Source of the DNA: Sphingomonas sp.
GTDB taxonomy: Bacteria > Pseudomonadota > Alphaproteobacteria > Sphingomonadales > Sphingomonadaceae
Length of the DNA: 64,000 bases
Assembly: GCA_019635535.1 (NCBI GenBank)
Contig: JAHBZH010000001.1
Coordinates: 2,260,995 to 2,324,994 of the forward strand
Direction: 5' to 3'
The stretch's first letter is position 1, and each line of letters opens with the position of its first letter. Positions 1-64,000 of this stretch are shown here, one piece after another. The notes beneath the pieces were generated by a model. The model searched no databases. It was not told the DNA's origin and saw only the letters and a program-made list of their open reading frames with translations. The translations under genes were made by a program, and so were the position numbers.

Positions 1-17
1 CGCGAGTCAAGCCGCGA

Positions 18-482
18 TCATGGCCGAGAGCGAAGACCATGGACAAGACCGCGCACGCCCGCGCCAATGTCATTCCAGGCCGCGTCGAAATCCGCATCGT
101 CGCCATAATAGGGATCGGCGACCGCCTCTCCCGCCCGATCCGCATGGTCGAGCAGGAGGGAAATCCGGGCCTGCGAATCGCGCGGGCGCAGCGCCAGAAG
201 ATCGCTCAGATTGTAACTGTCGAGCGCGACGATGTGATCGAACCTGTCGAAATCGCCGCGCGTCACCTGCCGGGCACGAAGGTGGGTGATGTCGGCTCCG
301 TGGCGCGCCGCGACGGCGCGGGCCCTCGGATCGGGCGGATGGCCGACATGCCAATCGCCGGTGCCGGCGGAATCCGCTTCGACATCCAGGCCCAGCCGCT
401 CAGCCTCGACGCGAAAAGCCGCTTCGGCGAGCGGGGATCGGCAGATATTGCCGAGGCAGACGAAAAGGACTGAGACCGTCAT
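18..482 (-). CDS. Low-molecular-weight protein-tyrosine phosphatase
   Basis: This is a 154-residue cytoplasmic phosphatase of the LMW-PTP/arsenate reductase fold, which hydrolyses phosphotyrosine through a cysteinyl-phosphate intermediate. The P-loop CLGNICRS lies right after the first beta strand, with nucleophile Cys9 and Arg15, and the general-acid motif DPYY is near residue 120. The length is normal for the family. I start at ATG 482, because that puts the catalytic strand at the N terminus; upstream codons in the frame have no family character. It is divergent from the MFS gene across a 71-bp gap. Whether it acts on a polysaccharide-biosynthesis kinase, as Wzb-type enzymes do, cannot be told here. 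Confidence 0.9.
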   Translation of the reverse strand: MTVSVLFVCLGNICRSPLAEAAFRVEAERLGLDVEADSAGTGDWHVGHPPDPRARAVAARHGADITHLRARQVTRGDFDRFDHIVALDSYNLSDLLALRPRDSQARISLLLDHADRAGEAVADPYYGDDADFDAAWNDIGAGVRGLVHGLRSRP

Positions 483-553
483 CGCATCCCCGCTGTTGCC
501 AATGCGCTCCGCTCTGCTAGCCCTAAGCGATAACCGCGACAACGGAGAGGTGG

Positions 554-2125
554 ATGGCGACGGACGTTTCAGGCGGGGCCGCCGCATCCGACACCCGCGG
601 CAGCGAATCCTATGCCCGCTATGTGCTCGGTACCCTCGTGCTCGTCTATGTCCTGAATTTCGTCGATCGCCAGATTCTCTCGATCCTGGCGGAGGACATC
701 AAGGCCGATCTCGGCCTCAGCGACGCCGATATCGGTTTTCTCTACGGCACGGCCTTCGGCGTCTTCTATGCGCTGTTCGGCATTCCGCTCGGGCGGCTGG
801 CGGATAGCTGGAACCGGGTGAAATTGATGGCGGGCGGCCTTGCTCTCTGGTCGGCGGCGACCGCTTTGTCCGGCTTCGCCAAGACCGGCGCGATGCTCAC
901 CACCACACGCGTCGGCGTCGGCGTCGGCGAGGCGACGGCGAGCCCGTGCGCCTATTCGCTGATTTCGGATTATTTCCCGAAGGAGAAGCGTGCCACCGCG
1001 CTCGCCATCTATTCTTCCGGCCTCTATATCGGCGGCGGCCTGTCGCTCTTCATCGGCGGCGCCATCGTCCAGAACTGGAATAACGCCTATCCGGGCGGCG
1101 GCCCGCTCGGCCTGGTCGGCTGGCAAGCGGCCTTCCTCGCGGTCGGCCTGCCGGGTCTCCTGCTCGCTATGTGGGTGGCGACGTTGCGCGAGCCATTGCG
1201 CGGCCAATCGGAAGGCATCGTCACCCCGCCTCCGGCGCGACCGTTTCACGGTTTCTTCCAGGAATTGCTGACAGTCATTCCGCCGCTGACCCTGATTGGC
1301 GCGGCGAGACGGGGTGTCGTCCCATTCGCCGTCAACATCGCCGTGGCGGCGCTGCTGGCCGCAGGCGCGGCGGGCCTCATCGCGCTGACCGGCGATTATG
1401 CACAGTGGATCGCGATCGCGCTGGGCTTCTACGCGATCTTCTCCTGGGCGACGGCGCTGCGGCTGCGCGACGCGCCGACTTTCCAGCTCATCTGGGGATC
1501 GCCGGCCTTCCTGTGCACCGTGCTCGGCTACGGCCTCATCGCGTTCCTCGCATATTCGGCGAGCTTCTGGTCGGCACCCTATGCGCTGCGCATGCTCGGC
1601 GCCGATCCTGCCATTGCGGGCTTCATCATCGGCGGGTCCGGCGCGGCCGGCGGCTTTCTCGGCGTGGTGCTGGGCGGACGGCTCGCCGATCGGCTGCGGC
1701 GTACCAATCCGGCCGGCCGGGTGATCGTCATCGCCTGCGGTCTGCTTCTGCCGCTGCCGCTTATCGTCGCGGCCTTCACCGCGCGCGATCTCACTTTCTT
1801 CTACCTGCTTCAATTGCCGATGACGGCGCTGTCCAGCATGGCGCTGGGTGCCGCCGCCGCGACCACGCAGGATCTCGTCCTGCCGCGCATGCGCGGCACG
1901 GCGACGGCCACCTTTTTCCTCGGCACGACTTTGATCGGCCTTGCCCTCGGCCCTTATCTGGCCGGCCGGCTTTCGATTGCGTTTGGCGATCTCGGCCTCG
2001 GCATGGTCGCCTTGATCGCGGTCGTGCCGTTCTCGCTCGCGGCCTTGCTCTATCTTTATCGGTCGCTGCCCGCGGCCGAAGCCACCGCGATCGAGCGCGC
2101 CCGCGCGGCCGGCGAACCGGTCTGA
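554..2125 (+). CDS. MFS transporter, spinster-like family
   Basis: The 523-residue inner-membrane protein has about twelve hydrophobic segments. The N-terminal part reads YARYVLGTLVLVYVLNFVDRQ, the typical first helix of spinster-type (Spns) MFS carriers in sphingomonads. It is followed by GIPLGRLADSWNR, the MFS loop 2-3 motif, and a second copy, GVVLGGRLADRLRR, opens the C-terminal half. These families move small organic solutes by proton coupling, but the substrate cannot be inferred. An extended segment of about 80 residues lies between the two six-helix halves. The start ATG has GGAGAGG just upstream. Confidence 0.85.
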   Translation: MATDVSGGAAASDTRGSESYARYVLGTLVLVYVLNFVDRQILSILAEDIKADLGLSDADIGFLYGTAFGVFYALFGIPLGRLADSWNRVKLMAGGLALWSAATALSGFAKTGAMLTTTRVGVGVGEATASPCAYSLISDYFPKEKRATALAIYSSGLYIGGGLSLFIGGAIVQNWNNAYPGGGPLGLVGWQAAFLAVGLPGLLLAMWVATLREPLRGQSEGIVTPPPARPFHGFFQELLTVIPPLTLIGAARRGVVPFAVNIAVAALLAAGAAGLIALTGDYAQWIAIALGFYAIFSWATALRLRDAPTFQLIWGSPAFLCTVLGYGLIAFLAYSASFWSAPYALRMLGADPAIAGFIIGGSGAAGGFLGVVLGGRLADRLRRTNPAGRVIVIACGLLLPLPLIVAAFTARDLTFFYLLQLPMTALSSMALGAAAATTQDLVLPRMRGTATATFFLGTTLIGLALGPYLAGRLSIAFGDLGLGMVALIAVVPFSLAALLYLYRSLPAAEATAIERARAAGEPV

Positions 2126-2141
2126 CGGCCGTCGCTGCGGC

Positions 2142-2708
2142 CTAACCGATCACGCCGCAGGCGATCCGCGCGCCGCTATTGCCGCTCGGATCGGTTCGAT
2201 AATCGTCGGGATCGGCATGAACGATCACGGCCGCGCCATCTTCGTCCATGACCGGATTGCCGGCGCCGCGCAGAGTCGCGCCCGTGATGTCGAACGAAAT
2301 CGCGCCCGATCCGTCGGCGGCAACGACAAGATTGGGCAGGTCGCCCATATGCGCGCCCTGCGGATTGTCGCGGCCATGCCGGTGATCGGTCGGATTCCAG
2401 TGGCCACCGGCGCTGGCGAAATCGGGCGCGTCGCAGCGGCCGGTCATATGGACATGCGCGCCATAGGTGCCTGCGGGAAGTCCGGCCGCGTCGATGCGAA
2501 CGCGTACCGCATCGCCGGTTTGTTCGAGCGTCGCCCGCGCCAAGGTCTCGCCATTGATGTCGCGAAGATCGGCGCTCAGCCCTTCGACGGTCTCGACAAC
2601 ATTATTTGCCTGCACGGCTGCCTCATTCTCATAGAGCGGCTCCGAGGAGCATCCGGCCATCATCGCCACGCTCGCCACCAGTCCGCTCCCAAATCGACAA
2701 TTCATCAC
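2142..2708 (-). CDS. Cu/Zn superoxide dismutase family lipoprotein
   Basis: This 188-residue exported protein has an N-terminal signal ending in a lipobox (SVAMMAGC), so it is probably anchored in the outer membrane facing the periplasm. The mature domain carries the Cu/Zn SOD metal ligands in order: GAHVHMTGRC (two copper His plus a disulfide Cys), GGHWNPTDHRHG, QGAHMGDLPN (zinc ligands) and VIVHADPDDY (last copper His). ARIACGVIG at the C terminus supplies the partner Cys. All expected ligands are present, so it is probably an active periplasmic sodC-type enzyme that removes superoxide. It is monocistronic and convergent with the MFS gene. Confidence 0.88.
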   Translation of the reverse strand: MMNCRFGSGLVASVAMMAGCSSEPLYENEAAVQANNVVETVEGLSADLRDINGETLARATLEQTGDAVRVRIDAAGLPAGTYGAHVHMTGRCDAPDFASAGGHWNPTDHRHGRDNPQGAHMGDLPNLVVAADGSGAISFDITGATLRGAGNPVMDEDGAAVIVHADPDDYRTDPSGNSGARIACGVIG

Positions 2709-2770
2709 ATTCTCCCCTTAAGCCTGTGATGTGAACCAACGATGCGCCGCCGGGTTGCCGCCGCTGTGCG

Positions 2771-4084
2771 TCAACCGCGCGGCGGCTTGCCGATGCCATG
2801 CCACGCAAGACCGGCGGCCTCGACTTCCTCCGGCGGATAGACGCTGCGCAGGTCGACGAGGATGGGTGCGGCCATTGCGCCCGCCAGACGCTTCAGGTCG
2901 AGCGCGCGCAGCACGTCCCATTCGGTGACCAGCACGACGGCATCGACACCCGCCGCGGCCTCATAAGGATCGCCGCACAAATGCACATTGGGCATCAGCG
3001 GCCGGGCCTGCTCCATGCCCTCGGGATCGAAGCCGCGCACCTGCACTCCGGCATCTTGCAGCGCCTGGACGATCGCGATGGACGGCGCCTCGCGCATGTC
3101 GTCGGTGTTCGGCTTGAAGGTGAGGCCGAGCAGCGCGACGGTCTTGCCGCGCGCGTTGTCGCCCAGCGCGCGCAGCACCTTGCGACCCATTGCCCGCTTG
3201 CGCGCGTCATTGACCTTCACCACCGCCTCTACGATCCGCAACGGCGCGTGATTGTCCTCGGCGGTCTTCAGGAGCGCGAGAGTGTCCTTGGGGAAGCACG
3301 AGCCGCCATAGCCGGGTCCTGCGTGCAGGAACTTGGCGCCGATCCGGCCGTCCAGACCGATGCCCCGCGCCACATCTTGCACGTCGCCGCCCACGATCTC
3401 ACACAAATCGGCGATCTCGTTGATGAAGGTGATCTTGGTCGCCAGGAAGGCGTTGGCGGCATATTTGATCAATTCGGCACTGCGCCGCGAAGTGATCAGC
3501 AGTGGCGCCTTGTTGAGATAGAGAGGCCGGTAGATTTCGCGCATGATCTCGGCCGCGCGCGCATCCTCGGCGCCGATCACGATCCGGTCCGGGCGCTTGA
3601 AATCCTCGATCGCCGCGCCCTCGCGCAGGAATTCGGGATTGGAAACGACCCAGGCGGTCACTTCCGGCGCGGCCTCGCGCACAATCCGTTCGACCTCGTC
3701 GCCGGTGCCGACCGGCACAGTCGATTTGGTTACGATCACGGCGGAGCCGGTCATTGCCTCGGCAATCTCGCGCGCGGCACCGTGGACATAGCTGAGATCG
3801 GCATGGCCGTCACCGCGCCGCGACGGTGTGCCGACGGCGATGAAAATGGCATCGACGCCCGCAACGGCCGCCGAAAGGTTCGTGGTGAAGGAAAGCCGGC
3901 CGCCGGCAGTATTGCGCGCGACGAGCTGGTCCAGCCCAGGTTCGAAGATCGGCATCACGCCGCGTTCGAGTGCCTCGATCTTGCCTTCGTCCTTGTCGAC
4001 GCAAACGACCTTGTGGCCGAAATCCGAAAAGCAGGCGCCGGAAACCAGGCCGACATAGCCGGTTCCGATGATCGCGATGCGCAT
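2771..4084 (-). CDS. UDP-glucose 6-dehydrogenase
   Basis: The 437-residue cytoplasmic enzyme oxidises UDP-glucose to UDP-glucuronate in two NAD-dependent steps, feeding exopolysaccharide and glycolipid synthesis. In sphingomonads the product also goes into glucuronosyl sphingolipid. The N-terminal NAD fold opens with GTGYVGLVSGACFSDFGH, the catalytic cysteine sits in GPGYGGSCFPKDT (about residue 260), and the C-terminal UDP-binding domain includes GLTFKPNTDDMREAPS. The length is full for the family. It stands alone, with about 340 bp upstream containing the OmpA terminator and no visible partner genes. Confidence 0.93.
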   Translation of the reverse strand: MRIAIIGTGYVGLVSGACFSDFGHKVVCVDKDEGKIEALERGVMPIFEPGLDQLVARNTAGGRLSFTTNLSAAVAGVDAIFIAVGTPSRRGDGHADLSYVHGAAREIAEAMTGSAVIVTKSTVPVGTGDEVERIVREAAPEVTAWVVSNPEFLREGAAIEDFKRPDRIVIGAEDARAAEIMREIYRPLYLNKAPLLITSRRSAELIKYAANAFLATKITFINEIADLCEIVGGDVQDVARGIGLDGRIGAKFLHAGPGYGGSCFPKDTLALLKTAEDNHAPLRIVEAVVKVNDARKRAMGRKVLRALGDNARGKTVALLGLTFKPNTDDMREAPSIAIVQALQDAGVQVRGFDPEGMEQARPLMPNVHLCGDPYEAAAGVDAVVLVTEWDVLRALDLKRLAGAMAAPILVDLRSVYPPEEVEAAGLAWHGIGKPPRG

Positions 4085-4205
4085 TGCGTCTCCTTGTGGA
4101 CATGATTTGGCGCGGCGTTACCAGAGCCGGCACGGCGTGAACAAGGCGGCAGATGCTCCAGCTTCCGCCGCCGGTGCGGAATTTAGGGTGGCCGCGATCG
4201 CATTC

Positions 4206-4240
4206 AAAAGAAAAGGGAGCCGGCCCGCAGGCCGACTCCC
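4206..4240 (-). terminator. Intrinsic terminator after the OmpA-family gene
   Basis: Read on the minus strand, an 11-bp stem (GGGAGTCGGCC pairing with GGCCGGCTCCC, one mismatch) with a short loop is followed by TTTTCTTTT. It lies about 40 bp beyond the stop of the OmpA-family gene, so it should end that transcript before the upstream region of ugd. Confidence 0.85.
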
Positions 4241-4282
4241 GATTTCCTTGCGTGCCCGCCGCCGAAGCGGCGGACCACCTTC

Positions 4283-5431
4283 TTACCAGCCGGAGCCGGG
4301 GCCGAAGGTGATTTCCACGCGCCGGTTCTGCGGCTCGCGGACGCCATCGGCCGTCTCGACCAGCGGGCGGCTTTCGCCGAACGCTTCGGTCGACTGCGCG
4401 GACCGCGGCACGCCGCGACCCTCGAGATAGCTCGCAACCGAGTCGGCGCGACGCTGAGACAGGCCAACGTTGTAGTCGGCCGGACCCGAACGGTCGGCGT
4501 GACCCGCGAGAACCACCCGCGCCTGGCCGGTCTGCTGATAGGCAGCAGCCGCATTGTCCAGGATCGCAGCCGCCTGCGGCGTGATGTCCGACTTATCCCA
4601 GTCGAAGAACACGATGAACGGCCCCGGCGTCACCGGCGGAGGCGGCGGAGGCGGCGGAGGCGGCGGAGGCGGCGGGGGCGGCGGCGGAGGCGGAGGCGGA
4701 GGCGGCGGCGGGGGCGGCGGCGGAGCGCCGAAGTTGAACGTGATGCCACCCAGCAGACTGTGCGACCGGAACCGCGACTGCGACACGTCGCCAAGGAAGT
4801 TCACCGTCTCGAGATCGTTGACGTTGAAGAAGCGATAGCGCAGCGTCACGTCGACATTGTCGCTGATCGCCTGACGCACGCCGGCGACGATCTGCCACGC
4901 GAAGCGCGTGTCGGAATCGTCGAGGAAGGCGCCCTGATTGGCGAAGATCCGCTGATTGTTGTAGTCGACGCGCGCGATGCCGACGCCGCCGCCGATGAAG
5001 CCGCTCAGGCCCTCATCGTCGCCGAAGTCGATCAGGCCGTTGACCATGAAGCTCAACGCGCTGGTGTTGCCACCGACCGGCGAATAGACGGTCTGCGGGA
5101 AAGCTGCGCCGGTCGGGTTGGAGGAGCCCGGCAGGCCGATGGCCGTCTCGACGGCTTCCAGATCCGCCCGCTTGTAGGCAACTTCGGCTTCGATCCGGAA
5201 AGAGCCGAGATCGTAGCCCACGAAGAGCGCGCCATCGAAGCCATATTCGTGATCGATTTCGACCTGCGCACTGCCACCCGGAATGCTGGTGGCTCGGCCA
5301 AAATCGAACCCGATATCCTCGACGATCATGGCACCAAAATCGCCGCCGACATACCAGGCGCCGTTGCGCGCAAGTGCCGGAGTCGCGATCACGGTGGACG
5401 ACAGCGCCACAACAATGGCGAGCTTCCGCAT
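4283..5431 (-). CDS. OmpA-family outer-membrane protein with poly-proline linker
   Basis: The 382-residue protein has a Sec signal peptide (MRKLAIVVALSSTVIATPALA). An N-terminal beta-barrel of about 210 residues resembling OmpA-type barrels follows, ending in GGITFNFGAP. Next come 30 consecutive prolines and then a C-terminal OmpA/peptidoglycan-binding domain (FIVFFDWDKSDITPQAA, then LSQRRADSVASYLEGRGV and NRRVEITFGPG). It should tether the outer membrane to peptidoglycan. ATG 5431 is chosen because it begins the signal peptide and has a GGGGAAG ribosome site. The proline run is much longer than the short Pro/Ala hinges usual for the family. Confidence 0.9.
   Translation of the reverse strand: MRKLAIVVALSSTVIATPALARNGAWYVGGDFGAMIVEDIGFDFGRATSIPGGSAQVEIDHEYGFDGALFVGYDLGSFRIEAEVAYKRADLEAVETAIGLPGSSNPTGAAFPQTVYSPVGGNTSALSFMVNGLIDFGDDEGLSGFIGGGVGIARVDYNNQRIFANQGAFLDDSDTRFAWQIVAGVRQAISDNVDVTLRYRFFNVNDLETVNFLGDVSQSRFRSHSLLGGITFNFGAPPPPPPPPPPPPPPPPPPPPPPPPPPPPPPVTPGPFIVFFDWDKSDITPQAAAILDNAAAAYQQTGQARVVLAGHADRSGPADYNVGLSQRRADSVASYLEGRGVPRSAQSTEAFGESRPLVETADGVREPQNRRVEITFGPGSGW
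4634..4723. repeat. GGN microsatellite encoding 30 prolines
   Basis: Ninety bases made only of GGC, GGA and GGG triplets (plus-strand reading) encode an uninterrupted proline tract in the OmpA-family protein on the minus strand. The third-base variation (CCG, TCC-type interruptions absent, CCC and CCT mixed) shows triplet rather than single-unit expansion. The tract is a candidate for length change by replication slippage and for ribosome stalling relieved by EF-P. Confidence 0.9.
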
Positions 5432-5629
5432 AAATCTTCCCCTTTCTTCTGCGTTCCGATCGGGAACGACGATGAACTTCTTACGGTAAGCGGAGTTTGG
5501 GCGCAAGCACGGTTCGCCACCTACCTGTTGCTGAAAAGCCGCAGTTCTCCAAGAAGATGAACGGCAGCTTACAGAACCGCGGCGTAACGATGCGGCCGTC
5601 GATCTGGTTGCATGGAGAAAGACGATTTT

Positions 5630-6124
5630 TCATTCGATCAGGCCATGTGACTTTAATGTCGCAATGACCGCATCGATCGCGGCGCGCGCTTCGGCGTCGA
5701 TTGTCGTTCCGCCCGAAGGGTTTGGCACCTCCGCAAGGCGCGGCCCGATCACCTGAAGTCCGGCGATGTTGATGGACGCCGCCGGCAAGCCGCCGTCGGA
5801 CCATGCCGCGCCCGTCCAGTATCGCCAGAAGGCGGCGTGCTTGTCCCAGGCGACGAGACCGGGGGTCGGCCCGGTGAATCGCCATCCGCCGCCGGTCCAC
5901 GTCGCGATGGTGTCTTGCCGGTCCGCCCATGCGCCGCCCGCGCCTGCGCCGACGATCCAGCTTTCGCCCGGATCGGGCGTCGCCGGCGGATCGATCGCGA
6001 CATCCTCGATGGACGGGTGCAGGGCGCAATCGATCGCGGCCAGCGCCTCGTTATGAAACATCTCCTTCTGCGCCTGTCCGGGCAGGATGAAGGGCAAGGC
6101 GAAACGCGCGCTCGTCTCGGACAT
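5630..6124 (-). CDS. DUF2793 phage fibre-type protein, last gene of the GTA cluster
   Basis: The 164-residue protein opens with SARFALPFILPGQAQKEMFHNEAL, the signature of DUF2793 proteins found at the end of phage and GTA clusters in alphaproteobacteria. It continues with tryptophan-rich short repeats (GESWIVGAGAGGAWADRQ, WRYWTGAAW). Such proteins are thought to be fibre or receptor-binding parts of the particle. It follows the megatron-like tail gene by 11 bp with an AGGAGA ribosome site, so it is translated in the same operon. The exact function is unproven. Confidence 0.8.
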   Translation of the reverse strand: MSETSARFALPFILPGQAQKEMFHNEALAAIDCALHPSIEDVAIDPPATPDPGESWIVGAGAGGAWADRQDTIATWTGGGWRFTGPTPGLVAWDKHAAFWRYWTGAAWSDGGLPAASINIAGLQVIGPRLAEVPNPSGGTTIDAEARAAIDAVIATLKSHGLIE

Positions 6125-6135
6125 GGATCGGTCTC

Positions 6136-8289
6136 CTATTCGAAAGTCAGCAAAGCGGGTCGCGACGCGGCATGCGTGCCGATCTGCGACAGCACGATCC
6201 CGAGCGGGCCGCTCAATCCGTCGCTGGCCTGCAGCGCGGCGCTATAGACATGATGCGGTGCATCGAGCACGATCGTCCGCGCGAAACCGTCACCGGACAA
6301 CGTCAGTCGATATGCTTCGCGCTCCTCGCCCAGCGGCGTGTCGGCGCCGCTTTGCCAGACCCAGCCGCCCCGGCTGCGCCGGACCCAGCGGATCAGGATG
6401 TCGCCGGCACCGTTCCGCTCGGCCGCGAGATGGACCGGGGACGGCGGCCGCAGCGATTCCCCGACGATGGCAAGCGCCGCCGATACGGGCGCGGCGTCCC
6501 CGACCCCGCTGGCCGTCAGGCGCGCCTCGCCGCCGATGCTTCCCGCCGGTGCCACGATCGCCGCCAGGCTTTCCCGCTCGATCAGCGTGAAAGCCTCGCC
6601 CGCCTCGTGCGTCCCGGCAGCCCATTCGGTCCCGCGCCGTCCGCGCAATAGCCGCGACAGACGGAAGCGGCGCGGCGCGATCCACGTCGCCGCGCCGAAC
6701 TGAACGAGCTCATCGCCGATCAGCGCCAGATTGACGCCTCCGGCCAGCGTCACGTCGCTCGCGCCCGCCAGCCACATCGCATCGTTCAGCAGCTCGATCT
6801 CGACATTCGACGACAAATCGAACAGGGCCGCTCCCCCCGGCTTCAGCATGGTCAGCGCAACGCCCATCATGGTCGCCGGCGCCGTCTGCCCAAGCTCGCG
6901 CCAGGTGCCGCCGCCGTCGAAGCTCGCCAGCAGCGCCGCGCGCCGCCATCCGGGCTCGACGCCCGCCGCCGCCGCGAACAGCACGGGCTGCGCGCCCGAA
7001 TCGCCGATCGGCAGGTCGAACAGCCGCAAGGTCGTCGGCCCGTGCGGCCGATCCTCCTCCTTTACGCCGCTCCCCGGCGCCGCCTCGGCCGCGGGCGGCA
7101 ACGCCCCGGCGCTCATCCGCCGCAGCTCCAGCGACAGGCCCTCCGCGCCCAGCGTCCAGCGATCTACCCGCCAGCGCCCCGCTTCGCCCGCCAGCGCCAC
7201 GCCGTCGCCCGGCCGCAGTCCGCAACGCGCCCAGCCGAGCCCGATCGTGGCGCCGACCCGTCCGGCGCGCAACCAGGCGAGCCGATGCTCAGCCAGCCCT
7301 TTCGCCGCGCCGGCATCGACCGCCGCAGGCAGCGCCCGGCGATCGGCATTGCTCTCGTCCGTCCCGCCGACGCTCGCGCGCTGCAGCCCGGTCTGATAGT
7401 CGCGCGCCGGATCGTAATAAACGATGCTGACCTCGCCCGGCACGGCGCCCGCCGCGCGCCGCACGATCCGGCGGCGTCCCCGCTCTTCGCCCGCCCCGAC
7501 CGCGACCGGCGCGTCCGTCCCCGCGCGCATCCGCAGCATCCCGTCGCGATCGGCCAGCGACAGCGGCACGATGTCGGACAGGGCTTCGACCGCGCCGCGC
7601 ACGCTGTCCCCGCTCGCCGCATAGCCGGTCAGCACCGGCGTTTCCCCGGCAACAACCGCCCCGCCGCTCAGCTCATGTGCGATCGTCCCGATCGCCACCG
7701 GCCCCGGATCGGCCTCGACCTCGAAGGTCAGCGAGGGAATGCGGTTGCCGAAATCGGCAAGCTGGAAATTCTCGAACATCGCATAGGCGATGCCGCGAAA
7801 GGCGGGCGCCTGCCCCACGCCCTCGGCCGAAGCGATCAGCGGGTCGATCGCCTGGTCCTCGTCGCCCACATAAAGCCGAAATCCGGTCGCGCTCTTGAAG
7901 TCGCCCGCCGCGCCGCGCAGCAGCTTGCCGTCCGCCCAGATCCGCCGCACCGCGCGGATCGGCCGTCCCGACAGCGCCACCGCGAAGCTCGCCGAATAGG
8001 CATAGGAGACGGTCTTCGGCTGCCCCTTGCCGCCGCCGCTGGACGACCGCGTCTCATTGAGGTCGGTCGCCCAGATCACCGTCCCGGCCACGCGCATCAT
8101 CCCGAACAGCTTCGGAATGGCGGTGCCGTAAGTGGAGGTCTGGACAGCCAGATCGCCCAACCGGGGCCCATGCCGCGCCTTGGGGCCGAGCACCGCCTGG
8201 TCGATCCGCTGGCCAAGGATCGCGCCGACGGCGCCGCCGATCGGTCCGCCGATCGCGGTGCCCACCGCGGTCAGGATCAAGGTCGCCAT
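6136..8289 (-). CDS. GTA tail hub/tip protein (gp15-like, short form)
   Basis: The 717-residue protein begins with a glycine-rich hydrophobic stretch (ILTAVGTAIGGPIGGAVG) typical of phage tail-tip proteins that contact membranes. It continues with the tail-protein core (VQTSTYGTAIPKLFGMMRVAGTVIW, then LPSL-type segments such as GNRIPSLTFEVEADPG). The C-terminal half looks like repeated beta domains. By position, directly after the NlpC/P60 gene with no gap, it corresponds to Rhodobacter GTA gp15. RcGTA gp15 is about 1300 residues with a TIM-barrel region, so this copy is much shorter. There is no frameshift in it. Confidence 0.85.
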   Translation of the reverse strand: MATLILTAVGTAIGGPIGGAVGAILGQRIDQAVLGPKARHGPRLGDLAVQTSTYGTAIPKLFGMMRVAGTVIWATDLNETRSSSGGGKGQPKTVSYAYSASFAVALSGRPIRAVRRIWADGKLLRGAAGDFKSATGFRLYVGDEDQAIDPLIASAEGVGQAPAFRGIAYAMFENFQLADFGNRIPSLTFEVEADPGPVAIGTIAHELSGGAVVAGETPVLTGYAASGDSVRGAVEALSDIVPLSLADRDGMLRMRAGTDAPVAVGAGEERGRRRIVRRAAGAVPGEVSIVYYDPARDYQTGLQRASVGGTDESNADRRALPAAVDAGAAKGLAEHRLAWLRAGRVGATIGLGWARCGLRPGDGVALAGEAGRWRVDRWTLGAEGLSLELRRMSAGALPPAAEAAPGSGVKEEDRPHGPTTLRLFDLPIGDSGAQPVLFAAAAGVEPGWRRAALLASFDGGGTWRELGQTAPATMMGVALTMLKPGGAALFDLSSNVEIELLNDAMWLAGASDVTLAGGVNLALIGDELVQFGAATWIAPRRFRLSRLLRGRRGTEWAAGTHEAGEAFTLIERESLAAIVAPAGSIGGEARLTASGVGDAAPVSAALAIVGESLRPPSPVHLAAERNGAGDILIRWVRRSRGGWVWQSGADTPLGEEREAYRLTLSGDGFARTIVLDAPHHVYSAALQASDGLSGPLGIVLSQIGTHAASRPALLTFE

Positions 8290-8691
8290 TCATCGCCTCC
8301 CGCGCCACAGCCGCCAGACGCCGAGCACTGGCCAAAGCAGTTCGCCCGGCCGCTCGACGATCCGCCGCAGCCCGGCATCGGCATGGATCAGCCCGTCGCC
8401 CGTCCAGATGCCGAGATGAAGCTGCTCCGGCCCGGTCCGCAGCGTCAGCACATCGCCCGCTTCCATCGCTCGGACGGGCCGGAATCCCGCCGCGCGCAAT
8501 CCCTTCGCCAGCACCTCCGCCGATCCGCCGCGCAGCGCATAGCCGGACGGCGGATCGGCGATCCCCGCCGCCGCCGCGACCAGCCCGATGCAATCGAGCC
8601 CCGCCGCCGGATCGCGCCCCTGCGCCCGAAAGCGCACGCCGATCAGGCCGCGCGCCCGCGCGACGATCCGCGCCGCCTCACTCTTCCTCAT
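8290..8691 (-). CDS. NlpC/P60 family tail peptidase (GTA gp14-like)
   Basis: The 133-residue protein has the NlpC/P60 arrangement: nucleophile Cys in AAGLDCIGLVAAAAG and a downstream His in QLHLGIWTGDGLIHAD, with the polar third residue expected near the next strand. Proteins at this place in GTAs cut peptidoglycan peptides during DNA entry. It abuts gp15 and its 5' end overlaps the small lipoprotein gene by 14 bp. The active-site residues are intact, in keeping with a functional tail tip. Confidence 0.87.
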   Translation of the reverse strand: MRKSEAARIVARARGLIGVRFRAQGRDPAAGLDCIGLVAAAAGIADPPSGYALRGGSAEVLAKGLRAAGFRPVRAMEAGDVLTLRTGPEQLHLGIWTGDGLIHADAGLRRIVERPGELLWPVLGVWRLWRGRR

Positions 8692-8827
8692 CGTCCGCGT
8701 CTTCGGCCGGCGGCGCCTTCACCAGCTCGATCCGGCTCCCGTCGACGATCACCAGCACATGTTCGGGAATATGGGCGCAGCCGCTCGTGACGAGCGCCAG
8801 CAGCCCCGCGCAGACACGCAGTCGCAT
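8678..8827 (-). CDS. Small lipoprotein inside the GTA operon
   Basis: ATG 8827 opens a 49-codon gene. It encodes a short signal with a lipobox (LALVTSGC) and then about 30 residues ending in an acidic tail (AEDADDEEE). GGAGAAG lies just upstream as ribosome site, and the gene overlaps the gp14-like gene by 14 bp. I do not recognise the family. By position between hub and peptidase, and as a lipoprotein, it might be an immunity or superinfection-type protein or a spanin-like part, but this is inference. Confidence 0.6.
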   Translation of the reverse strand: MRLRVCAGLLALVTSGCAHIPEHVLVIVDGSRIELVKAPPAEDADDEEE

Positions 8828-8850
8828 GGGTCTTCTCCTTCGGTTGAATC

Positions 8851-8872
8851 CCCCTCCCGCTCGCGGGAGGGG
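8851..8872. repeat. CCCCTCCC/GGGAGGGG palindrome
   Basis: Two perfect 10-bp arms (CCCCTCCCGC and its complement) separated by 2 bp are followed by AGGGGTGGG. The element lies between two genes of the GTA operon. A sister copy with TT in the arm lies at 16152-16173, and degenerate copies are near 53190 and 22910. It looks like a dispersed REP-type hairpin and could attenuate transcription. Confidence 0.75.
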
Positions 8873-8889
8873 TCAGGGGTGGGCAGCCC

Positions 8890-9705
8890 TCAGCCGCCCG
8901 GATAGCGCGTCAGCAGGTCGATCCCCGGCAGGTGCGGCTCGCCGCGAAAGTTCGCCGCATTGCCGAACCGCCCGGCGCAGGTCGCCAGGCTCCGGTCGCA
9001 CCCTTCGGTAATCTCGACCAGGTCGCCGACCTCGGGCACGAAATGCGGCGGCTCCCGCAACGTCAGCAGCGTCCCCTCGCTCCGCAAGATCGCGCTCTCC
9101 AGCCCGCTGTTGCGCCCGCCGATCCAGCGCAGCCGGCCATAGCCATAGGCATTCCCCGCCGCCGCGCCCGTCACCTCGATCGCGTCCTCGTCCACTACCG
9201 CCGCGATCCGCGTCAGCCGCGTGCGCGGCGCCATGTCGATCCGGCAGCGCGCGTCGCCCAGCATCGCCCGGCATTCCGGCGAGGTCTGCTCGACCACCGG
9301 CCGGTCCAGCATTGCGGCCGGCCCCTTCAGCTCCGCCTCGAAGCTCTCGCCCTCGGTCGAAACCTCGCCCAGCACCCCGCGCGCGATCTCCAGCCGCTCC
9401 ACGCCCGGCGCCTCCCAGTCCGTCATGAAGACCGCCACCGCCGCCCCGTCCCAGCGCCCGGCGGCAAGATCGCCGGCCCGGATCGCGTCGCTGGTCAGCG
9501 CGCCCTTCACGTCCAGCGCGTCGGCCGCGAACCCGTCCGACAGCGTGATCGCCGACGGCAGCATCCCCGGCGCCGCGCGATAGACCAGCCCGTCAACCAC
9601 CAGATCGCGGTCGTGCGCCGTGAACCCGATCGCCACCCCGTCCCGTCGCTCGAGCCGCCAGCACAGGGCGAAGCTGATCAGGTCCCGCGCCAGAAAATCC
9701 GCCAT
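8890..9705 (-). CDS. DUF2163 baseplate hub protein (GTA gp13-like)
   Basis: The 271-residue protein has the DUF2163 layout: LCWRLERRDGVAIGFTAHDRDL near the N terminus, FEAELKGP in the middle, and the C-terminal cysteine-bearing segments SPECRAMLGDARCRID and GCDRSLATCAGRFGN. In Rhodobacter GTA the equivalent hub protein binds an iron-sulfur cluster through four cysteines, and four are present here. It follows the gp12-like gene after about 58 bp that hold a REP-like hairpin. ATG 9705 is preferred over GTG 9711; both share the GGTGGG ribosome site. Confidence 0.87.
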   Translation of the reverse strand: MADFLARDLISFALCWRLERRDGVAIGFTAHDRDLVVDGLVYRAAPGMLPSAITLSDGFAADALDVKGALTSDAIRAGDLAAGRWDGAAVAVFMTDWEAPGVERLEIARGVLGEVSTEGESFEAELKGPAAMLDRPVVEQTSPECRAMLGDARCRIDMAPRTRLTRIAAVVDEDAIEVTGAAAGNAYGYGRLRWIGGRNSGLESAILRSEGTLLTLREPPHFVPEVGDLVEITEGCDRSLATCAGRFGNAANFRGEPHLPGIDLLTRYPGG

Positions 9706-9722
9706 ATCCACCCACCATCGTC

Positions 9723-9742
9723 ATTCCCGCGCACGCGGGAAT
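9723..9742. repeat. ATTCCCGCG hairpin, REP-like
   Basis: A perfect 9-bp inverted repeat with a 2-bp loop lies in the short space between the gp12-like and gp13-like genes. The surrounding words (GTCATTCCCGCG, GGGAATCCAG) match a common dispersed intergenic repeat of proteobacteria. Confidence 0.7.
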
Positions 9743-9763
9743 CCAGCTCTCTTGAAAGAGCGA

Positions 9764-12037
9764 TCAGCTTTCCCGAATCTCGATCAACGGCACGGACGGA
9801 ATCTCTCCCGCCGCGAAGGTGGCGCGGCTCACGCTCAGGCGGTCCTCGGCGAAGCGTACCGGCACGTCGAAGCGGAAACCCGCCGTCACCGCCGCACCGT
9901 CGGCCGGCGGCTCGGCGAAGCTCACCACGCCTCCTTCGCCCAGCGCCCAGCCGCTCATCCGCTCCACACCGTCCACCGCGACCCGCACGCTTCCCGCCAC
10001 CGGCCGCGTGATCCGCCGCTCCTGCCCGCCATAATGCTTGATCAGCGCGAAGTCGGTCCGCGCTCCGTCGCCCGTCCCGATCGCTTGATCAGTGGCCTCA
10101 GCTTCGCCCGTCATCCCGTTGGAACTATTGTCGAAAGGATCTTCGAACCGAAAGCCCACAGCCGCCCCGCGCCGCGCCCGGAAGAAAGCGATCAGCGTGT
10201 GCAAATCGGCCTCGCCCCGCACGCCCGGCCCGGCATCGAAGCGCAGCCGCGCATCGGCCCATTCCGCGTTGCGCTGCTCCGCCCCGCTTGCCGTCGTCGC
10301 GATCGCGGTCGAGAAAGCCGGCTCCACGCTCGCCTCGCGCCCCAGGCTGATGGGAAAACGCACATCGTCGAAAGCGTCCACGTCCTTGTCTCCGATTTCA
10401 AACCAGGTGAACCCGTCGCGCAGCACCTGCGGCAGCGCCCAGAAGAACGTCTCCGCCGTCCCCCGCCGGCGCGCCGCTTCGGCCGCCGCTGCAATGGCGT
10501 GCCACTGGCCGCGATCCTCCGCGTTCAGCACGAAGCCGGCCAGATAATGCTGCTCGGCGACCGGATAGCCGAGCCGCGCTTCCATCTCGGCCACCGCCGG
10601 CCCCGTCGCGCCGGAGCGCCCGGCGGTGATCCAGTCATAATCCTCGAGCTGGAGCACATCGAAGGCCGGCGACGCCCAGCCAAGCGGCACATTCGCCCGC
10701 TTCACCTCTTCGCCCTCCAGCACGGTCGGCAGAAAGACGAGCAGCAATATCTCGGCATCCTCGTCCACTTCCCGCACCGCATCGCACAAGGCCGCGGTCG
10801 AGGCCGCCAGCACGGCCCCCGCCGCGTCCAGCGTAGCGATCTGCGCCGCATCGAGCGCCCCGCGCACGTCCGCGATCGCCACCGGATCGAACGCCGCCAC
10901 CGCCGCGTCGTCATAAAGGCAGATGCGCCCCTCACCCGTCACCCACCACCAGGGCTCGCCGACCTGGAACCGCACGCGCTGCCCTGCCGCCACGGCCAGC
11001 CCCGCAAAGGCCGTCGCCACGTCCCGCAACCACCCCATCGCCGCCTCATTGGCCGGCGACAGCAGGGCCGAGGGCGGCTCCCACCCGGTCAGCGCCGGGT
11101 TGCCCTCCCCGTCCCGCTGCTTCCACGCCTCCGGGCAATGCGCGTCGAGCAGTTCGTAGCTCAGCGACAGGATCGCCTCGAACCCCAGCGTCTTCGCCCG
11201 CGCCAGGAAATCCGCATGCCAGGCCGCGCAGGGCGCGTTCAGCGCGCCGGTCACCTTCAGGGCACCGTCGAGCCGGAAATAATGGCTCATGCCGACATAA
11301 TGATTGATGAGCCCGCGATAGCCGAGCCGCAGCACATTGTGCAGCATCCGCTCCGGCGTCAGGTGATAGAGATCGTCATAGCCCGTCGCGATCCGCAGCT
11401 CATGCTCCGGCACGATCGTGTCGCCGATCGCCAGCACCGATCCGGAGCCGTCGCAGGCGATGCCCTGCATCTCCGCCCAGCCCTCGGCCGGCGCCGGCAA
11501 CATCTCGTCGGTATCGGTGTAGCCGGGCGGCACCAGCGAGATGAACATCCGGTCCACATCGCCCGCCCACACCGGATCGTCCTTGTCCCACCCCCCGGCC
11601 AGCGCCGCGAAGTCGAGGCTCACCGCCGCATCCTCCGGCGATCCTTGCGCATAATTCCACAGCCGCACGAACCAGCTCCGCGCCGCCCCGCTCGCGTCCC
11701 GCCCCTCGATGGTCAAGGTCGGCCCGTGCACCGCATCCAGCGGCACCAGCCCGCCCGACCGCCAGCGAAAGGACAGCCGGCACCGCCTGAAGTCCCTGTC
11801 CGTCCGATATTTCAGCAGCGGATGATCCCACCGATCCTCCGCGTCCCAGATCAGCCCCGCCAGATCGTCCGCCTTGTAGAACACCGCCTCGATCCGAAGC
11901 GCGTTCGGCCCGGTCGTCACCGCGCTCGCCATCATCGGCCGCGGAAAATCGACGGTCCAGTAACGCGCGTCGAACCGTTTGACGGTCCCGAGCGCTTTCG
12001 CGCTGCCGGGCGGGGCGAGCCAATGTCCCACGCTCAA
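9764..12037 (-). CDS. GTA distal tail protein: glycosidase-like N-terminal region plus DUF2460
   Basis: This 757-residue protein is the longest in the cluster. Residues from about 545 to the end match DUF2460, the whole of Rhodobacter gp12, with RFPISLGREASVEPAFSTAI and the end GFRFDVPVRFAEDRLSV. The first 530 residues are extra. They contain aromatic and acidic patches such as FQVGEPWWWVTGEG, FDVLQLEDYDWIT and ETFFWALPQVLRDGFTWFE, like the strand ends of a TIM-barrel glycosidase. Sphingomonad relatives carry similar long forms, as I recall. The start is TTG, sharing bases with the tape-measure stop (TTGA). Confidence 0.83.
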   Translation of the reverse strand: MSVGHWLAPPGSAKALGTVKRFDARYWTVDFPRPMMASAVTTGPNALRIEAVFYKADDLAGLIWDAEDRWDHPLLKYRTDRDFRRCRLSFRWRSGGLVPLDAVHGPTLTIEGRDASGAARSWFVRLWNYAQGSPEDAAVSLDFAALAGGWDKDDPVWAGDVDRMFISLVPPGYTDTDEMLPAPAEGWAEMQGIACDGSGSVLAIGDTIVPEHELRIATGYDDLYHLTPERMLHNVLRLGYRGLINHYVGMSHYFRLDGALKVTGALNAPCAAWHADFLARAKTLGFEAILSLSYELLDAHCPEAWKQRDGEGNPALTGWEPPSALLSPANEAAMGWLRDVATAFAGLAVAAGQRVRFQVGEPWWWVTGEGRICLYDDAAVAAFDPVAIADVRGALDAAQIATLDAAGAVLAASTAALCDAVREVDEDAEILLLVFLPTVLEGEEVKRANVPLGWASPAFDVLQLEDYDWITAGRSGATGPAVAEMEARLGYPVAEQHYLAGFVLNAEDRGQWHAIAAAAEAARRRGTAETFFWALPQVLRDGFTWFEIGDKDVDAFDDVRFPISLGREASVEPAFSTAIATTASGAEQRNAEWADARLRFDAGPGVRGEADLHTLIAFFRARRGAAVGFRFEDPFDNSSNGMTGEAEATDQAIGTGDGARTDFALIKHYGGQERRITRPVAGSVRVAVDGVERMSGWALGEGGVVSFAEPPADGAAVTAGFRFDVPVRFAEDRLSVSRATFAAGEIPSVPLIEIRES

Positions 12038-12600
12038 TCCTCCACCCGCATCAGCGCCGCCCTGACGGCCCGCGCCACCTGCCGGCTCGACGCCTTGAGC
12101 GCTCCCGCCGGCTCGCCCGCCGGCGCGTTGATGCTGATGCTCACCCGCACCTCGCGCGCCCCTTGGGTTCCCATCGCCTCCACCCGCCCGCTCGCGGTCG
12201 GCACGAACAGCTCCGGCCCGCGCTCGCCGACCAGATAGGGCCGCCCCGGCGCCACCGGCCCGCCGGCCGCGCGCCCCGGCAGCCCGCCGATCGCGCCGAG
12301 CAGCGCCCCGATCGTTCCGCCCAACCCCCTGCCGCCGCCCAGCAAGGCGCCGAGCCCGGTGCGGATCGAGGCGGTGGCGATCTCCGCCATCGCCGACAGC
12401 GCCACCCGCTTCAGATCCTCGAAACCCAGCCGCCCGGTCCGGAGCGCCCGCGCCAGCGCCGTCTCCAGCGCCCGCCCGGCCCGCTCCGCGCCGCCGGCCA
12501 GCGGCCCGTCCAGCTCGGCCTTCATCGCCGCCACGTCGCGCGCGAAGGCGGCGGTGTCGGCCCGCACGCCGATCACCAGCCGCTCGATTTCCTCATCCAT
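12034..12600 (-). CDS. Short tail tape-measure protein (GTA gp11-like)
   Basis: The 188-residue protein has a helical N terminus (ERLVIGVRADTAAFARDVAAM) and a glycine-rich hydrophobic centre (LGALLGGGRGLGGTIGALLGAI). It ends with the common tape-measure motif GGPVAPGRPYLVGERGPELFVP. The small size fits the short tail of GTAs (RcGTA gp11 is also about 200 residues). It overlaps the preceding chaperone gene by 8 bp and the gp12-like gene by 4 bp, so it is tightly coupled. Confidence 0.87.
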   Translation of the reverse strand: MDEEIERLVIGVRADTAAFARDVAAMKAELDGPLAGGAERAGRALETALARALRTGRLGFEDLKRVALSAMAEIATASIRTGLGALLGGGRGLGGTIGALLGAIGGLPGRAAGGPVAPGRPYLVGERGPELFVPTASGRVEAMGTQGAREVRVSISINAPAGEPAGALKASSRQVARAVRAALMRVED

Positions 12601-12781
12601 CGGGAAACATCTCCATCAGCTGCGCCAGGTCGCCTTGCGTCGCGCAAGGCTCCTCGCCGCCTGTCATCGCATTCAGCACCGCCGTCAGCTCCGCCGGCGT
12701 CGCCGCCCAGAACTCGTCCGGCCGCCAGCCCAGCAAGACGCCGGCCAGGCCCGCCAGCCGCGCCGCGCTTTCGCTAAACAC
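12593..12781 (-). CDS. GTA tail assembly chaperone, small (gp10.1-type, DUF2376)
   Basis: The 62-residue protein from GTG 12781 reads LLGWRPDEFWAATPAELTAVL, the hallmark of the rcc01693/phage tail assembly chaperone family. It overlaps genes on both sides by 8 bp. It is expected to bind the tape measure during tail assembly together with the gene before it. The length is normal for the family. Confidence 0.85.
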   Translation of the reverse strand: MFSESAARLAGLAGVLLGWRPDEFWAATPAELTAVLNAMTGGEEPCATQGDLAQLMEMFPDG

Positions 12782-13091
12782 GCCCTTGCAATATCTGCGT
12801 CAGCAGCGCCTTCAGCACCGGCGTCGCCCGGACGAGCCCGCCCTCCGCCACCGCCACGCCGATCGCCTCGCGCGTGCAGCTTTCCGGCCGCTCGTGGACG
12901 CAATGCCAGAACAGGCCCGCCATCTCGGCCAGGGTCAGCCGCCCCTCCGCCGCCCGCTCGACGAGCGCGAAAAGCGGCCCCAATTCTTCCTCCGCCGCGA
13001 CCAAGGCGGAAAAGCTGGGCCGCAGCACCAGAACCGTGCCGCTCACCAGCATCGCCACCTCGCCCCGCGCCGGATTGGCCGGCCGGCTCAT
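12774..13091 (-). CDS. GTA family protein, tail tube chaperone (gp10-like)
   Basis: The 105-residue product carries NPARGEVAMLVSG and LRPSFSALVAAEEELGPLFALVERAA, which match the gene transfer agent family protein next to the major tail gene. ATG 13091 overlaps the major tail protein stop as ATGA, which fixes the start. Paired with the gene after it, this resembles the two-part tail chaperone of siphophages. Confidence 0.85.
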   Translation of the reverse strand: MSRPANPARGEVAMLVSGTVLVLRPSFSALVAAEEELGPLFALVERAAEGRLTLAEMAGLFWHCVHERPESCTREAIGVAVAEGGLVRATPVLKALLTQILQGRV

Positions 13092-13495
13092 ATCGCCGCC
13101 ACGGTGCCGGAGCTTTCCAGCGCCAGCGCATAGGTCCGCTCGCCATTGTGATCGCCGGCATAATCGAGCCGCGTCACCAGGAAGCGCCCGCGCATCCGCT
13201 CGCCGCTTTCGAAGCTCAGCTCGTACTCGTCGAGCGCCCCCGCGAGCGCATTGGTCCTGAGCCGCGTCTCCGCCGCCGAGCCGGTGAAGATCCCGCTCGC
13301 CGCCACGGAAACGGAGCGAATGCCCGCCCCGGACAGCAGCTCGCGCCAACCGCCGGAATCCTTGGACGTCACGTTCACCGCCTCGCCGTTCACCGACATC
13401 TGCGTGGTCCGCATCCCGGCCACCGTCGCATAGGCGGGCGGGTCTTCCCCGCCACTGATCTTGAGCAAGAATGCACTTCCTTTTTCGGCGCCCAT
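13088..13495 (-). CDS. Major tail tube protein, TP901-1 family (GTA gp9-like)
   Basis: The 135-residue protein has the sequence layout of TP901-1 major tail proteins. It begins GSAFLLKISGG, has the insertion-loop-type segment TTQMSVNGEAVNVTSKDSGGWRELL, and ends DYAGDHNGERTYALALESSG. It would stack as hexamers into the tail tube. The start has AAAGGAG in place. Its upstream neighbour on the plus strand begins about 47 bp away and is divergent, so a promoter for the tail half of the cluster may lie here. Confidence 0.87.
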   Translation of the reverse strand: MGAEKGSAFLLKISGGEDPPAYATVAGMRTTQMSVNGEAVNVTSKDSGGWRELLSGAGIRSVSVAASGIFTGSAAETRLRTNALAGALDEYELSFESGERMRGRFLVTRLDYAGDHNGERTYALALESSGTVAAI

Positions 13496-13542
13496 GGCGC
13501 AATCTCCTTTCCGTCAAGCAAATGAAAAATTTGGGGGTTCGG

Positions 13543-13929
13543 ATGCTTTCAATTCTGCTTGCGCTCGCCGCGATGGGGCAGACCGAGGCGATCAACACCG
13601 CCCGTCAGGGCTATTCGAGTTGCCTGCGCCAATATTTGAACGAGAGCATGGAGCAGAACGTGGCTCCCGATGCTTTCGAGCGGGGCATTGGCGCCCAGTG
13701 CACCAGTCAGGCCACCTCCTTCCGCGAGGCGTTGATCCAGCGCGATGTCCGCGCCGGCGGCGGTCGTGCGCGCGCCGAAGAGGATGCGCGGATCACGATG
13801 GAAGACCTGCGCGCCAATTTCATCGAGATGTATCGCGACGAAATGGGCGCCGCGGCCCCGCAGGCCCAGGCGTCGAGCGAGCCGCAAACCGAAGAACCTC
13901 AGGCCGACGCGCCCGAAACGCCGCAATAG
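13543..13929 (+). CDS. Small exported protein inserted in the GTA cluster on the opposite strand
   Basis: From ATG 13543 this encodes 128 residues: a signal peptide (MLSILLALAAMGQTEA), then a helical domain with two cysteines (SSCLRQYL, GAQCTSQATSF), and a Pro/Gln/Glu-rich tail. I recall similar unnamed periplasmic proteins in sphingomonads, but no function. GGGGG sits 5 bp before this start; ATG 13522 in the same frame would add a basic segment and is the alternative. It is convergent with the tail terminator gene and divergent from the major tail gene. Confidence 0.7.
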   Translation: MLSILLALAAMGQTEAINTARQGYSSCLRQYLNESMEQNVAPDAFERGIGAQCTSQATSFREALIQRDVRAGGGRARAEEDARITMEDLRANFIEMYRDEMGAAAPQAQASSEPQTEEPQADAPETPQ

Positions 13930-13938
13930 CTCCACCGG

Positions 13939-14328
13939 TCAGCCCTCGATCGCCAGCATGCGGGCGCGATAGTCGATCGTGCCGATCCAGCCGTCGCGCC
14001 CGTCCGGAACGATCCGCATGCGCAGGAAGGCCAGGCTGACGATCCGCCAGCCACCCGTCGCCATGTCCGGTCCGGCCATTGCCGCCTCGGCCGCCGCGAT
14101 CAGCCGCCGCAACCGCTCAGGCCGTTCGCCCTTGTCGCGGATCGCGATGGCGAGCCGGACCTCGCGTCCCGCGCCGGTCTTGTGGCTCCAGTCCGCTTCC
14201 GCGCCGGCGTCCACCGTCGCATAGGGGTGCGCCGCCTGCCACGGCCGGGCGTCGAAGATTCCGCTGAGCCCGGCGATCCCGGCCAGTTTCGCCGTCGCCG
14301 CCTTGGCCAGCGCCTCACCCGCGCTCAT
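13939..14328 (-). CDS. DUF3168 tail terminator (GTA gp8-like)
   Basis: The 129-residue protein shows the DUF3168 pattern: AHPYATVDAGAEADWSHKTGAGREVRLAIAIRDKGERPERLRRLIAAAEAAM in parts, with the strand-rich end GTIDYRARMLA. Tail terminators cap the tube and bind the connector. It overlaps the preceding 71-codon gene as ATGA. Its stop is 9 bp from the stop of the plus-strand exported-protein gene, so the two are convergent. Confidence 0.87.
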   Translation of the reverse strand: MSAGEALAKAATAKLAGIAGLSGIFDARPWQAAHPYATVDAGAEADWSHKTGAGREVRLAIAIRDKGERPERLRRLIAAAEAAMAGPDMATGGWRIVSLAFLRMRIVPDGRDGWIGTIDYRARMLAIEG

Positions 14329-14540
14329 CGCAATGCTCCCATCGTCAGCCAGCGCAGGGCCGGATCGAGCGCGAAGCGCCGGGCGAGCCCGCGCCCGGCA
14401 ATCCGCACGCCGTCCGGCCCGGCCTCGGTCTGGACGCCCGGCGACGCCTGCGCGGCCAGCCGCGCCGCGATCTTACGCGTGCGTTCGTCGGCTTTCTCGC
14501 GCGCGCGCCTGTCGGCATGCGCGCTCAGTTTCTCGAACAT
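14325..14540 (-). CDS. Small GTA connector-region protein (gp7 position)
   Basis: The 71-residue basic protein has a helical first half rich in Arg/Ala/Glu and ends GRGLARRFALDPALRWLTMGA. It lies between the DUF3168 gene (ATGA overlap) and the head-tail connector gene (6-bp gap), where RcGTA has its stopper gene. I recognise it only by position and by similar small proteins in sphingomonad clusters. It is shorter than the RcGTA stopper. Confidence 0.7.
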   Translation of the reverse strand: MFEKLSAHADRRAREKADERTRKIAARLAAQASPGVQTEAGPDGVRIAGRGLARRFALDPALRWLTMGALR

Positions 14541-14546
14541 CCTTGC

Positions 14547-15086
14547 TTATCCCATTCTCAGCCGGCGCCAGGGCCGCCACAGGGCCGTGACCGATGCCGG
14601 CGGCGGCAGGGCGCCCGGCCCGTTCGCCTCGCGATGCGCGTGGAGATGCGCCGCCAGCCGCACGATCCCCTGACGGATCGCCTCCGGCAGGTCGGCAGCG
14701 TCTTCCGCCAGCCCGGCGCGGTAACCGACGCGCACCCGCCCGGCCGCGATCGGCCCGGTCAGCCGCACCCAGCCTTCGCCCGCCGCGTCGATGTCGATCG
14801 CATAGGCATCGGTCGGCAGCGGTTCGGCCGTGCCGTCCGCCGCGACCGTCTCGATCGCCCGCACCGGCGCCGACGCCAGCCGCGTCCAGCCGCGCGGGGC
14901 CGGGATCGTCTCCTCGACGGTGCGGGCGACGAGCAACCGCCCGAGAAACGCCTCGCAGACCGCCGCCGCACCGCGGATCAGCCCCGCCAGGATCGCGTCC
15001 TCGGCGCTGCCCTCGATCCGCAGCCAGGCTCTGAGCTCGCCGATCGGCACGGGGATCGGCCCCGCCTCGGTCGCCGGCAGGGTCAT
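14547..15086 (-). CDS. Head-tail connector protein (GTA gp6-like)
   Basis: The 179-residue protein matches the phage gp6-like connector family: IGELRAWLRIEGSAEDAILAGLIRGAAAVCEAFLGRLL at its helical N terminus, then beta strands and the C-terminal helix LPEAIRQGIVRLAAHLHAHRE. It would sit under the portal. ATG 15086 shares a base with the stop of the adaptor gene (TGATG), so translation is coupled. It is intact even though its portal partner is lost. Confidence 0.85.
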   Translation of the reverse strand: MTLPATEAGPIPVPIGELRAWLRIEGSAEDAILAGLIRGAAAVCEAFLGRLLVARTVEETIPAPRGWTRLASAPVRAIETVAADGTAEPLPTDAYAIDIDAAGEGWVRLTGPIAAGRVRVGYRAGLAEDAADLPEAIRQGIVRLAAHLHAHREANGPGALPPPASVTALWRPWRRLRMG

Positions 15087-15364
15087 CACCTCTCCTCCAC
15101 GCGCAGCGTGATCGATCGCTCGTCCACGCTGCCGTCGGACATCGTCACCCGGTTGGCGACACTGTAGACGCGCCCCGCCAGCCCGCCCGCGATGCGCGCG
15201 GCGCTGCGATTGAGGTCGAAGCTCGCCGCCTCCACCACGATGCCGCCGGCTTCGTCCGGCGTCGCCGACCATATGCTTTCGGCGATCGCCTGCCCGTCCA
15301 TGTAGCCGCCCCAGTCGATCGCATAATCGACCCGCGATTGCGGGTCCTTCAGATAGAAGCCCAT
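15086..15364 (-). CDS. Phage fibre-tail adaptor-type protein
   Basis: The 92-residue protein begins with KDPQSRVDYAIDWGGYMDG and ends in DERSITLRVEE, the pattern of small immunoglobulin-like phage fibre-tail adaptor proteins. AAGGAG precedes the ATG. It is coupled to the connector gene by a one-base overlap. It probably forms part of the neck or head decoration of the particle, by analogy only. Confidence 0.75.
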   Translation of the reverse strand: MGFYLKDPQSRVDYAIDWGGYMDGQAIAESIWSATPDEAGGIVVEAASFDLNRSAARIAGGLAGRVYSVANRVTMSDGSVDERSITLRVEER

Positions 15365-15380
15365 TGCCCCGCTCCTTCAT

Positions 15381-15530
15381 TCATGGCCGCGTCGCCCGCG
15401 CGTCGCGCGGATCCGCCGCGATCCGGTTCGTCTCGGATGTCCCGGCCGGCCTGGGGCCGGTCTGCTCGCTCGCCAGCACGCGCCGTCCCGCCGCGCCGAT
15501 CGCGCGCGCCGCGATGGCCGCGCCCAGCAT
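15381..15530 (-). CDS. Small hypothetical protein in the GTA remnant region
   Basis: A 49-codon frame starts at ATG 15530, sharing one base with the stop of the fibre-like fragment (TGATG), and ends 16 bp before the adaptor gene. The product has a short hydrophobic start (MLGAAIAARAIGAAGRRVL) and then a basic, polar remainder. I do not recognise it. The coupling arrangement is the only support that it is translated. Confidence 0.45.
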   Translation of the reverse strand: MLGAAIAARAIGAAGRRVLASEQTGPRPAGTSETNRIAADPRDARATRP

Positions 15531-16146
15531 CACGAAACCCCCGCGCCGGAGACGATCGCCTCGGTCGTGCCGTTGAACCAGATCGTCGCGAAGCCGCGTG
15601 CCGCCAGCGTTCGGTTGCCGGTCGTGCCGGTTCCGGCGAGCCGCAGCGTGAGGCCGCTGCCCTGCGTGATCGTGATCGCCGATCCGCTGTCGTTGTAGAT
15701 CGAATAGGTGCTGCCCGCCGCCGCGCCGGTGTTGAGCGTGACGCCGCTGCTGGCCGCATGGCATTTGCCCCGCTCGATCCCGCCCGTCACGCGCGGAATG
15801 TCGCGATAGCCCAGTTCGAGACTGCCTTCGGCGAGCACGATACCGGCGAAAGTCGCCTGTGTCGCCGTGAACTGGAACAGCCAGCCGTCATCAGTGGCAT
15901 TGACCGCGCCAAAATTGTTCGACTGTCCGACGATTGTGAGCATGTTGTTGTTGGAGCCGTCCCGCACGTTGATCTGGCCCTGCGAGGAGCCGCGCAGCAC
16001 GATCTTCTGGTTCTGCGCTCGATCAACGGTAATCGCGCCGCTGAACGTACGCCCCGCGCGAGGCTCCGCGCGAACGCCCCGGCTCGCACCACGTCCCCGC
16101 CCCGGTCCGGATGTCCGAACACGGCCGCATAACCGGCGAACCGCAT
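15530..16146 (-). pseudogene. Prohead protease 5' fragment joined to a fibre-like 3' fragment
   Basis: From ATG 16146 the frame reads MRFAGYAAVFGHPDRGGDV and VRAGAFARSLARG, the N terminus of an HK97-type prohead protease. At about 16055 the homology stops. The other frame takes over there (TFSGAITVDRAQNQKIVLRG onward), giving about 170 residues of repetitive phage structural protein ending FATIWFNGTTEAIVSGAGVS at 15530. The protease frame itself continues as nonsense to a stop at 15787. The protease body and its catalytic residues, the major capsid gene and the start of the fibre gene are therefore missing. This reads as one deletion with an out-of-frame join. Confidence 0.75.
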
Positions 16147-16151
16147 CACCT

Positions 16152-16173
16152 CCCCTCCCTTTCAAGGGAGGGG
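16152..16173. repeat. CCCCTCCC/GGGAGGGG palindrome, second copy
   Basis: Arms CCCCTCCCTT and AAGGGAGGGG are separated by 2 bp and followed by AGGGGTGGG, the same element as at 8851-8872. It sits just upstream of the protease remnant, next to the deletion-scarred region. That leaves open whether repeats of this family took part in the rearrangement. Confidence 0.75.
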
Positions 16174-16215
16174 ATCGAGGGGTGGGTGGCGAGCGCAGCG
16201 AGCCCTCGGCCTCGC

Positions 16216-16566
16216 CTACCCACGCAGCATCTCCAGCAGCCCGGCCCGGAGCGCGATCCCCGCCACCAGCAGCGCCAGCGCGATCCGCACCAGCCAACTC
16301 ACCACCGCCTCGCGCGCCGATCGCTTCGCGTCGCGCCAGGCCCGCAGCAATTCGCGCAGCTCGTCCATGTCGCGCCGCGCATTGTCGTCGGTCAGCCCGA
16401 TCGCGGCGAGCGCGCGCTGCGCGATCGGATTGCCGAGATAAGCCTCCCGCACCCGCGCCTCGTAGGAACGCGGCCAGGGCTCCCCGCTTACGCCGGCACC
16501 CCATCCGCCAAACAGAAAAGGCCGCCCGGCATCCCGGGCGGCCTTGCGGCCGAACCACCATTTCAT
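16216..16566 (-). pseudogene. Portal protein remnant fused in frame to DUF6127
   Basis: From ATG 16566 the first 52 or so residues (MKWWFGRKAARDAGRPFLFG, then YEARVREAYLGNPIAQRA) are the start of an HK97-family portal protein. The next residues (LAAIGLTDDNARRDMDELRE, then a membrane helix VRIALALLVAGIALRAGLLE) are a DUF6127 protein, which in sphingomonad GTAs follows the portal gene. The join is in frame and gives a 116-residue open product. The portal normally has about 400 residues, so almost all of it is gone. The fused product might still supply the DUF6127 part. Confidence 0.75.
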
Positions 16567-16691
16567 GCGTCTCTCCATGATCGCCGGCGCTTGCCGGAAT
16601 TTTCCCCCGCATCGCCGCCCCACCGGAACGACGCGCGGTCTAAATCGTTGAATCCGAACCCTTAACCCCCCGTAACGAGGAGCCTATCGTC

Positions 16692-17069
16692 ATGGCCTAC
16701 GACACCGTCGATCGCACCGTCGCGCGCAGCGAAACCACCGATCTCATCGCCTCCGACAAGGTCGAAGGCACCAATGTCTATAACCGCGACGGCGAGAAGC
16801 TCGGCTCGGTCAGGAACTTCATGGTCGGCAAGCGCAGCGGCCGCGTCGATTACGCGGTGATGAGCTTCGGCGGCCTGTTCGGCCTGGGCGAGCGTTACTA
16901 TCCGCTCCCCTGGGACACGCTCGATTACGACACCGACCGGGGCGGCTATGTCGTCGACATCGACAAGCAGCGCCTCGAAGGCGCGCCCTGGTACGAGCCC
17001 GGCAAGGAGCCGACCTACGACCGCGTCTACGGCGAGCGTGTGTACGGCTATTATGGCGTGCCTTTTTAA
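16692..17069 (+). CDS. PRC-barrel domain protein
   Basis: The 125-residue soluble protein has a PRC-barrel core: LIASDKVEGTNVYNRDGEKLGSV, then GRVDYAVMSFGGLFGLGERYYPLPWD and GGYVVDIDKQRLEGAPWY, with a tyrosine-rich tail. Such proteins often accompany stress or envelope functions, with no known enzyme activity. GAGGAG lies upstream of the ATG. It is plus-strand between two minus-strand GTA genes (TerL and the portal remnant), where it splits the head operon. Confidence 0.85.
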   Translation: MAYDTVDRTVARSETTDLIASDKVEGTNVYNRDGEKLGSVRNFMVGKRSGRVDYAVMSFGGLFGLGERYYPLPWDTLDYDTDRGGYVVDIDKQRLEGAPWYEPGKEPTYDRVYGERVYGYYGVPF

Positions 17070-17080
17070 GACGTGGCCGT

Positions 17081-17128
17081 CCCGACAATAGCGCCGCGGA
17101 CGCGAAGCGGCGCCGAAGCTATTGTCGG
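17081..17128. terminator. Long inverted repeat after the PRC-barrel gene
   Basis: Outer arms CCGACAATAGC (17082-17092) and GCTATTGTCGG (17118-17128) enclose inner arms GCGCCGC and GCGGCGC. The hairpin begins about 12 bp after the PRC-barrel stop. It lacks a strong T-run, so it is a possible factor-dependent or bidirectional terminator. Confidence 0.55.
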
Positions 17129-17182
17129 AGTCGGCCCGTCCGGCCGGCGGGTCGGGCGGTTAAACCCGCCCGAACCCGTTCG

Positions 17183-17210
17183 ACGTCACGGCACAATGGT
17201 GCCGTGACGT
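17183..17210. terminator. Perfect 12-bp hairpin downstream of terL
   Basis: ACGTCACGGCAC and its exact complement are separated by AATG, 9 bp beyond the terL stop (minus-strand reading). It is strong enough to be a transcription stop or an operator. No T-run follows, so the terminator label is tentative. Confidence 0.55.
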
Positions 17211-17219
17211 TCGGGCCGA

Positions 17220-18527
17220 TCACAACCCCCGCACCCTCGGCGCCCGCGCCTTGCCCAACAGCAACTCCGCCATCGCCCAGACCATCGCATCGGCCCGGTC
17301 CGGCGACCGCCCCGGCCCCTCATAACCCGCCACGGTCATCCCGCAGAGCTGGTCCTCCAGCTCGGGAAAACCGCCCGCGAACAACGCTTTGCCCGCCTCG
17401 AAGCGCAGCGCCACCGGCTCGGCCCGCAGTCCCTTGCCGAACCGCGCCGTCACCGGCCGCACCGGCAAGGCGCAATCCACGCCGCGGAGCATTGCCTCGA
17501 CCATCTCGCCGCCCTGATTGGTCTCGACCACCACCCGGTCCGCCTCCCACAGCTCGGCGGCGCGCACCACGGCCCGCGCCCAGCCCTCGGGGCTCAGTCC
17601 TTCGACGCTGCAATCGTCCAGAACATAGCCGATGCCGTCCGCGCCCAAAGCGCAGGCGACGATGCCGCAGCCGCCCCCGCCCGCCGGCGGATCGACCCCG
17701 ATCACCACCCGGCGCCGCGTCGCGGGGGCGGTGGCGCGCCTCTTCTCGATCAGCGCGCGCGTCCACAGCGCCCCGTCCGCCTCCTCGATCAGCTCCCCGT
17801 CCAGCTCCTGCCGGCCCAGCCGCGTGCCGCCGTACAGATCGGTCATCGCCGCCACGAAATCGTCCGGCAGGTACGCATTGTCCGCGGTGCGCCCGCCGGT
17901 CCCTGCCGTGTCGGGGCTCTCCTTCAGCGTGCGGATCAGGGCGATCGGCCGGGGCGTCGTCGTCACCAGCACCCGCGCCTCCTCGCCCAGCCTGAGGCCC
18001 AGCAACAGATTCGTCCAGGTCGCCTCGGGATAGGCCCATTTGGCCAGCTCGTCGCACCAGGCGATATGATGCTCCGGCCCGCGCAGCCCGTCGGGATTGG
18101 CGCCCGAATAGGCGAAGGCCCGTGCCCCGCTCGGAAATTCCAGCAGCCCGCGCGTCCGGTACCAGGGCAGTTCCTCATCGAACCGCGCGACCGCCTTCAG
18201 CCCGCTTTCGCCCCGGATCATCACCCGTTCGACCTCGTCGATCGTCGCGCCGACCAGGGCGATCCTCAGGTCCCCGTCGGCCCGCGCCAGCGCGCTCACC
18301 CATTCCGCGCCGGCCCGGGTCTTGCCGAAGCCGCGCCCGGCGAGCATCAGCCACACCCGCCAGCCGCCCTCGGGCGGCAGCTGGCCGTCATGGGCCAGGA
18401 TCTCCCACGCCTCGCCGAAGGCGCGCTTCTCCGGATCGGTCAGCCGCGCGGCGACCCAGGCCCGCTCTTCCGGCGCGCGCCGCGCGAGCGCGTGGATCGC
18501 GGCGCGCAGCGCCTCCGCTTCGCTCAC
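17220..18527 (-). CDS. Large terminase subunit (GTA gp2-like)
   Basis: The 435-residue DNA-packaging motor protein has a Walker A-type loop (LMLAGRGFGKTRAGAEWV), Walker B (HHIAWCDELAKW), the coupling motif VTTTPRP, and a C-terminal RNase H-like nuclease domain (RRVVIGVDPPAGG, then SPDRADAMVWAMAELL). GTG 18527 overlaps the small terminase stop as GTGA, which fixes the start. All catalytic segments are present. The enzyme therefore looks intact although the portal it needs for packaging is missing from this locus. Confidence 0.92.
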   Translation of the reverse strand: MSEAEALRAAIHALARRAPEERAWVAARLTDPEKRAFGEAWEILAHDGQLPPEGGWRVWLMLAGRGFGKTRAGAEWVSALARADGDLRIALVGATIDEVERVMIRGESGLKAVARFDEELPWYRTRGLLEFPSGARAFAYSGANPDGLRGPEHHIAWCDELAKWAYPEATWTNLLLGLRLGEEARVLVTTTPRPIALIRTLKESPDTAGTGGRTADNAYLPDDFVAAMTDLYGGTRLGRQELDGELIEEADGALWTRALIEKRRATAPATRRRVVIGVDPPAGGGGCGIVACALGADGIGYVLDDCSVEGLSPEGWARAVVRAAELWEADRVVVETNQGGEMVEAMLRGVDCALPVRPVTARFGKGLRAEPVALRFEAGKALFAGGFPELEDQLCGMTVAGYEGPGRSPDRADAMVWAMAELLLGKARAPRVRGL

Positions 18528-19063
18528 TTGCTTTGCCTCGCCAGCCGGCGGTCCAGCGCGTCGAGCAGGCGCAGGATCGCCGCGGTGAGCTCCGCCTTGC
18601 TCGCGCGGCGGAGCCGGGCGCCCCGGCGCGGCGCGCGGCCCGCCCGGCCCGGCCATGGCCGGCTGAGCACCTTGAGCGCCAGTTCGGGATCGAATGTCGC
18701 GATGTCTCCCGGCGGCGTTTCGCCGGGCTCGACCGGGGCCGTCCGCCCTCCCGTCGCGGCATAGCGCACGGCCATCTCCTCCAGCCGCAGCAAGGCGACC
18801 GCGTGCGCCTCGTCATACTGCCGGGCGAAATCGGGATCGCGGCGGCGCAGCTGATAGGCGGCGCCCTCGTACATGCCGGCGGCGCGGCAGGCCTCGCCGG
18901 CATTGGCGCTGGCCGCGTAATGATCGAGGAAGATTTCGCGCCGTTTGGCGCTCCACCCGTCCTTGCGCACCTTGCGCACCTGCCGCCCGGCCTTCCCGCC
19001 CGACACGAATGTCTCTTGTGCCTCTTGTGCGCCTTGTATCGCTTGCGCCCCGTCCCGATCCAT
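18524..19063 (-). CDS. Small terminase-like DNA-binding protein (GTA gp1 position)
   Basis: The 179-residue protein has a helix-turn-helix-like section (WSAKRREIFLDHYAASANAGEACRAAGM) and a C-terminal helical part (ASKAELTAAILRLLDALDRRL) that runs into terL by 4 bp. I take it as the small terminase of the cluster. ATG 19063 has a strong GGAGGAG site. An early Gln/Ala segment is encoded by CTTGTG-type repeats. It is the first gene of the cluster, and the transposon lies 90 bp upstream. Confidence 0.78.
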   Translation of the reverse strand: MDRDGAQAIQGAQEAQETFVSGGKAGRQVRKVRKDGWSAKRREIFLDHYAASANAGEACRAAGMYEGAAYQLRRRDPDFARQYDEAHAVALLRLEEMAVRYAATGGRTAPVEPGETPPGDIATFDPELALKVLSRPWPGRAGRAPRRGARLRRASKAELTAAILRLLDALDRRLARQSK

Positions 19064-19085
19064 CGCCCGCTCCTCCGGCCGAAAC

Positions 19086-19113
19086 GAAAACGGGCTCCCG
19101 AATTGGGAGCCCG
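19086..19113 (-). terminator. Intrinsic terminator between the transposon and the GTA cluster
   Basis: On the minus strand a perfect 9-bp stem (CGGGCTCCC, loop of 5, GGGAGCCCG) is followed by TTTTCG. It faces towards the small terminase gene 23 bp before its start, so it should block read-through into the GTA from upstream. It was probably the natural end of the higBA transcript before the transposon inserted. Confidence 0.75.
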
Positions 19114-19152
19114 TCGGCGAATCGGCACATGTGTCCAGCTTGTGCGTCTTGT

Positions 19153-19174
19153 GGCGAATGTGCACTTGACATAC
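19153..19174 (+). repeat. Left terminal inverted repeat of the IS1595 element
   Basis: Twenty-two bases beginning GGCGAATGTGCACTT, identical to the complement of 21961-21982 except for one G/A difference at the sixteenth position. Confidence 0.95.
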
Positions 19175-19201
19175 CATGCGAGAGCGGGGTAGTCAGAGGG
19201 C

Positions 19202-20128
19202 ATGACAAAGCTAACCGACCCTATTTTCACCAATGAGGATGCAGCCCGCGCTCACTTTGAGGCGATCCGCTGGCCCGATGGTCGCATCTGCCCGCATTGC
19301 GGATCGGTCGATAATTCACACCTCATGCAGGGTAAGAGCACTCGCCCCGGCCTCTATAAATGCCGCGACTGCCGTAAGCCGTTCACCGCCACCATCGGGA
19401 CGATCTATGAGCGGTCGCATATCCCTTTGCACAAGTGGTTGCTCGCCACCCATCTTATTGTGGCCAGCAAGAAGGGCATGAGCGCAAAGCAGTTAGAGCG
19501 GATGCTTGGTTTCGGTTCCTACCGGACCGCATGGTTCATGGCGCACCGTATCCGCGAAGCGATGAAGCCGACTGACAACAGCCCTATGGGCGGTGACGGC
19601 GGCGCCGTGGAAGCCGATGAAACCTACATTGGCCGCAAGAAGGGCAAGGATGCCGCCGTCGCTGGAAACGCTCACAAGATGGCGGTGCTGTCGCTGGTCG
19701 AGCGCAATACCGGCCAGGTTCGCTCCTTCACGATCGAGAACACCCGCGCCGATGAAATCCACCCGATCATCCTGTCCAACATCGCCCGCGAAGCCCGTCT
19801 AATGACGGATGAGGCCCGCATGTATTGGAAGATCGGCAAGGGCTTCGCCGCCCATGGTCGCACCCTTCACGGTCGCGGTGAATATGTTCGCGGCGACATT
19901 CATTCCAACACCGTCGAGGGCTTCTTCTCTATCTTCAAGCGCGGGATGCGCGGCATCTACCAGCATTGCGGTCAGCACTATTTGAGCCGGTATCTGACCG
20001 AGTTCGATTTCCGCTACTGCTACCGTGAAGCCAATGGCTTTAACGACGCTGATCGGGCCAAGGTCGCCATTCAGGGTGCGGTCGGTCGCCGCCTGACCTG
20101 CCAACAACCTCACCAGCGGGCGTCCTGA
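19202..20128 (+). CDS. IS1595-family transposase
   Basis: The 308-residue transposase has an N-terminal zinc ribbon (Cys30, Cys33, Cys54, Cys57) typical of the ISXO2-like group. The catalytic ISXO2 domain follows: first Asp in VEADETYIGRKK (Asp139), second Asp in LMTDEARMYWK (Asp203), and HSNTVEGFFSIFKRGMRGIYQH, which gives the Asn236, Glu239 and Lys246 positions of the family. The frame is complete with no stop or shift, so the enzyme may be active. It starts 28 bp inside the left inverted repeat. Confidence 0.95.
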   Translation: MTKLTDPIFTNEDAARAHFEAIRWPDGRICPHCGSVDNSHLMQGKSTRPGLYKCRDCRKPFTATIGTIYERSHIPLHKWLLATHLIVASKKGMSAKQLERMLGFGSYRTAWFMAHRIREAMKPTDNSPMGGDGGAVEADETYIGRKKGKDAAVAGNAHKMAVLSLVERNTGQVRSFTIENTRADEIHPIILSNIAREARLMTDEARMYWKIGKGFAAHGRTLHGRGEYVRGDIHSNTVEGFFSIFKRGMRGIYQHCGQHYLSRYLTEFDFRYCYREANGFNDADRAKVAIQGAVGRRLTCQQPHQRAS

Positions 20129-20172
20129 AACGGCCAAGCCGGGACGGAGGCCCCGTAATCAGCGGTGGCGCA

Positions 20173-20289
20173 CTAAGTCTTAGCTTTCGCCTTCTTGGGT
20201 TGTGGTGGGGTGGCAAGCATACGCTTGACCACTTCGTCACGACGGCGCGCTATTTCCACTTCCTCATGTTTTTTGTTCGCCTCGTTCAT
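20173..20289 (-). CDS. 38-residue passenger protein
   Basis: ATG 20289, with AAGGGATAAGG before it, starts a charged helical peptide (MNEANKKHEEVEIARRRDEV) ending PPQPKKAKAKT. It overlaps the end of the HNH gene by 26 bp in another frame, so it is translationally coupled. I recall short proteins with the RRRDE...TPPQPKK pattern beside IS1595-type elements in other proteobacteria, but none with a known function. It may be a partner or regulator of the HNH protein or of the transposase. Confidence 0.6.
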   Translation of the reverse strand: MNEANKKHEEVEIARRRDEVVKRMLATPPQPKKAKAKT

Positions 20290-21862
20290 CCTTATCCCTT
20301 TCACTATTGCACCGCGGATGGACCCACCGGCGATTGCCCTTACCAGACGAGCCGCCATCGGCACGTTTAACCGAATGATCTAAGGTCTTTCCGTTGCGAT
20401 GCAAAAGGCCACCGCAGAGTGCGCATCGCGGGACTGAAGCAAGATCGGCAAACGTCGCGGCGCTCTTGGCCTTACCTGTAAATTTGGCGCCAGCCTGTGC
20501 GCCTTCTCCTTCCTCAGCCTGCTCCCGTTCGTCCGACGCCAGATGCGGAAATTCATTCTGGAGCATATTCCAGGTTCTACCTGCAGCCCACTCCGGCCCT
20601 CTGCCTGAGTTCGCCTCCAACAGACCAAGCACCTTATTGAACAAGGCGAGCATTCTCTTACGGGTGCGCGCGCCGCTGCCGAGCTTGTGCGTAGCCGGTT
20701 TCACAATAACAGGGTGGGCTAGGAGTAGTGTCTCGAAGGCGCCTCTCTGCTTTCGGAAAACATCCAGCCTTCCCTCCTTTTCCAGATCATCCAACCACGC
20801 GATCATGTTGAGCAAGGCTGCTGGCTGGAAAGAGCCACCCGCCGTGTAGAAATACAAAGCGGGATGAAGACCTAATGACGATTTATGATTCGACAAGATT
20901 AAACGTAGCTTACGCAAAGTGATATGAAGATACTTGACGGTGTCTTCTCCGCTAATGTCGTCAGGCGGCGGCTTATCAGCCGTACTTGCACTTCTGCGCG
21001 TTGAATCCGGTACAGGGATATTATTGGTAAGTGCGACCAAGTCGAAGGCCAACCTCACTACACCCAAATTATATTCGGAACCGGCGAGCGGGACATCCAT
21101 AGTCTTGATCGGAGTTTCGAGGGGCGGGTGAAACAGCAAATCATAAATCTCAGCGCCGAGCTTCGGAACGCGTTCGCGCGCGGCGGCGTCCGTGAAATGC
21201 TGCCAATATGAATGGCCTCCGCCACCGCGGGTAATGGCCCTAGTGGTGACTGATAACGCAGCCCGAGGAGCACGAACAATTCGGACCTCTAGAGCGTCTA
21301 TTTCTGTGCCACCTCTGTTGATGCGGATAAACGCTTCGGCGACCTGCTGAGGCTCCCGATTTTCAATCCACTGCGCATCAAGTCCCTTCACCATAAAGGC
21401 GCTGTTCGTGGCCCGAAACTTCTCCCATGGCCCCACGCTGCCAGCCACCAACTCGCGCGTTTTGTCGTGCATGGCGCGCTGGTGGGAAGAGATTGTGCGG
21501 AAGTAGCTTTGAGACATAACGCCCGCCCCGTAGTCATCTCTCACCCATGCTACCAAAGCACTCAGTCGATGAGCACCATCCACTACAAAAATATGCGGTC
21601 CGTTCTGCCACAAGATCATCGAAGGGATGAGATCTTGCTCAGCAAAAGTTTGGATGAGAATTGCCACTTGCTGAGGTGACCAGTTAGCTGTTTCTCGCTG
21701 AAAGTCAGGCTTTCGCAGCATGTCATAAATTGCGCTGTCTGTCTGAAGGTCGCTAATACGGATGGCGTGTGTCTTGCCAGTCACGGTGCTGGCTGGGCTG
21801 AGAAGATCGGCACGCTGAATGAGTGCGTCGAGGTTCACTACATTGCGACTTGAGCTAGCCAT
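20264..21862 (-). CDS. DUF262/ParB-like plus HNH protein, transposon cargo
   Basis: The 532-residue protein begins with a DUF262-type domain: FQRETANWSPQQVAILIQTF, then VVDGAHRLSALVAW (DGAHR at 95-99, the nucleotide-binding signature) and FIRINRGGTEIDALEVRIVR. It ends with an HNH zinc-ribbon nuclease motif: CALCGG (480-485), LDHSVKRADGG and HPRCNSER. This is the GmrSD-like plan (nucleotide-sensing plus HNH nuclease) of type IV restriction systems. ATG 21862 has GAGGAG upstream; ATG 21943 in the same frame is less well supported. Its base composition is visibly more A/T-rich than its neighbours. Confidence 0.82.
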   Translation of the reverse strand: MASSSRNVVNLDALIQRADLLSPASTVTGKTHAIRISDLQTDSAIYDMLRKPDFQRETANWSPQQVAILIQTFAEQDLIPSMILWQNGPHIFVVDGAHRLSALVAWVRDDYGAGVMSQSYFRTISSHQRAMHDKTRELVAGSVGPWEKFRATNSAFMVKGLDAQWIENREPQQVAEAFIRINRGGTEIDALEVRIVRAPRAALSVTTRAITRGGGGHSYWQHFTDAAARERVPKLGAEIYDLLFHPPLETPIKTMDVPLAGSEYNLGVVRLAFDLVALTNNIPVPDSTRRSASTADKPPPDDISGEDTVKYLHITLRKLRLILSNHKSSLGLHPALYFYTAGGSFQPAALLNMIAWLDDLEKEGRLDVFRKQRGAFETLLLAHPVIVKPATHKLGSGARTRKRMLALFNKVLGLLEANSGRGPEWAAGRTWNMLQNEFPHLASDEREQAEEGEGAQAGAKFTGKAKSAATFADLASVPRCALCGGLLHRNGKTLDHSVKRADGGSSGKGNRRWVHPRCNSERDKDERGEQKT

Positions 21863-21960
21863 ATCATCCCACTCCTCTGTGGGATGCTGCGCACCAAGGG
21901 GAAGACTTGTAAAGTCCCGTTCCAGCGGTCCCATGGTTTTCACCTAGCAGGTCCGCTTGA

Positions 21961-21982
21961 GTATGTTAAGTGCACATTCGCC
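21961..21982 (-). repeat. Right terminal inverted repeat of the IS1595 element
   Basis: The complement of 19153-19174 with one difference. CGTCTTGT follows directly outside. Confidence 0.95.
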
Positions 21983-22059
21983 CGTCTTGTGCCATATCAG
22001 CGCATCGCTGTCAAGCTATTTTTACCGATTTGGTTATTATATTTTCACCCACCCTTGCC

Positions 22060-22086
22060 CGTTCGGGCTGAGCCTGTCGAAGCCCT
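22060..22086. repeat. REP-like GTTCGGGCTGAGC repeat, single arm
   Basis: CGTTCGGGCTGAGCCTGTCG and a few more bases (AAGCCCT) match the arms of the paired repeats at 35535-35618 and 45667-45755. Only one arm is present. It lies in the 3' region of the antitoxin gene. Confidence 0.8.
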
Positions 22087-22134
22087 GCCTTTCCCTTTTA
22101 CGCTCAAATCAACGTGCCTGCCGCGCCCTTCGCC

Positions 22135-22509
22135 TCAGGCCGCGTCCCGCCGCAGCTCATAATCCTTCACCAGTACCTGCTCGGGCACGTGCCACGCGGC
22201 GGCGATCTTGCGGATCATCGGCAGGGTCAGCGCGCGGCGGCGGCGCAATATTTCGGTCGCGCGCGATTGGCCGATCAGCGCCGCCAGGTCGGCGCGGTCA
22301 TAACCTTCGCTGGCCATCGCCGCCTCGATCGCCTCGACCGGATCGAGCTCCGCCGCCGGCCAGCGCCGGTCCTCATAGGCTTCCGCCAGCGTCGCCAGCA
22401 CATCCAGCCGGTCGCCCTCGGGCGTGCCTTCCGCCGCGCCCCACAAGGCGTCGATTTCGGCGAGCGCCGCGCGATGATCCTCGTCGGTGCGGATCGGTCT
22501 GATCTCCAT
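22135..22509 (-). CDS. HigA-type antitoxin with C-terminal helix-turn-helix
   Basis: The 124-residue protein has an acidic N-terminal region (EIRPIRTDEDHRAALAEIDALW) likely to wrap the toxin. It ends with an HTH (YDRADLAALIGQSRATEILRRRRALTLPMIRKIAAAWHV) that would bind the operators upstream of the toxin gene. ATG 22509 has GAGGAG 8 bp before it; GTG 22518 is possible. It follows the toxin by 12 bp, the toxin-first order of higBA. Confidence 0.85.
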   Translation of the reverse strand: MEIRPIRTDEDHRAALAEIDALWGAAEGTPEGDRLDVLATLAEAYEDRRWPAAELDPVEAIEAAMASEGYDRADLAALIGQSRATEILRRRRALTLPMIRKIAAAWHVPEQVLVKDYELRRDAA

Positions 22510-22521
22510 GACTGCCACTCC

Positions 22522-22824
22522 TCAAAACTCGCTCACCGTCAGTGCGTCGATGCGGTCATATTCGGCATGGGTGCCGATGAACTTCACGAACGCGATGCCG
22601 CGCCGGAAATCGAAGGCGGCGATCATCCGGTAATCGCCGCCCGCCACCTCGAACCGGACCCGCTCTCCGTTCAGCGCCTTCGCCTTGGAAAAGCTCGCCT
22701 GCACGTCGGCGGCATTGGCCCAGCTCGCCGCCTTCGTCACGCTCACCCAGTGCGCCAGCGACGCCCGGCTTTGCGGATGCCGCTCGGCGAACCGGACCAA
22801 TGTGCTCCGCGCGATCAGCCGCAT
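22522..22824 (-). CDS. HigB-type mRNA interferase toxin
   Basis: The 100-residue basic protein is of the RelE/HigB group: STLVRFAERHPQSRASLAHWVSV, then ADVQASFSKAKAL, GGDYRMIAAFDFRRGIAFVKFIGTHAEYDRID. The His/Asp-Tyr ending (FIGTHAEYDRI) matches active HigB2-like toxins that cut mRNA at the ribosome. It is the first gene of the pair and reads from the region with two palindromes. The sequence is intact. Confidence 0.87.
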   Translation of the reverse strand: MRLIARSTLVRFAERHPQSRASLAHWVSVTKAASWANAADVQASFSKAKALNGERVRFEVAGGDYRMIAAFDFRRGIAFVKFIGTHAEYDRIDALTVSEF

Positions 22825-22840
22825 CTATCGCCCTTATCAT

Positions 22841-22881
22841 TTCCCATATTGGGAAGCAACAGAATTTCCCGCAACGGGAAA
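22841..22881. promoter_or_regulatory. Two operator palindromes upstream of higBA
   Basis: TTCCCATATTGGGAA (22841-22855) and TTTCCCGCAACGGGAAA (22865-22881) share the form TTCCC-N5-GGGAA and have centres 25 bp apart. They lie 17 and 41 bp before the toxin start, where autorepression by the HTH antitoxin is expected. Confidence 0.75.
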
Positions 22882-22930
22882 TACCCGCCGCCCTATCCCC
22901 TTCCAATCCCCCTCCCTTCCAGAGAGGGTT

Positions 22931-23086
22931 AGGTTGTATCGACATTCAACCCATAGCTCCCTCTCCCTTGAGGGAGAGGGTAGGGTGAGGGTGTCGGGCG
23001 GTCGTGGCTATTCTCGGTCGCCGAACCTCCTCACCCCAGCCCTCTCCCCCTCGGGGAGAGAAAAGAGTTGAATGTCGATACAACCT
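22931..23086. repeat. MITE-like 156-bp palindromic element
   Basis: AGGTTGTATCGACATTCAAC (22931-22950) and its exact complement (23067-23086) bound a 116-bp middle. That middle is itself an imperfect palindrome of CCCTCTCCC and GGGAGAGGG blocks. No open frame fits inside. The layout is that of a miniature inverted-repeat element or a large REP structure. Flanks CCCTCCCTTCC and AGGGGTGGG link it to the other CCCTCC palindromes. Confidence 0.75.
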
Positions 23087-23107
23087 AGGGGTGGGTAAGG
23101 CGCGCCG

Positions 23108-23368
23108 TTAGCTTCGCGAGGCGAGTTCGCGCCGCGCCATGAACACGATGAGGCTGGGCGGTTCGGTCGGATCGGTGGCGATCCAGTCGGAGCCGGCGAA
23201 GGCGGCCAGCGCTTCATAATCGGCCGACCATTTGATCAGATCGGTGCGCCGCTCGTCGGTGATATTCTCTTCGTTCAGCGCCCAGCGCTCAAACATTTTG
23301 GACAACGCGACCATCTCCCGATAATCGAGTGTTGCCAGCGCCTGATCGACATCGACATGATGAGTCAT
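23108..23368 (-). CDS. Hypothetical 86-residue protein
   Basis: From ATG 23368 the product reads MTHHVDVDQALATLDYREMV and continues as an acidic helical protein with a Trp-rich middle (RWALNEENITDERRTDLIKWSADYEAL) and end (SLIVFMARRELAS). I do not recognise it. No clear ribosome site is visible, but the codon use is that of a real gene and nothing on the other strand competes. It is divergent from the entericidin gene. Confidence 0.5.
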   Translation of the reverse strand: MTHHVDVDQALATLDYREMVALSKMFERWALNEENITDERRTDLIKWSADYEALAAFAGSDWIATDPTEPPSLIVFMARRELASRS

Positions 23369-23497
23369 CGGCTCGGGCTGGTCCCCCCTCAAATCAATGT
23401 CCCCTCCGCGCCATCGCCCGATAGCGTCCATCCCCGCCCATATTGCGGCACGCGCGAAACGATGCCAGAGATTTCCCGTCTCGATAAGGAAATCGCC

Positions 23498-23617
23498 ATG
23501 CGCACAATCGCTCTCCTGATGGGCGCCGTAATGATCCTCACCGCCTGCAACACGGTGCGCGGCATCGGCCGCGATGTGGAATCGGTCGGCCGTACCGTCT
23601 CCGACACGGCCGACTGA
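23498..23617 (+). CDS. Entericidin-type small lipoprotein
   Basis: The 39-residue protein has a signal peptide and lipobox (MGAVMILTAC), then NTVRGIGRDVESVGRTVSDTAD, the amphipathic helix of entericidin A/B proteins. These are small envelope lipoproteins linked to stress and stationary-phase lysis. AAGGA precedes ATG 23498. Length and motif are typical of alphaproteobacterial copies. Confidence 0.87.
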   Translation: MRTIALLMGAVMILTACNTVRGIGRDVESVGRTVSDTAD

Positions 23618-23703
23618 TCCGGCCGCGGCGGCGCGGCGATAGAACCTCCCGCCGCATCGCGCGTTGTCGCCGTTCAGGGCGCGCTCAGCCCCTGAATGGG
23701 AAG

Positions 23704-24402
23704 ATGCGCACGATGCGAACGACATTGCCATGCCTGGCCCTCGCCGGCCTTGCCGCGCTCGGGCTCGCCGCGCCCGCCGCCGCGCAGGACCGCGATCGCC
23801 CGCTCGGCGATCTGCTCGACGCGCTGCCGGACGACGGGGCCGAAGCGCCCGAAAAGCCGGAGCCCGCCGCGGCGGCGCCCGAACGCCCGTTCGCGCCGCT
23901 GCTGCGTCCGCCGCCGCCCAGGGCTCGCCCCGCTCCCGCGCCGGTCCCCGGCCGGATCGGCACGACCGAGCTGCCCCCCTCCGCCGCCCTCTATCCGGAA
24001 AACGATCCGTCGCCCGCGCCGCCGGCGGGCTTGTCCGGCGATGCGTTGGGCGCTCCGGTCGCCATCGATCCGCCGCCGCCGCCGACCGAGGCCGATCTCG
24101 CCTGGCAGGCGCTGCAGGAGCAGCGCCGCCGGGAGATCAACGCCGTCGAGGCGCCGCTCGTCGCCCGCCTGAACGCACAGGTCGCCGCCGATCAGGAGGC
24201 CGCCCGCCTGCGCGCCGAACAGGACCGGGCCGATTACGAACGGGCGCTGCTCGATCGCGATGCCGAGGCCGCCCGCATCGAGGCCGATCACCGGGCCGCG
24301 ATCGAGGCGCACCGCCGCGCCGTCGCGCGCCAGCGCGCCGCGCATGAGGCCCGCGTCGCCGCCTGCCTCGCCGGCGACCGCGCCGCCTGCGCTCCGCGCT
24401 AG
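23704..24402 (+). CDS. Exported proline-rich and coiled-coil protein
   Basis: The 232-residue protein has a signal peptide (LALAGLAALGLAAPAAAQ) and a Pro/Ala-rich middle of about 90 residues. It ends in a long charged helix (EQRRREINAVEAPLVARLNA and further Ala/Glu/Arg heptads) with two Cys at the end. I do not recognise a family; the layout suggests a periplasmic spacer or cell-wall protein. Its TAG overlaps the GST stop by 3 bp in convergent orientation, so it ends precisely there. Confidence 0.7.
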   Translation: MRTMRTTLPCLALAGLAALGLAAPAAAQDRDRPLGDLLDALPDDGAEAPEKPEPAAAAPERPFAPLLRPPPPRARPAPAPVPGRIGTTELPPSAALYPENDPSPAPPAGLSGDALGAPVAIDPPPPPTEADLAWQALQEQRRREINAVEAPLVARLNAQVAADQEAARLRAEQDRADYERALLDRDAEAARIEADHRAAIEAHRRAVARQRAAHEARVAACLAGDRAACAPR

Positions 24403-25046
24403 GCCGCCATCCGCGTGAGGAAGGCCGTCTCGCGCGCCACCAGCGGCGCGAAGCTCTCCCGCGCCAGCATCGCATCGACCCAGGCCGCCAGCTTCGGCTG
24501 CGTCGCCGGATCGGGCGCGATCCCGAGATGCCGGAAATTGACGAACGGCGCCGCCACCGCGATGTCCGCCAGCGTCAGCCGGTCCGCAACGAGGAACCCG
24601 CTCTCCGGGATCACGCCCTCCAGATAGTCGAGCAGCGGCGGCAATTCCTCCCGCTCGGCCCTGTCCGCCGCCGCCAGGTCGCCCGGCTTGCCGGTCAGCA
24701 TCGGCGCGACGATCCGGTTGAAGAACAGCTTGCGCCCGCATTCGAACAGGATCGTATCCATGAATTCGTCGTACCAGATCGTCCGCGCCCGGTCCTTCGG
24801 ATCGGCCGGGATCAGCTCCGGCGCCGGCTTCAGCGCATCGAGATAGGCGATGATCGCCGAGGAATCGCAGACCCGGAAATCGCCGTCCTGGAGCGCCGGG
24901 ATCTTGCGGAACGGGCTCGCCGCCAGGAAATCCGGATCGTCGGCGCCGGGCACGACCACCTTGCTGTCCACCGCGATGCCCTTCTCGGCGGCGAAGACCA
25001 GCACCTTGCGCACGAACGGCGACAAGGACGAACCATAGACGATCAT
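24399..25046 (-). CDS. Glutathione S-transferase family protein
   Basis: The 215-residue protein has a thioredoxin-like N-terminal domain (MIVYGSSLSPFVRKVLVFAAEKG) with a serine/proline-centred glutathione site, KIPALQDGDFRVCDSSAII (cis-Pro and the Ser-Ser glutamyl contact), and an all-helical C-terminal domain. It would act in the cytoplasm on electrophiles. ATG 25046 is the natural start of the first beta strand. It reads away from the cytochrome gene across a 60-bp gap. Confidence 0.88.
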   Translation of the reverse strand: MIVYGSSLSPFVRKVLVFAAEKGIAVDSKVVVPGADDPDFLAASPFRKIPALQDGDFRVCDSSAIIAYLDALKPAPELIPADPKDRARTIWYDEFMDTILFECGRKLFFNRIVAPMLTGKPGDLAAADRAEREELPPLLDYLEGVIPESGFLVADRLTLADIAVAAPFVNFRHLGIAPDPATQPKLAAWVDAMLARESFAPLVARETAFLTRMAA

Positions 25047-25107
25047 GGCGACGACTCCCCGAGTTTCAGAAGGAAACTCTAGCGTCGGGCTGCTGCGTGC
25101 ACAAATC

Positions 25108-25947
25108 TCACTGCGGCCGGTTCGCCCGCGCAACCAGATAGGCGTGGATCGCGTCGATCTCGCGGTCGGTCAGATGGGCGTAGCGCCCGCGCGCCACCTC
25201 GGCCATCAGCGCGAGCTGCCGCCCGCCCGTCGCCGCGCCGGTGCGCAGCAACTGGCGGAATTCGTCGCGCGAATAGGCGCCGGCGATGACCAGATCGGGC
25301 CGCGCGGCGGCTCCGGGCGCGGGCGGCGGCCCGCCCTGCAGGTTCATGCCATGGCATTCGGCGCAGGTCGCGCGCACCATGTAGCGCGCCCAGTCATGCG
25401 ATCCGTCGAGCGCCGGCGGCCCCTGCTCGCGCTCCTCGCGCACATGCTGCGCGGCGGGCTTCACCTGGCCGGCGTCGATCATCTGGCGCCCGGCGGGGCC
25501 CAGCACCATCCGGGGATGCGCCTCGCCGGCCGGCGGCACGGTGCGCAGCCAGGCGATCAGCGGCGCCATGTCGGCCTCGCTCAGCTGCGTGAACAGGCTC
25601 GACGGCATCTCCCACAGGTCCGATCCGTCCGGCCGCGTCCCTTCGCGCAACGCCTGTTCGAGCTGCGCGTCGCTATAGCCCGGCAAGGCGCGGGTGAGAT
25701 TGGACGTGAACAGCACGGCCAGCGCCGGCTCCTCGATCCATGGCCCGCCGGTCAGGTCGTCGCCATGGCAGCCCATGCAGCCGAGCACGCGCGCCATCCG
25801 CTCGCCATGGGCCAGTTGCGCGTCCGGCGCTGCTCCGGCCGCCATCTCGAATTGCGGCGCGGACGGCGCCTCGGCCGTCGCGTTGCCGTCCGCGCCGCCG
25901 CAGGCGGTCAACATCACCGCCGCCAGGATCGGGATCGTCCGTCTCAT
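25108..25947 (-). CDS. Di-haem cytochrome c lipoprotein
   Basis: The 279-residue exported protein begins with a lipobox (ILAAVMLTACGG) and holds two haem c sites: VLGCMGCHGDDLTGG in the first half and RATCAECHGMNLQGG in the second. Each is followed by a helix of the type LEQALREGTRPDG and a late Met ligand region. Such proteins pass electrons to a periplasmic or membrane partner. The start overlaps the stop of the DUF418 gene as ATGA, so both are one transcript. The redox partner is not visible. Confidence 0.87.
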   Translation of the reverse strand: MRRTIPILAAVMLTACGGADGNATAEAPSAPQFEMAAGAAPDAQLAHGERMARVLGCMGCHGDDLTGGPWIEEPALAVLFTSNLTRALPGYSDAQLEQALREGTRPDGSDLWEMPSSLFTQLSEADMAPLIAWLRTVPPAGEAHPRMVLGPAGRQMIDAGQVKPAAQHVREEREQGPPALDGSHDWARYMVRATCAECHGMNLQGGPPPAPGAAARPDLVIAGAYSRDEFRQLLRTGAATGGRQLALMAEVARGRYAHLTDREIDAIHAYLVARANRPQ

Positions 25948-27281
25948 GCCGCTTCCCTCCTTATCGGCGGGCGCTGCAGATAAGTGAGCCAGCGCCACAG
26001 CCATTCCAGCGGACCGAAGCGGAACCAGTACAGCCACAACATGCTGAACCCGATCTGGAACGCCCAGATGCCCGCCACGACATAGTAGAGCTGGTACCGT
26101 TCGAGCTGGCCGAACCAGCCGAGCCCGACGAACAGCACCAGCGCGATCGCCGAGTGCATCAGGTAATTGGTGAAGGCCATCTGCCCGACCGCGGCGAAGG
26201 CGCGGCGGATGAAGCCGAGCATGCCAGATCGCACGAACAGCAGCAGCGCGCCCAGATGCCCGATCGTCATCGCCAGCCGGCCGAGATCGTAGCTGACATT
26301 GGCCTGGGCGAAGGCGAGCGCGCCGAACTGGTGATCGATGATCCAGCGCGTCTCCAGGAAATTCACCGTCAGCCCGACGGCATAGCCCCCCGCCATCATC
26401 GCCACATACAGCCCCGTCCGCCGCTCCAGCGTCAGCACACCCGCCCGGAACAATCCCATTCCAATTAGCATCATACCGAACACATCGAAGAAGAACCGGT
26501 AGGTGCCCCAGGTCTGCCACATGAGGTTGATCTGCCGCGCTCGTTCGAACGCGGACCAATAGCCCGCCTGCATCCGCGCATCGACGGCGGCGACATTTTC
26601 CGGCACGGCCTGAAACGACGCGCGCGCGTCCTCCCAGGCATAGATGGCCTGCTCCTGCTTCGTGGTGAGCGCGTTACCGGCGTCGAGCTGCAATTGCGCC
26701 GCCTCGCCGGCATCATGCTTGCGCAGCATCTCCAAACTGTCGTGCAGGTTCCACAGCGCCGCGAGCAGCAGCACGAACGCGCCCGTCGCCAGCAGCCAGC
26801 GCGCGGACAGCTTTCGGAACGGGAAGAGCGCCAACGCGGCAATGCCATAGGCGTAGAGGATATCGCCCCACCAGAGCAGCACATAGGCGTTCACGAAGCC
26901 GAAGCCAATCAGCCACAGATTGCGCCGCATGTAGATGTCCGCCGCATCGCCCCGCCCCGCCGCTTCCAGCCGCGAGACGAGCAGGATCGCGCTCGCGCCG
27001 AACAGCATCGAGAAGAGCGCGCGCTGCGTGCCCTCGACGCCGATCTGCATGACGATCCACACCAGCAGGTTCGCACCCTCGGCACCGCCCGCATTCATCG
27101 GATTGAGTTGCGCGTCGGCCAGTCCGAAGCCGACGATGTTGATCAGGAGGATGCCGAGCAGGGCGACGCCGCGCACGAAGTCCAGTGCCTCGATCCGCCG
27201 CGCCGCCGGCGCCGCGCGGGAGGTCGGCGCGACCGGGATCCGCGTCGCTTCCACGCCGTCGGCCGCTATGACGCTCGCCAT
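25944..27281 (-). CDS. DUF418 membrane protein (YeiB-like)
   Basis: The 445-residue protein has about ten membrane helices. It begins RRIEALDFVRGVALLGILLINI, the mark of the DUF418/YeiB and acyltransferase-3-like group, and ends with the DUF418 section (GRLAMTIGHLGALLLFVRSG, then FTNYLMHSAIA and PLEWLWRWLTYLQRPPIRR). Function is not established for the family. It is followed directly by the di-haem cytochrome gene, which suggests they are co-expressed. ATG 27281 is preferred over an upstream ATG at 27332. Confidence 0.87.
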   Translation of the reverse strand: MASVIAADGVEATRIPVAPTSRAAPAARRIEALDFVRGVALLGILLINIVGFGLADAQLNPMNAGGAEGANLLVWIVMQIGVEGTQRALFSMLFGASAILLVSRLEAAGRGDAADIYMRRNLWLIGFGFVNAYVLLWWGDILYAYGIAALALFPFRKLSARWLLATGAFVLLLAALWNLHDSLEMLRKHDAGEAAQLQLDAGNALTTKQEQAIYAWEDARASFQAVPENVAAVDARMQAGYWSAFERARQINLMWQTWGTYRFFFDVFGMMLIGMGLFRAGVLTLERRTGLYVAMMAGGYAVGLTVNFLETRWIIDHQFGALAFAQANVSYDLGRLAMTIGHLGALLLFVRSGMLGFIRRAFAAVGQMAFTNYLMHSAIALVLFVGLGWFGQLERYQLYYVVAGIWAFQIGFSMLWLYWFRFGPLEWLWRWLTYLQRPPIRREAA

Positions 27282-27348
27282 CGTCCCTCCCCGCCCCTGC
27301 CTGCTTTTCAACCGGGATCGTTCCGGCGACAAGATGAAATCCGCGCAG

Positions 27349-27852
27349 TCACCGCATCCGGTAATGGTCCGCCAGCCGGTCGAGTGCGAAGGTCAGCACA
27401 ATGCGCCCGGCCCGCGCCGGCCAACCCAGCGCCCGCTCCGCGTCGCGCATCCCTTCCCCGGCGCAGACGATCCGCCAGAGAATGTCGTTCAATCCCGGTC
27501 CAACCGCCGCGACCGCCGCTTCGAAACGGCGCTTTGCCGCGAGCTGCGCGGTAGTGGGATCGAGCGCGGGCGGCGCAGCGCCCCGCGCGCGCGATGCAGG
27601 TGCCGCGTCCCAGCGCATCGTCACCGACGGCGCGAGCTGGGCGCGCTCCCAGTCGGCGCGAAGCTGCTCGCCGGCGTCGAACTGGCGGTCGCTCACCAAT
27701 CCGCGCGCCCTCAGCCAGCCCAGCGGGGATTCGGCGATGTTGACGGTCACGCTCCGCGCGGGGCCGGCGCGGCCCTTCTTCGGCGGCGTCTTCGCAGTCT
27801 GCTCCGCGCCGTCGCGCGGCAACGCCCGTTCCGCCAGCAGCCTGTTTCTCAT
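27349..27852 (-). CDS. DUF6456 family protein
   Basis: The 167-residue protein carries ESPLGWLRARGLVSDRQFDAGEQLRADWERA at its centre and GPGLNDILWRIVCAGEGMRDAERALGWPARAGRIVLTFALDRLADHY at the end, the DUF6456 pattern of alphaproteobacteria (a helix-turn-helix-like domain of unknown role). It is divergent from the XRE regulator gene, with a shared 110-bp region holding a palindrome. It may be a partner regulator. Confidence 0.8.
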   Translation of the reverse strand: MRNRLLAERALPRDGAEQTAKTPPKKGRAGPARSVTVNIAESPLGWLRARGLVSDRQFDAGEQLRADWERAQLAPSVTMRWDAAPASRARGAAPPALDPTTAQLAAKRRFEAAVAAVGPGLNDILWRIVCAGEGMRDAERALGWPARAGRIVLTFALDRLADHYRMR

Positions 27853-27919
27853 GCCTCTCTCCAGATCGAATCGATGCGGTTTTCTCTTGCCATTCCGGCG
27901 TGACTGTAGGAAAGTGAAT

Positions 27920-27932
27920 AACCGTATCGGTT
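27920..27932. promoter_or_regulatory. Palindrome between DUF6456 and XRE genes
   Basis: AACCGTATCGGTT, with 5-bp arms around three bases, lies 31 bp before the XRE start and 68 bp before the DUF6456 start. It is a plausible autoregulatory operator for the XRE protein. No binding data exist here. Confidence 0.5.
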
Positions 27933-27962
27933 CAAATATTATCGGATCGAAGGGACGAACAG

Positions 27963-28526
27963 ATGATCACCCGCATCCGCGAGGTGCGCCGCGCCCGCAA
28001 GCTGACGCTCCAGGACGTCGCCGACCGCTGCGATCCGCCGACCACGCCGCAGACGATCGGCCGGCTGGAGACCGGCATGCGCACCGTCTCCGTCGGCTGG
28101 CTGAACCGCATTGCCGCCGCGCTCGGCGTCGAGGCGTCGGACCTCGTCCAACTGCCCGAGCGCGCCGACGTGCCGGTCGCCGCGACACTCGACCATGAGG
28201 GCGCCCACGCTCCCCGCCGCGAAGGCGTGGTGGTGCCGCCGCAGACCGCGCCGGGGCTGGTCGCGATGACGGTCTCGTCCGGCGTCGGCGACTATCGCAG
28301 CGGCGACGAGATCTGGCTCGCCCGCCTTGCGCCCGAGCAATTTTCCGGCGCGCTCAATCGCGACCTCCTCGTCCCCCGCCCCGCCGGCCGCTTCCTGTTC
28401 GGCCGCCTGATCGGGCGGGAGGATGGGAAGCTCCACATCCTGCCGCCGGGCGCGGGAGGCCGCCAGACGGTCGTCGCCGATCCCCCCTGGGCGGCGGTGG
28501 CGGTGAAGCTGATCCGGAGTCTCTAG
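27963..28526 (+). CDS. XRE-family regulator with S24-like C-terminal domain
   Basis: The 187-residue protein starts with a Cro/C1-type HTH (ITRIREVRRARKLTLQDVADR, then TPQTIGRLETGMRTVSVGWLNRIAAALGV). It ends with a beta-rich domain resembling LexA/S24 folds (SGDEIWLARLAPEQF, GRFLFGRLIGREDGKLHILPPG). No catalytic Ser-Lys pair stands out, so it is likely a non-cleaving regulator. The next gene starts 2 bp after its stop. Confidence 0.82.
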   Translation: MITRIREVRRARKLTLQDVADRCDPPTTPQTIGRLETGMRTVSVGWLNRIAAALGVEASDLVQLPERADVPVAATLDHEGAHAPRREGVVVPPQTAPGLVAMTVSSGVGDYRSGDEIWLARLAPEQFSGALNRDLLVPRPAGRFLFGRLIGREDGKLHILPPGAGGRQTVVADPPWAAVAVKLIRSL

Positions 28527-28528
28527 AA

Positions 28529-29107
28529 ATGGGATCGACACGCCGCATCGCCATGACCATCGCAGCGCTGGCCGCGTCCGGCGCCGCGCAGGCGCAGCCG
28601 AACGCGGGCTTCTGTGCCGATCTGCAAGCGATCGTCGCGGCCGGACGGGAGACGCCGCCTTTCGCTTCGCTGCCGAACTGGAGCCGGAACGGCCGCCCGA
28701 TGCTCGCCTTCGAGCTGTGCGGCACCAATCCGGATAACGACGGTAGCCTCCACTTCGTTTGCACGAGATACGATCCGGCGCGACTGTCCGCACCGCCGGG
28801 ACTCGGTTTGAGCGGAACGCTCGATTACCTGGCCTCCCGGATCGAGCTTTGCCTGCCGCTTGCCACTCGGACGCGCGACGAGCGTCCGATCATGAACCCA
28901 CGCGCCCGACAGCGCATCCAGTCCTGGGAGGATCATGTCATCGACGTCCACCTCGATGGCCTGCGGTTCAGCGTCACTCTTACCGTCAGGCCGCGCTTCA
29001 CATGGCTGGAGCTCCAGGCCTACGATGTCGCGCTGCGCGAGGCATATCTCGCGGCGCAGGCGGAAAGGTGGCGTCAGGCCCGCGAGGCGGCGGACGAACG
29101 GGATTGA
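28529..29107 (+). CDS. Exported hypothetical protein
   Basis: The 192-residue protein has a signal peptide (MTIAALAASGAAQA, after a basic start) and a mature part with four cysteines spaced for two disulfides (FCADLQ, FELCGTN, HFVCTRY, IELCLPL). I do not recognise its family. It starts 2 bp after the XRE regulator and may be its target or co-regulated partner. Confidence 0.7.
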   Translation: MGSTRRIAMTIAALAASGAAQAQPNAGFCADLQAIVAAGRETPPFASLPNWSRNGRPMLAFELCGTNPDNDGSLHFVCTRYDPARLSAPPGLGLSGTLDYLASRIELCLPLATRTRDERPIMNPRARQRIQSWEDHVIDVHLDGLRFSVTLTVRPRFTWLELQAYDVALREAYLAAQAERWRQAREAADERD

Positions 29108-29123
29108 CCGCTGATCGATGCCC

Positions 29124-29199
29124 TGGTGGGCGCTGACGGGCTCGAACCGCCGACCCTCTCGGTGTAAACGAGATGCTCTACCAACTGAGCTAAGCGCCC
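29124..29199 (-). tRNA. tRNA-Val (anticodon TAC)
   Basis: The 76-base cloverleaf has acceptor arms GGGCGCT and AGCGCCC, D arm GCTC-AGTTGGTA-GAGC, anticodon arm TCTCG-TTTACAC-CGAGA with anticodon TAC, T arm GGCGG-TTCGAGC-CCGTC (one G-T pair), and an encoded CCA end. It lies in the short gap between the exported-protein gene and a winged-helix regulator gene. Confidence 0.96.
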
Positions 29200-29233
29200 T
29201 CGGCCGCCCCCCTGCCACCAAGCGTTGCGGCGG

Positions 29234-30154
29234 TCAAATCGCTGCGGGCGCGATCCTTTGCGCGGCGCGCAGATAGGCGGCCATCGATCGCGCCGCGTCG
29301 TCCGACAGTTCGATGAACACCCGCCGGCCGTCCCGCGGATCGGCGGAGCGGAGGAAGATACCCCGATCGGTCAGCGCCTTGATCCACCTGAGCGCCGTCG
29401 TCGCTGGCACGGCGGCGGCGATGCACAGGCTGGAGACGGCGACCCGGCTCTGCTCGATCCGCGCCGCCATCAGATCGAGCAGCATGTCCCAGGCCGGATC
29501 GGCGAACAGGTCGCCCCGGAAGAACTGATCGCGCAGCCGCCGGGCGCGGATGATCGCGCGGATCGCGGCGGCGTCCGTGAACGGTTCCTCGTCCGTCAGC
29601 GCCCGCGCCCGCTCCGGCCCGGCCTCGTCCTCGTCGGAAAGCGAGGCAAGGATGCCGGCGATCCGCCCGACTTCCTCGGAAAGCTGGTGCAGCAGGGCAT
29701 GCTGCATCAGCCCTTCGCCTTCCCGGCCGATATCGTGCAACCGCTCGCGCCGGCGCGGCGCGGCCAGCATCAACGCCAGCCGGCGCTCGGCCTCGCCCGG
29801 ATCGGCGAGATGAGCGATGGCGGGATGGAAGACGTGCGCGGCGATCAGATCGATCATCGCCGCCGGCGCGGCGATGATGCCCGCATGGCCCTGTTCGGCT
29901 CGTTCCTGCATCCGCGCCAGCAGCTCAGGCAGCGTCGGATCGGCCCGTGCCGCGTCGAGGTCGACATAGATCGGCGCGGCGGGGAGCCTCCCCAGACAGG
30001 CGGGAGCCTCGGCGACCGGCGCCGCGGCGGCGACGCGGTAGCCAGCCTCCCCGGCGAGATCGCGCGCACGCTCTAATATCCCCGCGTCGTCTGCGAAGAC
30101 AAGGATCGACGGATCGTCGCGATATTCGATCATGTTCAGAACATCCCGCGCCAT
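29234..30154 (-). CDS. Winged-helix (MarR-like) regulator with receiver-like N-terminal domain
   Basis: In this 306-residue protein the first 140 residues alternate strands and helices like a response-regulator fold (SILVFADDAGILERARDLAG, APIYVDLDAARAD) without a clear phosphorylation pocket. The C-terminal 100 residues are a winged helix: DLMAARIEQSRVAVSSLCIAAAVPATTALRWIKALTDRGIFLRSADPRDGRRVFIELS, as in MarR-type proteins. It looks like a DNA-binding regulator of sphingomonads whose signal is unknown. ATG 30154 has a G-rich site upstream; ATG 30133 is an alternative. Confidence 0.75.
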   Translation of the reverse strand: MARDVLNMIEYRDDPSILVFADDAGILERARDLAGEAGYRVAAAAPVAEAPACLGRLPAAPIYVDLDAARADPTLPELLARMQERAEQGHAGIIAAPAAMIDLIAAHVFHPAIAHLADPGEAERRLALMLAAPRRRERLHDIGREGEGLMQHALLHQLSEEVGRIAGILASLSDEDEAGPERARALTDEEPFTDAAAIRAIIRARRLRDQFFRGDLFADPAWDMLLDLMAARIEQSRVAVSSLCIAAAVPATTALRWIKALTDRGIFLRSADPRDGRRVFIELSDDAARSMAAYLRAAQRIAPAAI

Positions 30155-30424
30155 CTTGTCGCCCCCACCGTAATTCCATGACGGCGACGATTGCCCGCAA
30201 TCTTGCCGAGATGAATCGGTTTCGGCTCCGAAGCGGAGTTGTCTTTAACCATGTAGCGGCTTTGATTGTCAGCCTATTTCGCTGACCGGCGCGCGATCGC
30301 GCCGTGCGCCAAGTCCATTTCGGACCCAGCAAGGAACGTCCCATTCCGGCTTCAGTCGCGCCAAAGCGCTGCTTCTGTCGCGCAACCCCGTCCGTTTCGG
30401 ATGAAGTTCGGACCGTTCGCGGAC

Positions 30425-31837
30425 CTAGCCCATCGCCTTGACGATCTCCTCGACCATCTTCTTGGCGTCGGCGAGCAGCATCATCGTGTTGTCGCGGTAG
30501 AAAAGCTCGTTATCGACGCCGGCATAACCGACGCCGCCCATCGAGCGCTTCACGAACAGCACCGTCTTGGCTTTCTCCACGTCGAGCACCGGCATACCGT
30601 AGATCGGCGAGGACTTGTCGGTCTTGGCCGCCGGATTGGTCACGTCGTTGGCACCGATCACGAAAGCGACGTCGGCCCGGCTGAAATCGGAGTTGATGTC
30701 CTCCAGCTCGAACACCTCGTCATAGGGCACGTTCGCCTCGGCAAGCAGGACGTTCATATGGCCCGGCATGCGGCCCGCGACCGGGTGGATCGCATATTTG
30801 ACGTTCACGCCCTCATGCTTCAGCAGATCGGCCATCTCGCGCAGCGCATGCTGCGCCTGGGCAACCGCCATGCCGTAGCCGGGCGCGATCACGACCAGCT
30901 CGGCCTGCTTCATCAGGAAGGCGGCGTCCTCGGCGGAGCCGCGCTTCCACGGCCGGTCGATCGCCTCGGCCGCGCCCGCCGCCGTCTCGCCGCCGCCGAA
31001 GCCGCCGGCGATGACGGAGATGAAGTTGCGGTTCATCGCCCGGCACATGATGTAGGAGAGGATCGCGCCGGAGGAGCCGACCAGCGCGCCGGTGATGATC
31101 ATCGCGCTGTTCTGCAGCGTGAAGCCCATCGCGGCGGCGGCCCAGCCCGAATAGCTGTTCAGCATCGAGACGACGACCGGCATGTCCGCGCCGCCGATCG
31201 GGATGATCAGCAGGAAGCCGATCGCGAAGGCGAGGCCGGTGAGCGTCCAGAAGATCCAGGGGCTCTGGTCCTGCGTGAAATAGGCGGTGAGGCCGAGGAT
31301 CGCGGCCAGCGTGCCGAGATTGATGACATGCCTGAGCGGCAGGATGATCGGCTTGCCCGACATGTTGCCGTTCAATTTGAGGAAGGCGATCACCGATCCG
31401 GAGAAGGTGATCGCGCCGATCGCCGAGCCCAGCCCCATCTCGACCCGGCTGACCGGGAAGATCGTACCGGCCGCGTCGGCGATGCCGAAGGCGATGGGAT
31501 TGAGGAACGCGGCCGCCGCCACCGCCACGGCGGCGAGGCCGACCAGGCTGTGGAAGGCGGCGACGAGCTGCGGCATCGCCGTCATCGCGATGCGTCGCGC
31601 AGTGACGAGGCCGATGGCGCCGCCGATCGCGATGGCGGCGGCGATCTCCCACAGGCCGGCGATCTCGTGCGTCGCCAGCGTGACGCCCACCGCGATCGCC
31701 ATGCCGATCATGCCGAAGCGGTTGCCGGCGCGCGAGCTTTCCGGGCTGGACAGCCCGCGCAGCGCGAGGATGAAGCAGACGCCCGCCACCAGATAGGCGA
31801 GCATCACCCAGGCGGGCAAAACGGCGGTCTCATGCAT
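30425..31837 (-). CDS. pntB: NAD(P) transhydrogenase subunit beta
   Basis: The 470-residue inner-membrane protein has nine or so membrane helices, then the NADP-binding domain III with GYGMAVAQAQHALREMADLLK, VAGRMPGHMNVLLAEANVPY and FVIGANDVTNPAA. Together with the alpha subunits it uses the proton gradient to reduce NADP with NADH. It is the last gene of the operon, 42 bp after the pntAB-type gene. The family match is very strong along the full length. Confidence 0.95.
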   Translation of the reverse strand: MHETAVLPAWVMLAYLVAGVCFILALRGLSSPESSRAGNRFGMIGMAIAVGVTLATHEIAGLWEIAAAIAIGGAIGLVTARRIAMTAMPQLVAAFHSLVGLAAVAVAAAAFLNPIAFGIADAAGTIFPVSRVEMGLGSAIGAITFSGSVIAFLKLNGNMSGKPIILPLRHVINLGTLAAILGLTAYFTQDQSPWIFWTLTGLAFAIGFLLIIPIGGADMPVVVSMLNSYSGWAAAAMGFTLQNSAMIITGALVGSSGAILSYIMCRAMNRNFISVIAGGFGGGETAAGAAEAIDRPWKRGSAEDAAFLMKQAELVVIAPGYGMAVAQAQHALREMADLLKHEGVNVKYAIHPVAGRMPGHMNVLLAEANVPYDEVFELEDINSDFSRADVAFVIGANDVTNPAAKTDKSSPIYGMPVLDVEKAKTVLFVKRSMGGVGYAGVDNELFYRDNTMMLLADAKKMVEEIVKAMG

Positions 31838-31879
31838 GGCCGGTATTTCCCCCTTCGCGCATCAGGCGGTTCGTCCCCC

Positions 31880-32167
31880 TCACCCCTTGCGCTCCTTCTT
31901 CTTGTACATGGCGAGCATCCGCGCCGTGACGGCGAAGCCGCCGAAGATGTTGACGCTCGCCATCACGATCGCCGCCAGCCCCAGCCATTTCGCGCTCGGG
32001 CTGCCCCCCGCCATCGCCGCGATCAGCGCGCCGACGATGATCACCGATGAAATGGCGTTGGTGACGCTCATCAGCGGCGTGTGCAGCGCCGGCGTCACCG
32101 ACCAGACGACATAATAGCCGACGAAGCAGGACAGCACGAAGATCGACAGGATGGTGATGAAGTCCAC
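31880..32167 (-). CDS. pntAB: NAD(P) transhydrogenase subunit alpha, membrane part
   Basis: The 95-residue protein with three membrane helices (FITILSIFVLSCFVGYYVVW, PLMSVTNAISSVIIVGALIA, LGLAAIVMASVNIFGGFAV) is the split alpha-2 subunit found in alphaproteobacteria, where E. coli has one fused PntA. Its basic end (YKKKERKG) faces the cytoplasm. It lies 12 bp after the lipoprotein gene and before pntB. Confidence 0.93.
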   Translation of the reverse strand: MDFITILSIFVLSCFVGYYVVWSVTPALHTPLMSVTNAISSVIIVGALIAAMAGGSPSAKWLGLAAIVMASVNIFGGFAVTARMLAMYKKKERKG

Positions 32168-32179
32168 TGCGCTTCCCCC

Positions 32180-32602
32180 TCAGGCCAAACCCAGCCGCAT
32201 TTCGAGCAGCCGCAGCAGGCGGGCATGTTGATGACGCCAGTGCAGGTCCGGCACCTCCGGACAATCCACGCTGCGCCCGGCATCCACTTCGGCGCCCCGC
32301 ACCGCGTCGGCGCCGTGGCGGGCGATCAGCCGCGCCGCGACGGCGGATTCGCGCGCGCCGAAATCGCGCTCCCAGTGCGCGCGCACGCTGGCCGGGCTGA
32401 AGCCGCCGCACAGCATCGACTGCTCGCGCGCCGTCCGGCCATAGAGATTCATCGAGGCATAAACGGAAAGGTCCGGCGCCCGGCTCCACCCCGTCCCCGG
32501 GCCGCCCAGAGATCCGTCCGCGCAGCCCGCCAGCACGGGCAAGGTCAGCGCGAGCAGCAGCGGCGAGAAACGGGAGACGCTGGCGGCGGCGCCCGTGCTC
32601 AC
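32180..32602 (-). CDS. Lipoprotein of unknown function inside the pnt operon
   Basis: The 140-residue protein has a signal and lipobox (LLLALTLPVLAGC), then an unrecognised domain with Cys residues (LCGGFSPASVRAHWERDF, then SVDCPEVPDLHWRHQHARLL). GTG 32602 shares bases with the pntAA stop (GTGA), so it is translated together with it. Transhydrogenase operons normally go straight from pntAA to pntAB; a secreted lipoprotein here is unusual. I cannot assign a role. Confidence 0.78.
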   Translation of the reverse strand: MSTGAAASVSRFSPLLLALTLPVLAGCADGSLGGPGTGWSRAPDLSVYASMNLYGRTAREQSMLCGGFSPASVRAHWERDFGARESAVAARLIARHGADAVRGAEVDAGRSVDCPEVPDLHWRHQHARLLRLLEMRLGLA

Positions 32603-33726
32603 CCCAGCAGCCTTTCGCTCACCACCGTGCCGCCCTTGGTCAGCCGCGCGCCCTGCACGATCTCGTCGTCGTCGGGCAGGACCAGGGCCTTGGTCTCGGC
32701 GTCCCAGAAGGCGGAGAGCAGGTTGAAGAGGTTGCGCGAATAGAGCGCCGAGGTATCGGCCGCGAGCCGGCTCGGCACGTTCTTGTGCCCGACGATCTTG
32801 ACGCCATGTTTTTCGACCACTTCGCCGGCGACCGCGCCTTCGACATTGCCGCCCTGCTCGACGGCGAGATCGACGATCACGCTGCCCGGCCGCATCGTCG
32901 CGATCTGCGCGTCCGTGATCAGCCGCGGCGCGGGACGCCCGGGGATCAAGGCGGTGGTGATGACGATGTCCTGCTTGGCGATGTGGGACGAGACCAGCTC
33001 CGCCTGCGCCGCCTTGTATTCGTCGGACATTTCGGTGGCATAGCCGCCCGTACCCTCTCCCTCGATGCCGGCGACCGTCTCGACGAAGATCGCCTTGGCG
33101 CCCAAGCTCTGGATCTGCTCTTTCGTCGCCGCGCGCACGTCGGTGGCGGAGACCTGCGCGCCGAGCCGCCGCCCGGTCGCGATCGCCTGCAGGCCGGCGA
33201 CGCCGACGCCCATGACGAACAATTTGGCGGCCGAGACCGTGCCCGCCGCCGTCATCATCATCGGAAAGGCCCGGCCATATTCGGCCGCCGCGTCCAGCAC
33301 CGCCTTGTAGCCGGCAAGATTGGCCTGGCTGGAGAGCATGTCCATGCTCTGCGCCCGGGTGATGCGCGGCAGGAACTCCATCGCGATCGTCTCGTATCCA
33401 GCCTTGGCATAGGCATCGACCCGCTCGCGCTTGCCGAACGGATTGAGCGCGCCGACCAGCAGCGCGCCTTTCTTCGCGCCCTTTAGCGCGTCCGGCTCCG
33501 GCCCCTGCACGGCCAGGACGATGTCGGCGTTTTTCAGCACCTCGCCGCGCGGCCCCACGACGGCGCCCGCCGCGACATAATCGCCGTCGGCGATGCTCGC
33601 GCCTTCGCCGGCGCCCGCCTCGACGGCGACGCTGGCGCCCAGCGCGATATATTTCTTGACCGTTTCCGGCGTTGCGGCGGTCCGGCGCTCGCCGGCTTCG
33701 CCTTCCTTGAGAACCGCGATTTTCAC
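32599..33726 (-). CDS. pntAA: NAD(P) transhydrogenase subunit alpha, soluble NAD-binding part
   Basis: The 375-residue protein of the alanine dehydrogenase/PntA family binds NAD(H) as domain I. Visible marks are MKIAVLKEGEAGERRTAATPETV, the central GVGVAGLQAIATGRRLGAQV Rossmann turn and TTALIPGRPAPRLIT. It lacks membrane helices, as expected for the split form. It follows the cytochrome oxidase subunit IV gene by 16 bp. Confidence 0.95.
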   Translation of the reverse strand: MKIAVLKEGEAGERRTAATPETVKKYIALGASVAVEAGAGEGASIADGDYVAAGAVVGPRGEVLKNADIVLAVQGPEPDALKGAKKGALLVGALNPFGKRERVDAYAKAGYETIAMEFLPRITRAQSMDMLSSQANLAGYKAVLDAAAEYGRAFPMMMTAAGTVSAAKLFVMGVGVAGLQAIATGRRLGAQVSATDVRAATKEQIQSLGAKAIFVETVAGIEGEGTGGYATEMSDEYKAAQAELVSSHIAKQDIVITTALIPGRPAPRLITDAQIATMRPGSVIVDLAVEQGGNVEGAVAGEVVEKHGVKIVGHKNVPSRLAADTSALYSRNLFNLLSAFWDAETKALVLPDDDEIVQGARLTKGGTVVSERLLG

Positions 33727-33742
33727 CCCCCGCGGTCCCGGC

Positions 33743-33880
33743 TCAGTTCGCGATGATCAGGACGACGATCACCGCGACGATGGCGCTGATGATGGTCCCC
33801 CATTTCATCAGGCCGGTGAAGAACCCGTAGGTCTCCTCATGGGCCTTGGTCTGCCTGGCGGTATCGACGTCCGCAGCCAT
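33743..33880 (-). CDS. aa3-type cytochrome c oxidase subunit IV
   Basis: The 45-residue protein reads ETYGFFTGLMKWGTIISAIV and ends with a single membrane helix. This is the bacterial aa3-type oxidase subunit IV (COX4_pro_2 type), a small single-span part of the oxidase. ATG 33880 has GGAGCGAG-type purines upstream. It heads the transhydrogenase operon, far from oxidase genes in this window; the same order is common in alphaproteobacteria, as I recall. Confidence 0.87.
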   Translation of the reverse strand: MAADVDTARQTKAHEETYGFFTGLMKWGTIISAIVAVIVVLIIAN

Positions 33881-34024
33881 GCTCGCTCCTCGTATCCCTG
33901 TTCGGCGCCTTGTTTAGCAATGGCCGCCGAAAGGGCAAGCGGCAAGGATGCGACGGGCACGTCTTTAAGCCCGCCTTTACCCAATCCGGGTTAGGCGCAT
34001 CCTTCAAGCATATAGAGGGAAGCG

Positions 34025-35485
34025 ATGCGACCGGACCCGACCCGTTGCCTGTTGCTGATCGACGACGAGCCCGCCCAGCGGCGGCTGATCACCGCGATCG
34101 GCGCGCGCGCCGGCTGGTGGGTGCGCGGCGCGAACGACGTCGATGCGGCGCGAGCGATGTTCGCGGACCCGCAGGAGCCGAAGTTCGATGCCATCCTGGT
34201 CGATCACTGGCTGCCAGGCGAGGAAGGCGCGGAGCTGATCCGCCAGATCCGCGCGCTGAAGCCGGAGCTGCCGCTGCTCGTCCTCACCGCGCAGACCAGC
34301 GTCGACATCGCGGTCGAGGCGATGCGCGCGGGCGCCAACGATTTCCTGGTCAAGCCGGTCGCGCCCGACCGGCTGCTCGCCGCGCTCAACACCGCGACCG
34401 ACCGACGCAGGTCGGCGGGCGAACTGCGGCCGCTGTCCGAGAAGATCGCCAAGAGCCTGGGCTTCGACGAGATCGTCGGCTCCGCCCCCAAGTTCCGCGC
34501 GGCGCTCGCGGTCGCGGCCAAGGCGGCGCGCGCCCGCGTCTCGGTGCTGATCGAGGGCGAGAGCGGCGCGGGCAAGGAGATCATCGCCCAGGCGATCCAC
34601 GCCGCCTCCCCGCGCGGCAAGAAGCAGCTTCACGTCGTCAATTGCGGCGCGATCCCGGAAAATCTGGTCGATTCGGTGCTGTTCGGGCACGAGAAGGGCG
34701 CGTTCACCGGCGCCTTCGACCGCCATATCGGACGGTTTGAGGATGCCGATGGGGCCACCCTCTTCCTCGACGAGGTCGGCGAGTTGCCGCTCGACACCCA
34801 GGTCCGGCTGCTGCGCGTGATCGAGGCCGGCGAGTTCCAGCGCGTCGGCAGCCGCGTGACCCAGACGGTGGACGTGCGGATCATCGCGGCGACCAACCGG
34901 CGCCTTGCCGACGAGGTCGCCGGCGGCCGCTTCCGCGAGGATCTCTATTATCGGCTCAATGTCGTCCATGTGCCGGTGCCGCCGCTGCGCGACCGCGCCA
35001 GCGACATTCCCGCCCTCGCCCGCCATCTGCTGGCCCGGATCGCCGACCAGCCGGGCATGCGGCCGCTCTCCATCACCGACGACGCGCTGGCGGTCCTGAT
35101 GTCCTATGGCTGGCCGGGCAATGTCCGCCAGCTCCAGAACGCTTTGTTCCGTGCCGCCGTCCTGTGCGAGGGCGACGCGCTCACCGGCGCCGATTTCCCG
35201 CACATCGCGACCGAGGCGAGCTTCGGTCGGCGCGCCGACGATTATCACGCCAAGCCGCTGAGCGGCCAGTCCGCCACCGCCGCGCTGGCGCACGGTCCGG
35301 GCGTCACGCTTTACGATTCCGACGGCCATCTGCGCTCGCTCGAAGCGATCGAGGCGGACGTGATCCGCCTCGCCATCGGCCATTATCGCGGCCGCATGAC
35401 CGAAGTGGCGCGGCGGCTGGGGATCGGGCGCTCCACGCTGTACCGCAAGCTCGGCGAGCTGGGCATCGGGGACATCGCGGCGTAG
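34025..35485 (+). CDS. Sigma-54-dependent response regulator (NtrC family)
   Basis: The 486-residue protein has three parts. A receiver domain comes first (LLIDDEPAQ, phospho-Asp in [13 protein letters not shown], Lys in DFLVKPVAP). The AAA+ core has Walker A GESGAGKE, the sigma-54 contact GAFTGA, Walker [11 protein letters not shown] and arginine finger region [17 protein letters not shown]. The Fis-type C-terminal HTH is [24 protein letters not shown]. It activates RpoN promoters. No sensor kinase gene is adjacent, so its input is unknown. Confidence 0.92.
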
Positions 35486-35534
35486 ACGCGGCCGCCCCCA
35501 CCTTAGAGCATTCCGGTTTAGCCCCCCACCCGTT

Positions 35535-35618
35535 CCGTTCGGGCTGAGCTTGTCGAAGCCCTATTTTTCTCCCTTTCAGAAAAGAAGGGCAGGGCTTCGA
35601 CAAGCTCAGCCCGAACGG
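35535..35618. repeat. REP/BIME-like paired repeat
   Basis: Two perfect 28-bp arms (35535-35562 and 35591-35618) starting CCGTTCGGGCTGAGCTTG face each other across 28 bp. They form a long hairpin between the sigma-54 regulator and SDR genes. Related copies are at 22060 and 45667. It probably ends or stabilises transcripts from the regulator gene. Confidence 0.88.
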
Positions 35619-35674
35619 TGTTGGAGGAATGACCCCAACTTCCTTTTATCGGATGCGATCTGCTAAGCGGGCAT

Positions 35675-36430
35675 ATGCCCGATCTTTCCAATGCCGTCGC
35701 CCTCGTCACCGGCGGCGCCTCCGGTATCGGAGCGGCGACTGCCGCAGCGCTGGCCGAGGCCGGCGCCAAAAAACTGATCCTCGTCGACCTTGACGAGACC
35801 CGCCTGCGCGATTTCGCCTTCACCTTGCCCTGCGAGCGCGACGTCCGGATCGGCGATGTCGCGGACGAGGCCTTCTGGGACGAGCTCGATCTCACCGGCC
35901 TCACCCATGCCGTCGTCAATGCGGGAATCGCCGCCGGCGGGCCGGTGGAGCAGACGGAGTTCGACGACTGGCGCAAGGTGATGGCGGTCAATCTCGACGG
36001 CGCCTTCCTGACGCTGCGCGCGGGGATGCGCGCGATCCGCGCCACAGGCGGCGGCGCGATCGTGCTCACCGCCTCGGTCGCCGGCCTGAAGGCGGAGCCC
36101 GGCATCGGCGCCTATGGCGCGTCCAAGGCGGCGCTCATCCACCTCGCGAAGATCGCCGCGCAGGAAGGCGCGCCTGCCATCCGCGTCAACGCAATCGCGC
36201 CGGGCGGGGTGGAGACGCCGATCTGGAGCGGCCAGCCCTTCTTTCAGGACCTGGCCGCGCGCAAGGGCGGCGAAGCGGCGGCATTCGAAGCCCTCGCCGC
36301 GATGGCGACGCCGATGGGGCGCTACGCCAGGCCGGAGGAGATCGCCGGCCAGATCGCCTTCCTGTTGTCGGACGACGCCGCCTTCATCACCGGCGCCTGC
36401 CTGGTCAGCGACGGCGGCTACGCCAAGTAA
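35675..36430 (+). CDS. Short-chain dehydrogenase/reductase
   Basis: The 251-residue cytoplasmic NAD(P)-dependent oxidoreductase begins with the glycine motif TGGASGIGAATAAALAEAGA. It has the catalytic Ser in TASVAGLKAEPG with Tyr and Lys in YGASKAALIHLAK, and ends GACLVSDGGYAK. An acidic residue after strand 2 (LVDLDE) suggests NAD preference. The substrate cannot be told, and no pathway genes are adjacent. Confidence 0.92.
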   Translation: MPDLSNAVALVTGGASGIGAATAAALAEAGAKKLILVDLDETRLRDFAFTLPCERDVRIGDVADEAFWDELDLTGLTHAVVNAGIAAGGPVEQTEFDDWRKVMAVNLDGAFLTLRAGMRAIRATGGGAIVLTASVAGLKAEPGIGAYGASKAALIHLAKIAAQEGAPAIRVNAIAPGGVETPIWSGQPFFQDLAARKGGEAAAFEALAAMATPMGRYARPEEIAGQIAFLLSDDAAFITGACLVSDGGYAK

Positions 36431-36501
36431 GGTCGTTTTCAGCTACGCTGATCCGCACCGTCTCTGTTTCAGCCTTGCTGAGACAGACTTCAGATCCCGC
36501 C

Positions 36502-37107
36502 TCAGGACAGGAAGAAACCAATCGGCACCAGCACGCGCGCGGCGCGCGGCTGGCCGTTCTGCTGCGCCGGCACGAAGCGCCAGCGGCGCACCGCCGCGGC
36601 CGCCGCGCGGTCCAGCCGGGCATGGCCGCTGCTCTGGTGCACGCTGACCGACGTCGCCCGTCCCTGCTCGCTCACCATCACCATCAGCACGACCTCGCCC
36701 TCTTCGCGCGCGCGGCGCGACTCCATCGGATAAGCGGGTGCCGGATTGTTGAGATAGGCGGCGTCGAAGACTGGCGGGGTGATGGGCGCGGGCGGAGCCG
36801 GCGGGGCGGGCGGCGCCGGAGGCGCGACGGCGACGGGCTCCTCCGGCGGCGGCACGACCATCACCGGCGCGGGCAGGTTCACGATCTGGCGGGAGGTTTC
36901 GATCCGCACGGGCGGCGGCGCGGCCCGGGGCGGCGGCGGCACCTCCACCGGCGGGGGCGGCGCCATTTCCGGCATCAATGTGACGAGCAACGGGGCGTCG
37001 CGTTGCGGCAGGATGCGGATATCGAGCGCGGCGAACAGGCCGACGAGCGCCACGCCATGCAGGACGAGCACGACCACGAGGGCCGGAAGGTTCGCGGGCC
37101 GCCCCAT
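36502..37107 (-). CDS. tonB: TonB energy transducer
   Basis: The 201-residue protein has one N-terminal membrane helix (LVVVLVLHGVALVGLFAAL), a long Pro-rich periplasmic spacer, and a C-terminal TonB domain (NPAPAYPMESRRAREEGEVVLMVMVSEQGRATSVSVHQSSGH and WRFVPAQQNGQP). It passes proton-motive energy to outer-membrane receptors. It is divergent from the siderophore receptor gene, which it probably serves; the shared 183-bp region contains a Fur-type site. Confidence 0.92.
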   Translation of the reverse strand: MGRPANLPALVVVLVLHGVALVGLFAALDIRILPQRDAPLLVTLMPEMAPPPPVEVPPPPRAAPPPVRIETSRQIVNLPAPVMVVPPPEEPVAVAPPAPPAPPAPPAPITPPVFDAAYLNNPAPAYPMESRRAREEGEVVLMVMVSEQGRATSVSVHQSSGHARLDRAAAAAVRRWRFVPAQQNGQPRAARVLVPIGFFLS

Positions 37108-37254
37108 CGCGATCAGCGGGCCGGAGGCCGCGCTCGATTATTGCGAATGCCTTGCATCAGCGCCCGATGCCCCGCCCGGACCCGTTTGGCAAGGCTTCGC
37201 TGCAGTGCGAAGGAAAGGGTTGACGCTGGAGGCGCGAGCGGGCAAGGGCGCTGT

Positions 37255-37269
37255 TGCTAATCATTATCA
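37255..37269 (+). promoter_or_regulatory. Fur-type iron box
   Basis: TGCTAATCATTATCA matches the 7-1-7 Fur consensus TGATAATNATTATCA at 14 of 15 positions. It lies 22 bp before the siderophore receptor start, so iron should repress the receptor, PiuC and hydroxy-acid oxidase genes. Confidence 0.85.
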
Positions 37270-37290
37270 ATAAAAAGAAGAGCGGGGCAC

Positions 37291-39600
37291 ATGACCAACC
37301 TGATCGATACTTCGCCGCGTCGCGGCCGCGCCGCGCCGTCCTTCCTGGCCGCCTCCTGCATCGGCTTCCTGGTCGTGCCGGGCGTCGCGGTCGCCCAGCA
37401 GACCGGCGACGACCAGGGCGCGACCCGCCTCGGCCGCGTCACCGTGACCGACACGGCGATCGACGACAGCTACAACCGCGCCGAGACCTCGTCGGACAAG
37501 CAGACCGCCGAGCTCGTCAACACGCCGCAGACGGTCAGCGTCATCCCGCAGGAGATCATCCGCGAGCGCGGCGCCACCAACCTCACCGAGGTGCTGCGCA
37601 ACACGCCCGGCATCAGCTTCAACGCCGGCGAGAACGGCTTCGCCACCTCGACCAGCAATTTCCAGCTGCGCGGCTTCGACACCAGCGGCAACATCTTCAT
37701 CGACGGCACCCGCGATTCGGGCGCCTATTCGCGCGATGTCTTCAACATCGAGCAGGTCGAAGTGTTCAAGGGCGCCTCGTCCGACAACGGGCGCGGCGGC
37801 GCAGGCGGCTATGTCAACCTCGTCACCAAGGTTCCGACGCTGGAAAGCTTCATCGGCGGCAACCTCGCCTTCGGTTTCGACCAATACGGCACCCGCGCCC
37901 GGCTGCGCGGCACCGTCGATGTCAACCAGGTCGTCTCCGACGGCATCGCGATCCGCCTCAACGCGGTCGGCGAGCGCAGCGGCGTCGCGGGCCGCGACGT
38001 GGCCGAGCGCAATCTGTGGGGCATTGCGCCGTCCATCGCGGTCGGCCTCAATGGTCCGCTGCGCGCCTATCTGAGCTACGAGCACACCTCCGGCGACGAC
38101 ATTCCCGACTGGGGCGTACCGGGCGCGTCCATTCCGGGCCTCATCACCTACAACCCGCTCACCGACGGCGTCGATCGCGACAATTTCTACGGCCTCGCCA
38201 GCGATTTCGACGATGTCGACACCGATGCCGTGCTCTTCCGCGTGGAATATGATGCAGCGCCGGGCATCACGCTCAGCAACCAGACCCGCTGGGCGCAGGT
38301 CGATCGCTTCGCGCGCTACACCGTGCCGACCGCGTTCGTGCCGGCGACGCTGACGGTGAACAGCCAGACCCAATTTTACGAGCGCGACAACGAGACGCTC
38401 ACCAATCTCACCAACCTGCGGGCGTCGTTCAACACCGGCGCGGTGGCGCACACCTTGTCGGCGGGCCTGGAGTTCACCCGGGAGCGTTCGAACGCCAGCC
38501 GCTACGGCACCGCGAACCAGACCGGCAACGATCTCTTCAACCCCGATCCGAACCGCGTGCCCGCCCCGGCGCTGGCGCCGACGCAGTTCAACGAGGTCGA
38601 TATCGACACGATCGCCTTCTACCTGTTCGACACGATCGAGCTTTCGGAGCAGTTCCAGATCACCGGCGGCATCCGCGGCGAGAATTACGATGTCGAGATC
38701 GTCAGCACCGACATCGCCGGCGTCGGCACCGGCGCCGTGGATGGCTATGACGATTCGCGCTTCTCCTGGTCGGGCCGCCTCGGCCTCGTCTACAAGCCCG
38801 CGCCGGACGGCTCGATCTACGTCTCCTGGGGCACCTCGGCCCAGTCGCCCGGCTCGTTCCTGTCCAACCCGGACATTTCGCGCACCGGCGACAACGCTTT
38901 CCCCGGCTTCGTCCCCGGCGCCCGCGCCGTCCGTTCGGACAATTACGAGATCGGCGTGCGCTGGAACTTCATGGACGGCGCGCTGTCGACCAGCATCGCC
39001 GGCTTCCGCACCGAAAAGCGCCGCGTGCCCGTGGTCGGCCGCCAGCCCGGGGACACGGCGGACAGCCTGCAGGGCTATCACCGGCAGATCGTCCAGGGCG
39101 TCGAGCTCGGCATCACCGGCCAGCTCACGCCGGAATGGCAGATCTTCGCCGGCGCCCTCATCATGGACAGCGAACGCCAGATCAGCGCCGAGCTGAACGA
39201 AGCCCGCCGCCTCGCCAACCCGGGCGACTATGGCACGTTCACCACGGTGGATGGCGATCGGCTGGCCTTCACGCCGAACTTCACGGCGAACCTGTGGACG
39301 ACCTACCGCTTCCCGTTCGGCCTCACCGTCGGCGGCGGGTTGCAGCATGTCGGTTCGTCCTATCTCGGCCGGCCGGACGACGCGATCCGCTTCATCCCCA
39401 ACGGCCAGTTCGGCAAGCTGCCGAGCTACACGCTCGTCAACGCACTCATCTCCTACGAGCTGACGCCGAACATCGACCTTCGCCTGAACGTCGATAACCT
39501 GTTCAACGAGCAATATGCGATCAGCACCAACTGGCCCGGCACCCGCGCTTCGCTCGGCGCGCCGCGGACCTTCCTGGTCAGCGCCGGCTTCCGCTTCTGA
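37291..39600 (+). CDS. TonB-dependent siderophore receptor
   Basis: The 769-residue outer-membrane receptor has a signal peptide ([18 protein letters not shown]) and a plug domain ([67 protein letters not shown]). The 22-strand barrel ends [19 protein letters not shown], then FLVSAGFRF. The family is the catecholate/Fiu-like siderophore class usually paired with PiuC. A Fur box lies upstream and PiuC follows by 61 bp. The actual siderophore is not visible. Confidence 0.93.
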
Positions 39601-39661
39601 TGCCGCGCGGATGCGGGGCGGCTTTCCACGCCGCCCCGCATCCGGCATCATGCGCGGCGAC

Positions 39662-40327
39662 ATGATCCGGATCGCCGACATCCTGACGCCCGAAGAGGCC
39701 CGCGCCTGCCGCGACAAGCTGGCGGTCGCGGCATGGCTGGACGGTCGCGCCACCGCCGGCCATCTCGCCGTCCAGGCCAAGGCGAACGAGCAGCTCGCCG
39801 ACGACGATCCGATGGCGAACGAGCTGGCCGATCTGGTCCTCGCCCGGCTCGGCCAGAGCCCCCGCTTCATCGCCGCCGCCTTGCCGCTCAAAATCCTGCG
39901 CCCGCGCTTCAACCGCTACCGGGGCGGCGGCGCCTATGGCGAGCATATCGACAATGCGATCTTCGCCGTGCCCGGCACGCGCGCCCATATCCGCTCCGAC
40001 CTCTCCGCCACCCTCTTCCTCAGCGATCCCGACGAGTATGAGGGCGGCGAGCTGGTCAGCGGCGGCCAGCGCGTCAAGCTTCCGGTCGGCCATCTCGTTC
40101 TCTACCCGGCGAGCACGCTCCACCATGTCACGCCGGTGACGAAAGGCGCGCGGATCGCCGCCTTCTTCTGGGTCCAGTCGATGGTCCGCGACGGTCATCG
40201 CCGCGCGATGCTGTTCGATCTCGACGAATCGATCCAGGCGCTCAGGATCGATCATCCGGACCACCCTTCGATCGTCCGCCTGACCGGCCTCTACCACAAT
40301 CTGCTGCGCGACTGGGCCGAGGTCTGA
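39662..40327 (+). CDS. piuC: PiuC-type Fe(II)/2-oxoglutarate dioxygenase
   Basis: The 221-residue cytoplasmic protein has PKHD-type hydroxylase features: [11 protein letters not shown] (His and Asp iron ligands), [45 protein letters not shown] (second His and the Arg that binds 2-oxoglutarate). PiuC genes lie next to siderophore receptors and are iron-repressed. ATG 39662 gives the standard start (MIRIADIL). Confidence 0.93.
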
Positions 40328-40334
40328 GCCGCGC

Positions 40335-41423
40335 ATGGCCCCGCGCGACACGCTCACTCGGATTCCGCCGGAGATCGCGACGCCGGCCGATTACGCGCCT
40401 TATGCGCGCGAGCGGATGGACGATGCGGCCTGGACCTGGCTCACCGGCGGCGCGGGCGACGGCCGCACCGCCCGGCGCAATGCCGAGGCCTATGACGACC
40501 TGCTGCTGACCACCCGCCTGCTGCGCGACATGTCCGCCGCGCATACCCGGCTGGAGCTGTTCGGGCGGGCGCTCGACCATCCGATCCTCCTCGCCCCCAT
40601 CGCCAGTCACAGGCTGTTCCATCCCGACGGTGAGATGGCGACCGCCGCCGCCGCCGCCGCGATGGGCGCGCCGATGGTGGTGAGCACGCAGGCCAATCAC
40701 CGGATCGAGGACATCGCCGCCCAGCCGGGCGCGAACCTCTGGTTCCAGCTCTACCTCCAGCCCGACCGCGAGTTCACCGTCGCCCTCGTCGGCCGCGCCG
40801 AGGCCGCCGGCTACCAGGCGCTGGTCCTCACCGCCGACGCCCCGGTCGGCGCCCTGCGCGCCGGCCTCGCCTTGCCCGGCGGCGTGGTGCCGGTGAACCT
40901 TGAAGGCATGCGCCCGCTCCCGCCCCATCATGGCGCACCGGGCCAGCCGCCTCTTTTCGGCAGCGATCTCGTCGCCGCCGCGCCGACCTGGGCCGATATC
41001 GCCTGGCTGCGCGGCCTCACGCCCCTTCCCATCCTGCTGAAAGGCGTGATGACGCCCGAAGACGCCGCCCGCGCGATCGACGAAGGGCTGGACGGCGTCA
41101 TCGTCTCCAATCATGGCGGCCGCATCCTCGACGGGCAGCCGGCGGCGATCGAGGCCCTGCCCGGCATCGCCGAAGCTGTGGCCCGGCGCGTCCCCGTCCT
41201 TCTCGACGGCGGCATCCGCTGCGGTGGCGACATCTTCCGGGCGCTGGCGCTCGGCGCCGATGCGGTGCTGGTCGGCCGCCTCTACATGCTCGCGCTCGCC
41301 GCCGCCGGGGCGCCGGGCGTCGCCCATGTCATCCACCTGCTGCGCGCCGAGCTGGAGGCGACGATGATCGCCACCGGCTGCGCGACCCTCGCGGAGATTG
41401 AATCGTTTCTCGTCCGGCGGTAG
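40335..41423 (+). CDS. FMN-dependent alpha-hydroxy-acid oxidase/dehydrogenase
   Basis: The 362-residue enzyme of the lactate oxidase/glycolate oxidase family has HPILLAPIASHRLFHPDGE, LTADAPVGALRAGL and the catalytic loop GVIVSNHGGRILDGQPAAIEALP (His and Arg). It oxidises 2-hydroxy acids such as lactate to keto acids. It starts 7 bp after piuC, so it belongs to the iron-regulated operon. Whether it makes hydrogen peroxide or feeds the respiratory chain is unclear. Confidence 0.88.
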   Translation: MAPRDTLTRIPPEIATPADYAPYARERMDDAAWTWLTGGAGDGRTARRNAEAYDDLLLTTRLLRDMSAAHTRLELFGRALDHPILLAPIASHRLFHPDGEMATAAAAAAMGAPMVVSTQANHRIEDIAAQPGANLWFQLYLQPDREFTVALVGRAEAAGYQALVLTADAPVGALRAGLALPGGVVPVNLEGMRPLPPHHGAPGQPPLFGSDLVAAAPTWADIAWLRGLTPLPILLKGVMTPEDAARAIDEGLDGVIVSNHGGRILDGQPAAIEALPGIAEAVARRVPVLLDGGIRCGGDIFRALALGADAVLVGRLYMLALAAAGAPGVAHVIHLLRAELEATMIATGCATLAEIESFLVRR

Positions 41424-41451
41424 ATCTTCGTCGAACAGAAGGAGAACAGTG

Positions 41452-41811
41452 ATGTCGTTCACGGGAAGCTGCCATTGCGGCGCGATCGCCTTCACGGTCG
41501 ATGAGGATGCGCCCGAAAAGGCGATGGACTGCAATTGCTCGATCTGCCGCCGGCGCGGCGCGCTCCACCATTTCACCAGCGCCGCGAAGGTGACGCTCGA
41601 CACCCCGCGCGATGCCCTCACCGCCTATCGCTGGAACACCGGCAAGATCGCCTTCCAGTTCTGCAGCACATGCGGTTGCGCCCCGTTCGGCGAAGGCGAG
41701 AGCCCGGACGGCCCGGTGATGGCGATCAACCTGCGCTGCACCGAGGTCGATCTCGACACGCTCGACATCCAGCCGTTCGACGGTGCGCATCTGGTCCCGG
41801 GCCCGCAATAA
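41452..41811 (+). CDS. GFA family protein
   Basis: The 119-residue protein has the GFA zinc-binding layout: GSCHCGAIAF, CNCSICRRRGALHHF and QFCSTCGCAPFGEGE. Families of this fold add glutathione to formaldehyde or are unassigned. AGAAGGAG precedes ATG 41452. It starts 28 bp after the preceding gene. Confidence 0.9.
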   Translation: MSFTGSCHCGAIAFTVDEDAPEKAMDCNCSICRRRGALHHFTSAAKVTLDTPRDALTAYRWNTGKIAFQFCSTCGCAPFGEGESPDGPVMAINLRCTEVDLDTLDIQPFDGAHLVPGPQ

Positions 41812-41878
41812 GCCGGGCTGGACTTATATAAGCTGATATTTATATAAAGCTCCCGGCATCACGAATCGGGAGAGCATC

Positions 41879-42520
41879 ATGGACTTCGATATCGCGCATG
41901 AGATCGGCGCCGTCCGGCGCGGCGTCACGATGGGCGAGCGCGACGGCAAGCCGACGCACGTCGTCACCGCCAGCCGCAGCTTCGCGACCGGCATCGACGA
42001 CACCTGGGACGCGGTGACCAGCGCCGAGCGGCTGCCGCGCTGGTTCTCGCCCGTCACCGGCGATTTGCGCCTCGGCGGACGCTATCGGGTCGAGGGCAAT
42101 GCCTCGGGCACGGTCGAGCGCTGCGAGCCGCCGCGCCGGCTGGCGCTCACCTGGGAATTCGCCGGCAATGTGAGCTGGGTCGAGGTCGATCTCCTGGAGG
42201 AGCCGGGCGGCACGACCCGGCTCGAGCTGCGCCACATCGCCATCCTCGACGACGAATATCTGAAATTCTGGGACCAGTTCGGCCCCGGCGCGGGCGGTGT
42301 CGGCTGGGATCTCTCCTTCCTCGGCCTCGCCTGGCATCTGGAGAAAGGCTGGGACAAGCCGCCCGAGACCGACACCGAATGGGTGAAGACCGACGCATAC
42401 AAGTCCTTCGTCGCCGGCAGCAGCGCCGGCTGGCACGACGCCTCGATCGCGCTCGGCACCGACGCGGAGGCTGCCGCCAAGGCCCGCGACGCCACCACCA
42501 GCTTCTACACGGGCGGCTGA
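41879..42520 (+). CDS. SRPBCC/AHA1-type lipid-binding domain protein
   Basis: The 213-residue START-like protein has VTASRSFATGIDDTWDAVTSAERLPRWFSPVTGDLRLGGRYRV and LTWEFAGNVSWVEVDLLEE, the AHA1-type SRPBCC pattern used to bind small hydrophobic ligands. It is followed by an ArsR-type regulator with a one-base TGATG overlap, a common pairing in which the two are co-expressed. Confidence 0.9.
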   Translation: MDFDIAHEIGAVRRGVTMGERDGKPTHVVTASRSFATGIDDTWDAVTSAERLPRWFSPVTGDLRLGGRYRVEGNASGTVERCEPPRRLALTWEFAGNVSWVEVDLLEEPGGTTRLELRHIAILDDEYLKFWDQFGPGAGGVGWDLSFLGLAWHLEKGWDKPPETDTEWVKTDAYKSFVAGSSAGWHDASIALGTDAEAAAKARDATTSFYTGG

Positions 42521-42897
42521 TGCACCCCTTCGACGTCCTCGGCGATCCCGTCCGCCGCCGCATCCTGGAGCTGCTGGCCGAGGGGGAGCGCGCGTCGGGC
42601 GAGATCGTCGGGATCGTCGGGCGCGAATTCGCCATCAGCCAGCCGGCGATCTCCCAGCATCTGAAGGTGCTGCGCGAGAGCGGCTTCGCCACCGTCCGCG
42701 CCGATGCGCAGCGCCGCCTCTACGCGCTCGACCCCGGCCCGCTCCGGCAGGTCGATGCCTGGCTCGATCATTTCCGCCTGTTTTGGGACACGAAGCTCGA
42801 CGCGCTCGCCACCGAAATCGCCCGCGGCAAGCGCACGCGCAGGCTCGCGGCGGGGAAAGCGGGCCCGGAGGAAACGGAAACGCGCAAGGCGGGTTAG
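42520..42897 (+). CDS. ArsR/SmtB-family winged-helix regulator
   Basis: The 125-residue protein contains PVRRRILELLAEGERASGEIVGIVG, ISQPAISQHLKVLRESGFATVRADAQRRLYALDP, an ArsR-type winged helix. There are no Cys residues for metal binding, so it belongs to the non-metal SRPBCC-linked branch. It overlaps the SRPBCC gene by one base. Its stop overlaps the stop of the convergent membrane regulator gene. Confidence 0.9.
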   Translation: MHPFDVLGDPVRRRILELLAEGERASGEIVGIVGREFAISQPAISQHLKVLRESGFATVRADAQRRLYALDPGPLRQVDAWLDHFRLFWDTKLDALATEIARGKRTRRLAAGKAGPEETETRKAG

Positions 42898-43946
42898 GGC
42901 CTGTCCAAACTCCGCCGCGCCAGCAGCAGCGCGCCGCCGACCACGCCGCCGAACACCAGCCCTTCCAGCGCGCCGGTCGCGGCTTGGCTCATCGGGCCGA
43001 AGCCCGCCTCGCCGAACAAAGCGCCGATCTGGTCGATCCTGAGGCGCGAGTCCTGGAAGACCCCGGCAAGCAGATCGAGGCTCCCGCCCATCAGCCGTCC
43101 GCCGAGCAGCGGGATCGCGATCCCCGCCGCGCCGCCCGCCAGCGCCGAGGTCGCCGCACCCCGTCGCGGCGAAAATCGCGCGCCCAGCCACACGCCGAGC
43201 CCCACCGCGCCGCCGAGCAAGGCCCCTTCCGCCGCGCCCGTCATGTCGCCCGGCGATCGCCCCAGCAGCAGCTCGAACGCGTCGAGCCCGAGCAGTTTCG
43301 CCACCGCGCCGACGACGATCCCGCCGCCCGCGCCGCCCGCCACGCACCAGGGCCCGAACCGCCCCGAAAACGCATGCGCCGCGCCGATCCCGAACCCGAC
43401 ACCGGCCCCGCCAATCAGCCCGAGCATCACGTTCACGCACAGCAGGACGACCAGCACCGATGCCGCGCCCATGCCCGGCCCCGCGCCGATGAATCCGTAG
43501 AACAATCCGCCGACGATCCCCGCCAGCGCCCCGCCGATCGCGCCCGCCGCGCCGATCAGCAGGACATGCCGCCAAGGCACCGCCGACGCTAACGCCACCC
43601 TCTGCGCGGGCGCCACGCCCTCCCCCTCCGCCGCCTCGACCGGCGCGATGAAGCGATAGCCGTGCTTGGGCACCGTCTCGATGAAGCGCGGCCGCGCGGC
43701 ATCGTCGCCGAGCGCGCGGCGCAGCGCACGAATGCCCTGGGTCAGCGCCTCGTCGGTCACCGGCACGCCGCGCCACACTTCGTCCATGAACCGGTCCTTG
43801 GTGACCAGCCGCCCCGCTTCGCCGACCATCAGCGCCAGCGCATCCAGATAGCGCGCGCTCACTTCCACCGGCACGCCGTCCCGCCGCAGCAGCCGATCGG
43901 CGGCATCCAGCTCGAAATCACCGAAGCGAAAGCGGCCCGACGTCAT
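42894..43946 (-). CDS. CadC-like winged-helix regulator with membrane domain
   Basis: In this 350-residue protein the first 100 residues form an OmpR-type winged helix: RFRFGDFELDAADRLLRRDGVP, LVTKDRFMDEVWRGVPVTDEALTQGIRALRRALGDDA, PKHGYRFIAPVE. The rest is glycine-rich with about eight membrane segments (LLIGAAGAIGGALAGIVGGLF, ASVLVVLLCVNVMLGLI and others). It is a membrane-bound transcription regulator in which the usual periplasmic sensor domain is replaced by a multi-helix bundle. The target genes are unknown. Confidence 0.82.
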   Translation of the reverse strand: MTSGRFRFGDFELDAADRLLRRDGVPVEVSARYLDALALMVGEAGRLVTKDRFMDEVWRGVPVTDEALTQGIRALRRALGDDAARPRFIETVPKHGYRFIAPVEAAEGEGVAPAQRVALASAVPWRHVLLIGAAGAIGGALAGIVGGLFYGFIGAGPGMGAASVLVVLLCVNVMLGLIGGAGVGFGIGAAHAFSGRFGPWCVAGGAGGGIVVGAVAKLLGLDAFELLLGRSPGDMTGAAEGALLGGAVGLGVWLGARFSPRRGAATSALAGGAAGIAIPLLGGRLMGGSLDLLAGVFQDSRLRIDQIGALFGEAGFGPMSQAATGALEGLVFGGVVGGALLLARRSLDRP

Positions 43947-44037
43947 TTTTCAGCACAACCTCAGATCTTGCTCATGCCGCTCACCGGCCGCCGCGCCATG
44001 CTGTCGGCCATGCTCATTCATGCATGGAGACAAGGTC

Positions 44038-44595
44038 ATGGCAAGTGAAGGCGTTCGGACATGGAGCTGGTGGCGGCTCCTCCCCTGGGGGATCGCGGCG
44101 GTCCTGCTGCTGCTCCCGGCGGTCGCGATGCGGTTCACCGACGAGGTCAAATGGGATCTGGCGGATTTCCTGATCATCGGGACATTGCTCGCCATGGTCT
44201 GCGGCGCGATCGAGCTGGCGGCGCGGACGACGACCAACGGCTTCTATCGCGCGGGCGTCTGTCTCGCGGTGGTCACGACCTTCCTGCTCTTCTGGATCAA
44301 CGCGGCGGTCGGGATGATCGGCGACGAGAACAATCCGGCCAACCTCATGTATGCGGGCGTCCTGCTCGTGGCCTTCGCCGGCGCGCTGATCGCCCGCTTC
44401 CGCCCGACCGGCATGGCCCGCGCCTTCTTCGCCACGGCGGGCGCGCAAGGGCTCGTTGCCCTGATCGCGCTGATCGCCGGTCTCGGCGCTAGCGAGCCGC
44501 CGGGCCCGGTCGGCATCCTGATCCTGAACGGCTTCTTCGTCGCCCTCTGGGTGCTCGCCGGCGGCCTGTTCTTTCAGGCGGCGCGGGACGCCTAA
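44038..44595 (+). CDS. Hypothetical membrane protein
   Basis: The 185-residue protein has five or six membrane helices (LPWGIAAVLLLLPAVAMRF, LADFLIIGTLLAMVCGAIEL, GVCLAVVTTFLLFWINAAVG and others). I do not recognise a named family, though similar proteins occur widely in proteobacteria. ATG 44038 has GGAGACAAGG upstream; ATG 44020 in the same frame is less likely. Its stop overlaps the folP stop in convergent orientation. Confidence 0.78.
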   Translation: MASEGVRTWSWWRLLPWGIAAVLLLLPAVAMRFTDEVKWDLADFLIIGTLLAMVCGAIELAARTTTNGFYRAGVCLAVVTTFLLFWINAAVGMIGDENNPANLMYAGVLLVAFAGALIARFRPTGMARAFFATAGAQGLVALIALIAGLGASEPPGPVGILILNGFFVALWVLAGGLFFQAARDA

Positions 44596-45659
44596 GCGGA
44601 CGGCGGGGTCAATGCGGTATCGCGCAGGCCCCGCCAGACGCGCAGCGCCTGCAGCGTTTCCGGCACGTCATGGACGCGCAGCAATTGTGCGCCCTGCCCG
44701 GCGCCCTTCAGCGCCAGCGCCAGCGATCCGGCCAGCCTTTGGTCCGCCGGCGCCTCGTTCGACAGCGCGCCGATCGTCCGCTTGCGGCTCGCGCCCAGCA
44801 TCAGCGGGCAGCCCAGCCCGTGCAGCATCGCCAGCCCGTTCATCAACTGGAGATTGTGCTGCACGCTCTTGCCGAAGCCGAAGCCGGGATCGACGATGAT
44901 CCGCTCGCGCGCGATCCCCGCCGCGACCGCCGCCTCGATCCGCCCGGCCAGCCAGTCATAGACTTCGAGGAGAACCGGCCGGTCATAACGCGGATCGTCC
45001 TGCATCGTCTCGGGATCGCCCTTGTGATGCATCAGCACGACCGGACAGCCCGCCGCCGCCACGACCTCCATCGCGCGCGGATCCCAGCTCAGCCCCGACA
45101 CGTCGTTGACCAGCCCCGCACCGGCCGCCAGCGCCGCCTCCATCACCGCCGCCTTGCGCGTATCGACCGAGACCGCCGCGCCCGATGCGGCGAGCGCCCG
45201 CACCACCGGCTCGATCCGCGCGATCTCGTCGCCTTCCCAGACCGGCTTAGCGCCCGGCCGGGTGGATTCGCCGCCCACGTCGATCATCGCCGCGCCGGCC
45301 GAATTCATCTCATGCCCGGCCGCGATCGCCGCCAGCGCATCGCCATGCGCGCCGCCGTCCGAAAAGCTGTCGGGCGTGACGTTGAGGATGCCCACCGCCT
45401 GCGGCTGATCGAGCCGGATCACCCGCTCACCGAGCGTCAGCGGCGCGCGCGGGCCGGTCAGGTTGGCCCACACCGCCTGTTCCGCCGGCCCCAGCCGCGC
45501 CTCGATCCCCTCGACCGGCACCAGTTCGGCGCCGCCGGGACCGACGATCTCGACCATCGAGAACCACAGCAGCCCGCCGGCCAGCCGCGCGACCTTGCCG
45601 TCATGCCCGAACGGCGCATCGACGAAGCCGGTGGGTCGGAGATAAATGCGAGAAGTCAT
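44592..45659 (-). CDS. folP: Dihydropteroate synthase
   Basis: The 355-residue enzyme joins p-aminobenzoate to dihydropterin pyrophosphate in folate synthesis. It contains ILNVTPDSFSDGG, MIDVGGESTRPGA, NDVSGLSWDP, VLMHHKGDPETM and IIVDPGFGFGKSVQHNL, plus GASRKRTIG. The N-terminal 85 residues (MTSRIYLRPTGFVDAPFGHD) are an extension seen in alphaproteobacterial FolP. Both substrate sites look intact. It is the target family of sulfonamides. Confidence 0.95.
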   Translation of the reverse strand: MTSRIYLRPTGFVDAPFGHDGKVARLAGGLLWFSMVEIVGPGGAELVPVEGIEARLGPAEQAVWANLTGPRAPLTLGERVIRLDQPQAVGILNVTPDSFSDGGAHGDALAAIAAGHEMNSAGAAMIDVGGESTRPGAKPVWEGDEIARIEPVVRALAASGAAVSVDTRKAAVMEAALAAGAGLVNDVSGLSWDPRAMEVVAAAGCPVVLMHHKGDPETMQDDPRYDRPVLLEVYDWLAGRIEAAVAAGIARERIIVDPGFGFGKSVQHNLQLMNGLAMLHGLGCPLMLGASRKRTIGALSNEAPADQRLAGSLALALKGAGQGAQLLRVHDVPETLQALRVWRGLRDTALTPPSA

Positions 45660-45666
45660 CACCACT

Positions 45667-45755
45667 CCGTTCGCCCTGAGCCTGTCGAAGGGCTGTCCTT
45701 CCCTTCTCCACGGCTGAAAGAAAGTACAGGGCTTCGACAAGCTCAGCCCGAGCGG
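45667..45755. repeat. REP/BIME-like paired repeat, imperfect
   Basis: Left arm 45667-45694 (CCGTTCGCCCTGAGCCTG start) and right arm 45728-45755 (AGGGCTTCGACAAGCTCAGC start) face each other across 33 bp with a few mismatches. The element sits between ccrM (its stop 10 bp away) and folP, like the perfect copy at 35535-35618. Confidence 0.85.
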
Positions 45756-45764
45756 GTGAGGTTT

Positions 45765-46928
<1,164 letters not shown>

Positions 46929-46935
46929 TCATGCT

Positions 46936-47088
46936 GAATCCCCGGGACTCCCCGGTCAAGTTCAAACACTTACCGGCCAAGGCTTAAGAACGGATGGAGG
47001 CCGGTGGAACGAAAGGAGTCTGCCGCAACATCTTGTGGCCGGCGGCTGGCGCAAGACTCAACCGGCGGTGGTGTGGCCCGAAAGACTC
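46936..47088. promoter_or_regulatory. Cluster of five GANTC methylation sites upstream of ccrM
   Basis: GAATC at 46936, GACTC at 46946, GAGTC at 47016, GACTC at 47055 and GACTC at 47084 lie in the 220-bp gap between rnhB and ccrM. GANTC is the CcrM target, and methylation at such sites is known to regulate ccrM transcription in Caulobacter. The density suggests the same feedback here. Confidence 0.7.
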
Positions 47089-47121
47089 AAACGTAAAATT
47101 CCTCCCCGTTCCGGGTAGGAA

Positions 47122-47724
47122 TTACAGCCCCAGCACCAGTTGCCGCACCGGCGCGAAGCTGCGGCGGTGGAGCGGGGTCGGCCCCAGCTCGCGCAGCGCG
47201 CGCTGGTGCGCCGGGGTCGGATAGCCCTGGTTCGTCTCCCAGCCGTAACCCGGATAAAGCCGCGCATGATCCGCCATGATCGCATCGCGCGTCACCTTGG
47301 CGACGATCGAGGCGGCGGCGATCGATCGGCATTTCGCATCCCCGCCGACGATGGCGACGCTCGGCCGCCCCCAGTCCGGGCAGCGATTGCCGTCCACCAG
47401 CACCATCGCCGGATCGACCCCCAGCGCGTCCACCGCGCGCTGCATCGCCAGCATCCGCGCCCGGAAGATGTTGATCGCGTCGATCTCCTCGACGCTCGCC
47501 ATGCCGACGCCCACGACCGCGACTGCCTTCAGCTTCGCGCAGATCGCCTCGCGCGCCGATGCCTTCAGCGCCTTGGAATCGTCGATGCCCCGGGGAAAGC
47601 GCGCCCGGTCCAGGATCACGGCGGCGGCCACCACCGGCCCCGCCAGCGGCGCGCACCCCGCCTCGTCCACCCCCGCGAGCGGCATGGGATGGTCCTTCTC
47701 CAGCTTGAAGCAGGGCCGGGGCAT
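47122..47724 (-). CDS. rnhB: Ribonuclease HII
   Basis: The 200-residue enzyme has GVDEAGCAPLAGPVVAAAVIL (catalytic Asp and Glu), MVLVDGNRCPD and CRSIAAASIVAKVTRDAIM, the RNase HII pattern. It nicks RNA in DNA to remove ribonucleotides and primers. It follows thiD by 5 bp. The gene ends just before the region with GANTC sites. Confidence 0.94.
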   Translation of the reverse strand: MPRPCFKLEKDHPMPLAGVDEAGCAPLAGPVVAAAVILDRARFPRGIDDSKALKASAREAICAKLKAVAVVGVGMASVEEIDAINIFRARMLAMQRAVDALGVDPAMVLVDGNRCPDWGRPSVAIVGGDAKCRSIAAASIVAKVTRDAIMADHARLYPGYGWETNQGYPTPAHQRALRELGPTPLHRRSFAPVRQLVLGL

Positions 47725-47729
47725 GGCGG

Positions 47730-48545
47730 TCAGCCCCTGATCGCGTCGAACGGCACGACGCCGAGCGCATGTCCCATCGGGCCGTTGCCCCGGCCGAAGC
47801 CCGGCGCGGCCAGGATCGCGGCGCGGACATAGACCCGGGCGCGCGCCACGGCATCGTCGAGCGAAAGCCCGGCGCCAAGTCCCGCCGCCAGCGCGCTCGC
47901 CAGCGTGCAGCCCGTCCCGTGCGTATGCTTCGTGTCGATCCGGCTGTCCGACCAGCGCGTCACCCGTCCGTCCGGATGGGCAAGCAGATCGGCCAGTTCG
48001 TCGCCCGGCAAATGCCCCCCCTTGGCCAGCACGGCGCGGCCGCTCTGGCGGGAAAGCGTCAACGCAGCGGCCCGCATGCCCGCTTCGTCCGTCACGCTGG
48101 TCCCGACCAGCGCCCCAAGCTCGGGGATATTGGGCGTAATGACGGTCGCATGCGGTGCGATCTCGCGCAGCGCGTCGATCGTGCCGATGTCGTTGAGCGC
48201 GTCGCCGCTCGTCGCCACCATTACCGGGTCAAGCACAACGGGCGTTCTCGCGAAGCGCGATTTCAGCAGGCCGCCCACCGTGCGCGCCAGCTCCGGCGTG
48301 GCCAGCATCCCGATCTTCACAACGTCGATGCCGAGATCGCCGTCCACCGCCTTGACCTGCTTCAGCAGGAAATCCTCCGGCACCGGAAAGACATCCTCGA
48401 CGCCCAAGGTGTTCTGCGCGGTGAGCGCGGTGATCGCGGTCATCGCGAAGCCGCCAAGCATCGTGACGGCCTTGATGTCCGCCTGGATGCCCGCCCCGCC
48501 GCCGCTGTCGGAGCCGGCGATGATCAGCACGCGCGGCGGCGTCAT
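47730..48545 (-). CDS. thiD: HMP/HMP-phosphate kinase
   Basis: The 271-residue thiamine-pathway kinase phosphorylates the pyrimidine precursor twice. It has VLIIAGSDSGGGAGIQADIKAV, VVLDPVMVATSGDALND and KHTHGTGCTLASALAAGLG, whose GTGC anion hole and catalytic residue are intact. ATG 48545 overlaps the DUF1272 stop as ATGA. Confidence 0.94.
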   Translation of the reverse strand: MTPPRVLIIAGSDSGGGAGIQADIKAVTMLGGFAMTAITALTAQNTLGVEDVFPVPEDFLLKQVKAVDGDLGIDVVKIGMLATPELARTVGGLLKSRFARTPVVLDPVMVATSGDALNDIGTIDALREIAPHATVITPNIPELGALVGTSVTDEAGMRAAALTLSRQSGRAVLAKGGHLPGDELADLLAHPDGRVTRWSDSRIDTKHTHGTGCTLASALAAGLGAGLSLDDAVARARVYVRAAILAAPGFGRGNGPMGHALGVVPFDAIRG

Positions 48546-48766
48546 GCCGGTCCCTTCCGCTCCGTCGAAGCCGGATATGTCGCCAGCAGATGCGCGGGCC
48601 GGATCGGCCGCCGCTCGAAATTCCCGCCGCAATTGGGGCAGGTTCCGCCAAGCGGACCTTCGGCGCAATCGACGCAGAATGTGCATTCGAACGTGCAGAT
48701 ACAGGCCTGGGCCTCGGGCGGCAGGTCCGCACCGCACCGCTCGCAATCCGGCCGCAATTCCAGCAT
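48542..48766 (-). CDS. DUF1272 zinc-ribbon protein
   Basis: The 74-residue protein has CERCGADLPPEAQACICTFECTFCVDC and CPNCGGNF, eight cysteines for one or two zinc sites, the DUF1272 pattern. Start and stop both share bases with glmM (TGATG) and thiD (ATGA), so the three are translated as one unit. Function is unknown. Confidence 0.9.
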   Translation of the reverse strand: MLELRPDCERCGADLPPEAQACICTFECTFCVDCAEGPLGGTCPNCGGNFERRPIRPAHLLATYPASTERKGPA

Positions 48767-50100
48767 CAGGCCGCGCTCACCGCCGCGCAGATCGTATCGA
48801 CCACTTCGGCGACCAGCGCCTCGTCGTCGCCCTCGGCCATCACCCGGATCAAGGGCTCGGTGCCGGATTTGCGGATCACCAGCCGGCCGCGCCCGTCGAG
48901 CCGCGCCTCGCCCTCCGCGATCGCCGCCTTCACTCCGGTCGTCTCCAGCGGCGCCCCGCCGGCGAAGCGGACATTCTTCAGAAGCTGCGGCAGCGGCTCG
49001 AACAGGTTCAGCACCGCGCTCGCCGGCCGCCCCGCCTGGATCAGCTCGGCCAGCACCTGGAGGCCTGCGACCAGCCCGTCGCCGGTCGTGCCGTGATCGG
49101 CGAGGATGATGTGCCCGGATTGCTCGCCGCCGACATTGAACCCGCCCGCGCGCATCCGCTCCAGCACATAGCGGTCGCCGACCTTGGTGCGCTCCAGCTT
49201 CAGGCCCTGCCCGGCCAGATATCGTTCCAGCCCGAGATTGGACATCACGGTCGCGACCACGCCGCCGCCCTTCAGCGCCCCGCGCCGGTGCCAGGACGCC
49301 CCGATCAGCGCCATCAGCTGGTCGCCGTCCACCGCCGCGCCCTTCTCGTCGATCACGATCAGCCGGTCCGCGTCGCCGTCCAGCGCCAGGCCGATATCGG
49401 CGCCGCTTTCGGTCACCGTCCGGCGCAGCAGCGCCAGATCGGTCGATCCGCATTCGTGATTGATGTTCACGCCGTTGGGCGCGACGCCGATCGCCGTCAC
49501 CTCCGCGCCCAGCTCCCACAGCGCCGAGGGCGCGACCTGATAGGCGGCGCCGTGCGCGCAATCGATCACGACCTTCAGCCCGTCGAGCCGCAAATGGGAG
49601 GGGAAGGTCAGCTTGGCGGCGTGGATGTAGCGCCCGCGCGCATCCTCGATCCGCTTGGCGCGGCCGATCGCCTCGGCCGGCGCCAGCAAGGGCGGCGTCT
49701 CCAGCAGCGCCTCGATCGCCGCCTCGTCCGCGTCGGACAATTTGTAGCCGTCCGGGCCGAACAGCTTGATGCCGTTGTCGACGAACTTGTTGTGGCTGGC
49801 CGAGATCATCACGCCGAGATCGGCGCGCATCGATTGGGTCAGCATCGCGACCGCCGGCGTCGGCACCGGACCCACCATCACCACGTCCATGCCGACGCTG
49901 GTGAAGCCGGCGACGAGGGCGGTCTCCATCATGTAGCCGCTGAGGCGCGTGTCCTTGCCGATCACGACCCGGTGGCGATGATCGCCGCGCAGGAAATGGG
50001 CACCCGCCGCCTGGCCGACCTTCAGCGCCATCTCGGCGGTCATCGGCATTTCGTTGGTGCGGCCGCGGATCCCGTCCGTGCCGAAATAGTTTCGCGTCAT
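48766..50100 (-). CDS. glmM: Phosphoglucosamine mutase
   Basis: The 444-residue enzyme converts glucosamine-6-phosphate to glucosamine-1-phosphate for cell-wall synthesis. It begins [16 protein letters not shown] and holds the active-site serine in [13 protein letters not shown], the metal loop [15 protein letters not shown] and the sugar loop GGEQSGHII. The C-terminal phosphate-binding [12 protein letters not shown] is present. It heads the glmM-DUF1272-thiD-rnhB group. Confidence 0.95.
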
Positions 50101-50184
50101 TCTTTCCTCACTCGCGCCAAAAAGACGAGAATCAACCAAAAAGTGAATCTTCCTCCCTTCGAAACGCCCCGCTAAGACATCGCA

Positions 50185-51462
50185 ATGTCGCCGCCCACCC
50201 GGATTCTCCTCGCTCTGGCCCTGGGCATCGCGCTCGGCATCGCCAGCATCGCAACCGGCGGCGGCTGGGTCGACCAGGTCGTCGCCATCGCCGAGCCTCT
50301 GGGCGGTCTCTGGCTGAGCGCGCTGCAGATGACGATCGTGCCGCTCGTCGTCTCGCTGCTGATCACCGGCATCGCCGCCTCGGCCCAGGCGGCGCGGGCG
50401 AGCAAGCTGGCGACGCGCGCGATGATCCTGTTCGTCGCCCTGCTCTGGCTGTCCTCGATCGCTTCGGCCCTGCTCACCCCGCTGCTGCTCGAGCTGTTCC
50501 CGCTGCCGGTCGCCGCGGCCGGCGCCCTGCGCGATGCGCTGGTTACGGCCGGGCCGGCCGGCGCGGCGCCGGGCTTCGCCGATTTCCTGCGCTCGCTGGT
50601 GCCGACCAATCCGATCGCGGCGGCCGCGCAGGACGCGATCCTGCCGCTGATCTTCTTCACCCTGATCTTCGCCTTCGCGATGACCACCCTGCCGGCCGAG
50701 CCGCGCGAGAAGCTGACCGGTTTCTTCAAGGCGATCGCCGATACGATGCTGGTCGTGATCGGCTGGGTGCTTTGGGTGGCGCCCGCCGGCGTCTTCGCCC
50801 TCGCTTATGTGGTCGGCGTGCGCGCCGGCGGCTCGGCCTTCGGGGCGCTGCTCCATTATGTCGTGATCGTCTCGGCGGTGGGCGTGGTGATCTGGCTCGC
50901 CGCCTGGCCGGTGGCCTGGATCGGCGCGCGCATCTCGCCGATCCGCTTCACCCGCGCGATCGCGCCGGCCCAGGCGATCGCGATCAGCACCCAATCCTCG
51001 CTCGCCTGCCTGCCCGCCATGCTGCGCGCGGCGAACAGGCTGGACGTACCGGTCGCCGCCTCGGGCGTCGCGCTGCCGATGGCGGTGGCGATCTTCCGCT
51101 CCACAGGCCCCGCGATGAACCTCGCGGTGGCGATCTACATCGCCTATTGGTTCGGCATCGAGCTGACGCCGGGGCAGATGGCGATCGGCGTCGCGGCGGC
51201 GGCGACCACCACCATGGCCGCCGCCGGCATCCCCGGCCAGGCCAGCTTCATCACCTCGATCGCGCCGATCTGCCTCGCCATGGGTCTCCCGATCGAGCCG
51301 CTCGTGCTGCTGATCGCGGTCGAGGTGCTGCCCGACATCATCCGCACATTGGGCAATGTCAGCATGGACGTCGCCGCCACCGCCACCGCCGCCAAGCGCT
51401 CCGGCTTCGACGAGGAGGATGCGACGAGCCGGGAGGACCGGCTGCTCGAGGAAGGTGCGTGA
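50185..51462 (+). CDS. Dicarboxylate/amino acid:cation symporter (DAACS family)
   Basis: The 425-residue membrane transporter has [19 protein letters not shown], the serine-rich re-entrant loop [17 protein letters not shown], the [17 protein letters not shown] helix and a glycine-rich second loop ([12 protein letters not shown]). It uses sodium or protons to import glutamate-like acids. It is divergent from glmM. The next gene begins in its stop codon (GTGA). Confidence 0.9.
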
Positions 51463-51860
51463 GGCGGGGCACGCGCGGCTTCGCCGCCGGCCTGGGCGGG
51501 CTGCTCGTCGCCGGCGCGGTGCTGGGTTTCGTGCCGTTCCTGCTGTGGAGCGGCGCCGACATCCACCCGCTCGCCGCCGATTCGCCGCACGATCAGCTGT
51601 TCGGCCTGTTTCCGGTCAACACGGCGGACAATGTCGTGCACGGCCTGCTCGGCCTGTGGGGCCTTTTCGCCGCCCGTTCGGTGCGCGGCGCGATCCTGTT
51701 CGCGCGGGCGATGACCGGGATTTTCGCGGCGCTGACGCTGGGCGGCTTCGTGCCGGCGGCGGGCGATCTGCTGCCGCTCTACGGCAACGACATCTGGCTC
51801 CACGCGCTGCTGGCCGCCGCCAGCGCCTGGTTCGGCTGGATTCACCATGTGTCCGCATAG
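51459..51860 (+). CDS. DUF4383 membrane protein
   Basis: The 133-residue protein from GTG 51459 has four membrane helices and the DUF4383 words [22 protein letters not shown] and [22 protein letters not shown]. Overlap with the symporter stop and GAGGAAGG upstream fix the start. Function unknown. Confidence 0.85.
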
Positions 51861-51900
51861 GCGTCTGGCCTCCGCGCGCGGCTTTTAGTAAGAGGGGCCC

Positions 51901-53136
51901 ATGAAGAGTGGGCTCAAGCTTTCGGCGATGATTGTGCTTCTCGCCTCCCCGACCATGCCCGGCGCCATCCAGGCGGCGGTCACCCAGCAACCCGTGCCCG
52001 TCCAGGTGCCGCCGCCCCGGCTCGATTATCAGCCGGTTCAGCCCGCGCCGATCCTGTGGCAGCGCGCCGCCGTCGATGAGCTGATCGCCTATGCCGAGGG
52101 GATCGGCGCCGAGGGCCTCGATCCCGCCGCCTACGCGCCGGACCGGCTGCGCGCCGCGCTCGCCACCGGCGACGACGCGGCGATCACGCCGGCCGCGAGC
52201 CAGCTCTTCCTGCGCCTCGCCGCCGATCTGTCCGGCGGCGCGGTGCGCGGCAATGCGCGCGGCGAATGGTATATGCCGGACACGGCGATCGACGGGAACC
52301 GGCAGCAGCTCCTGCTCGCCGAGGCCAGCCAGGGCGGCGTCGCCGCCGTGCTGGACAGCCTCCACCCCACCCATCCGCAATATGCGATGCTGAAGCGCGC
52401 GCTGGCCGTAACGCCGGCGGAGGAGACCGCGCGGCGCGAGCTGATCCGCGCCAACATGGAGCGCTGGCGCTGGATGCCGCGCGCGCTCGGCGAGCGCCAT
52501 GTGCTGGTCAATGTGCCGGCCTTCACCGCCGCGATCGTCGACAATGGCCGTGTCACCCTGCGCCACCGCACCGTGGTCGGCGCGCGCCGCACCCAGACGC
52601 CGTCGCTCAGCGCCAACATGACGGCGGTGACGCTCAATCCCTGGTGGACCGTGCCGCAAAGCATCATCCGCGAGATGGGCGGCCGCTTCAACGATTCCTA
52701 CGTCGTTACGCGCACCGGCGGCACGATCACGGCGCGCCAGCGCCCCGGCCCCGGCAATTCGCTCGGCCGGGTGAAGATCGAGATGCCGAACGAGCACGCC
52801 ATCTTCCTGCACGACACGCCGGCCCAGGCGCTGTTCAGCCGGCCGGTGCGCGCCTTCAGCCATGGCTGCGTCCGCACCCAGGGCATCCGCGATTTCGCCG
52901 CCGAGCTGCTCGCCGCCTCCGGCCAGTGGAGCCGCGCCGAGATCGACGGCGCCATCGCCTCGGGCCGGACGCAACAGGTGGCGCTCGACCGCCCGATCCC
53001 CGCCTACATCGCCTATTTCACCGCGGCGGCGACCAATGACGGCAACATCGTCACCTACGCCGATATTTACGGCCGGGACGCCGCGGTGCGCCGCGCCCTG
53101 AACAGCGCCGGCCCGCAGGTGGCGCGCGCGGACTGA
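51901..53136 (+). CDS. L,D-transpeptidase (YcbB-like)
   Basis: The 411-residue exported cell-wall enzyme has a signal peptide (LSAMIVLLASPTMPGAIQAA), then a long N-terminal scaffold (ELIAYAEGIGAEGLDPAAYAPDRLRAALA, ERWRWMPRALGERHVLVNVPAF). The YkuD domain has HDTPAQALFSRPVRAFSHGCVR with the catalytic Cys in HGC. It makes 3-3 peptidoglycan cross-links or attaches proteins to the wall. All active-site residues are present. Confidence 0.92.
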   Translation: MKSGLKLSAMIVLLASPTMPGAIQAAVTQQPVPVQVPPPRLDYQPVQPAPILWQRAAVDELIAYAEGIGAEGLDPAAYAPDRLRAALATGDDAAITPAASQLFLRLAADLSGGAVRGNARGEWYMPDTAIDGNRQQLLLAEASQGGVAAVLDSLHPTHPQYAMLKRALAVTPAEETARRELIRANMERWRWMPRALGERHVLVNVPAFTAAIVDNGRVTLRHRTVVGARRTQTPSLSANMTAVTLNPWWTVPQSIIREMGGRFNDSYVVTRTGGTITARQRPGPGNSLGRVKIEMPNEHAIFLHDTPAQALFSRPVRAFSHGCVRTQGIRDFAAELLAASGQWSRAEIDGAIASGRTQQVALDRPIPAYIAYFTAAATNDGNIVTYADIYGRDAAVRRALNSAGPQVARAD

Positions 53137-53515
53137 GAAGGCTTCCGGAGCGCTAGCGTCCGTTAGGGGTGGTTGCTGACTTACATTCCCCTCCCTTTCA
53201 GGGAGCGGAGGAACGACCACAATGGGTCGAAAGCGGACCGTCCGCCATCCGCTTCCAATGTAGGAAATCCTCTGTCACGCTCGCCCCGAATCGGGGTTTA
53301 GGCTCCGGCTCGCCGGCTCTTTGAAACGTCAGTCTCGCGCGAAAGAATTTCGGCGGCACACCGACGCGCATATGGGTGAAGATGCTGAAGTTAAGCGCGC
53401 GTCGATACCCCCCGGAGAAACACCCTCCACCCTGACAACTTTGTCAACTTAACAGAGAGGGGAATCGCCGCGAGAGCAGGCGCTCCCGTCTATCCCTGGC
53501 GAGTTTTTTGAACCC
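53137..53515. other. 379-bp intergenic stretch without genes
   Basis: It separates two convergent cell-wall enzyme genes. A degenerate CCCTCC palindrome with AGGGGTGG lies near 53160-53210, and a small inverted repeat TGACAA-CT-TTGTCA at 53433-53446. I see no convincing open frame, tRNA or terminator with a T-run. Confidence 0.6.
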
Positions 53516-54190
53516 TCAGGCAATGCGGTCGGCGTAAAGGAAATGGCCAGGACCGAGCCGGTCCATCACTTCCTGGAGGCTCCGGTGCGGAAAGGCGAAG
53601 CAGCCTTCGCTGCGGCCGAGCCGGCCCTGCTGGGCGACCACTTCGGGCTCGGCATACCAGGCGGTGTGGACGACGATCGCCCGCGCCTCGGCATTGTCGT
53701 TGGTGGGATCGAGCCCGCGCACCCGCATCGAACGACCGTAGCGGCCATGATAGTAATTGCCGATGATATAGGCGCCGTCGGAACTCGCCTCCGATCCGAT
53801 CCGGTTGGAGAAATGCTGGAGCATGCCGGTATGCGACGGATCGGAGCCGCGCCCGTGCGACACGAAATGGCGGGTGACGGCGCCGGTATTGGTGTCGAGC
53901 AGGTAGAAGCGCGGCTCGCTGGAGAAGCGGGTGAAATCGGCGATGCCGACCACGTCGCCGTGCACGATCTGCGAACGGTGGCGGTCGAAGGCGGCGCGGG
54001 CGCGGGTGACGATGCGCGGATCGAGGCTGGGATCGACCATCACGCGCGGGCGGACGGCGGGGTCGATCGCCATGTCCGGCCGGCGCCGGTCGAGGTCGAG
54101 CGTGGCGGCGAGCAACGGCGAGCCGCCGAGCAGCGAGAGAGCGCCGGCCGCGGCGCCTGCCTCGATCATCTGCCGACGCGATAAAATCAT
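53516..54190 (-). CDS. Murein L,D-transpeptidase catalytic domain family protein
   Basis: The 224-residue exported protein has a twin-arginine-like signal (SRRQMIEAGAAAGALSLLGG). The YkuD_2 type domain has VGIADFTRFSSEPRFYLLDTNTGAV, THTG-like DPSHTGMLQHFSNR, and the catalytic GRSEGCFAFP. It probably modifies or trims cell-wall peptides. It is divergent from the FixJ-like regulator across 265 bp. Confidence 0.88.
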   Translation of the reverse strand: MILSRRQMIEAGAAAGALSLLGGSPLLAATLDLDRRRPDMAIDPAVRPRVMVDPSLDPRIVTRARAAFDRHRSQIVHGDVVGIADFTRFSSEPRFYLLDTNTGAVTRHFVSHGRGSDPSHTGMLQHFSNRIGSEASSDGAYIIGNYYHGRYGRSMRVRGLDPTNDNAEARAIVVHTAWYAEPEVVAQQGRLGRSEGCFAFPHRSLQEVMDRLGPGHFLYADRIA

Positions 54191-54455
54191 TCACTCCCTC
54201 CCCGCACGGCTCCGGAAGCTATGGGGTTTTCCCTTTCCTCTCAATGAGTAGAATGGAAAGGTTCAACCGTCCGCCGCGACATCGCCGCGTTTCGCCGCAT
54301 CCTGGCGCCCTACTGGTTAATGCTCTGTCCACCGCGGCGACGAAGCGTGGCCGAAGCGCGGCGAATGACTTTCGGGATGGGAATCAAGCGATTCGTCGGT
54401 GAAACGCGCGGCCGGCATCTTGCTCTTTGTTGTCGAAACAGTCATTTGCGAAGCC

Positions 54456-55115
54456 ATGGTCCCGGCGCACGATCAGCAGGCCGCGCAGTCTTATTATGTC
54501 TATGTCGTGGACGACGACCGCGACGTGCGGCGTTCATTGAGCTTCATGCTCGGCACGTCGGACACGCGTTCCCACCCGTTCGGCTCCGGCGCCGATTTCC
54601 TCGACGCCCTGCCCGATCTCATTCCCGGCTGCGTCCTGCTCGATCTCAAGATGCCGCGCATGGACGGCTTCCAGGTGATGGCAGAGCTCGGCCGTCGCAA
54701 TGTCGATTGGCCGGTGATCGTGATGACCGGCTATGGCGAGGTGCCGACCGCGGTACGCGCGATGAAGCAGGGTGCGGTCGATTTCATCGAGAAGCCCTTT
54801 TCGGAAGAAGCGCTGCTCGGTTGCCTGTCCACCGCCTTCGCCCTGCTCGACGAGCGCGAGACCGCGAGCCGCCGTCGCCGTGCCGCACGCGAGCGGGTAG
54901 ATCAGCTCACGGCGCGCGAGACGGAGGTGCTGGAGGGGCTGCTCGCCGGCGAGTCGAACAAGCAGCTCGCCGAACGCCTCGGGATCAGCCTGCGCACGGT
55001 GGAGATGCACCGGGGCAATATGATGGACCGGCTCGCCGTCGCCAATCTCGCCGAGGCGCTGACCCTGGCGCTGGAGGCCGGAATGACCGCGGCGACGCCG
55101 GACCGGGTCGCCTGA
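54456..55115 (+). CDS. FixJ-like two-component response regulator
   Basis: The 219-residue protein has a receiver domain ([14 protein letters not shown], phospho-Asp in [13 protein letters not shown], Lys in DFIEKPF) and a LuxR-type HTH ([36 protein letters not shown]). FixJ-class regulators activate genes in response to redox or nutrient signals. ATG 54456 is the best start but has a weak ribosome site; ATG 54399 is an alternative. No kinase gene lies nearby. Confidence 0.88.
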
Positions 55116-55132
55116 CCGGAAAGGGCAAGACA

Positions 55133-55675
55133 ATGGCAAGCGAACAGGCCACGCTGGCGGGCGGCTGCTTCTGGTGCACCGAGGCGGTGTTCAAGGACGT
55201 GGTGGGCGTCGAGGCTGTCGAAAGCGGCTATATCGGCGGCCATGTCCCGAACCCGACCTACAAGCAGGTGTGCGGCGGCGACACCGGCCATGCCGAGGCG
55301 ATCCGGCTGACCTACGATTCCGGTCAGGTCAGCTATGACGACCTGCTCGACATGTTTTTCGCCACTCACGATCCGACCCAGCTCAATCGGCAGGGCAACG
55401 ATGTCGGCACCCAATATCGCTCCGCCATCTTCCCCCATTCACCCGAGCAGGAGGCCGCGGCCAAGGAGGCGATCGCCCGCGCCCAGCCGGACTGGCCCGC
55501 GCCGATCGTGACGACCATCGAACCGCTCGCCGGCTGGTATCCGGCGGAGGACTATCACCAGGATTATTGGGAGGGCGAAGGCCAGCGCAATCCCTATTGC
55601 CTCGCCGTCATCCCCCCCAAGCTCCGGAAGCTCCGCAAGAGCTTCGCCGAACGGCTGAAGACGCAGCCCGCCTGA
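55133..55675 (+). CDS. msrA: Peptide-methionine (S)-S-oxide reductase MsrA
   Basis: The 180-residue enzyme repairs oxidised methionine. The active site [18 protein letters not shown] is near the N terminus, then [24 protein letters not shown] and [26 protein letters not shown]. The catalytic Cys is in GCFWC. It starts 17 bp after the regulator stop and may share its transcript. Confidence 0.96.
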
Positions 55676-56395
55676 TCACTCCCCTTCGACCGGCGGCGCC
55701 TTGGCATCGGGCGACAGCGCGCGATAGGCCGCCCCGCCGATGATGCCGCCGACGATCGGCGCAACCCAGAAGACCCAGAGCTGCTCGAGCGCCCAGCCGC
55801 CCTGGATCAGCGCCGGCCCCGTGCTGCGCGCCGGATTGACCGAGGTGTTGGTGACCGGGATGCTGATCAGGTGGATGAGCGTCAGCGCCAGACCGATCGC
55901 GATCGGCGCGAAGCCCGCCGGCGCGCGGCCGTGCGTCGCCCCCATGATCACCAGCAGGAAGAAGAAGGTGAGCAGGATCTCGGCGATCCAGGCGGCGCGC
56001 ATATCGAAGCCGCCCGGCGAATGCTCGCCATAGCCGTTCGCCGCCAGCCCGCTGTCGAGCGACCAGCCCGGCGCGCCGCTGGCGATCTGGTAGAGGACGA
56101 AGGCCGCGACGATCGCGCCGACGACCTGCGCGATCACATAGCCAGGTATCTCGCGCCCCGGGAAACGGCCGCCGGCCCACAGGCCGAAGGTCACCGCCGG
56201 GTTGAGATGGCAGCCGGAAATATGGCCGATCGCATAGGCCATGGTGAGCACGGTGAGGCCGAAGGCGAGCGACACGCCGAGCAGGCCGATGCCGACCTCC
56301 GGGAAGCCCGCCGCCAGCACGGCGCTGCCGCAGCCGCCGAAGACGAGCCAGAACGTGCCGAGAAATTCGGCCGACAGCTTTTGCCAGGTCTGCAT
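55676..56395 (-). CDS. aqpZ: Aquaporin Z-type water channel
   Basis: The 239-residue protein has six membrane helices and two NPA loops ([17 protein letters not shown] and [15 protein letters not shown]). Residues [21 protein letters not shown] and the Arg after the second NPA match AqpZ, giving a water-selective pore. It is convergent with msrA, with adjacent stops. Confidence 0.95.
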
Positions 56396-56452
56396 GATTC
56401 CCCCTCCCATCCTTGTTCCGGGTGGGAGCAGGATAACATGTCCGGAACGATC

Positions 56453-57687
<1,235 letters not shown>

Positions 57688-57691
<4 letters not shown>

Positions 57692-58608
57692 CGCGGTGCC
57701 GCCGCCCGCTGCAGCCGGTCGTTGATCGCCATGCCCAGTCCTTCCTCCGGCACCGGCGCAACGGCGATCGCCGCGCGGCCGCTGGCATCGGCCTCGTGCA
57801 GCGCCGCGAACAGCCGCGCCGCCGCCTCGACCAGATCGCCGGACCGGCTGAGGCTGGCGTCGCCCGCCACCGCGCCGAAGCCGATCAGCCACTCGCTCGG
57901 CCGCGCCTCGGCCGCGTCGAGCCGCAGCGGCTTGGCCGGCGCATAATGGCTGGCAAGCTGGCCGGGCGCCTCGATCCCGCCGTTCTGCGCGATCTCCAGG
58001 CCGAGATCGATCGGCCCCGGCCGCAGCAGACGCAATCGCCCATCCGTCACCGCCACAATCGTCGACTCGAGTCCGTGCGCGGTTGGCCCGGCATCGACGA
58101 TCAGCGGGATGCGCCCGTCGAGGCTAGCCAGCACATGGGCGGCGCGGGTCGGGCTGATCCGGCCGCTGGCATTGGCCGAGGGTGCGGCGAGCGGGCGCCC
58201 CACCGCCGCCAGCAGATCGCGCATCGCCGGATGGGCGGGCATGCGTAGCGCGACGGTGGGCAGCCCCGCCGTCACCAGCGAGGCCACCGGCGCCCCTTCG
58301 CGCAGCGACAGGGCGAGAGTGAGCGGGCCGGGCCAGTAGCGCTCCGCCAATGCACGCGCCATGTCATCGAATTCTGCGATTTCAGCGGCTTGCGCCACAT
58401 CCCTGACATGGACGATCAGCGGATTGAAGCTCGGCCGCCCCTTGGCCGCGTAGATGCGCGCGACCGCTTCGCCCGATCCGGCGTCTGCGGCGAGGCCGTA
58501 GACCGTCTCGGTCGGCACGGCGACGGGCTGCCCGTCGCGGATCAGCCGCGCGGCCTCGGCGATCGCGGCCGCGTCATAGGGCATCACGCGGGTGTTTTGC
58601 GCGCTCAT
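57688..58608 (-). CDS. tsaC: L-threonylcarbamoyladenylate synthase
   Basis: The 306-residue enzyme has AVPTETVYGLAADAGSGEAVARIYAAKGRP, FNPLIVHV, RYWPGPLTLALSLREGAP and LPTVALRMPAHPA, with a Sua5-type C-terminal domain (APGQLASHYAPAKPLRL). It makes the precursor of the t6A tRNA base from threonine. It is coupled to a threonine synthase-like gene whose product would supply its substrate. Confidence 0.95.
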
Positions 58609-58656
58609 GGCGCCGCGCTATAGCCGGCGGGACCATCGCGCAACCGCGGAGCCGAG

Positions 58657-60336
58657 ATGACTTACACGCCGCCCGTCAAAGACCAGAAATTCCTGCTCGA
58701 TCATATCGTCGGTATCGCCGATCTCGTCGAGGACAACGACCTTGTCGGCGCGATCGTCGAGGGCGCCGGGGCCTTCGCGGCGGGCGAGTTCGCGCCGCTC
58801 AACCGGATCGGCGACGAGGTCGGCGCCAAATGGTCGGAAGAGAGCGTGACGCTGCCGGCAGGGTTTCGCGAGGCCTATCGCGCCTATGTCGAGGGCGGCT
58901 GGGGCACCCTGGCGGGCCCCGAGGAGCATGGCGGCCAGGGCCTGCCGCTCTGCCTCGCCACCGTCGTCATGGAGGATCTCGGCTCGGCCAATATGGGCTT
59001 CTCGCTGGTGATGATGCTCACCCCCGGCGCGGTCGAGGCGCTGAAGCATCATGGTTCGCCGGAGCTTCAGGCCGAGTGGCTCCCAAAGCTCATCACCGGC
59101 GAATGGACCGGCACGATGAACCTCACCGAGCCGCAGGCCGGCTCCGACGTCGGCGCGCTCAAGACCCGCGCCGTCCCGAATGGCGACGGCAGCTACAGGA
59201 TCACCGGCCAGAAGATCTTCATCACCTTCGGCGAGCACGACCTGGCCGACAATATCGTCCATCTCGTCCTCGCCCGCCTGCCGGACGCGCCGGCGGGGAC
59301 GCGCGGCATCTCGCTCTTCCTGGTGCCGAAAATCCTCTCCGACGGGACGAGGAACGACCTCAGATGCGTGTCGATCGAGCACAAGATGGGCATCCACGCC
59401 TCCCCCACCTGCGTCATGGCCTATGGCGATCTTGGGGGCGCGACCGGCTGGCTGATCGGCGCGGAGAACAAGGGCATGGCGGCGATGTTCACGATGATGA
59501 ACAACGCCCGGCTCAATGTCGGCCTGCAGGGCGTGTCGATCGCCGAGCGGGCGACGCAGCAGGCCGTCGCCTATGCCCGCGAGCGCGTGCAGGGCAGCCG
59601 CGAGGGCCGGCCGGCGCGGATCATCGAATTTCCGGACGTGCGCCGGATGTTGCTCAGGATGAAGGCGCTGACCCAGGCGGCGCGGGCGCTGGCCTATTAC
59701 ACCGCCGGGCAGACCGACCGGGCCGGGCGCGGCGACGCGGCGGCGCGGGCCCGCGCCGACCTGCTGACCCCGCTGGTGAAGGCTTACGGCACCGATATCG
59801 GCTGCGAGGTGACGAGCCTCGGCGTCCAGGTTCATGGCGGCATGGGCTATATCGAGGAGACCGGCGCCGCCCAGCATTACCGCGACGCCCGTATCTCCCC
59901 GATCTACGAAGGCACGAACGGCATCCAGGCGGCCGATCTGGTCGGGCGCAAGCTGGGACTGGAGGGCGGCGCGGTGCTGGCGGCGCTGATCGCGGACATT
60001 CGCGCCGACGCGGCGGGCGAAGCCGCGTTGCTGGCGTTGGCGGACGATTGCGAGACGGTGACGCAGAGCCTGCTGGGAGCGGAGCCGGACGACCGGCTGG
60101 CCGCGTCCTATCCCTTCCTCACCATGCTTTCGGTCGCGACCTGCGGCTGGCTCATGACGCGCCAGCTCGCCGCGCTCGCCGGTCATCAGGGCGACCCGAC
60201 TTTCGCCGCGATGAAGCGGGCATCGGCGCGCTTCTTCCTCGACCAGATCGTGCCGGAAGCGCGCGGGCTGCTGGCGGCGGCGACCGCGCCCGCCGACATG
60301 CTCTACGCGGCGGACGAGGAGGCGTTCGCGGCCTGA
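58657..60336 (+). CDS. Acyl-CoA dehydrogenase
   Basis: The 559-residue FAD enzyme has MNLTEPQAGSDVGALKTRA, YRITGQKIFITFGEHD, ARLNVGLQGVSIAERATQQAV and the C-terminal VHGGMGYIEETGAAQHYRDARISPIYEGTNGIQAADLVGRKL, with the catalytic Glu in YEGTNG. The N-terminal extension (MTYTPPVKDQKFLLDHIVGI) is typical of the long ACAD branch. It starts beta-oxidation of some acyl-CoA; the chain specificity is unknown. Confidence 0.94.
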   Translation: MTYTPPVKDQKFLLDHIVGIADLVEDNDLVGAIVEGAGAFAAGEFAPLNRIGDEVGAKWSEESVTLPAGFREAYRAYVEGGWGTLAGPEEHGGQGLPLCLATVVMEDLGSANMGFSLVMMLTPGAVEALKHHGSPELQAEWLPKLITGEWTGTMNLTEPQAGSDVGALKTRAVPNGDGSYRITGQKIFITFGEHDLADNIVHLVLARLPDAPAGTRGISLFLVPKILSDGTRNDLRCVSIEHKMGIHASPTCVMAYGDLGGATGWLIGAENKGMAAMFTMMNNARLNVGLQGVSIAERATQQAVAYARERVQGSREGRPARIIEFPDVRRMLLRMKALTQAARALAYYTAGQTDRAGRGDAAARARADLLTPLVKAYGTDIGCEVTSLGVQVHGGMGYIEETGAAQHYRDARISPIYEGTNGIQAADLVGRKLGLEGGAVLAALIADIRADAAGEAALLALADDCETVTQSLLGAEPDDRLAASYPFLTMLSVATCGWLMTRQLAALAGHQGDPTFAAMKRASARFFLDQIVPEARGLLAAATAPADMLYAADEEAFAA

Positions 60337-60346
60337 CGGTAAGGGG

Positions 60347-61504
60347 TTAGACCCGCCGCGCCAGCTTGTGCGGGCGCTGCCCCACTGTGCGCCAGATGCG
60401 CGGGCCCTGATCGACTCGGAAGGCACCCATCCGCTCGCTTTCGGCCTGCAATTCGCGGCCGACGATGTAGGAGCGCGAGGTCTGGCCGGTGCGGCCGTCA
60501 TCGCAATCGTAGAGTGCGTTGACCGCGATCACCGGGATGAACAGCATCCGGTCGTCCAGGCGGAGCGCCCGCATCTGATCGCGCGGCATGCCGACCTCAC
60601 CGCGAATCACGCCGCTCTGCCCGGGCGCGATCGTCGGCAGATTGAGCCGCGTCGTTTCGCGTCCGGCGGTGCGGAAGAAAGCGCCGATCTCCTTGTCCTG
60701 CTGCTCCGAGCCGTTGAACATCTTGACGTCGATCCGCAGATTCTTCGCCGGGCTCTTGCCGCTGTTGCGGATCTCCAGCTCGAAATTGACACTGGCTTCG
60801 GCGTCGGTAAACGCGGCGCGCTCGGTCCTGATCTCCAGCTCCAGCCAGGGCCGCATGCCGGGTTCCGGGCGCGGCTTCGAGGACGCCGGCGCGGCGGCGG
60901 CGGGACTGGTGGCACCATCCTCGGCCTCCGGCCGCTCCTCCTGCCCGGCCAGCCGGCGGCGCAGCAGCGCGGCGCCGAGCAATGCGAGCAGCAAGGCGGG
61001 CAAAACGTAGAGCCACGGGAAAGCGCCGCTTTCCTCGACAACCGGCGCGTCCTCGGTCGCGCCAGCCTCGTTCTCGTCGGGCGCCTGCATCGGCGGCGAC
61101 GCCTGCGGCAGCATCGCATCCGGAGAAGACGCGTCAAACGGAGATGGCGCGAGCTCGGCCTGGATCGGCGCAGCGGGCGCCGGCCGGAGAGTTTCCGACG
61201 TCGTCGGGCGCGGCTGTGCTGGCACCGGGCGCGACGACTGCTCGGGCGGCACGACATCAGATGACTGGGCGGCCGGAAGCGGCGGAGCGATCCGGACGAG
61301 GGGCGGCGTCTGGGGTTGTTGCGACTGCGGCTGGGCCTCCGGCGCAGGCGGCGCGACGATGCGGTTGTTGGGTTCGAGCGAGAAATCGCGCAATTGCGGC
61401 GGTCCGATCGTATTGCCGTCACTCTCCTGCGCCCATGCCGCCCCCGCGCCGCACAGCGCGGCGCAGATACCGGCGATGGACAGGCTCCGCTTGATCTTCA
61501 CCAT
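60347..61504 (-). CDS. Proline-rich membrane-anchored protein with beta-domain
   Basis: The 385-residue protein has a signal peptide (SIAGICAALCGAGAAWAQ), about 140 Pro/Ala/Gln-rich residues, one membrane helix (FPWLYVLPALLLALLGAALLRRRLA), and a C-terminal beta-rich domain (WLELEIRTERAAFTDAEASVNFELEIRNSGKSPAKNLRIDVKMF). I know similar unnamed proteins from sphingomonads; the last domain resembles CARDB-type adhesion folds. No function can be assigned. Confidence 0.78.
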   Translation of the reverse strand: MVKIKRSLSIAGICAALCGAGAAWAQESDGNTIGPPQLRDFSLEPNNRIVAPPAPEAQPQSQQPQTPPLVRIAPPLPAAQSSDVVPPEQSSRPVPAQPRPTTSETLRPAPAAPIQAELAPSPFDASSPDAMLPQASPPMQAPDENEAGATEDAPVVEESGAFPWLYVLPALLLALLGAALLRRRLAGQEERPEAEDGATSPAAAAPASSKPRPEPGMRPWLELEIRTERAAFTDAEASVNFELEIRNSGKSPAKNLRIDVKMFNGSEQQDKEIGAFFRTAGRETTRLNLPTIAPGQSGVIRGEVGMPRDQMRALRLDDRMLFIPVIAVNALYDCDDGRTGQTSRSYIVGRELQAESERMGAFRVDQGPRIWRTVGQRPHKLARRV

Positions 61505-61651
61505 TGAATCCGTTCGAAATCCCACCCTCGCGCGGCCATTGCGGCCGCAAGCCGCTCACATAAGCGCGTCGGCAGCGGATTTTAACGACGTATCAAGGCC
61601 ATGCGCCGAACGGTCGCCCCTGTGCGGCAAAAGGGTCACACCTTTACCGTG

Positions 61652-62065
61652 TCAGTGAACGCCCCCCGCATGCGCCATGGCCGCGCCGCCTCGGACGCGG
61701 ACGCATTGCGCGATCGACTGGCCCGCCTCCTCGACATTGGCGGCGTCGCTGACCTGCGCCAGCGACGCATGCTCGCCGCGCAATGACCAGGCGAGCGGCT
61801 GTTCGCCCGTGCCGACATAGCGCAGGCCATAGAGCGTCGGCGCCGCGCTCAGCTCGGCGGTCTGCCCGTCATAGCTGAGCCGCACCCTGGCATGCAGATA
61901 ATCGCCGCCATGCTCGTAGATCGCCTGTACTTGGCGCCCGTCTTCGCAGGCATAGGGGATCAAGGCGGGCCCGGATTTGACCCGGCCGCCGCCGCCGGCG
62001 AAGCCGGACAGCATCAAAACGGCACCGACCAAAGCCGCGACGGCAAGAGGAGAAGATCGTTTCAT
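61652..62065 (-). CDS. MliC-like lysozyme inhibitor lipoprotein/periplasmic protein
   Basis: The 137-residue exported protein begins MKRSSPLAVAALVGAVLMLS and has ALIPYACEDGRQVQAIYEHGGDYLHARVRLS, LSAAPTLYGLRYVGTGEQPLAWSLRGEHASLAQ, the MliC layout with a Cys, Tyr and Ser/Ala-Gly motif. Such proteins block C-type lysozyme in the periplasm. A usual lipobox Cys is missing, so the mature form may be soluble. A second Cys late in the chain could make a disulfide. Confidence 0.85.
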   Translation of the reverse strand: MKRSSPLAVAALVGAVLMLSGFAGGGGRVKSGPALIPYACEDGRQVQAIYEHGGDYLHARVRLSYDGQTAELSAAPTLYGLRYVGTGEQPLAWSLRGEHASLAQVSDAANVEEAGQSIAQCVRVRGGAAMAHAGGVH

Positions 62066-62117
62066 CGCGCGCCTCCACGCAGAAGCGCGGTCATGGTGCG
62101 CGCGACGCCGCGCGAAA

Positions 62118-62258
62118 TCAAGCGTCGGGGATGGTGAGCGGGCCCTTCGGCGGCGCATCGACCGGCGTTGCCGTCAGACTGGAAATCAGGCTGTGCCCGC
62201 CGGTCAGCGCGAGCAGGCCGGCCGCGAACGAGCAGAAAAAGGCGCGCAATGGCGTCAT
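62118..62258 (-). CDS. Small single-span membrane protein
   Basis: A 46-codon gene from ATG 62258 encodes one hydrophobic helix (RAFFCSFAAGLLALTGGHSLI) and a polar, Pro-rich tail (TATPVDAPPKGPLTIPDA). It begins 19 bp after the GntR regulator stop on the same strand, so it may be co-transcribed. There is no clear ribosome site, so support is moderate. I do not recognise it. Confidence 0.5.
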   Translation of the reverse strand: MTPLRAFFCSFAAGLLALTGGHSLISSLTATPVDAPPKGPLTIPDA

Positions 62259-62277
62259 CGACGTGTCGCGCGCGGGC

Positions 62278-62622
62278 TCAGACCAGCGCGCGCTCGACCA
62301 GGTCCTCGGCGTCGAGGCCCAGCATCCGCATGTGCGAGACGATTCGCGGCCAGCGATTTTCCAGGAAGTCCTTGCGCTCGGCGGTCCGCAGCCGCTCCGC
62401 CGCGCCCTTCGCCACGAACATGCCCACGCCGCGCTTCACGACCACCAGCCCTTCCTCCTGGAAGCTCTGATAGGCCTTGGCCACGGTGAGCGGATTGGCG
62501 CCGAAATCGGCGGCAAGGCTGCGCACCGAGGGCAGCGCATCGCCTTCGCCGACCCGACCCTCGAGGATCATCGCCGCGATGCGATCGCGCAGGCGGAGAT
62601 AGACGGGACGATCATCGTTCAT
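62278..62622 (-). CDS. GntR-family regulator, YtrA type
   Basis: The 114-residue protein has the GntR winged helix YLRLRDRIAAMILEGRVGEGDALPSVRSLAADFGANPLTVAKAYQSFQEEGLVVVKRGVGMFV and then the short helical tail (MRMLGLDAEDLVERAL) that marks the YtrA subfamily. These usually repress transporter or lipid genes. An A/T-rich stretch with TATTAGTATCATATG just upstream may be its promoter and operator. Its next gene encodes a small membrane protein. Confidence 0.92.
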   Translation of the reverse strand: MNDDRPVYLRLRDRIAAMILEGRVGEGDALPSVRSLAADFGANPLTVAKAYQSFQEEGLVVVKRGVGMFVAKGAAERLRTAERKDFLENRWPRIVSHMRMLGLDAEDLVERALV

Positions 62623-62682
62623 GCCGTCATATGATACTAATACACCGGCAAGGTCAAGGGTGGAATCCGGCTGTGACGGGAA

Positions 62683-63273
62683 TTATTCGGCCCGTTTTCC
62701 CCATTCCGAGACGATTTCGCCATATTCCGGGCGGATGCGCTCCTCCAGCTCGACGCCGGAAGTGCCGATGAAGACGAAACCGGCGATTCGCTCGCCGGGC
62801 CGACCCCCGAGCGAATGCAGAACCGCGTCAGAATATGCTGCCCAGCCGGTCACCCAGCCGGCCGCATAGCCCAACGCATGGGCGGCGAGCATCAGGTTCA
62901 TGCAGGCAGCGCCGCAGGACAGCTCCTGCTCCCAGACGGGAATCTTGTGACCCTGCACCGGCGCCGAGAGCGCGACGATCAGCTCCGGCGCCTGCTGGGC
63001 GAAGCGATGGACCGCCTCGATCTCGAGCCGCCCCGGATCGGGATTCACCGTGCGATAGGCCGCCTCCAGCATCGCCGCGAACTCGGCGCGCCGCTCCGCC
63101 GGGACATGGACGAACCGCCAGGGCGCGAGCTTGCCATGGTCCGGCGTGCGCATGGCGATGGCGAGGATGCGGCGCAGTTCCTCCGCGTCCGGTCCCGGCG
63201 CGACCAGATCGCGCGGGCGGGCGGAACGGCGGGTTTCGAGGAAGCGGAGTGCGGAGGAGCGATCGTTGAGCAT
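62683..63273 (-). CDS. Nitroreductase family protein (YdjA-like)
   Basis: The 196-residue FMN-dependent oxidoreductase has RFLETRRSARPRDLVAPGP, LAIAMRTPDHGKLAPWRFVHV, CGAACMNLMLAAHALGYAAGWVTGW and IAGFVFIGTSG, the YdjA branch of nitroreductases. It uses NAD(P)H on an unknown substrate. It is divergent from the POT transporter gene. Confidence 0.92.
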   Translation of the reverse strand: MLNDRSSALRFLETRRSARPRDLVAPGPDAEELRRILAIAMRTPDHGKLAPWRFVHVPAERRAEFAAMLEAAYRTVNPDPGRLEIEAVHRFAQQAPELIVALSAPVQGHKIPVWEQELSCGAACMNLMLAAHALGYAAGWVTGWAAYSDAVLHSLGGRPGERIAGFVFIGTSGVELEERIRPEYGEIVSEWGKRAE

Positions 63274-63403
63274 GGAGCGGCGCTACCAGCCGCCGCGCTG
63301 GGCAACAATCCCGCTTCACAAGCGCAAAACACCCGCTAGTCTGCGCGCCACTCAACGGCCGCCCCAGACGGCCGAACCATGAATCCCCAGGGAGCTTCGC
63401 CAG

Positions 63404-64000
63404 ATGGCCACCAACCCCGATTACGCCGCCGAGGAATCGCGCACGATTCTCGGCCATCCCCGCGGCCTGTTCGTCCTCTTCTTCGCCGAAATGTGGGAGC
63501 GCTTCTCCTATTACGGCATGCGGGCGCTGCTGATCTTCTACCTCGTCCAGCACTGGATGTATTCGGACGAACGCGCCTCGGTCATCTACGGCGCCTATAC
63601 CGCCCTCGTTTACATCACGCCGGTGCTCGGCGGCTATCTGGCGGACCGCTATCTGGGGCAGCGAAAGGCGGTGCTGTTCGGCGCCATATTGCTCACCTTC
63701 GGCCACTTCCTGATGGCGTTCGAGGGCGACGACACGCTGGGCGCCGACAACCCGGCGATCAACATCTTCTGGCTCGCCCTCGCCTTCATCATCGTCGGCT
63801 CGGGCTTCCTCAAAGCCAATATCTCGGTGATGGTCGGGCAGCTCTATCCGCGCACCGACGTACGCCGCGACGGCGCCTATACGATCTTCTACATGGGCAT
63901 CAATCTGGGCGCGGCGCTGGGCGCGATCATCGCCGGCTATCTCGGCCAGACCTATGGCTGGAGCTACGGTTTCGGCGCGGCCGGCATCGGCATGTTGCTC
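63404..64000 (+). CDS. POT family peptide:H+ symporter (5' part)
   Basis: From ATG 63404 the frame reads MATNPDYAAEESRTILGHPR and FVLFFAEMWERFSYYGMRALL, the ExxER-like signature of POT/PTR transporters, then GGYLADRYLGQRKAV and FLKANISVMVGQLY. It takes up di- and tripeptides with protons. The gene runs past the window end, with at least 199 codons seen. A GGGAG site lies upstream. Confidence 0.93.
   Translation, partial: MATNPDYAAEESRTILGHPRGLFVLFFAEMWERFSYYGMRALLIFYLVQHWMYSDERASVIYGAYTALVYITPVLGGYLADRYLGQRKAVLFGAILLTFGHFLMAFEGDDTLGADNPAINIFWLALAFIIVGSGFLKANISVMVGQLYPRTDVRRDGAYTIFYMGINLGAALGAIIAGYLGQTYGWSYGFGAAGIGMLL

Follow-up and report, generated by a model that had tools for sequence, protein, structure and literature searches.

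Two deletions have removed the portal, protease and capsid genes from a predicted RcGTA-like gene transfer agent cluster in a Sphingomonas genome

F-type tailocins consist of non-contractile phage tail genes without a head. Gene transfer agents (GTAs) form another group of phage-derived clusters, and their pseudogenization and loss in multiple alphaproteobacterial lineages have been described in the accessible parts of a previous study (PMC10883770). Incomplete GTA clusters are abundant according to the available text of another (PMC9765227), and work on a conserved Sphingomonadales prophage concerns a GTA, as stated in the accessible portion of PMC6821227. Among the papers listed on GTAs, tailocins and headless or tail-like particles, none describes a headless GTA, judging by titles and the first lines of abstracts. 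Here we analyzed a window of 64,000 nucleotides from a Sphingomonas sp. genome (GCA_019635535.1, contig JAHBZH010000001.1, positions 2,260,995 to 2,324,994), in which positions 6136-19177 on the minus strand are predicted to be an RcGTA-like cluster of a Sphingomonadales host. Like the pseudogenized or incomplete clusters in the accessible parts of PMC10883770 and PMC9765227, it has lost essential genes and kept others; unlike in those clusters, the deletion scars are directly readable. Recurrent GTA loss is already described, and this cluster is best read as a GTA on its way out, of a known kind.

Among relatives whose cluster is intact, the closest is Sphingosinicella sp. LHD-64 (genome G021; locus L003, the same stretch as L121). 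The two clusters share the order terL-portal-DUF6127-protease-capsid-gpX-gp6-gp7-gp8-tube-g10-g10.1-g11-g12-g13-g14-g15, and their proteins from the tube to g15 are 64-85% identical. Between protease and capsid, the LHD-64 cluster contains an additional gene (L003 3969-4853), named by reading its translation, which resembles polyphosphate kinase 2. Unlike in LHD-64, the portal and protease genes of our genome (G000) are stubs and the capsid gene is absent. All other elements of the RcGTA-like synteny (terminase-portal-protease-capsid-neck-tail) are there, and the cluster is best classified, from its gene content, as a remnant of the RcGTA-like family by descent and not as a complete member. 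Most functions along the cluster were named by Pfam and PHROGs profile matches, and the features are as follows.

18524..19177, minus strand: small terminase terS open reading frame (phrog_4044, E 1.3e-11; relatives in G011, 47%, and G002, 44%)
17220..18656, minus strand: large terminase terL, intact (PF03237 4.4e-21, PF17289 3.8e-13; 66% to LHD-64 over 418/438, stop-free)
16692..17069, plus strand: PRC-barrel gene between terL and portal (PF05239 2.4e-15; copies 79% and 66% identical at the same position in LHD-64 and G011)
16399..16566, minus strand: portal stub, N-terminal ~53 codons (tblastn with the LHD-64 portal)
16216..16425, minus strand: C-terminal part of the DUF6127 gene, in frame with the portal stub (PF19622 1.8e-20; junction DNA)
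16021..16146, minus strand: prohead protease stub (~30 codons), up to the second deletion scar (tblastn with the LHD-64 protease)
15530..16048, minus strand: 3' part of a putative fibre-like gene, the remnant after the second deletion (open frame)
15086..15364, minus strand: gpX, a small conserved protein in the capsid-adaptor interval, intact (72% to LHD-64 over 92/92)
14547..15086, minus strand: gp6 head-tail adaptor, intact (phrog_442 3.3e-24, PF05135)
14325..14540, minus strand: gp7 (stopper position), intact (48% to LHD-64 over 65/71)
13939..14328, minus strand: gp8 tail terminator, intact (PF11367 9.8e-11, phrog_176)
13088..13495, minus strand: tail tube, intact (PF06199 5.7e-40)
12774..13091, minus strand: g10 (tail assembly chaperone position), intact (75% to LHD-64 over 105/105)
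12593..12781, minus strand: g10.1 tail assembly chaperone, intact (PF09550 9.8e-14)
12034..12600, minus strand: g11 short tape measure, intact (phrog_30701 1.5e-59 and tape-measure PHROGs)
9764..12037, minus strand: g12 distal tail protein, TIM barrel and DUF2460, intact (PF23845 3.8e-158, PF23844, PF09343)
8890..9711, minus strand: g13 hub, intact (PF09931 2.2e-54, PF09356)
8290..8691, minus strand: g14 peptidase (NlpC/P60), intact (PF00877 weak, 21.3 bits against a cut-off of 23; phrog_329)
6136..8289, minus strand: g15 tail tip protein, intact (PF23666 5.7e-24, PF13550 4.4e-22)

The portal, protease and capsid genes were removed by two separate deletions, and both scars fall within coding sequence. 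In tblastn searches with the LHD-64 proteins, only residues 3-55 of the intact 392-residue portal aligned (16557-16399, 68% identity), and residues 48-114 of the DUF6127 protein aligned at 16422-16222 (73%), continuing the portal frame. Together, the portal stub and what remains of the DUF6127 gene make up a single frame of 116 codons, and this first junction sits in a short GC-rich stretch common to both parent genes. From the 142-residue protease, residues 7-54 aligned at 16173-16021 with one stop within the match, and the stub is joined out of frame to the end of the fibre-like open frame, which had no relative in any fetched locus and no PHROG match. The LHD-64 capsid found no match anywhere in the window. 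These alignments confirm an earlier note, made from the letters of the window alone, which had described the portal, protease and capsid genes as gone or reduced to stubs of about 52 and 30 codons (about 53 and 30 here). The note was also right that the terminase, connector and tail genes are unbroken, every terminase, neck and tail frame being open. Its statement that the head module had been deleted holds for the portal, protease and capsid but not for the terminases and the neck genes gp6, gp7 and gp8, which are still there.

These observations can be joined in a simple mechanism. A first deletion would have joined the portal gene at about codon 53 to the DUF6127 gene, and a second would have removed most of the protease gene, the capsid gene and the start of the fibre-like gene. 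With the portal, protease and capsid gone, DNA packaging and delivery would have become impossible, and the deletions would be evolutionarily so recent that the remaining genes are still open. The cluster would then stand at an intermediate point between an intact GTA and complete loss, two states that are each frequent in the family. We consider it probable, at roughly 86%, that a recent deletion killed this RcGTA-like cluster and that it represents one stage in the recurrent loss of GTAs.

The frequency of head and tail loss was determined in 219 genomes of the family, each at least 98% complete, by searching with the capsid and with g12. By a hand count from the two listings, 135 genomes contained both, 7 contained g12 only (G000, G029, G088, G111, G161, G173 and G186), 5 contained the capsid only (G060, G094, G153, G155 and G194), and 72 contained neither. 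In this count, capsid matches with less than GTA-type identity were excluded manually (G000, G049, G071, G097, G160, G171 and G174; those of G049, G160, G171 and G174 on a weak E-value, their identity not being listed), as was the g12 match of G026 (residues 555-755 only). G004, with a capsid fragment, and G057, G059, G143 and G155, with a broken capsid, were counted as capsid-bearing, and G059, G061, G087, G137, G143 and G150 as g12-bearing despite a split g12. The losses are not skewed toward the head (7 genomes against 5 among the 219), and a comparison of the loci, which the earlier note had proposed, revealed that other internal deletions recur in the relatives, scattered over head and tail. 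Among the genomes with g12 only, G029 has lost capsid to g11, G161 has lost DUF6127 to g11, G186 has portal residue 313 joined to tube residue 80, G111 has terL residue 158 joined to g10 residue 67, G088 has lost everything before capsid residue 308 and has a stop in g11, and the G173 locus ends at a contig edge. On the other side, G060 has lost g12 and the start of g13, G155 has the capsid joined to g13 residue 164, and G094 has capsid residue 328 joined to g15 residue 197; in G153 and G194 the head genes are open, with no tail genes in the fetched stretch and no g12 in the genome. The g12-g15 frames are open in G029, G161 and G186, although all or most of the tube gene has been deleted. Because these three genomes without a usable tube, as well as G153 and G194 without a tail, keep clean frames, open frames in a broken GTA are no proof of kept function.

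Outside the 219 genomes, the capsid is absent and the tail is kept in Sphingobium sp. OAS761 (L066), in which a stop interrupts the portal and the protease frame passes into a fibre-like gene, similar to the arrangement in our genome, and in the metagenome contigs L202 and L215. Among 80 viral-contig loci, 47 had at least 7.5 kb upstream of g12 and 2 of these lacked the capsid (L202 and L215), 11 others being flagged for the portal only, at least partly since the stretch ends there; among 80 genome loci, 64 had at least 7.5 kb and 1 lacked the capsid (OAS761). Because these tallies are anchored on g12 and therefore biased toward tail-keeping clusters, the head-versus-tail comparison is based on the 219-genome searches only.

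In the genus (26 genomes), g12 was found in 12 genomes and a portal match in 15, some of them fragmentary or weak. Nine genomes contained head and tail genes, in one stretch in G002, G007, G011, G016, G021 and G025 and split over draft contigs in G010 (stop in g14), G012 (stop in g12, broken g15) and G015. G007 has one stop in g13 and a weak terL match only, and g15 is cut by the end of the fetched stretch in G007 and G011. The clusters of five genomes are cut or broken: that of G000; that of G003, with terL, portal and DUF6127, then the tube, then part of g15; that of G004, with a capsid without its first 232 residues, an open tail and no terL found in the fetched upstream stretches; that of G005, with terL, portal 1-125 and then g15 540-715; and that of G022, with frame breaks in g12 and g15 and no terL found upstream. 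The other 12 genomes had no g12 and no clear portal, G008 having just a 29% portal match.

Selection was estimated with a codon model with a free dN/dS ratio per terminal branch, using 29 taxa for g12-g15; the tests are approximate, with branches near saturation and all other branch lengths held at their values from the base fit. For g12-g15, the terminal-branch ratio of G000 was 0.17 against a background of 0.143 (likelihood ratio 2.2, not significant). The dead clusters of G029 and G186 also gave 0.17, and the values were 0.08 for G161, 0.10 for G111 and 0.07 for G088. In G000, terL had a ratio of 0.10 (background 0.12), the neck genes 0.13 (background 0.115) and the mid-tail genes 0.12 (background 0.11). 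The dN/dS of the tail genes, which the earlier note had put forward as a check, was thus 0.12-0.17, with no difference from the background. We dropped dN/dS as a discriminator, relaxation being found neither in G000 nor in several clusters known to be dead (e.g., G161 and G111). We regard it as neutral evidence, except that old decay is ruled out, because the test largely reflects the period preceding the deletion and is also passed by dead clusters.

The source genome (2.75 Mb in 2 contigs, 99.78% complete) contained no match to the portal family PF04860, the only family used for the portal, and none to the protease family PF04586; a query with the GTA portal found the stub only. The capsid family PF05065 had a single match in the whole genome, an open frame at C1:2388673-2389545, about 64 kb past the window end; the gene next to it encodes a 664-aa tape-measure protein whose PHROG matches belong to other phages. 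The existence of this capsid gene, together with a warning in the accessible text of PMC9765227 that incomplete clusters may have analogous replacements, favors the idea that the GTA still functions via the remote capsid and an unrecognized portal and protease. However, the remote capsid is 50% identical to the LHD-64 GTA capsid over residues 16-371, whereas the GTA capsids of the family lie at 57-83%. A displaced GTA capsid was rejected on this identity and on the prophage-type tape-measure neighbor, and we take the gene to be a probable prophage remnant. No GTA-type capsid was found in the cluster or elsewhere in the genome, and the stubs at the original site indicate deletion, not replacement. 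We therefore regard a working GTA as very unlikely. The search for head genes elsewhere, also suggested in the earlier note, found no complementing set by PF04860 and PF04586, which supports the note in its view of a GTA unable to move DNA. Judging from the RcGTA particle, a cluster lacking portal, protease and capsid could neither package nor deliver DNA; the accessible part of a structure paper (PMC7296036) supports the portal's function in the RcGTA head. Even less credible is an error of assembly, judged here from the assembly alone. The short stretch common to both sides of one junction could mislead an assembler, but the first junction is in frame, there are two separate junctions in a nearly complete two-contig genome, and several independent assemblies show other internal deletions.

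The earlier note had offered recent loss or selection for another use of the tail, and had likened the latter to a tailocin. Here selection would have kept the tail as a non-contractile device without a head, for killing or puncturing, similar to an F-type tailocin. The tail genes, tube to tip, are all open, tube-to-tip genes are held by five other clusters without a usable capsid (G004, G088 with its stop in g11, OAS761, L202 and L215), and G173, whose contig ends early, may be a further case. Like F-type tailocins, G000 has non-contractile tail genes without a complete head. Unlike F-type tailocins, it retains terS, terL, gp6, gp7 and gp8 beside its complete tail module, has no lysis pair by the two GTA-type families searched, and shows no selection signal on the tail alone. 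Such selection would leave terL relaxed, but terL and the neck genes, which a tailocin does not need, are unrelaxed. The lack of the GTA-type holin (PF11351) and the GH108 endolysin (PF05838) in G000 also speaks against a tailocin, but LHD-64 with its intact cluster lacks both too; the holin is found in 5 and the endolysin in 8 of the 26 genus genomes, and these release genes do not separate the hypotheses. Furthermore, four of the eight family genomes with g12 but no full GTA capsid (the seven above and G004) have also lost all or most of the tail tube (G029, G111, G161 and G186). With losses spread over head and tail and no bias toward the head, no headless arrangement conserved by selection is seen. 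Clean frames also occur in tube-less or tail-less clusters, and a tailocin-like use is not supported; recent loss fits the evidence, whereas selection for a tail weapon does not and appears most improbable. We give equally little credence to the broader idea that in Sphingomonadales GTA tails have time and again been uncoupled from their heads and retained for a while as secreted non-contractile puncturing particles. In that event, G000 would count among several independent examples, together with G004, OAS761, L202 and L215.

The preferred reading, a recent deletion, can be set against the neutral expectation. The cluster has 9,969 bases of open frame, in which 2.4% of substitutions would create a stop; under neutrality, the frames would remain stop-free with a probability of 50% at 0.003 and 5% at 0.013 substitutions per site, frameshifts uncounted. 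The terminal branch of G000 is far longer, with a distal-tail estimate of 1.54 per codon. About 10 kb of clean frames on such a branch therefore suggests that the deletion is very recent or that something was retained. Equally clean frames in relatives unable to assemble particles, and the scarcity of intermediates (12 of 219, against 135 intact and 72 lost), lead us to favor a young deletion over still-useful genes. The best relative in a scan of viral contigs reached 76%, too distant to date the deletion within the species. The rarity of partly deleted clusters, together with their often clean frames, suggests frequent inactivation through internal deletions and rapid removal of what is left. 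By itself, a frame that is still open in a broken GTA is no argument for a new function, and the cluster provides a well-resolved snapshot of a domesticated virus being lost.

Several minor features were observed. At L002 (6401-9816), an HK97-type capsid gene and a tape-measure gene form a prophage remnant, while the genome has no PF04860 portal match. The g12 protein has 757 residues, with Pfam domains named non-contractile tail sheath (N-terminal and TIM barrel) ahead of DUF2460. Between the tail terminator and the tail tube lies a conserved opposite-strand gene (window 13471-13929) without a Pfam match, which is also present in 8 other genus genomes at ~31-50% identity. Among the compared loci, the PRC-barrel gene in the terL-portal interval was found only in G000, LHD-64 and G011; being on the opposite strand, it would divide transcription of the cluster between two units. 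Directly upstream of terS is an IS1595-type transposase gene, followed by a low-GC GmrSD-like restriction gene (window 19202-20128 and 20264-21943), and the transposase insertion may have cut the cluster off from its own promoter. The terL tree pairs G000 with G011 (support 0.997) and the g12-g15 tree pairs it with LHD-64 (1.000), a conflict that points to a possible exchange of terL between GTA clusters.

Follow-up and report, generated by a model that had tools for sequence, protein, structure and literature searches.

A complete cargo-bearing IS1595-type transposon

The stretch of Sphingomonas sp. DNA analysed here (the window, 64,000 nucleotides) contains a complete, cargo-bearing IS1595-type transposon that occupies 2,830 bp at positions 19153–21982 (Table 1). 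As originally predicted, the element has terminal inverted repeats that are complementary at 21 of 22 bp, an exact 8-bp target duplication and an intact transposase. The transposase matches PF12762 (E = 6e-35), PF12760 (E = 2e-13) and NF033547 (189 bits; cut-off 75), and its catalytic and zinc-binding residues are conserved across 43 aligned sequences (alignment A1). The element thus carries the DDE_Tnp_IS1595 catalytic domain, N-terminal zinc ribbon, 8-bp duplication and inverted repeats of the IS1595 family, together with the hallmark of a transporter insertion sequence (tIS), namely a passenger gene within the inverted repeats of a unit that is missing from empty sites. In a scan for paired inverted repeats and target duplications it scored 35, compared with a maximum of 27 in 44 flanking stretches (threshold 30), so the ends and duplication are beyond chance. 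The sequence TTGACA at 19167–19172, inside the left repeat, is a possible −35 box for the transposase, and the GC content of the element is 56% compared with 68% in its flanks.

Table 1 Features of the element and of its insertion site (positions in the window)
Feature	Position	Strand	Basis or remark
Large terminase subunit	17220..18656	-	PF03237 and PF17289
Putative small terminase subunit, gene-transfer-agent-like cluster	18524..19063	-	Element inserted about 90 bp from its start codon
Left 8-bp target duplication, CGTCTTGT	19145..19152	.	Sequence and inverted-repeat/duplication scan
Left terminal inverted repeat (IRL)	19153..19174	+	Consensus of inverted repeats over 127 elements, GGCGATTATATACTTGACAAACCA
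IS1595-family transposase, 308 aa, zinc ribbon and DDE domain	19202..20128	+	Pfam and profile NF033547
38-aa accessory protein, family II (DEVVKRMLATPPQPKK)	20173..20289	-	ORF and family profiles
DUF262 (GmrSD_N)-HNH nuclease-like cargo, longest ORF 559 aa	20264..21943	-	PF03235 above cut-off, PF01844 (HNH) below
Right terminal inverted repeat (IRR)	21961..21982	-	Inward TTAACA at 21968-21963
Right 8-bp target duplication, CGTCTTGT	21983..21990	.	Identical to left duplication
TTGACA of interrupted promoter-like motif TTGACAgcgatgcgctgatatggc, directly upstream of target site	22009..22014	-	Conserved at other terminase-promoter insertions

Two congeners (G137 and G299) have an empty site in which the sequences flanking 19152 and 21983 form one uninterrupted alignment with a single copy of the target region, and neither transposase nor cargo is present. 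A relative with the cargo at this place but without the transposase was looked for and not found. The insertion had been called recent and probably mobile: potential mobility stands, but recency is not supported, as the duplication is exact yet the element is single-copy in its own genome, with no close copy there, and the closest transposase found is only 70% identical.

The prediction of a nuclease-like, defence-like cargo agrees with the domain matches, from which the defence role is read. Alignment of relatives suggests that Met28 (about 21862), a conserved start, is more likely to be the true start than that of the longest ORF. The relatives conserve the DUF262 motifs QR (82–83), DGAHR (122–126; general form D-G-x-H-R) and FxxxN (205–209), as well as the zinc-HNH residues C507, C510, H523, N537, H542, C545 and N546. 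No Pfam match to DUF1524 was found at the C terminus, where there is a weak match to PF01844 instead, so we treat the cargo as GmrSD-like in its working rather than as an established GmrSD protein. A structure model (mean pLDDT 75.8) gave no significant whole-chain fold match with Foldseek; its hits were to an HNH nickase at the C terminus and weakly to ParB proteins, the best having an E value of 0.33. A scan of the genome contigs with the nuclease alone gave no match. For the type IV system TgvAB, changes to the DGQQR motif or to residues of the nuclease are reported to abolish the anti-phage effect (PMC11411939). The window cargo is probably a virus-fighting enzyme. Three further delimited elements carry DUF262-HNH cargo: L122 (Sphingomonas montanisoli), L196 and L234. 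Homologues also exist without a transposon, for example on Burkholderia glumae plasmids (L009 and L010), where the gene lies beside, and divergent from, a CBASS-type DncV-ThiF-JAB operon.

A clade of single-copy, loaded elements

Searching 298 genomes of the host's order with the transposase (E ≤ 1e-60) identified 52 places in 47 genomes. The transposase almost always occurs once per genome; where one genome has several places they hold different elements, and no genome examined contained two similar copies. Elements were delimited by scanning for matching ends with 8-bp duplications, a procedure that would miss decayed copies. This yielded 43 elements in the host's order. Another 86, of which 83 have exact duplications, came from 166 loci in other genomes, plasmids and viral contigs. 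Two of the 86 equal two of the 43, leaving 127 different elements among 129.

All 129 elements bear cargo. They measure 1.8–5.9 kb; the transposase occupies the left end, followed by 0.8–4.9 kb of DNA to its right, and none is naked. A divergent IS1595 element in the host's family (33% identity) is naked, 1,150 bp long and present in more than 20 copies; naked, multi-copy forms would therefore be picked up, and they sit in other branches. Cargo is also found in some further divergent branches. Among these, four more distant elements (L301–L304) have a different small motif, MPFxEALERFxxxDPDEL, which in L302 and L304 lies at the N terminus of the cargo protein. Two loci (L080, 6654–11580; L061, 1605–4857) contain paired clade elements back to back with one 8-bp duplication in common, as though the first element's end had served as the exact insertion point of the second.

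Cargo is diverse and exchanged

Recognisable cargo consists mostly of nucleases, DNA methylases and toxin–antitoxin-like or abortive-infection-like genes. Pfam assigned the 127 main cargo proteins to DUF3800 (17), GmrSD_N/DUF262 (7) and SocA-Panacea (6), as well as to DNA methylases, DUF4145/HEPN-like, HNH, Mrr, Abi_2, AIPR and other families; more than half had no Pfam family. PIN-domain, PemK, ParE and GIY-YIG proteins were found in individual elements. PADLOC matches include NsnA, PD-T4-2, PD-Lambda-5 and type II enzymes, although the comparison with flanking genes is not clean, as generic ATPase and helicase models match those control genes too.

Cargo varies among relatives, as the original prediction had proposed to check, even between closely similar backbones. 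L044, L045, L047 and L119 share 84–90% DNA identity over the left ~1.03 kb, beyond which their cargo genes differ and only the block encoding the small protein described below and the right end are held in common; three of the four have the same target duplication. On the transposase tree, cargo clusters of at least three members require nearly as many changes as they have members. DUF262-HNH cargo requires four changes for four rows; the type of small protein is clustered instead.

These data bear on whether the clade consists of ordinary tIS whose passenger genes were captured without selection and have no defence role. IS1595 elements with passenger genes, such as tISCpe8 and MTnSag1, have indeed been described (PMC5704250), but every element here is loaded, the same cargo classes recur independently across the transposase tree and no clearly metabolic family is among the listed Pfam matches of the 127 main cargo proteins, all of which make such unselected capture unlikely.

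A small protein associated with the transposase

The 38-codon frame of the window, MNEANKKHEEVEIARRRDEVVKRMLATPPQPKKAKAKT, belongs to one of two families of small proteins of roughly 40–60 residues (families I and II), of which it is a family II member; family I follows the pattern KFKEAARELExDDDExRFxERLxKLxKxKP. A conserved block of ~100 bp in the cargo half of the elements had been considered as a structured RNA or recombination site, and its translation revealed the small-protein gene; changes at third codon positions predominate, as expected of coding sequence. Profiles for the families matched 124 of 127 elements (62 family I, 58 family II and 4 of a variant form), and families I and II never occurred together in one element among the 127. 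Because the profiles were built from element peptides, only 59 held-out transposase loci, which were neither delimited nor used for the profiles, provide an independent test. A small protein was found within 3 kb downstream of the transposase in 57 of these 59 loci and in 0 of 43 upstream stretches.

Among the 298 genomes, 43 of 55 small-protein places (about E ≤ 1e-5) had a clade transposase or its remnant no more than ~2.5 kb away; the other 12, away from any detected transposase, may be remnants or represent another context. Flanking DNA totalling 1.23 Mb contained seven matches, of which about three fall within adjacent elements of this type. At DUF262-HNH loci without a transposase the small protein was absent in 25 of 26 cases, with one weak match, whereas all three DUF262-HNH loci with a transposase had it. 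On the transposase tree the 62 family I rows require 2 changes, compared with a mean of 42.7 after shuffling. Since the protein is present whatever the cargo, recurs in the held-out loci and is rarely found beside DUF262-HNH genes outside elements, we conclude from these sequence comparisons that it is a component of the transposon backbone rather than a partner of the nuclease.

A different possibility is that the small proteins act as broad-range antitoxins or chaperones able to neutralize any toxic cargo, and are thereby tied to cargo-bearing itself. Their near-universal presence alongside toxin-like cargo and the mutual exclusivity of the two families fit this idea, but a single family of ~45 residues would need to act on unrelated folds, and the transposase rather than the cargo predicts which family is present; we regard this explanation as improbable. 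The original prediction of a one-operon candidate defence module, and with it the view that the 38-codon gene and the nuclease form a two-gene toxin–antitoxin or defence operon incidentally aboard an IS1595 element, is largely refuted and now very doubtful: the genes do share a strand with a 26-nt overlap at the 3′ end of the cargo gene, and relatives often carry toxin–antitoxin-like cargo, but one and the same small family occurs with HEPN, HNH, methylase, GIY-YIG and DUF262 cargo, mostly encoded on the strand opposite the cargo, its type follows the transposase tree and it is almost always missing beside cargo homologues that have no transposase. The specific co-travel expected of a type II toxin–antitoxin pair was likewise not found.

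Separately, 20 of the 127 elements (including L041, L071, L083, L145 and L217) encode a third small protein (EIEITPEMIEAG) on the minus strand, immediately internal to the right end and almost only alongside family II.

Target sites and a terminase-promoter hotspot

Target duplications are AT-rich (73% AT, compared with 40% in their surroundings), and by eye many insertion sites are T-runs or the loops of terminator-like hairpins. ORFs of at least 150 codons cross 29 of 119 empty sites, an upper bound given that spurious long ORFs in GC-rich DNA blur the test. One promoter-like site upstream of a terminase gene pair is a recurrent insertion hotspot: the motif TTGACATCGTcACGCTgatatGGC, or a closely similar one, precedes the element in the window and in L044, L045, L047, L051, L063, L068 and L119, with L055 matching by sequence only. 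The target duplications mostly differ, so these insertions are mostly independent. In all, 14 elements adjoin terminase large-subunit genes that point away from them.

The palindrome AACCnnnnnGGTT lies upstream of the promoter-like motif, just before the insertion, in the window (21983–22060) and in the same seven loci (L044, L045, L047, L051, L063, L068 and L119). Insertions next to an XRE-type regulator gene (L059, L080 and L083) have a similar palindrome nearby, and three different elements are inserted beside apparent glnK-amtB genes (L074, L081 and L082).

In the window, the terminase pair belongs to a gene-transfer-agent-like cluster on the minus strand (7150–19063) that also contains DUF2460 and gene-transfer-agent-type tail genes. 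Its portal-like frame is truncated near 16216–16623, and intact portal and capsid genes were not found in the cluster. The portal family PF04860 is matched nowhere in the genome and the sole capsid match (PF05065) lies outside the window, so the cluster is probably defective.

Discussion

The window element probably belongs to a large clade of compact, cargo-carrying transposons, in which a conserved backbone with its own small protein carries exchangeable genes. The backbone comprises two 24-bp ends, a left-end transposase and a single tiny accessory protein from either family I or family II; the cargo is one or two exchangeable genes, here a putative GmrSD-like DUF262-HNH enzyme. The ParB-like DUF262 domain would most likely bind nucleotide and sense foreign or modified DNA, which the HNH domain would then most likely cut. 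The transposase would move the unit to short AT-rich sites, often terminators and promoters, and repeatedly to one promoter before a gene-transfer-agent-like terminase operon. The accessory protein would most likely act for the transposon and not for the nuclease, by influencing transposase regulation, target choice or copy number. Cargo may be retained because it protects the host or the element.

A bolder and more tentative reading, which we think possible but somewhat less likely than its opposite, is that the clade is a dedicated single-copy shuttle for immune-type genes, with families I and II as new accessory factors for copy number or target choice that enable frequent cargo replacement, and that its repeated landing in promoters of gene-transfer-agent or prophage packaging genes cuts those genes off from their promoter.

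This clade is large and little-noticed. Taken together, the transposase clade, the 24-bp ends and the tiny protein form a sequence signature that marks precisely where the cargo begins and ends, so that hundreds of uncharacterised single-gene defence or toxin candidates become directly readable. Two questions also become testable: how a one-gene transposon can replace its cargo but retain its ends and transposase, and what keeps a transposon single-copy within a genome. Landing before gene-transfer-agent terminase genes ties mobile immunity-type genes to possible silencing of virus-like particles in Alphaproteobacteria. Outside ISfinder and the founding 2009 IS1595 paper, our literature search found no work joining IS1595, cargo and a defence system, and no account of an IS1595 clade that is always loaded and encodes a conserved tiny protein. 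The obligate cargo, the backbone protein and the hotspot appear to be new, and passenger-bearing IS1595 elements are an established class, as the original prediction held.

That class is represented by tISCpe8 and MTnSag1, IS1595 transporter IS (Siguier, Gagnevin and Chandler 2009, as cited in PMC5704250). Such tIS resemble the clade in their IS1595 DDE transposase, short inverted repeats and passenger genes between the ends, but the examples named in PMC5704250 carry antibiotic-resistance or mobilisation cargo, whereas the clade has conflict-type cargo, is always loaded and single-copy, and encodes a conserved tiny backbone protein. Ordinary IS1595 elements (for example ISApl4 of the IS1016 group; PMC12561309) share the DDE transposase and AT-rich 8-bp duplications; they are naked, ~0.7–1.2 kb long and multi-copy, in contrast to the 0 naked elements in 129 found here. 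Tn7-like transposons (PMC8649781) similarly combine a backbone with exchangeable, defence-rich cargo, but they use multi-gene Tns machinery, whereas the clade has a one-gene DDE transposase in 1.8–5.9 kb, with no Tn7-type target selector seen. The window cargo resembles the type IV restriction enzymes GmrSD, TgvAB, BrxU and SspE (PMC11411939) in its N-terminal DUF262 domain with QR, DGxxR-like and FxxxN motifs, helical middle and C-terminal His-Me type nuclease, and differs in having DGAHR or DGGHR for DGQQR and a C-terminal zinc-HNH (weak PF01844) with no DUF1524 match. Finally, Rpn nucleases with an intragenic small inhibitor (PMC10327210) likewise pair a nuclease gene with a small overlapping frame, but the small frame of the window belongs to a separate, transposase-tied family and is not an internal start of the nuclease.
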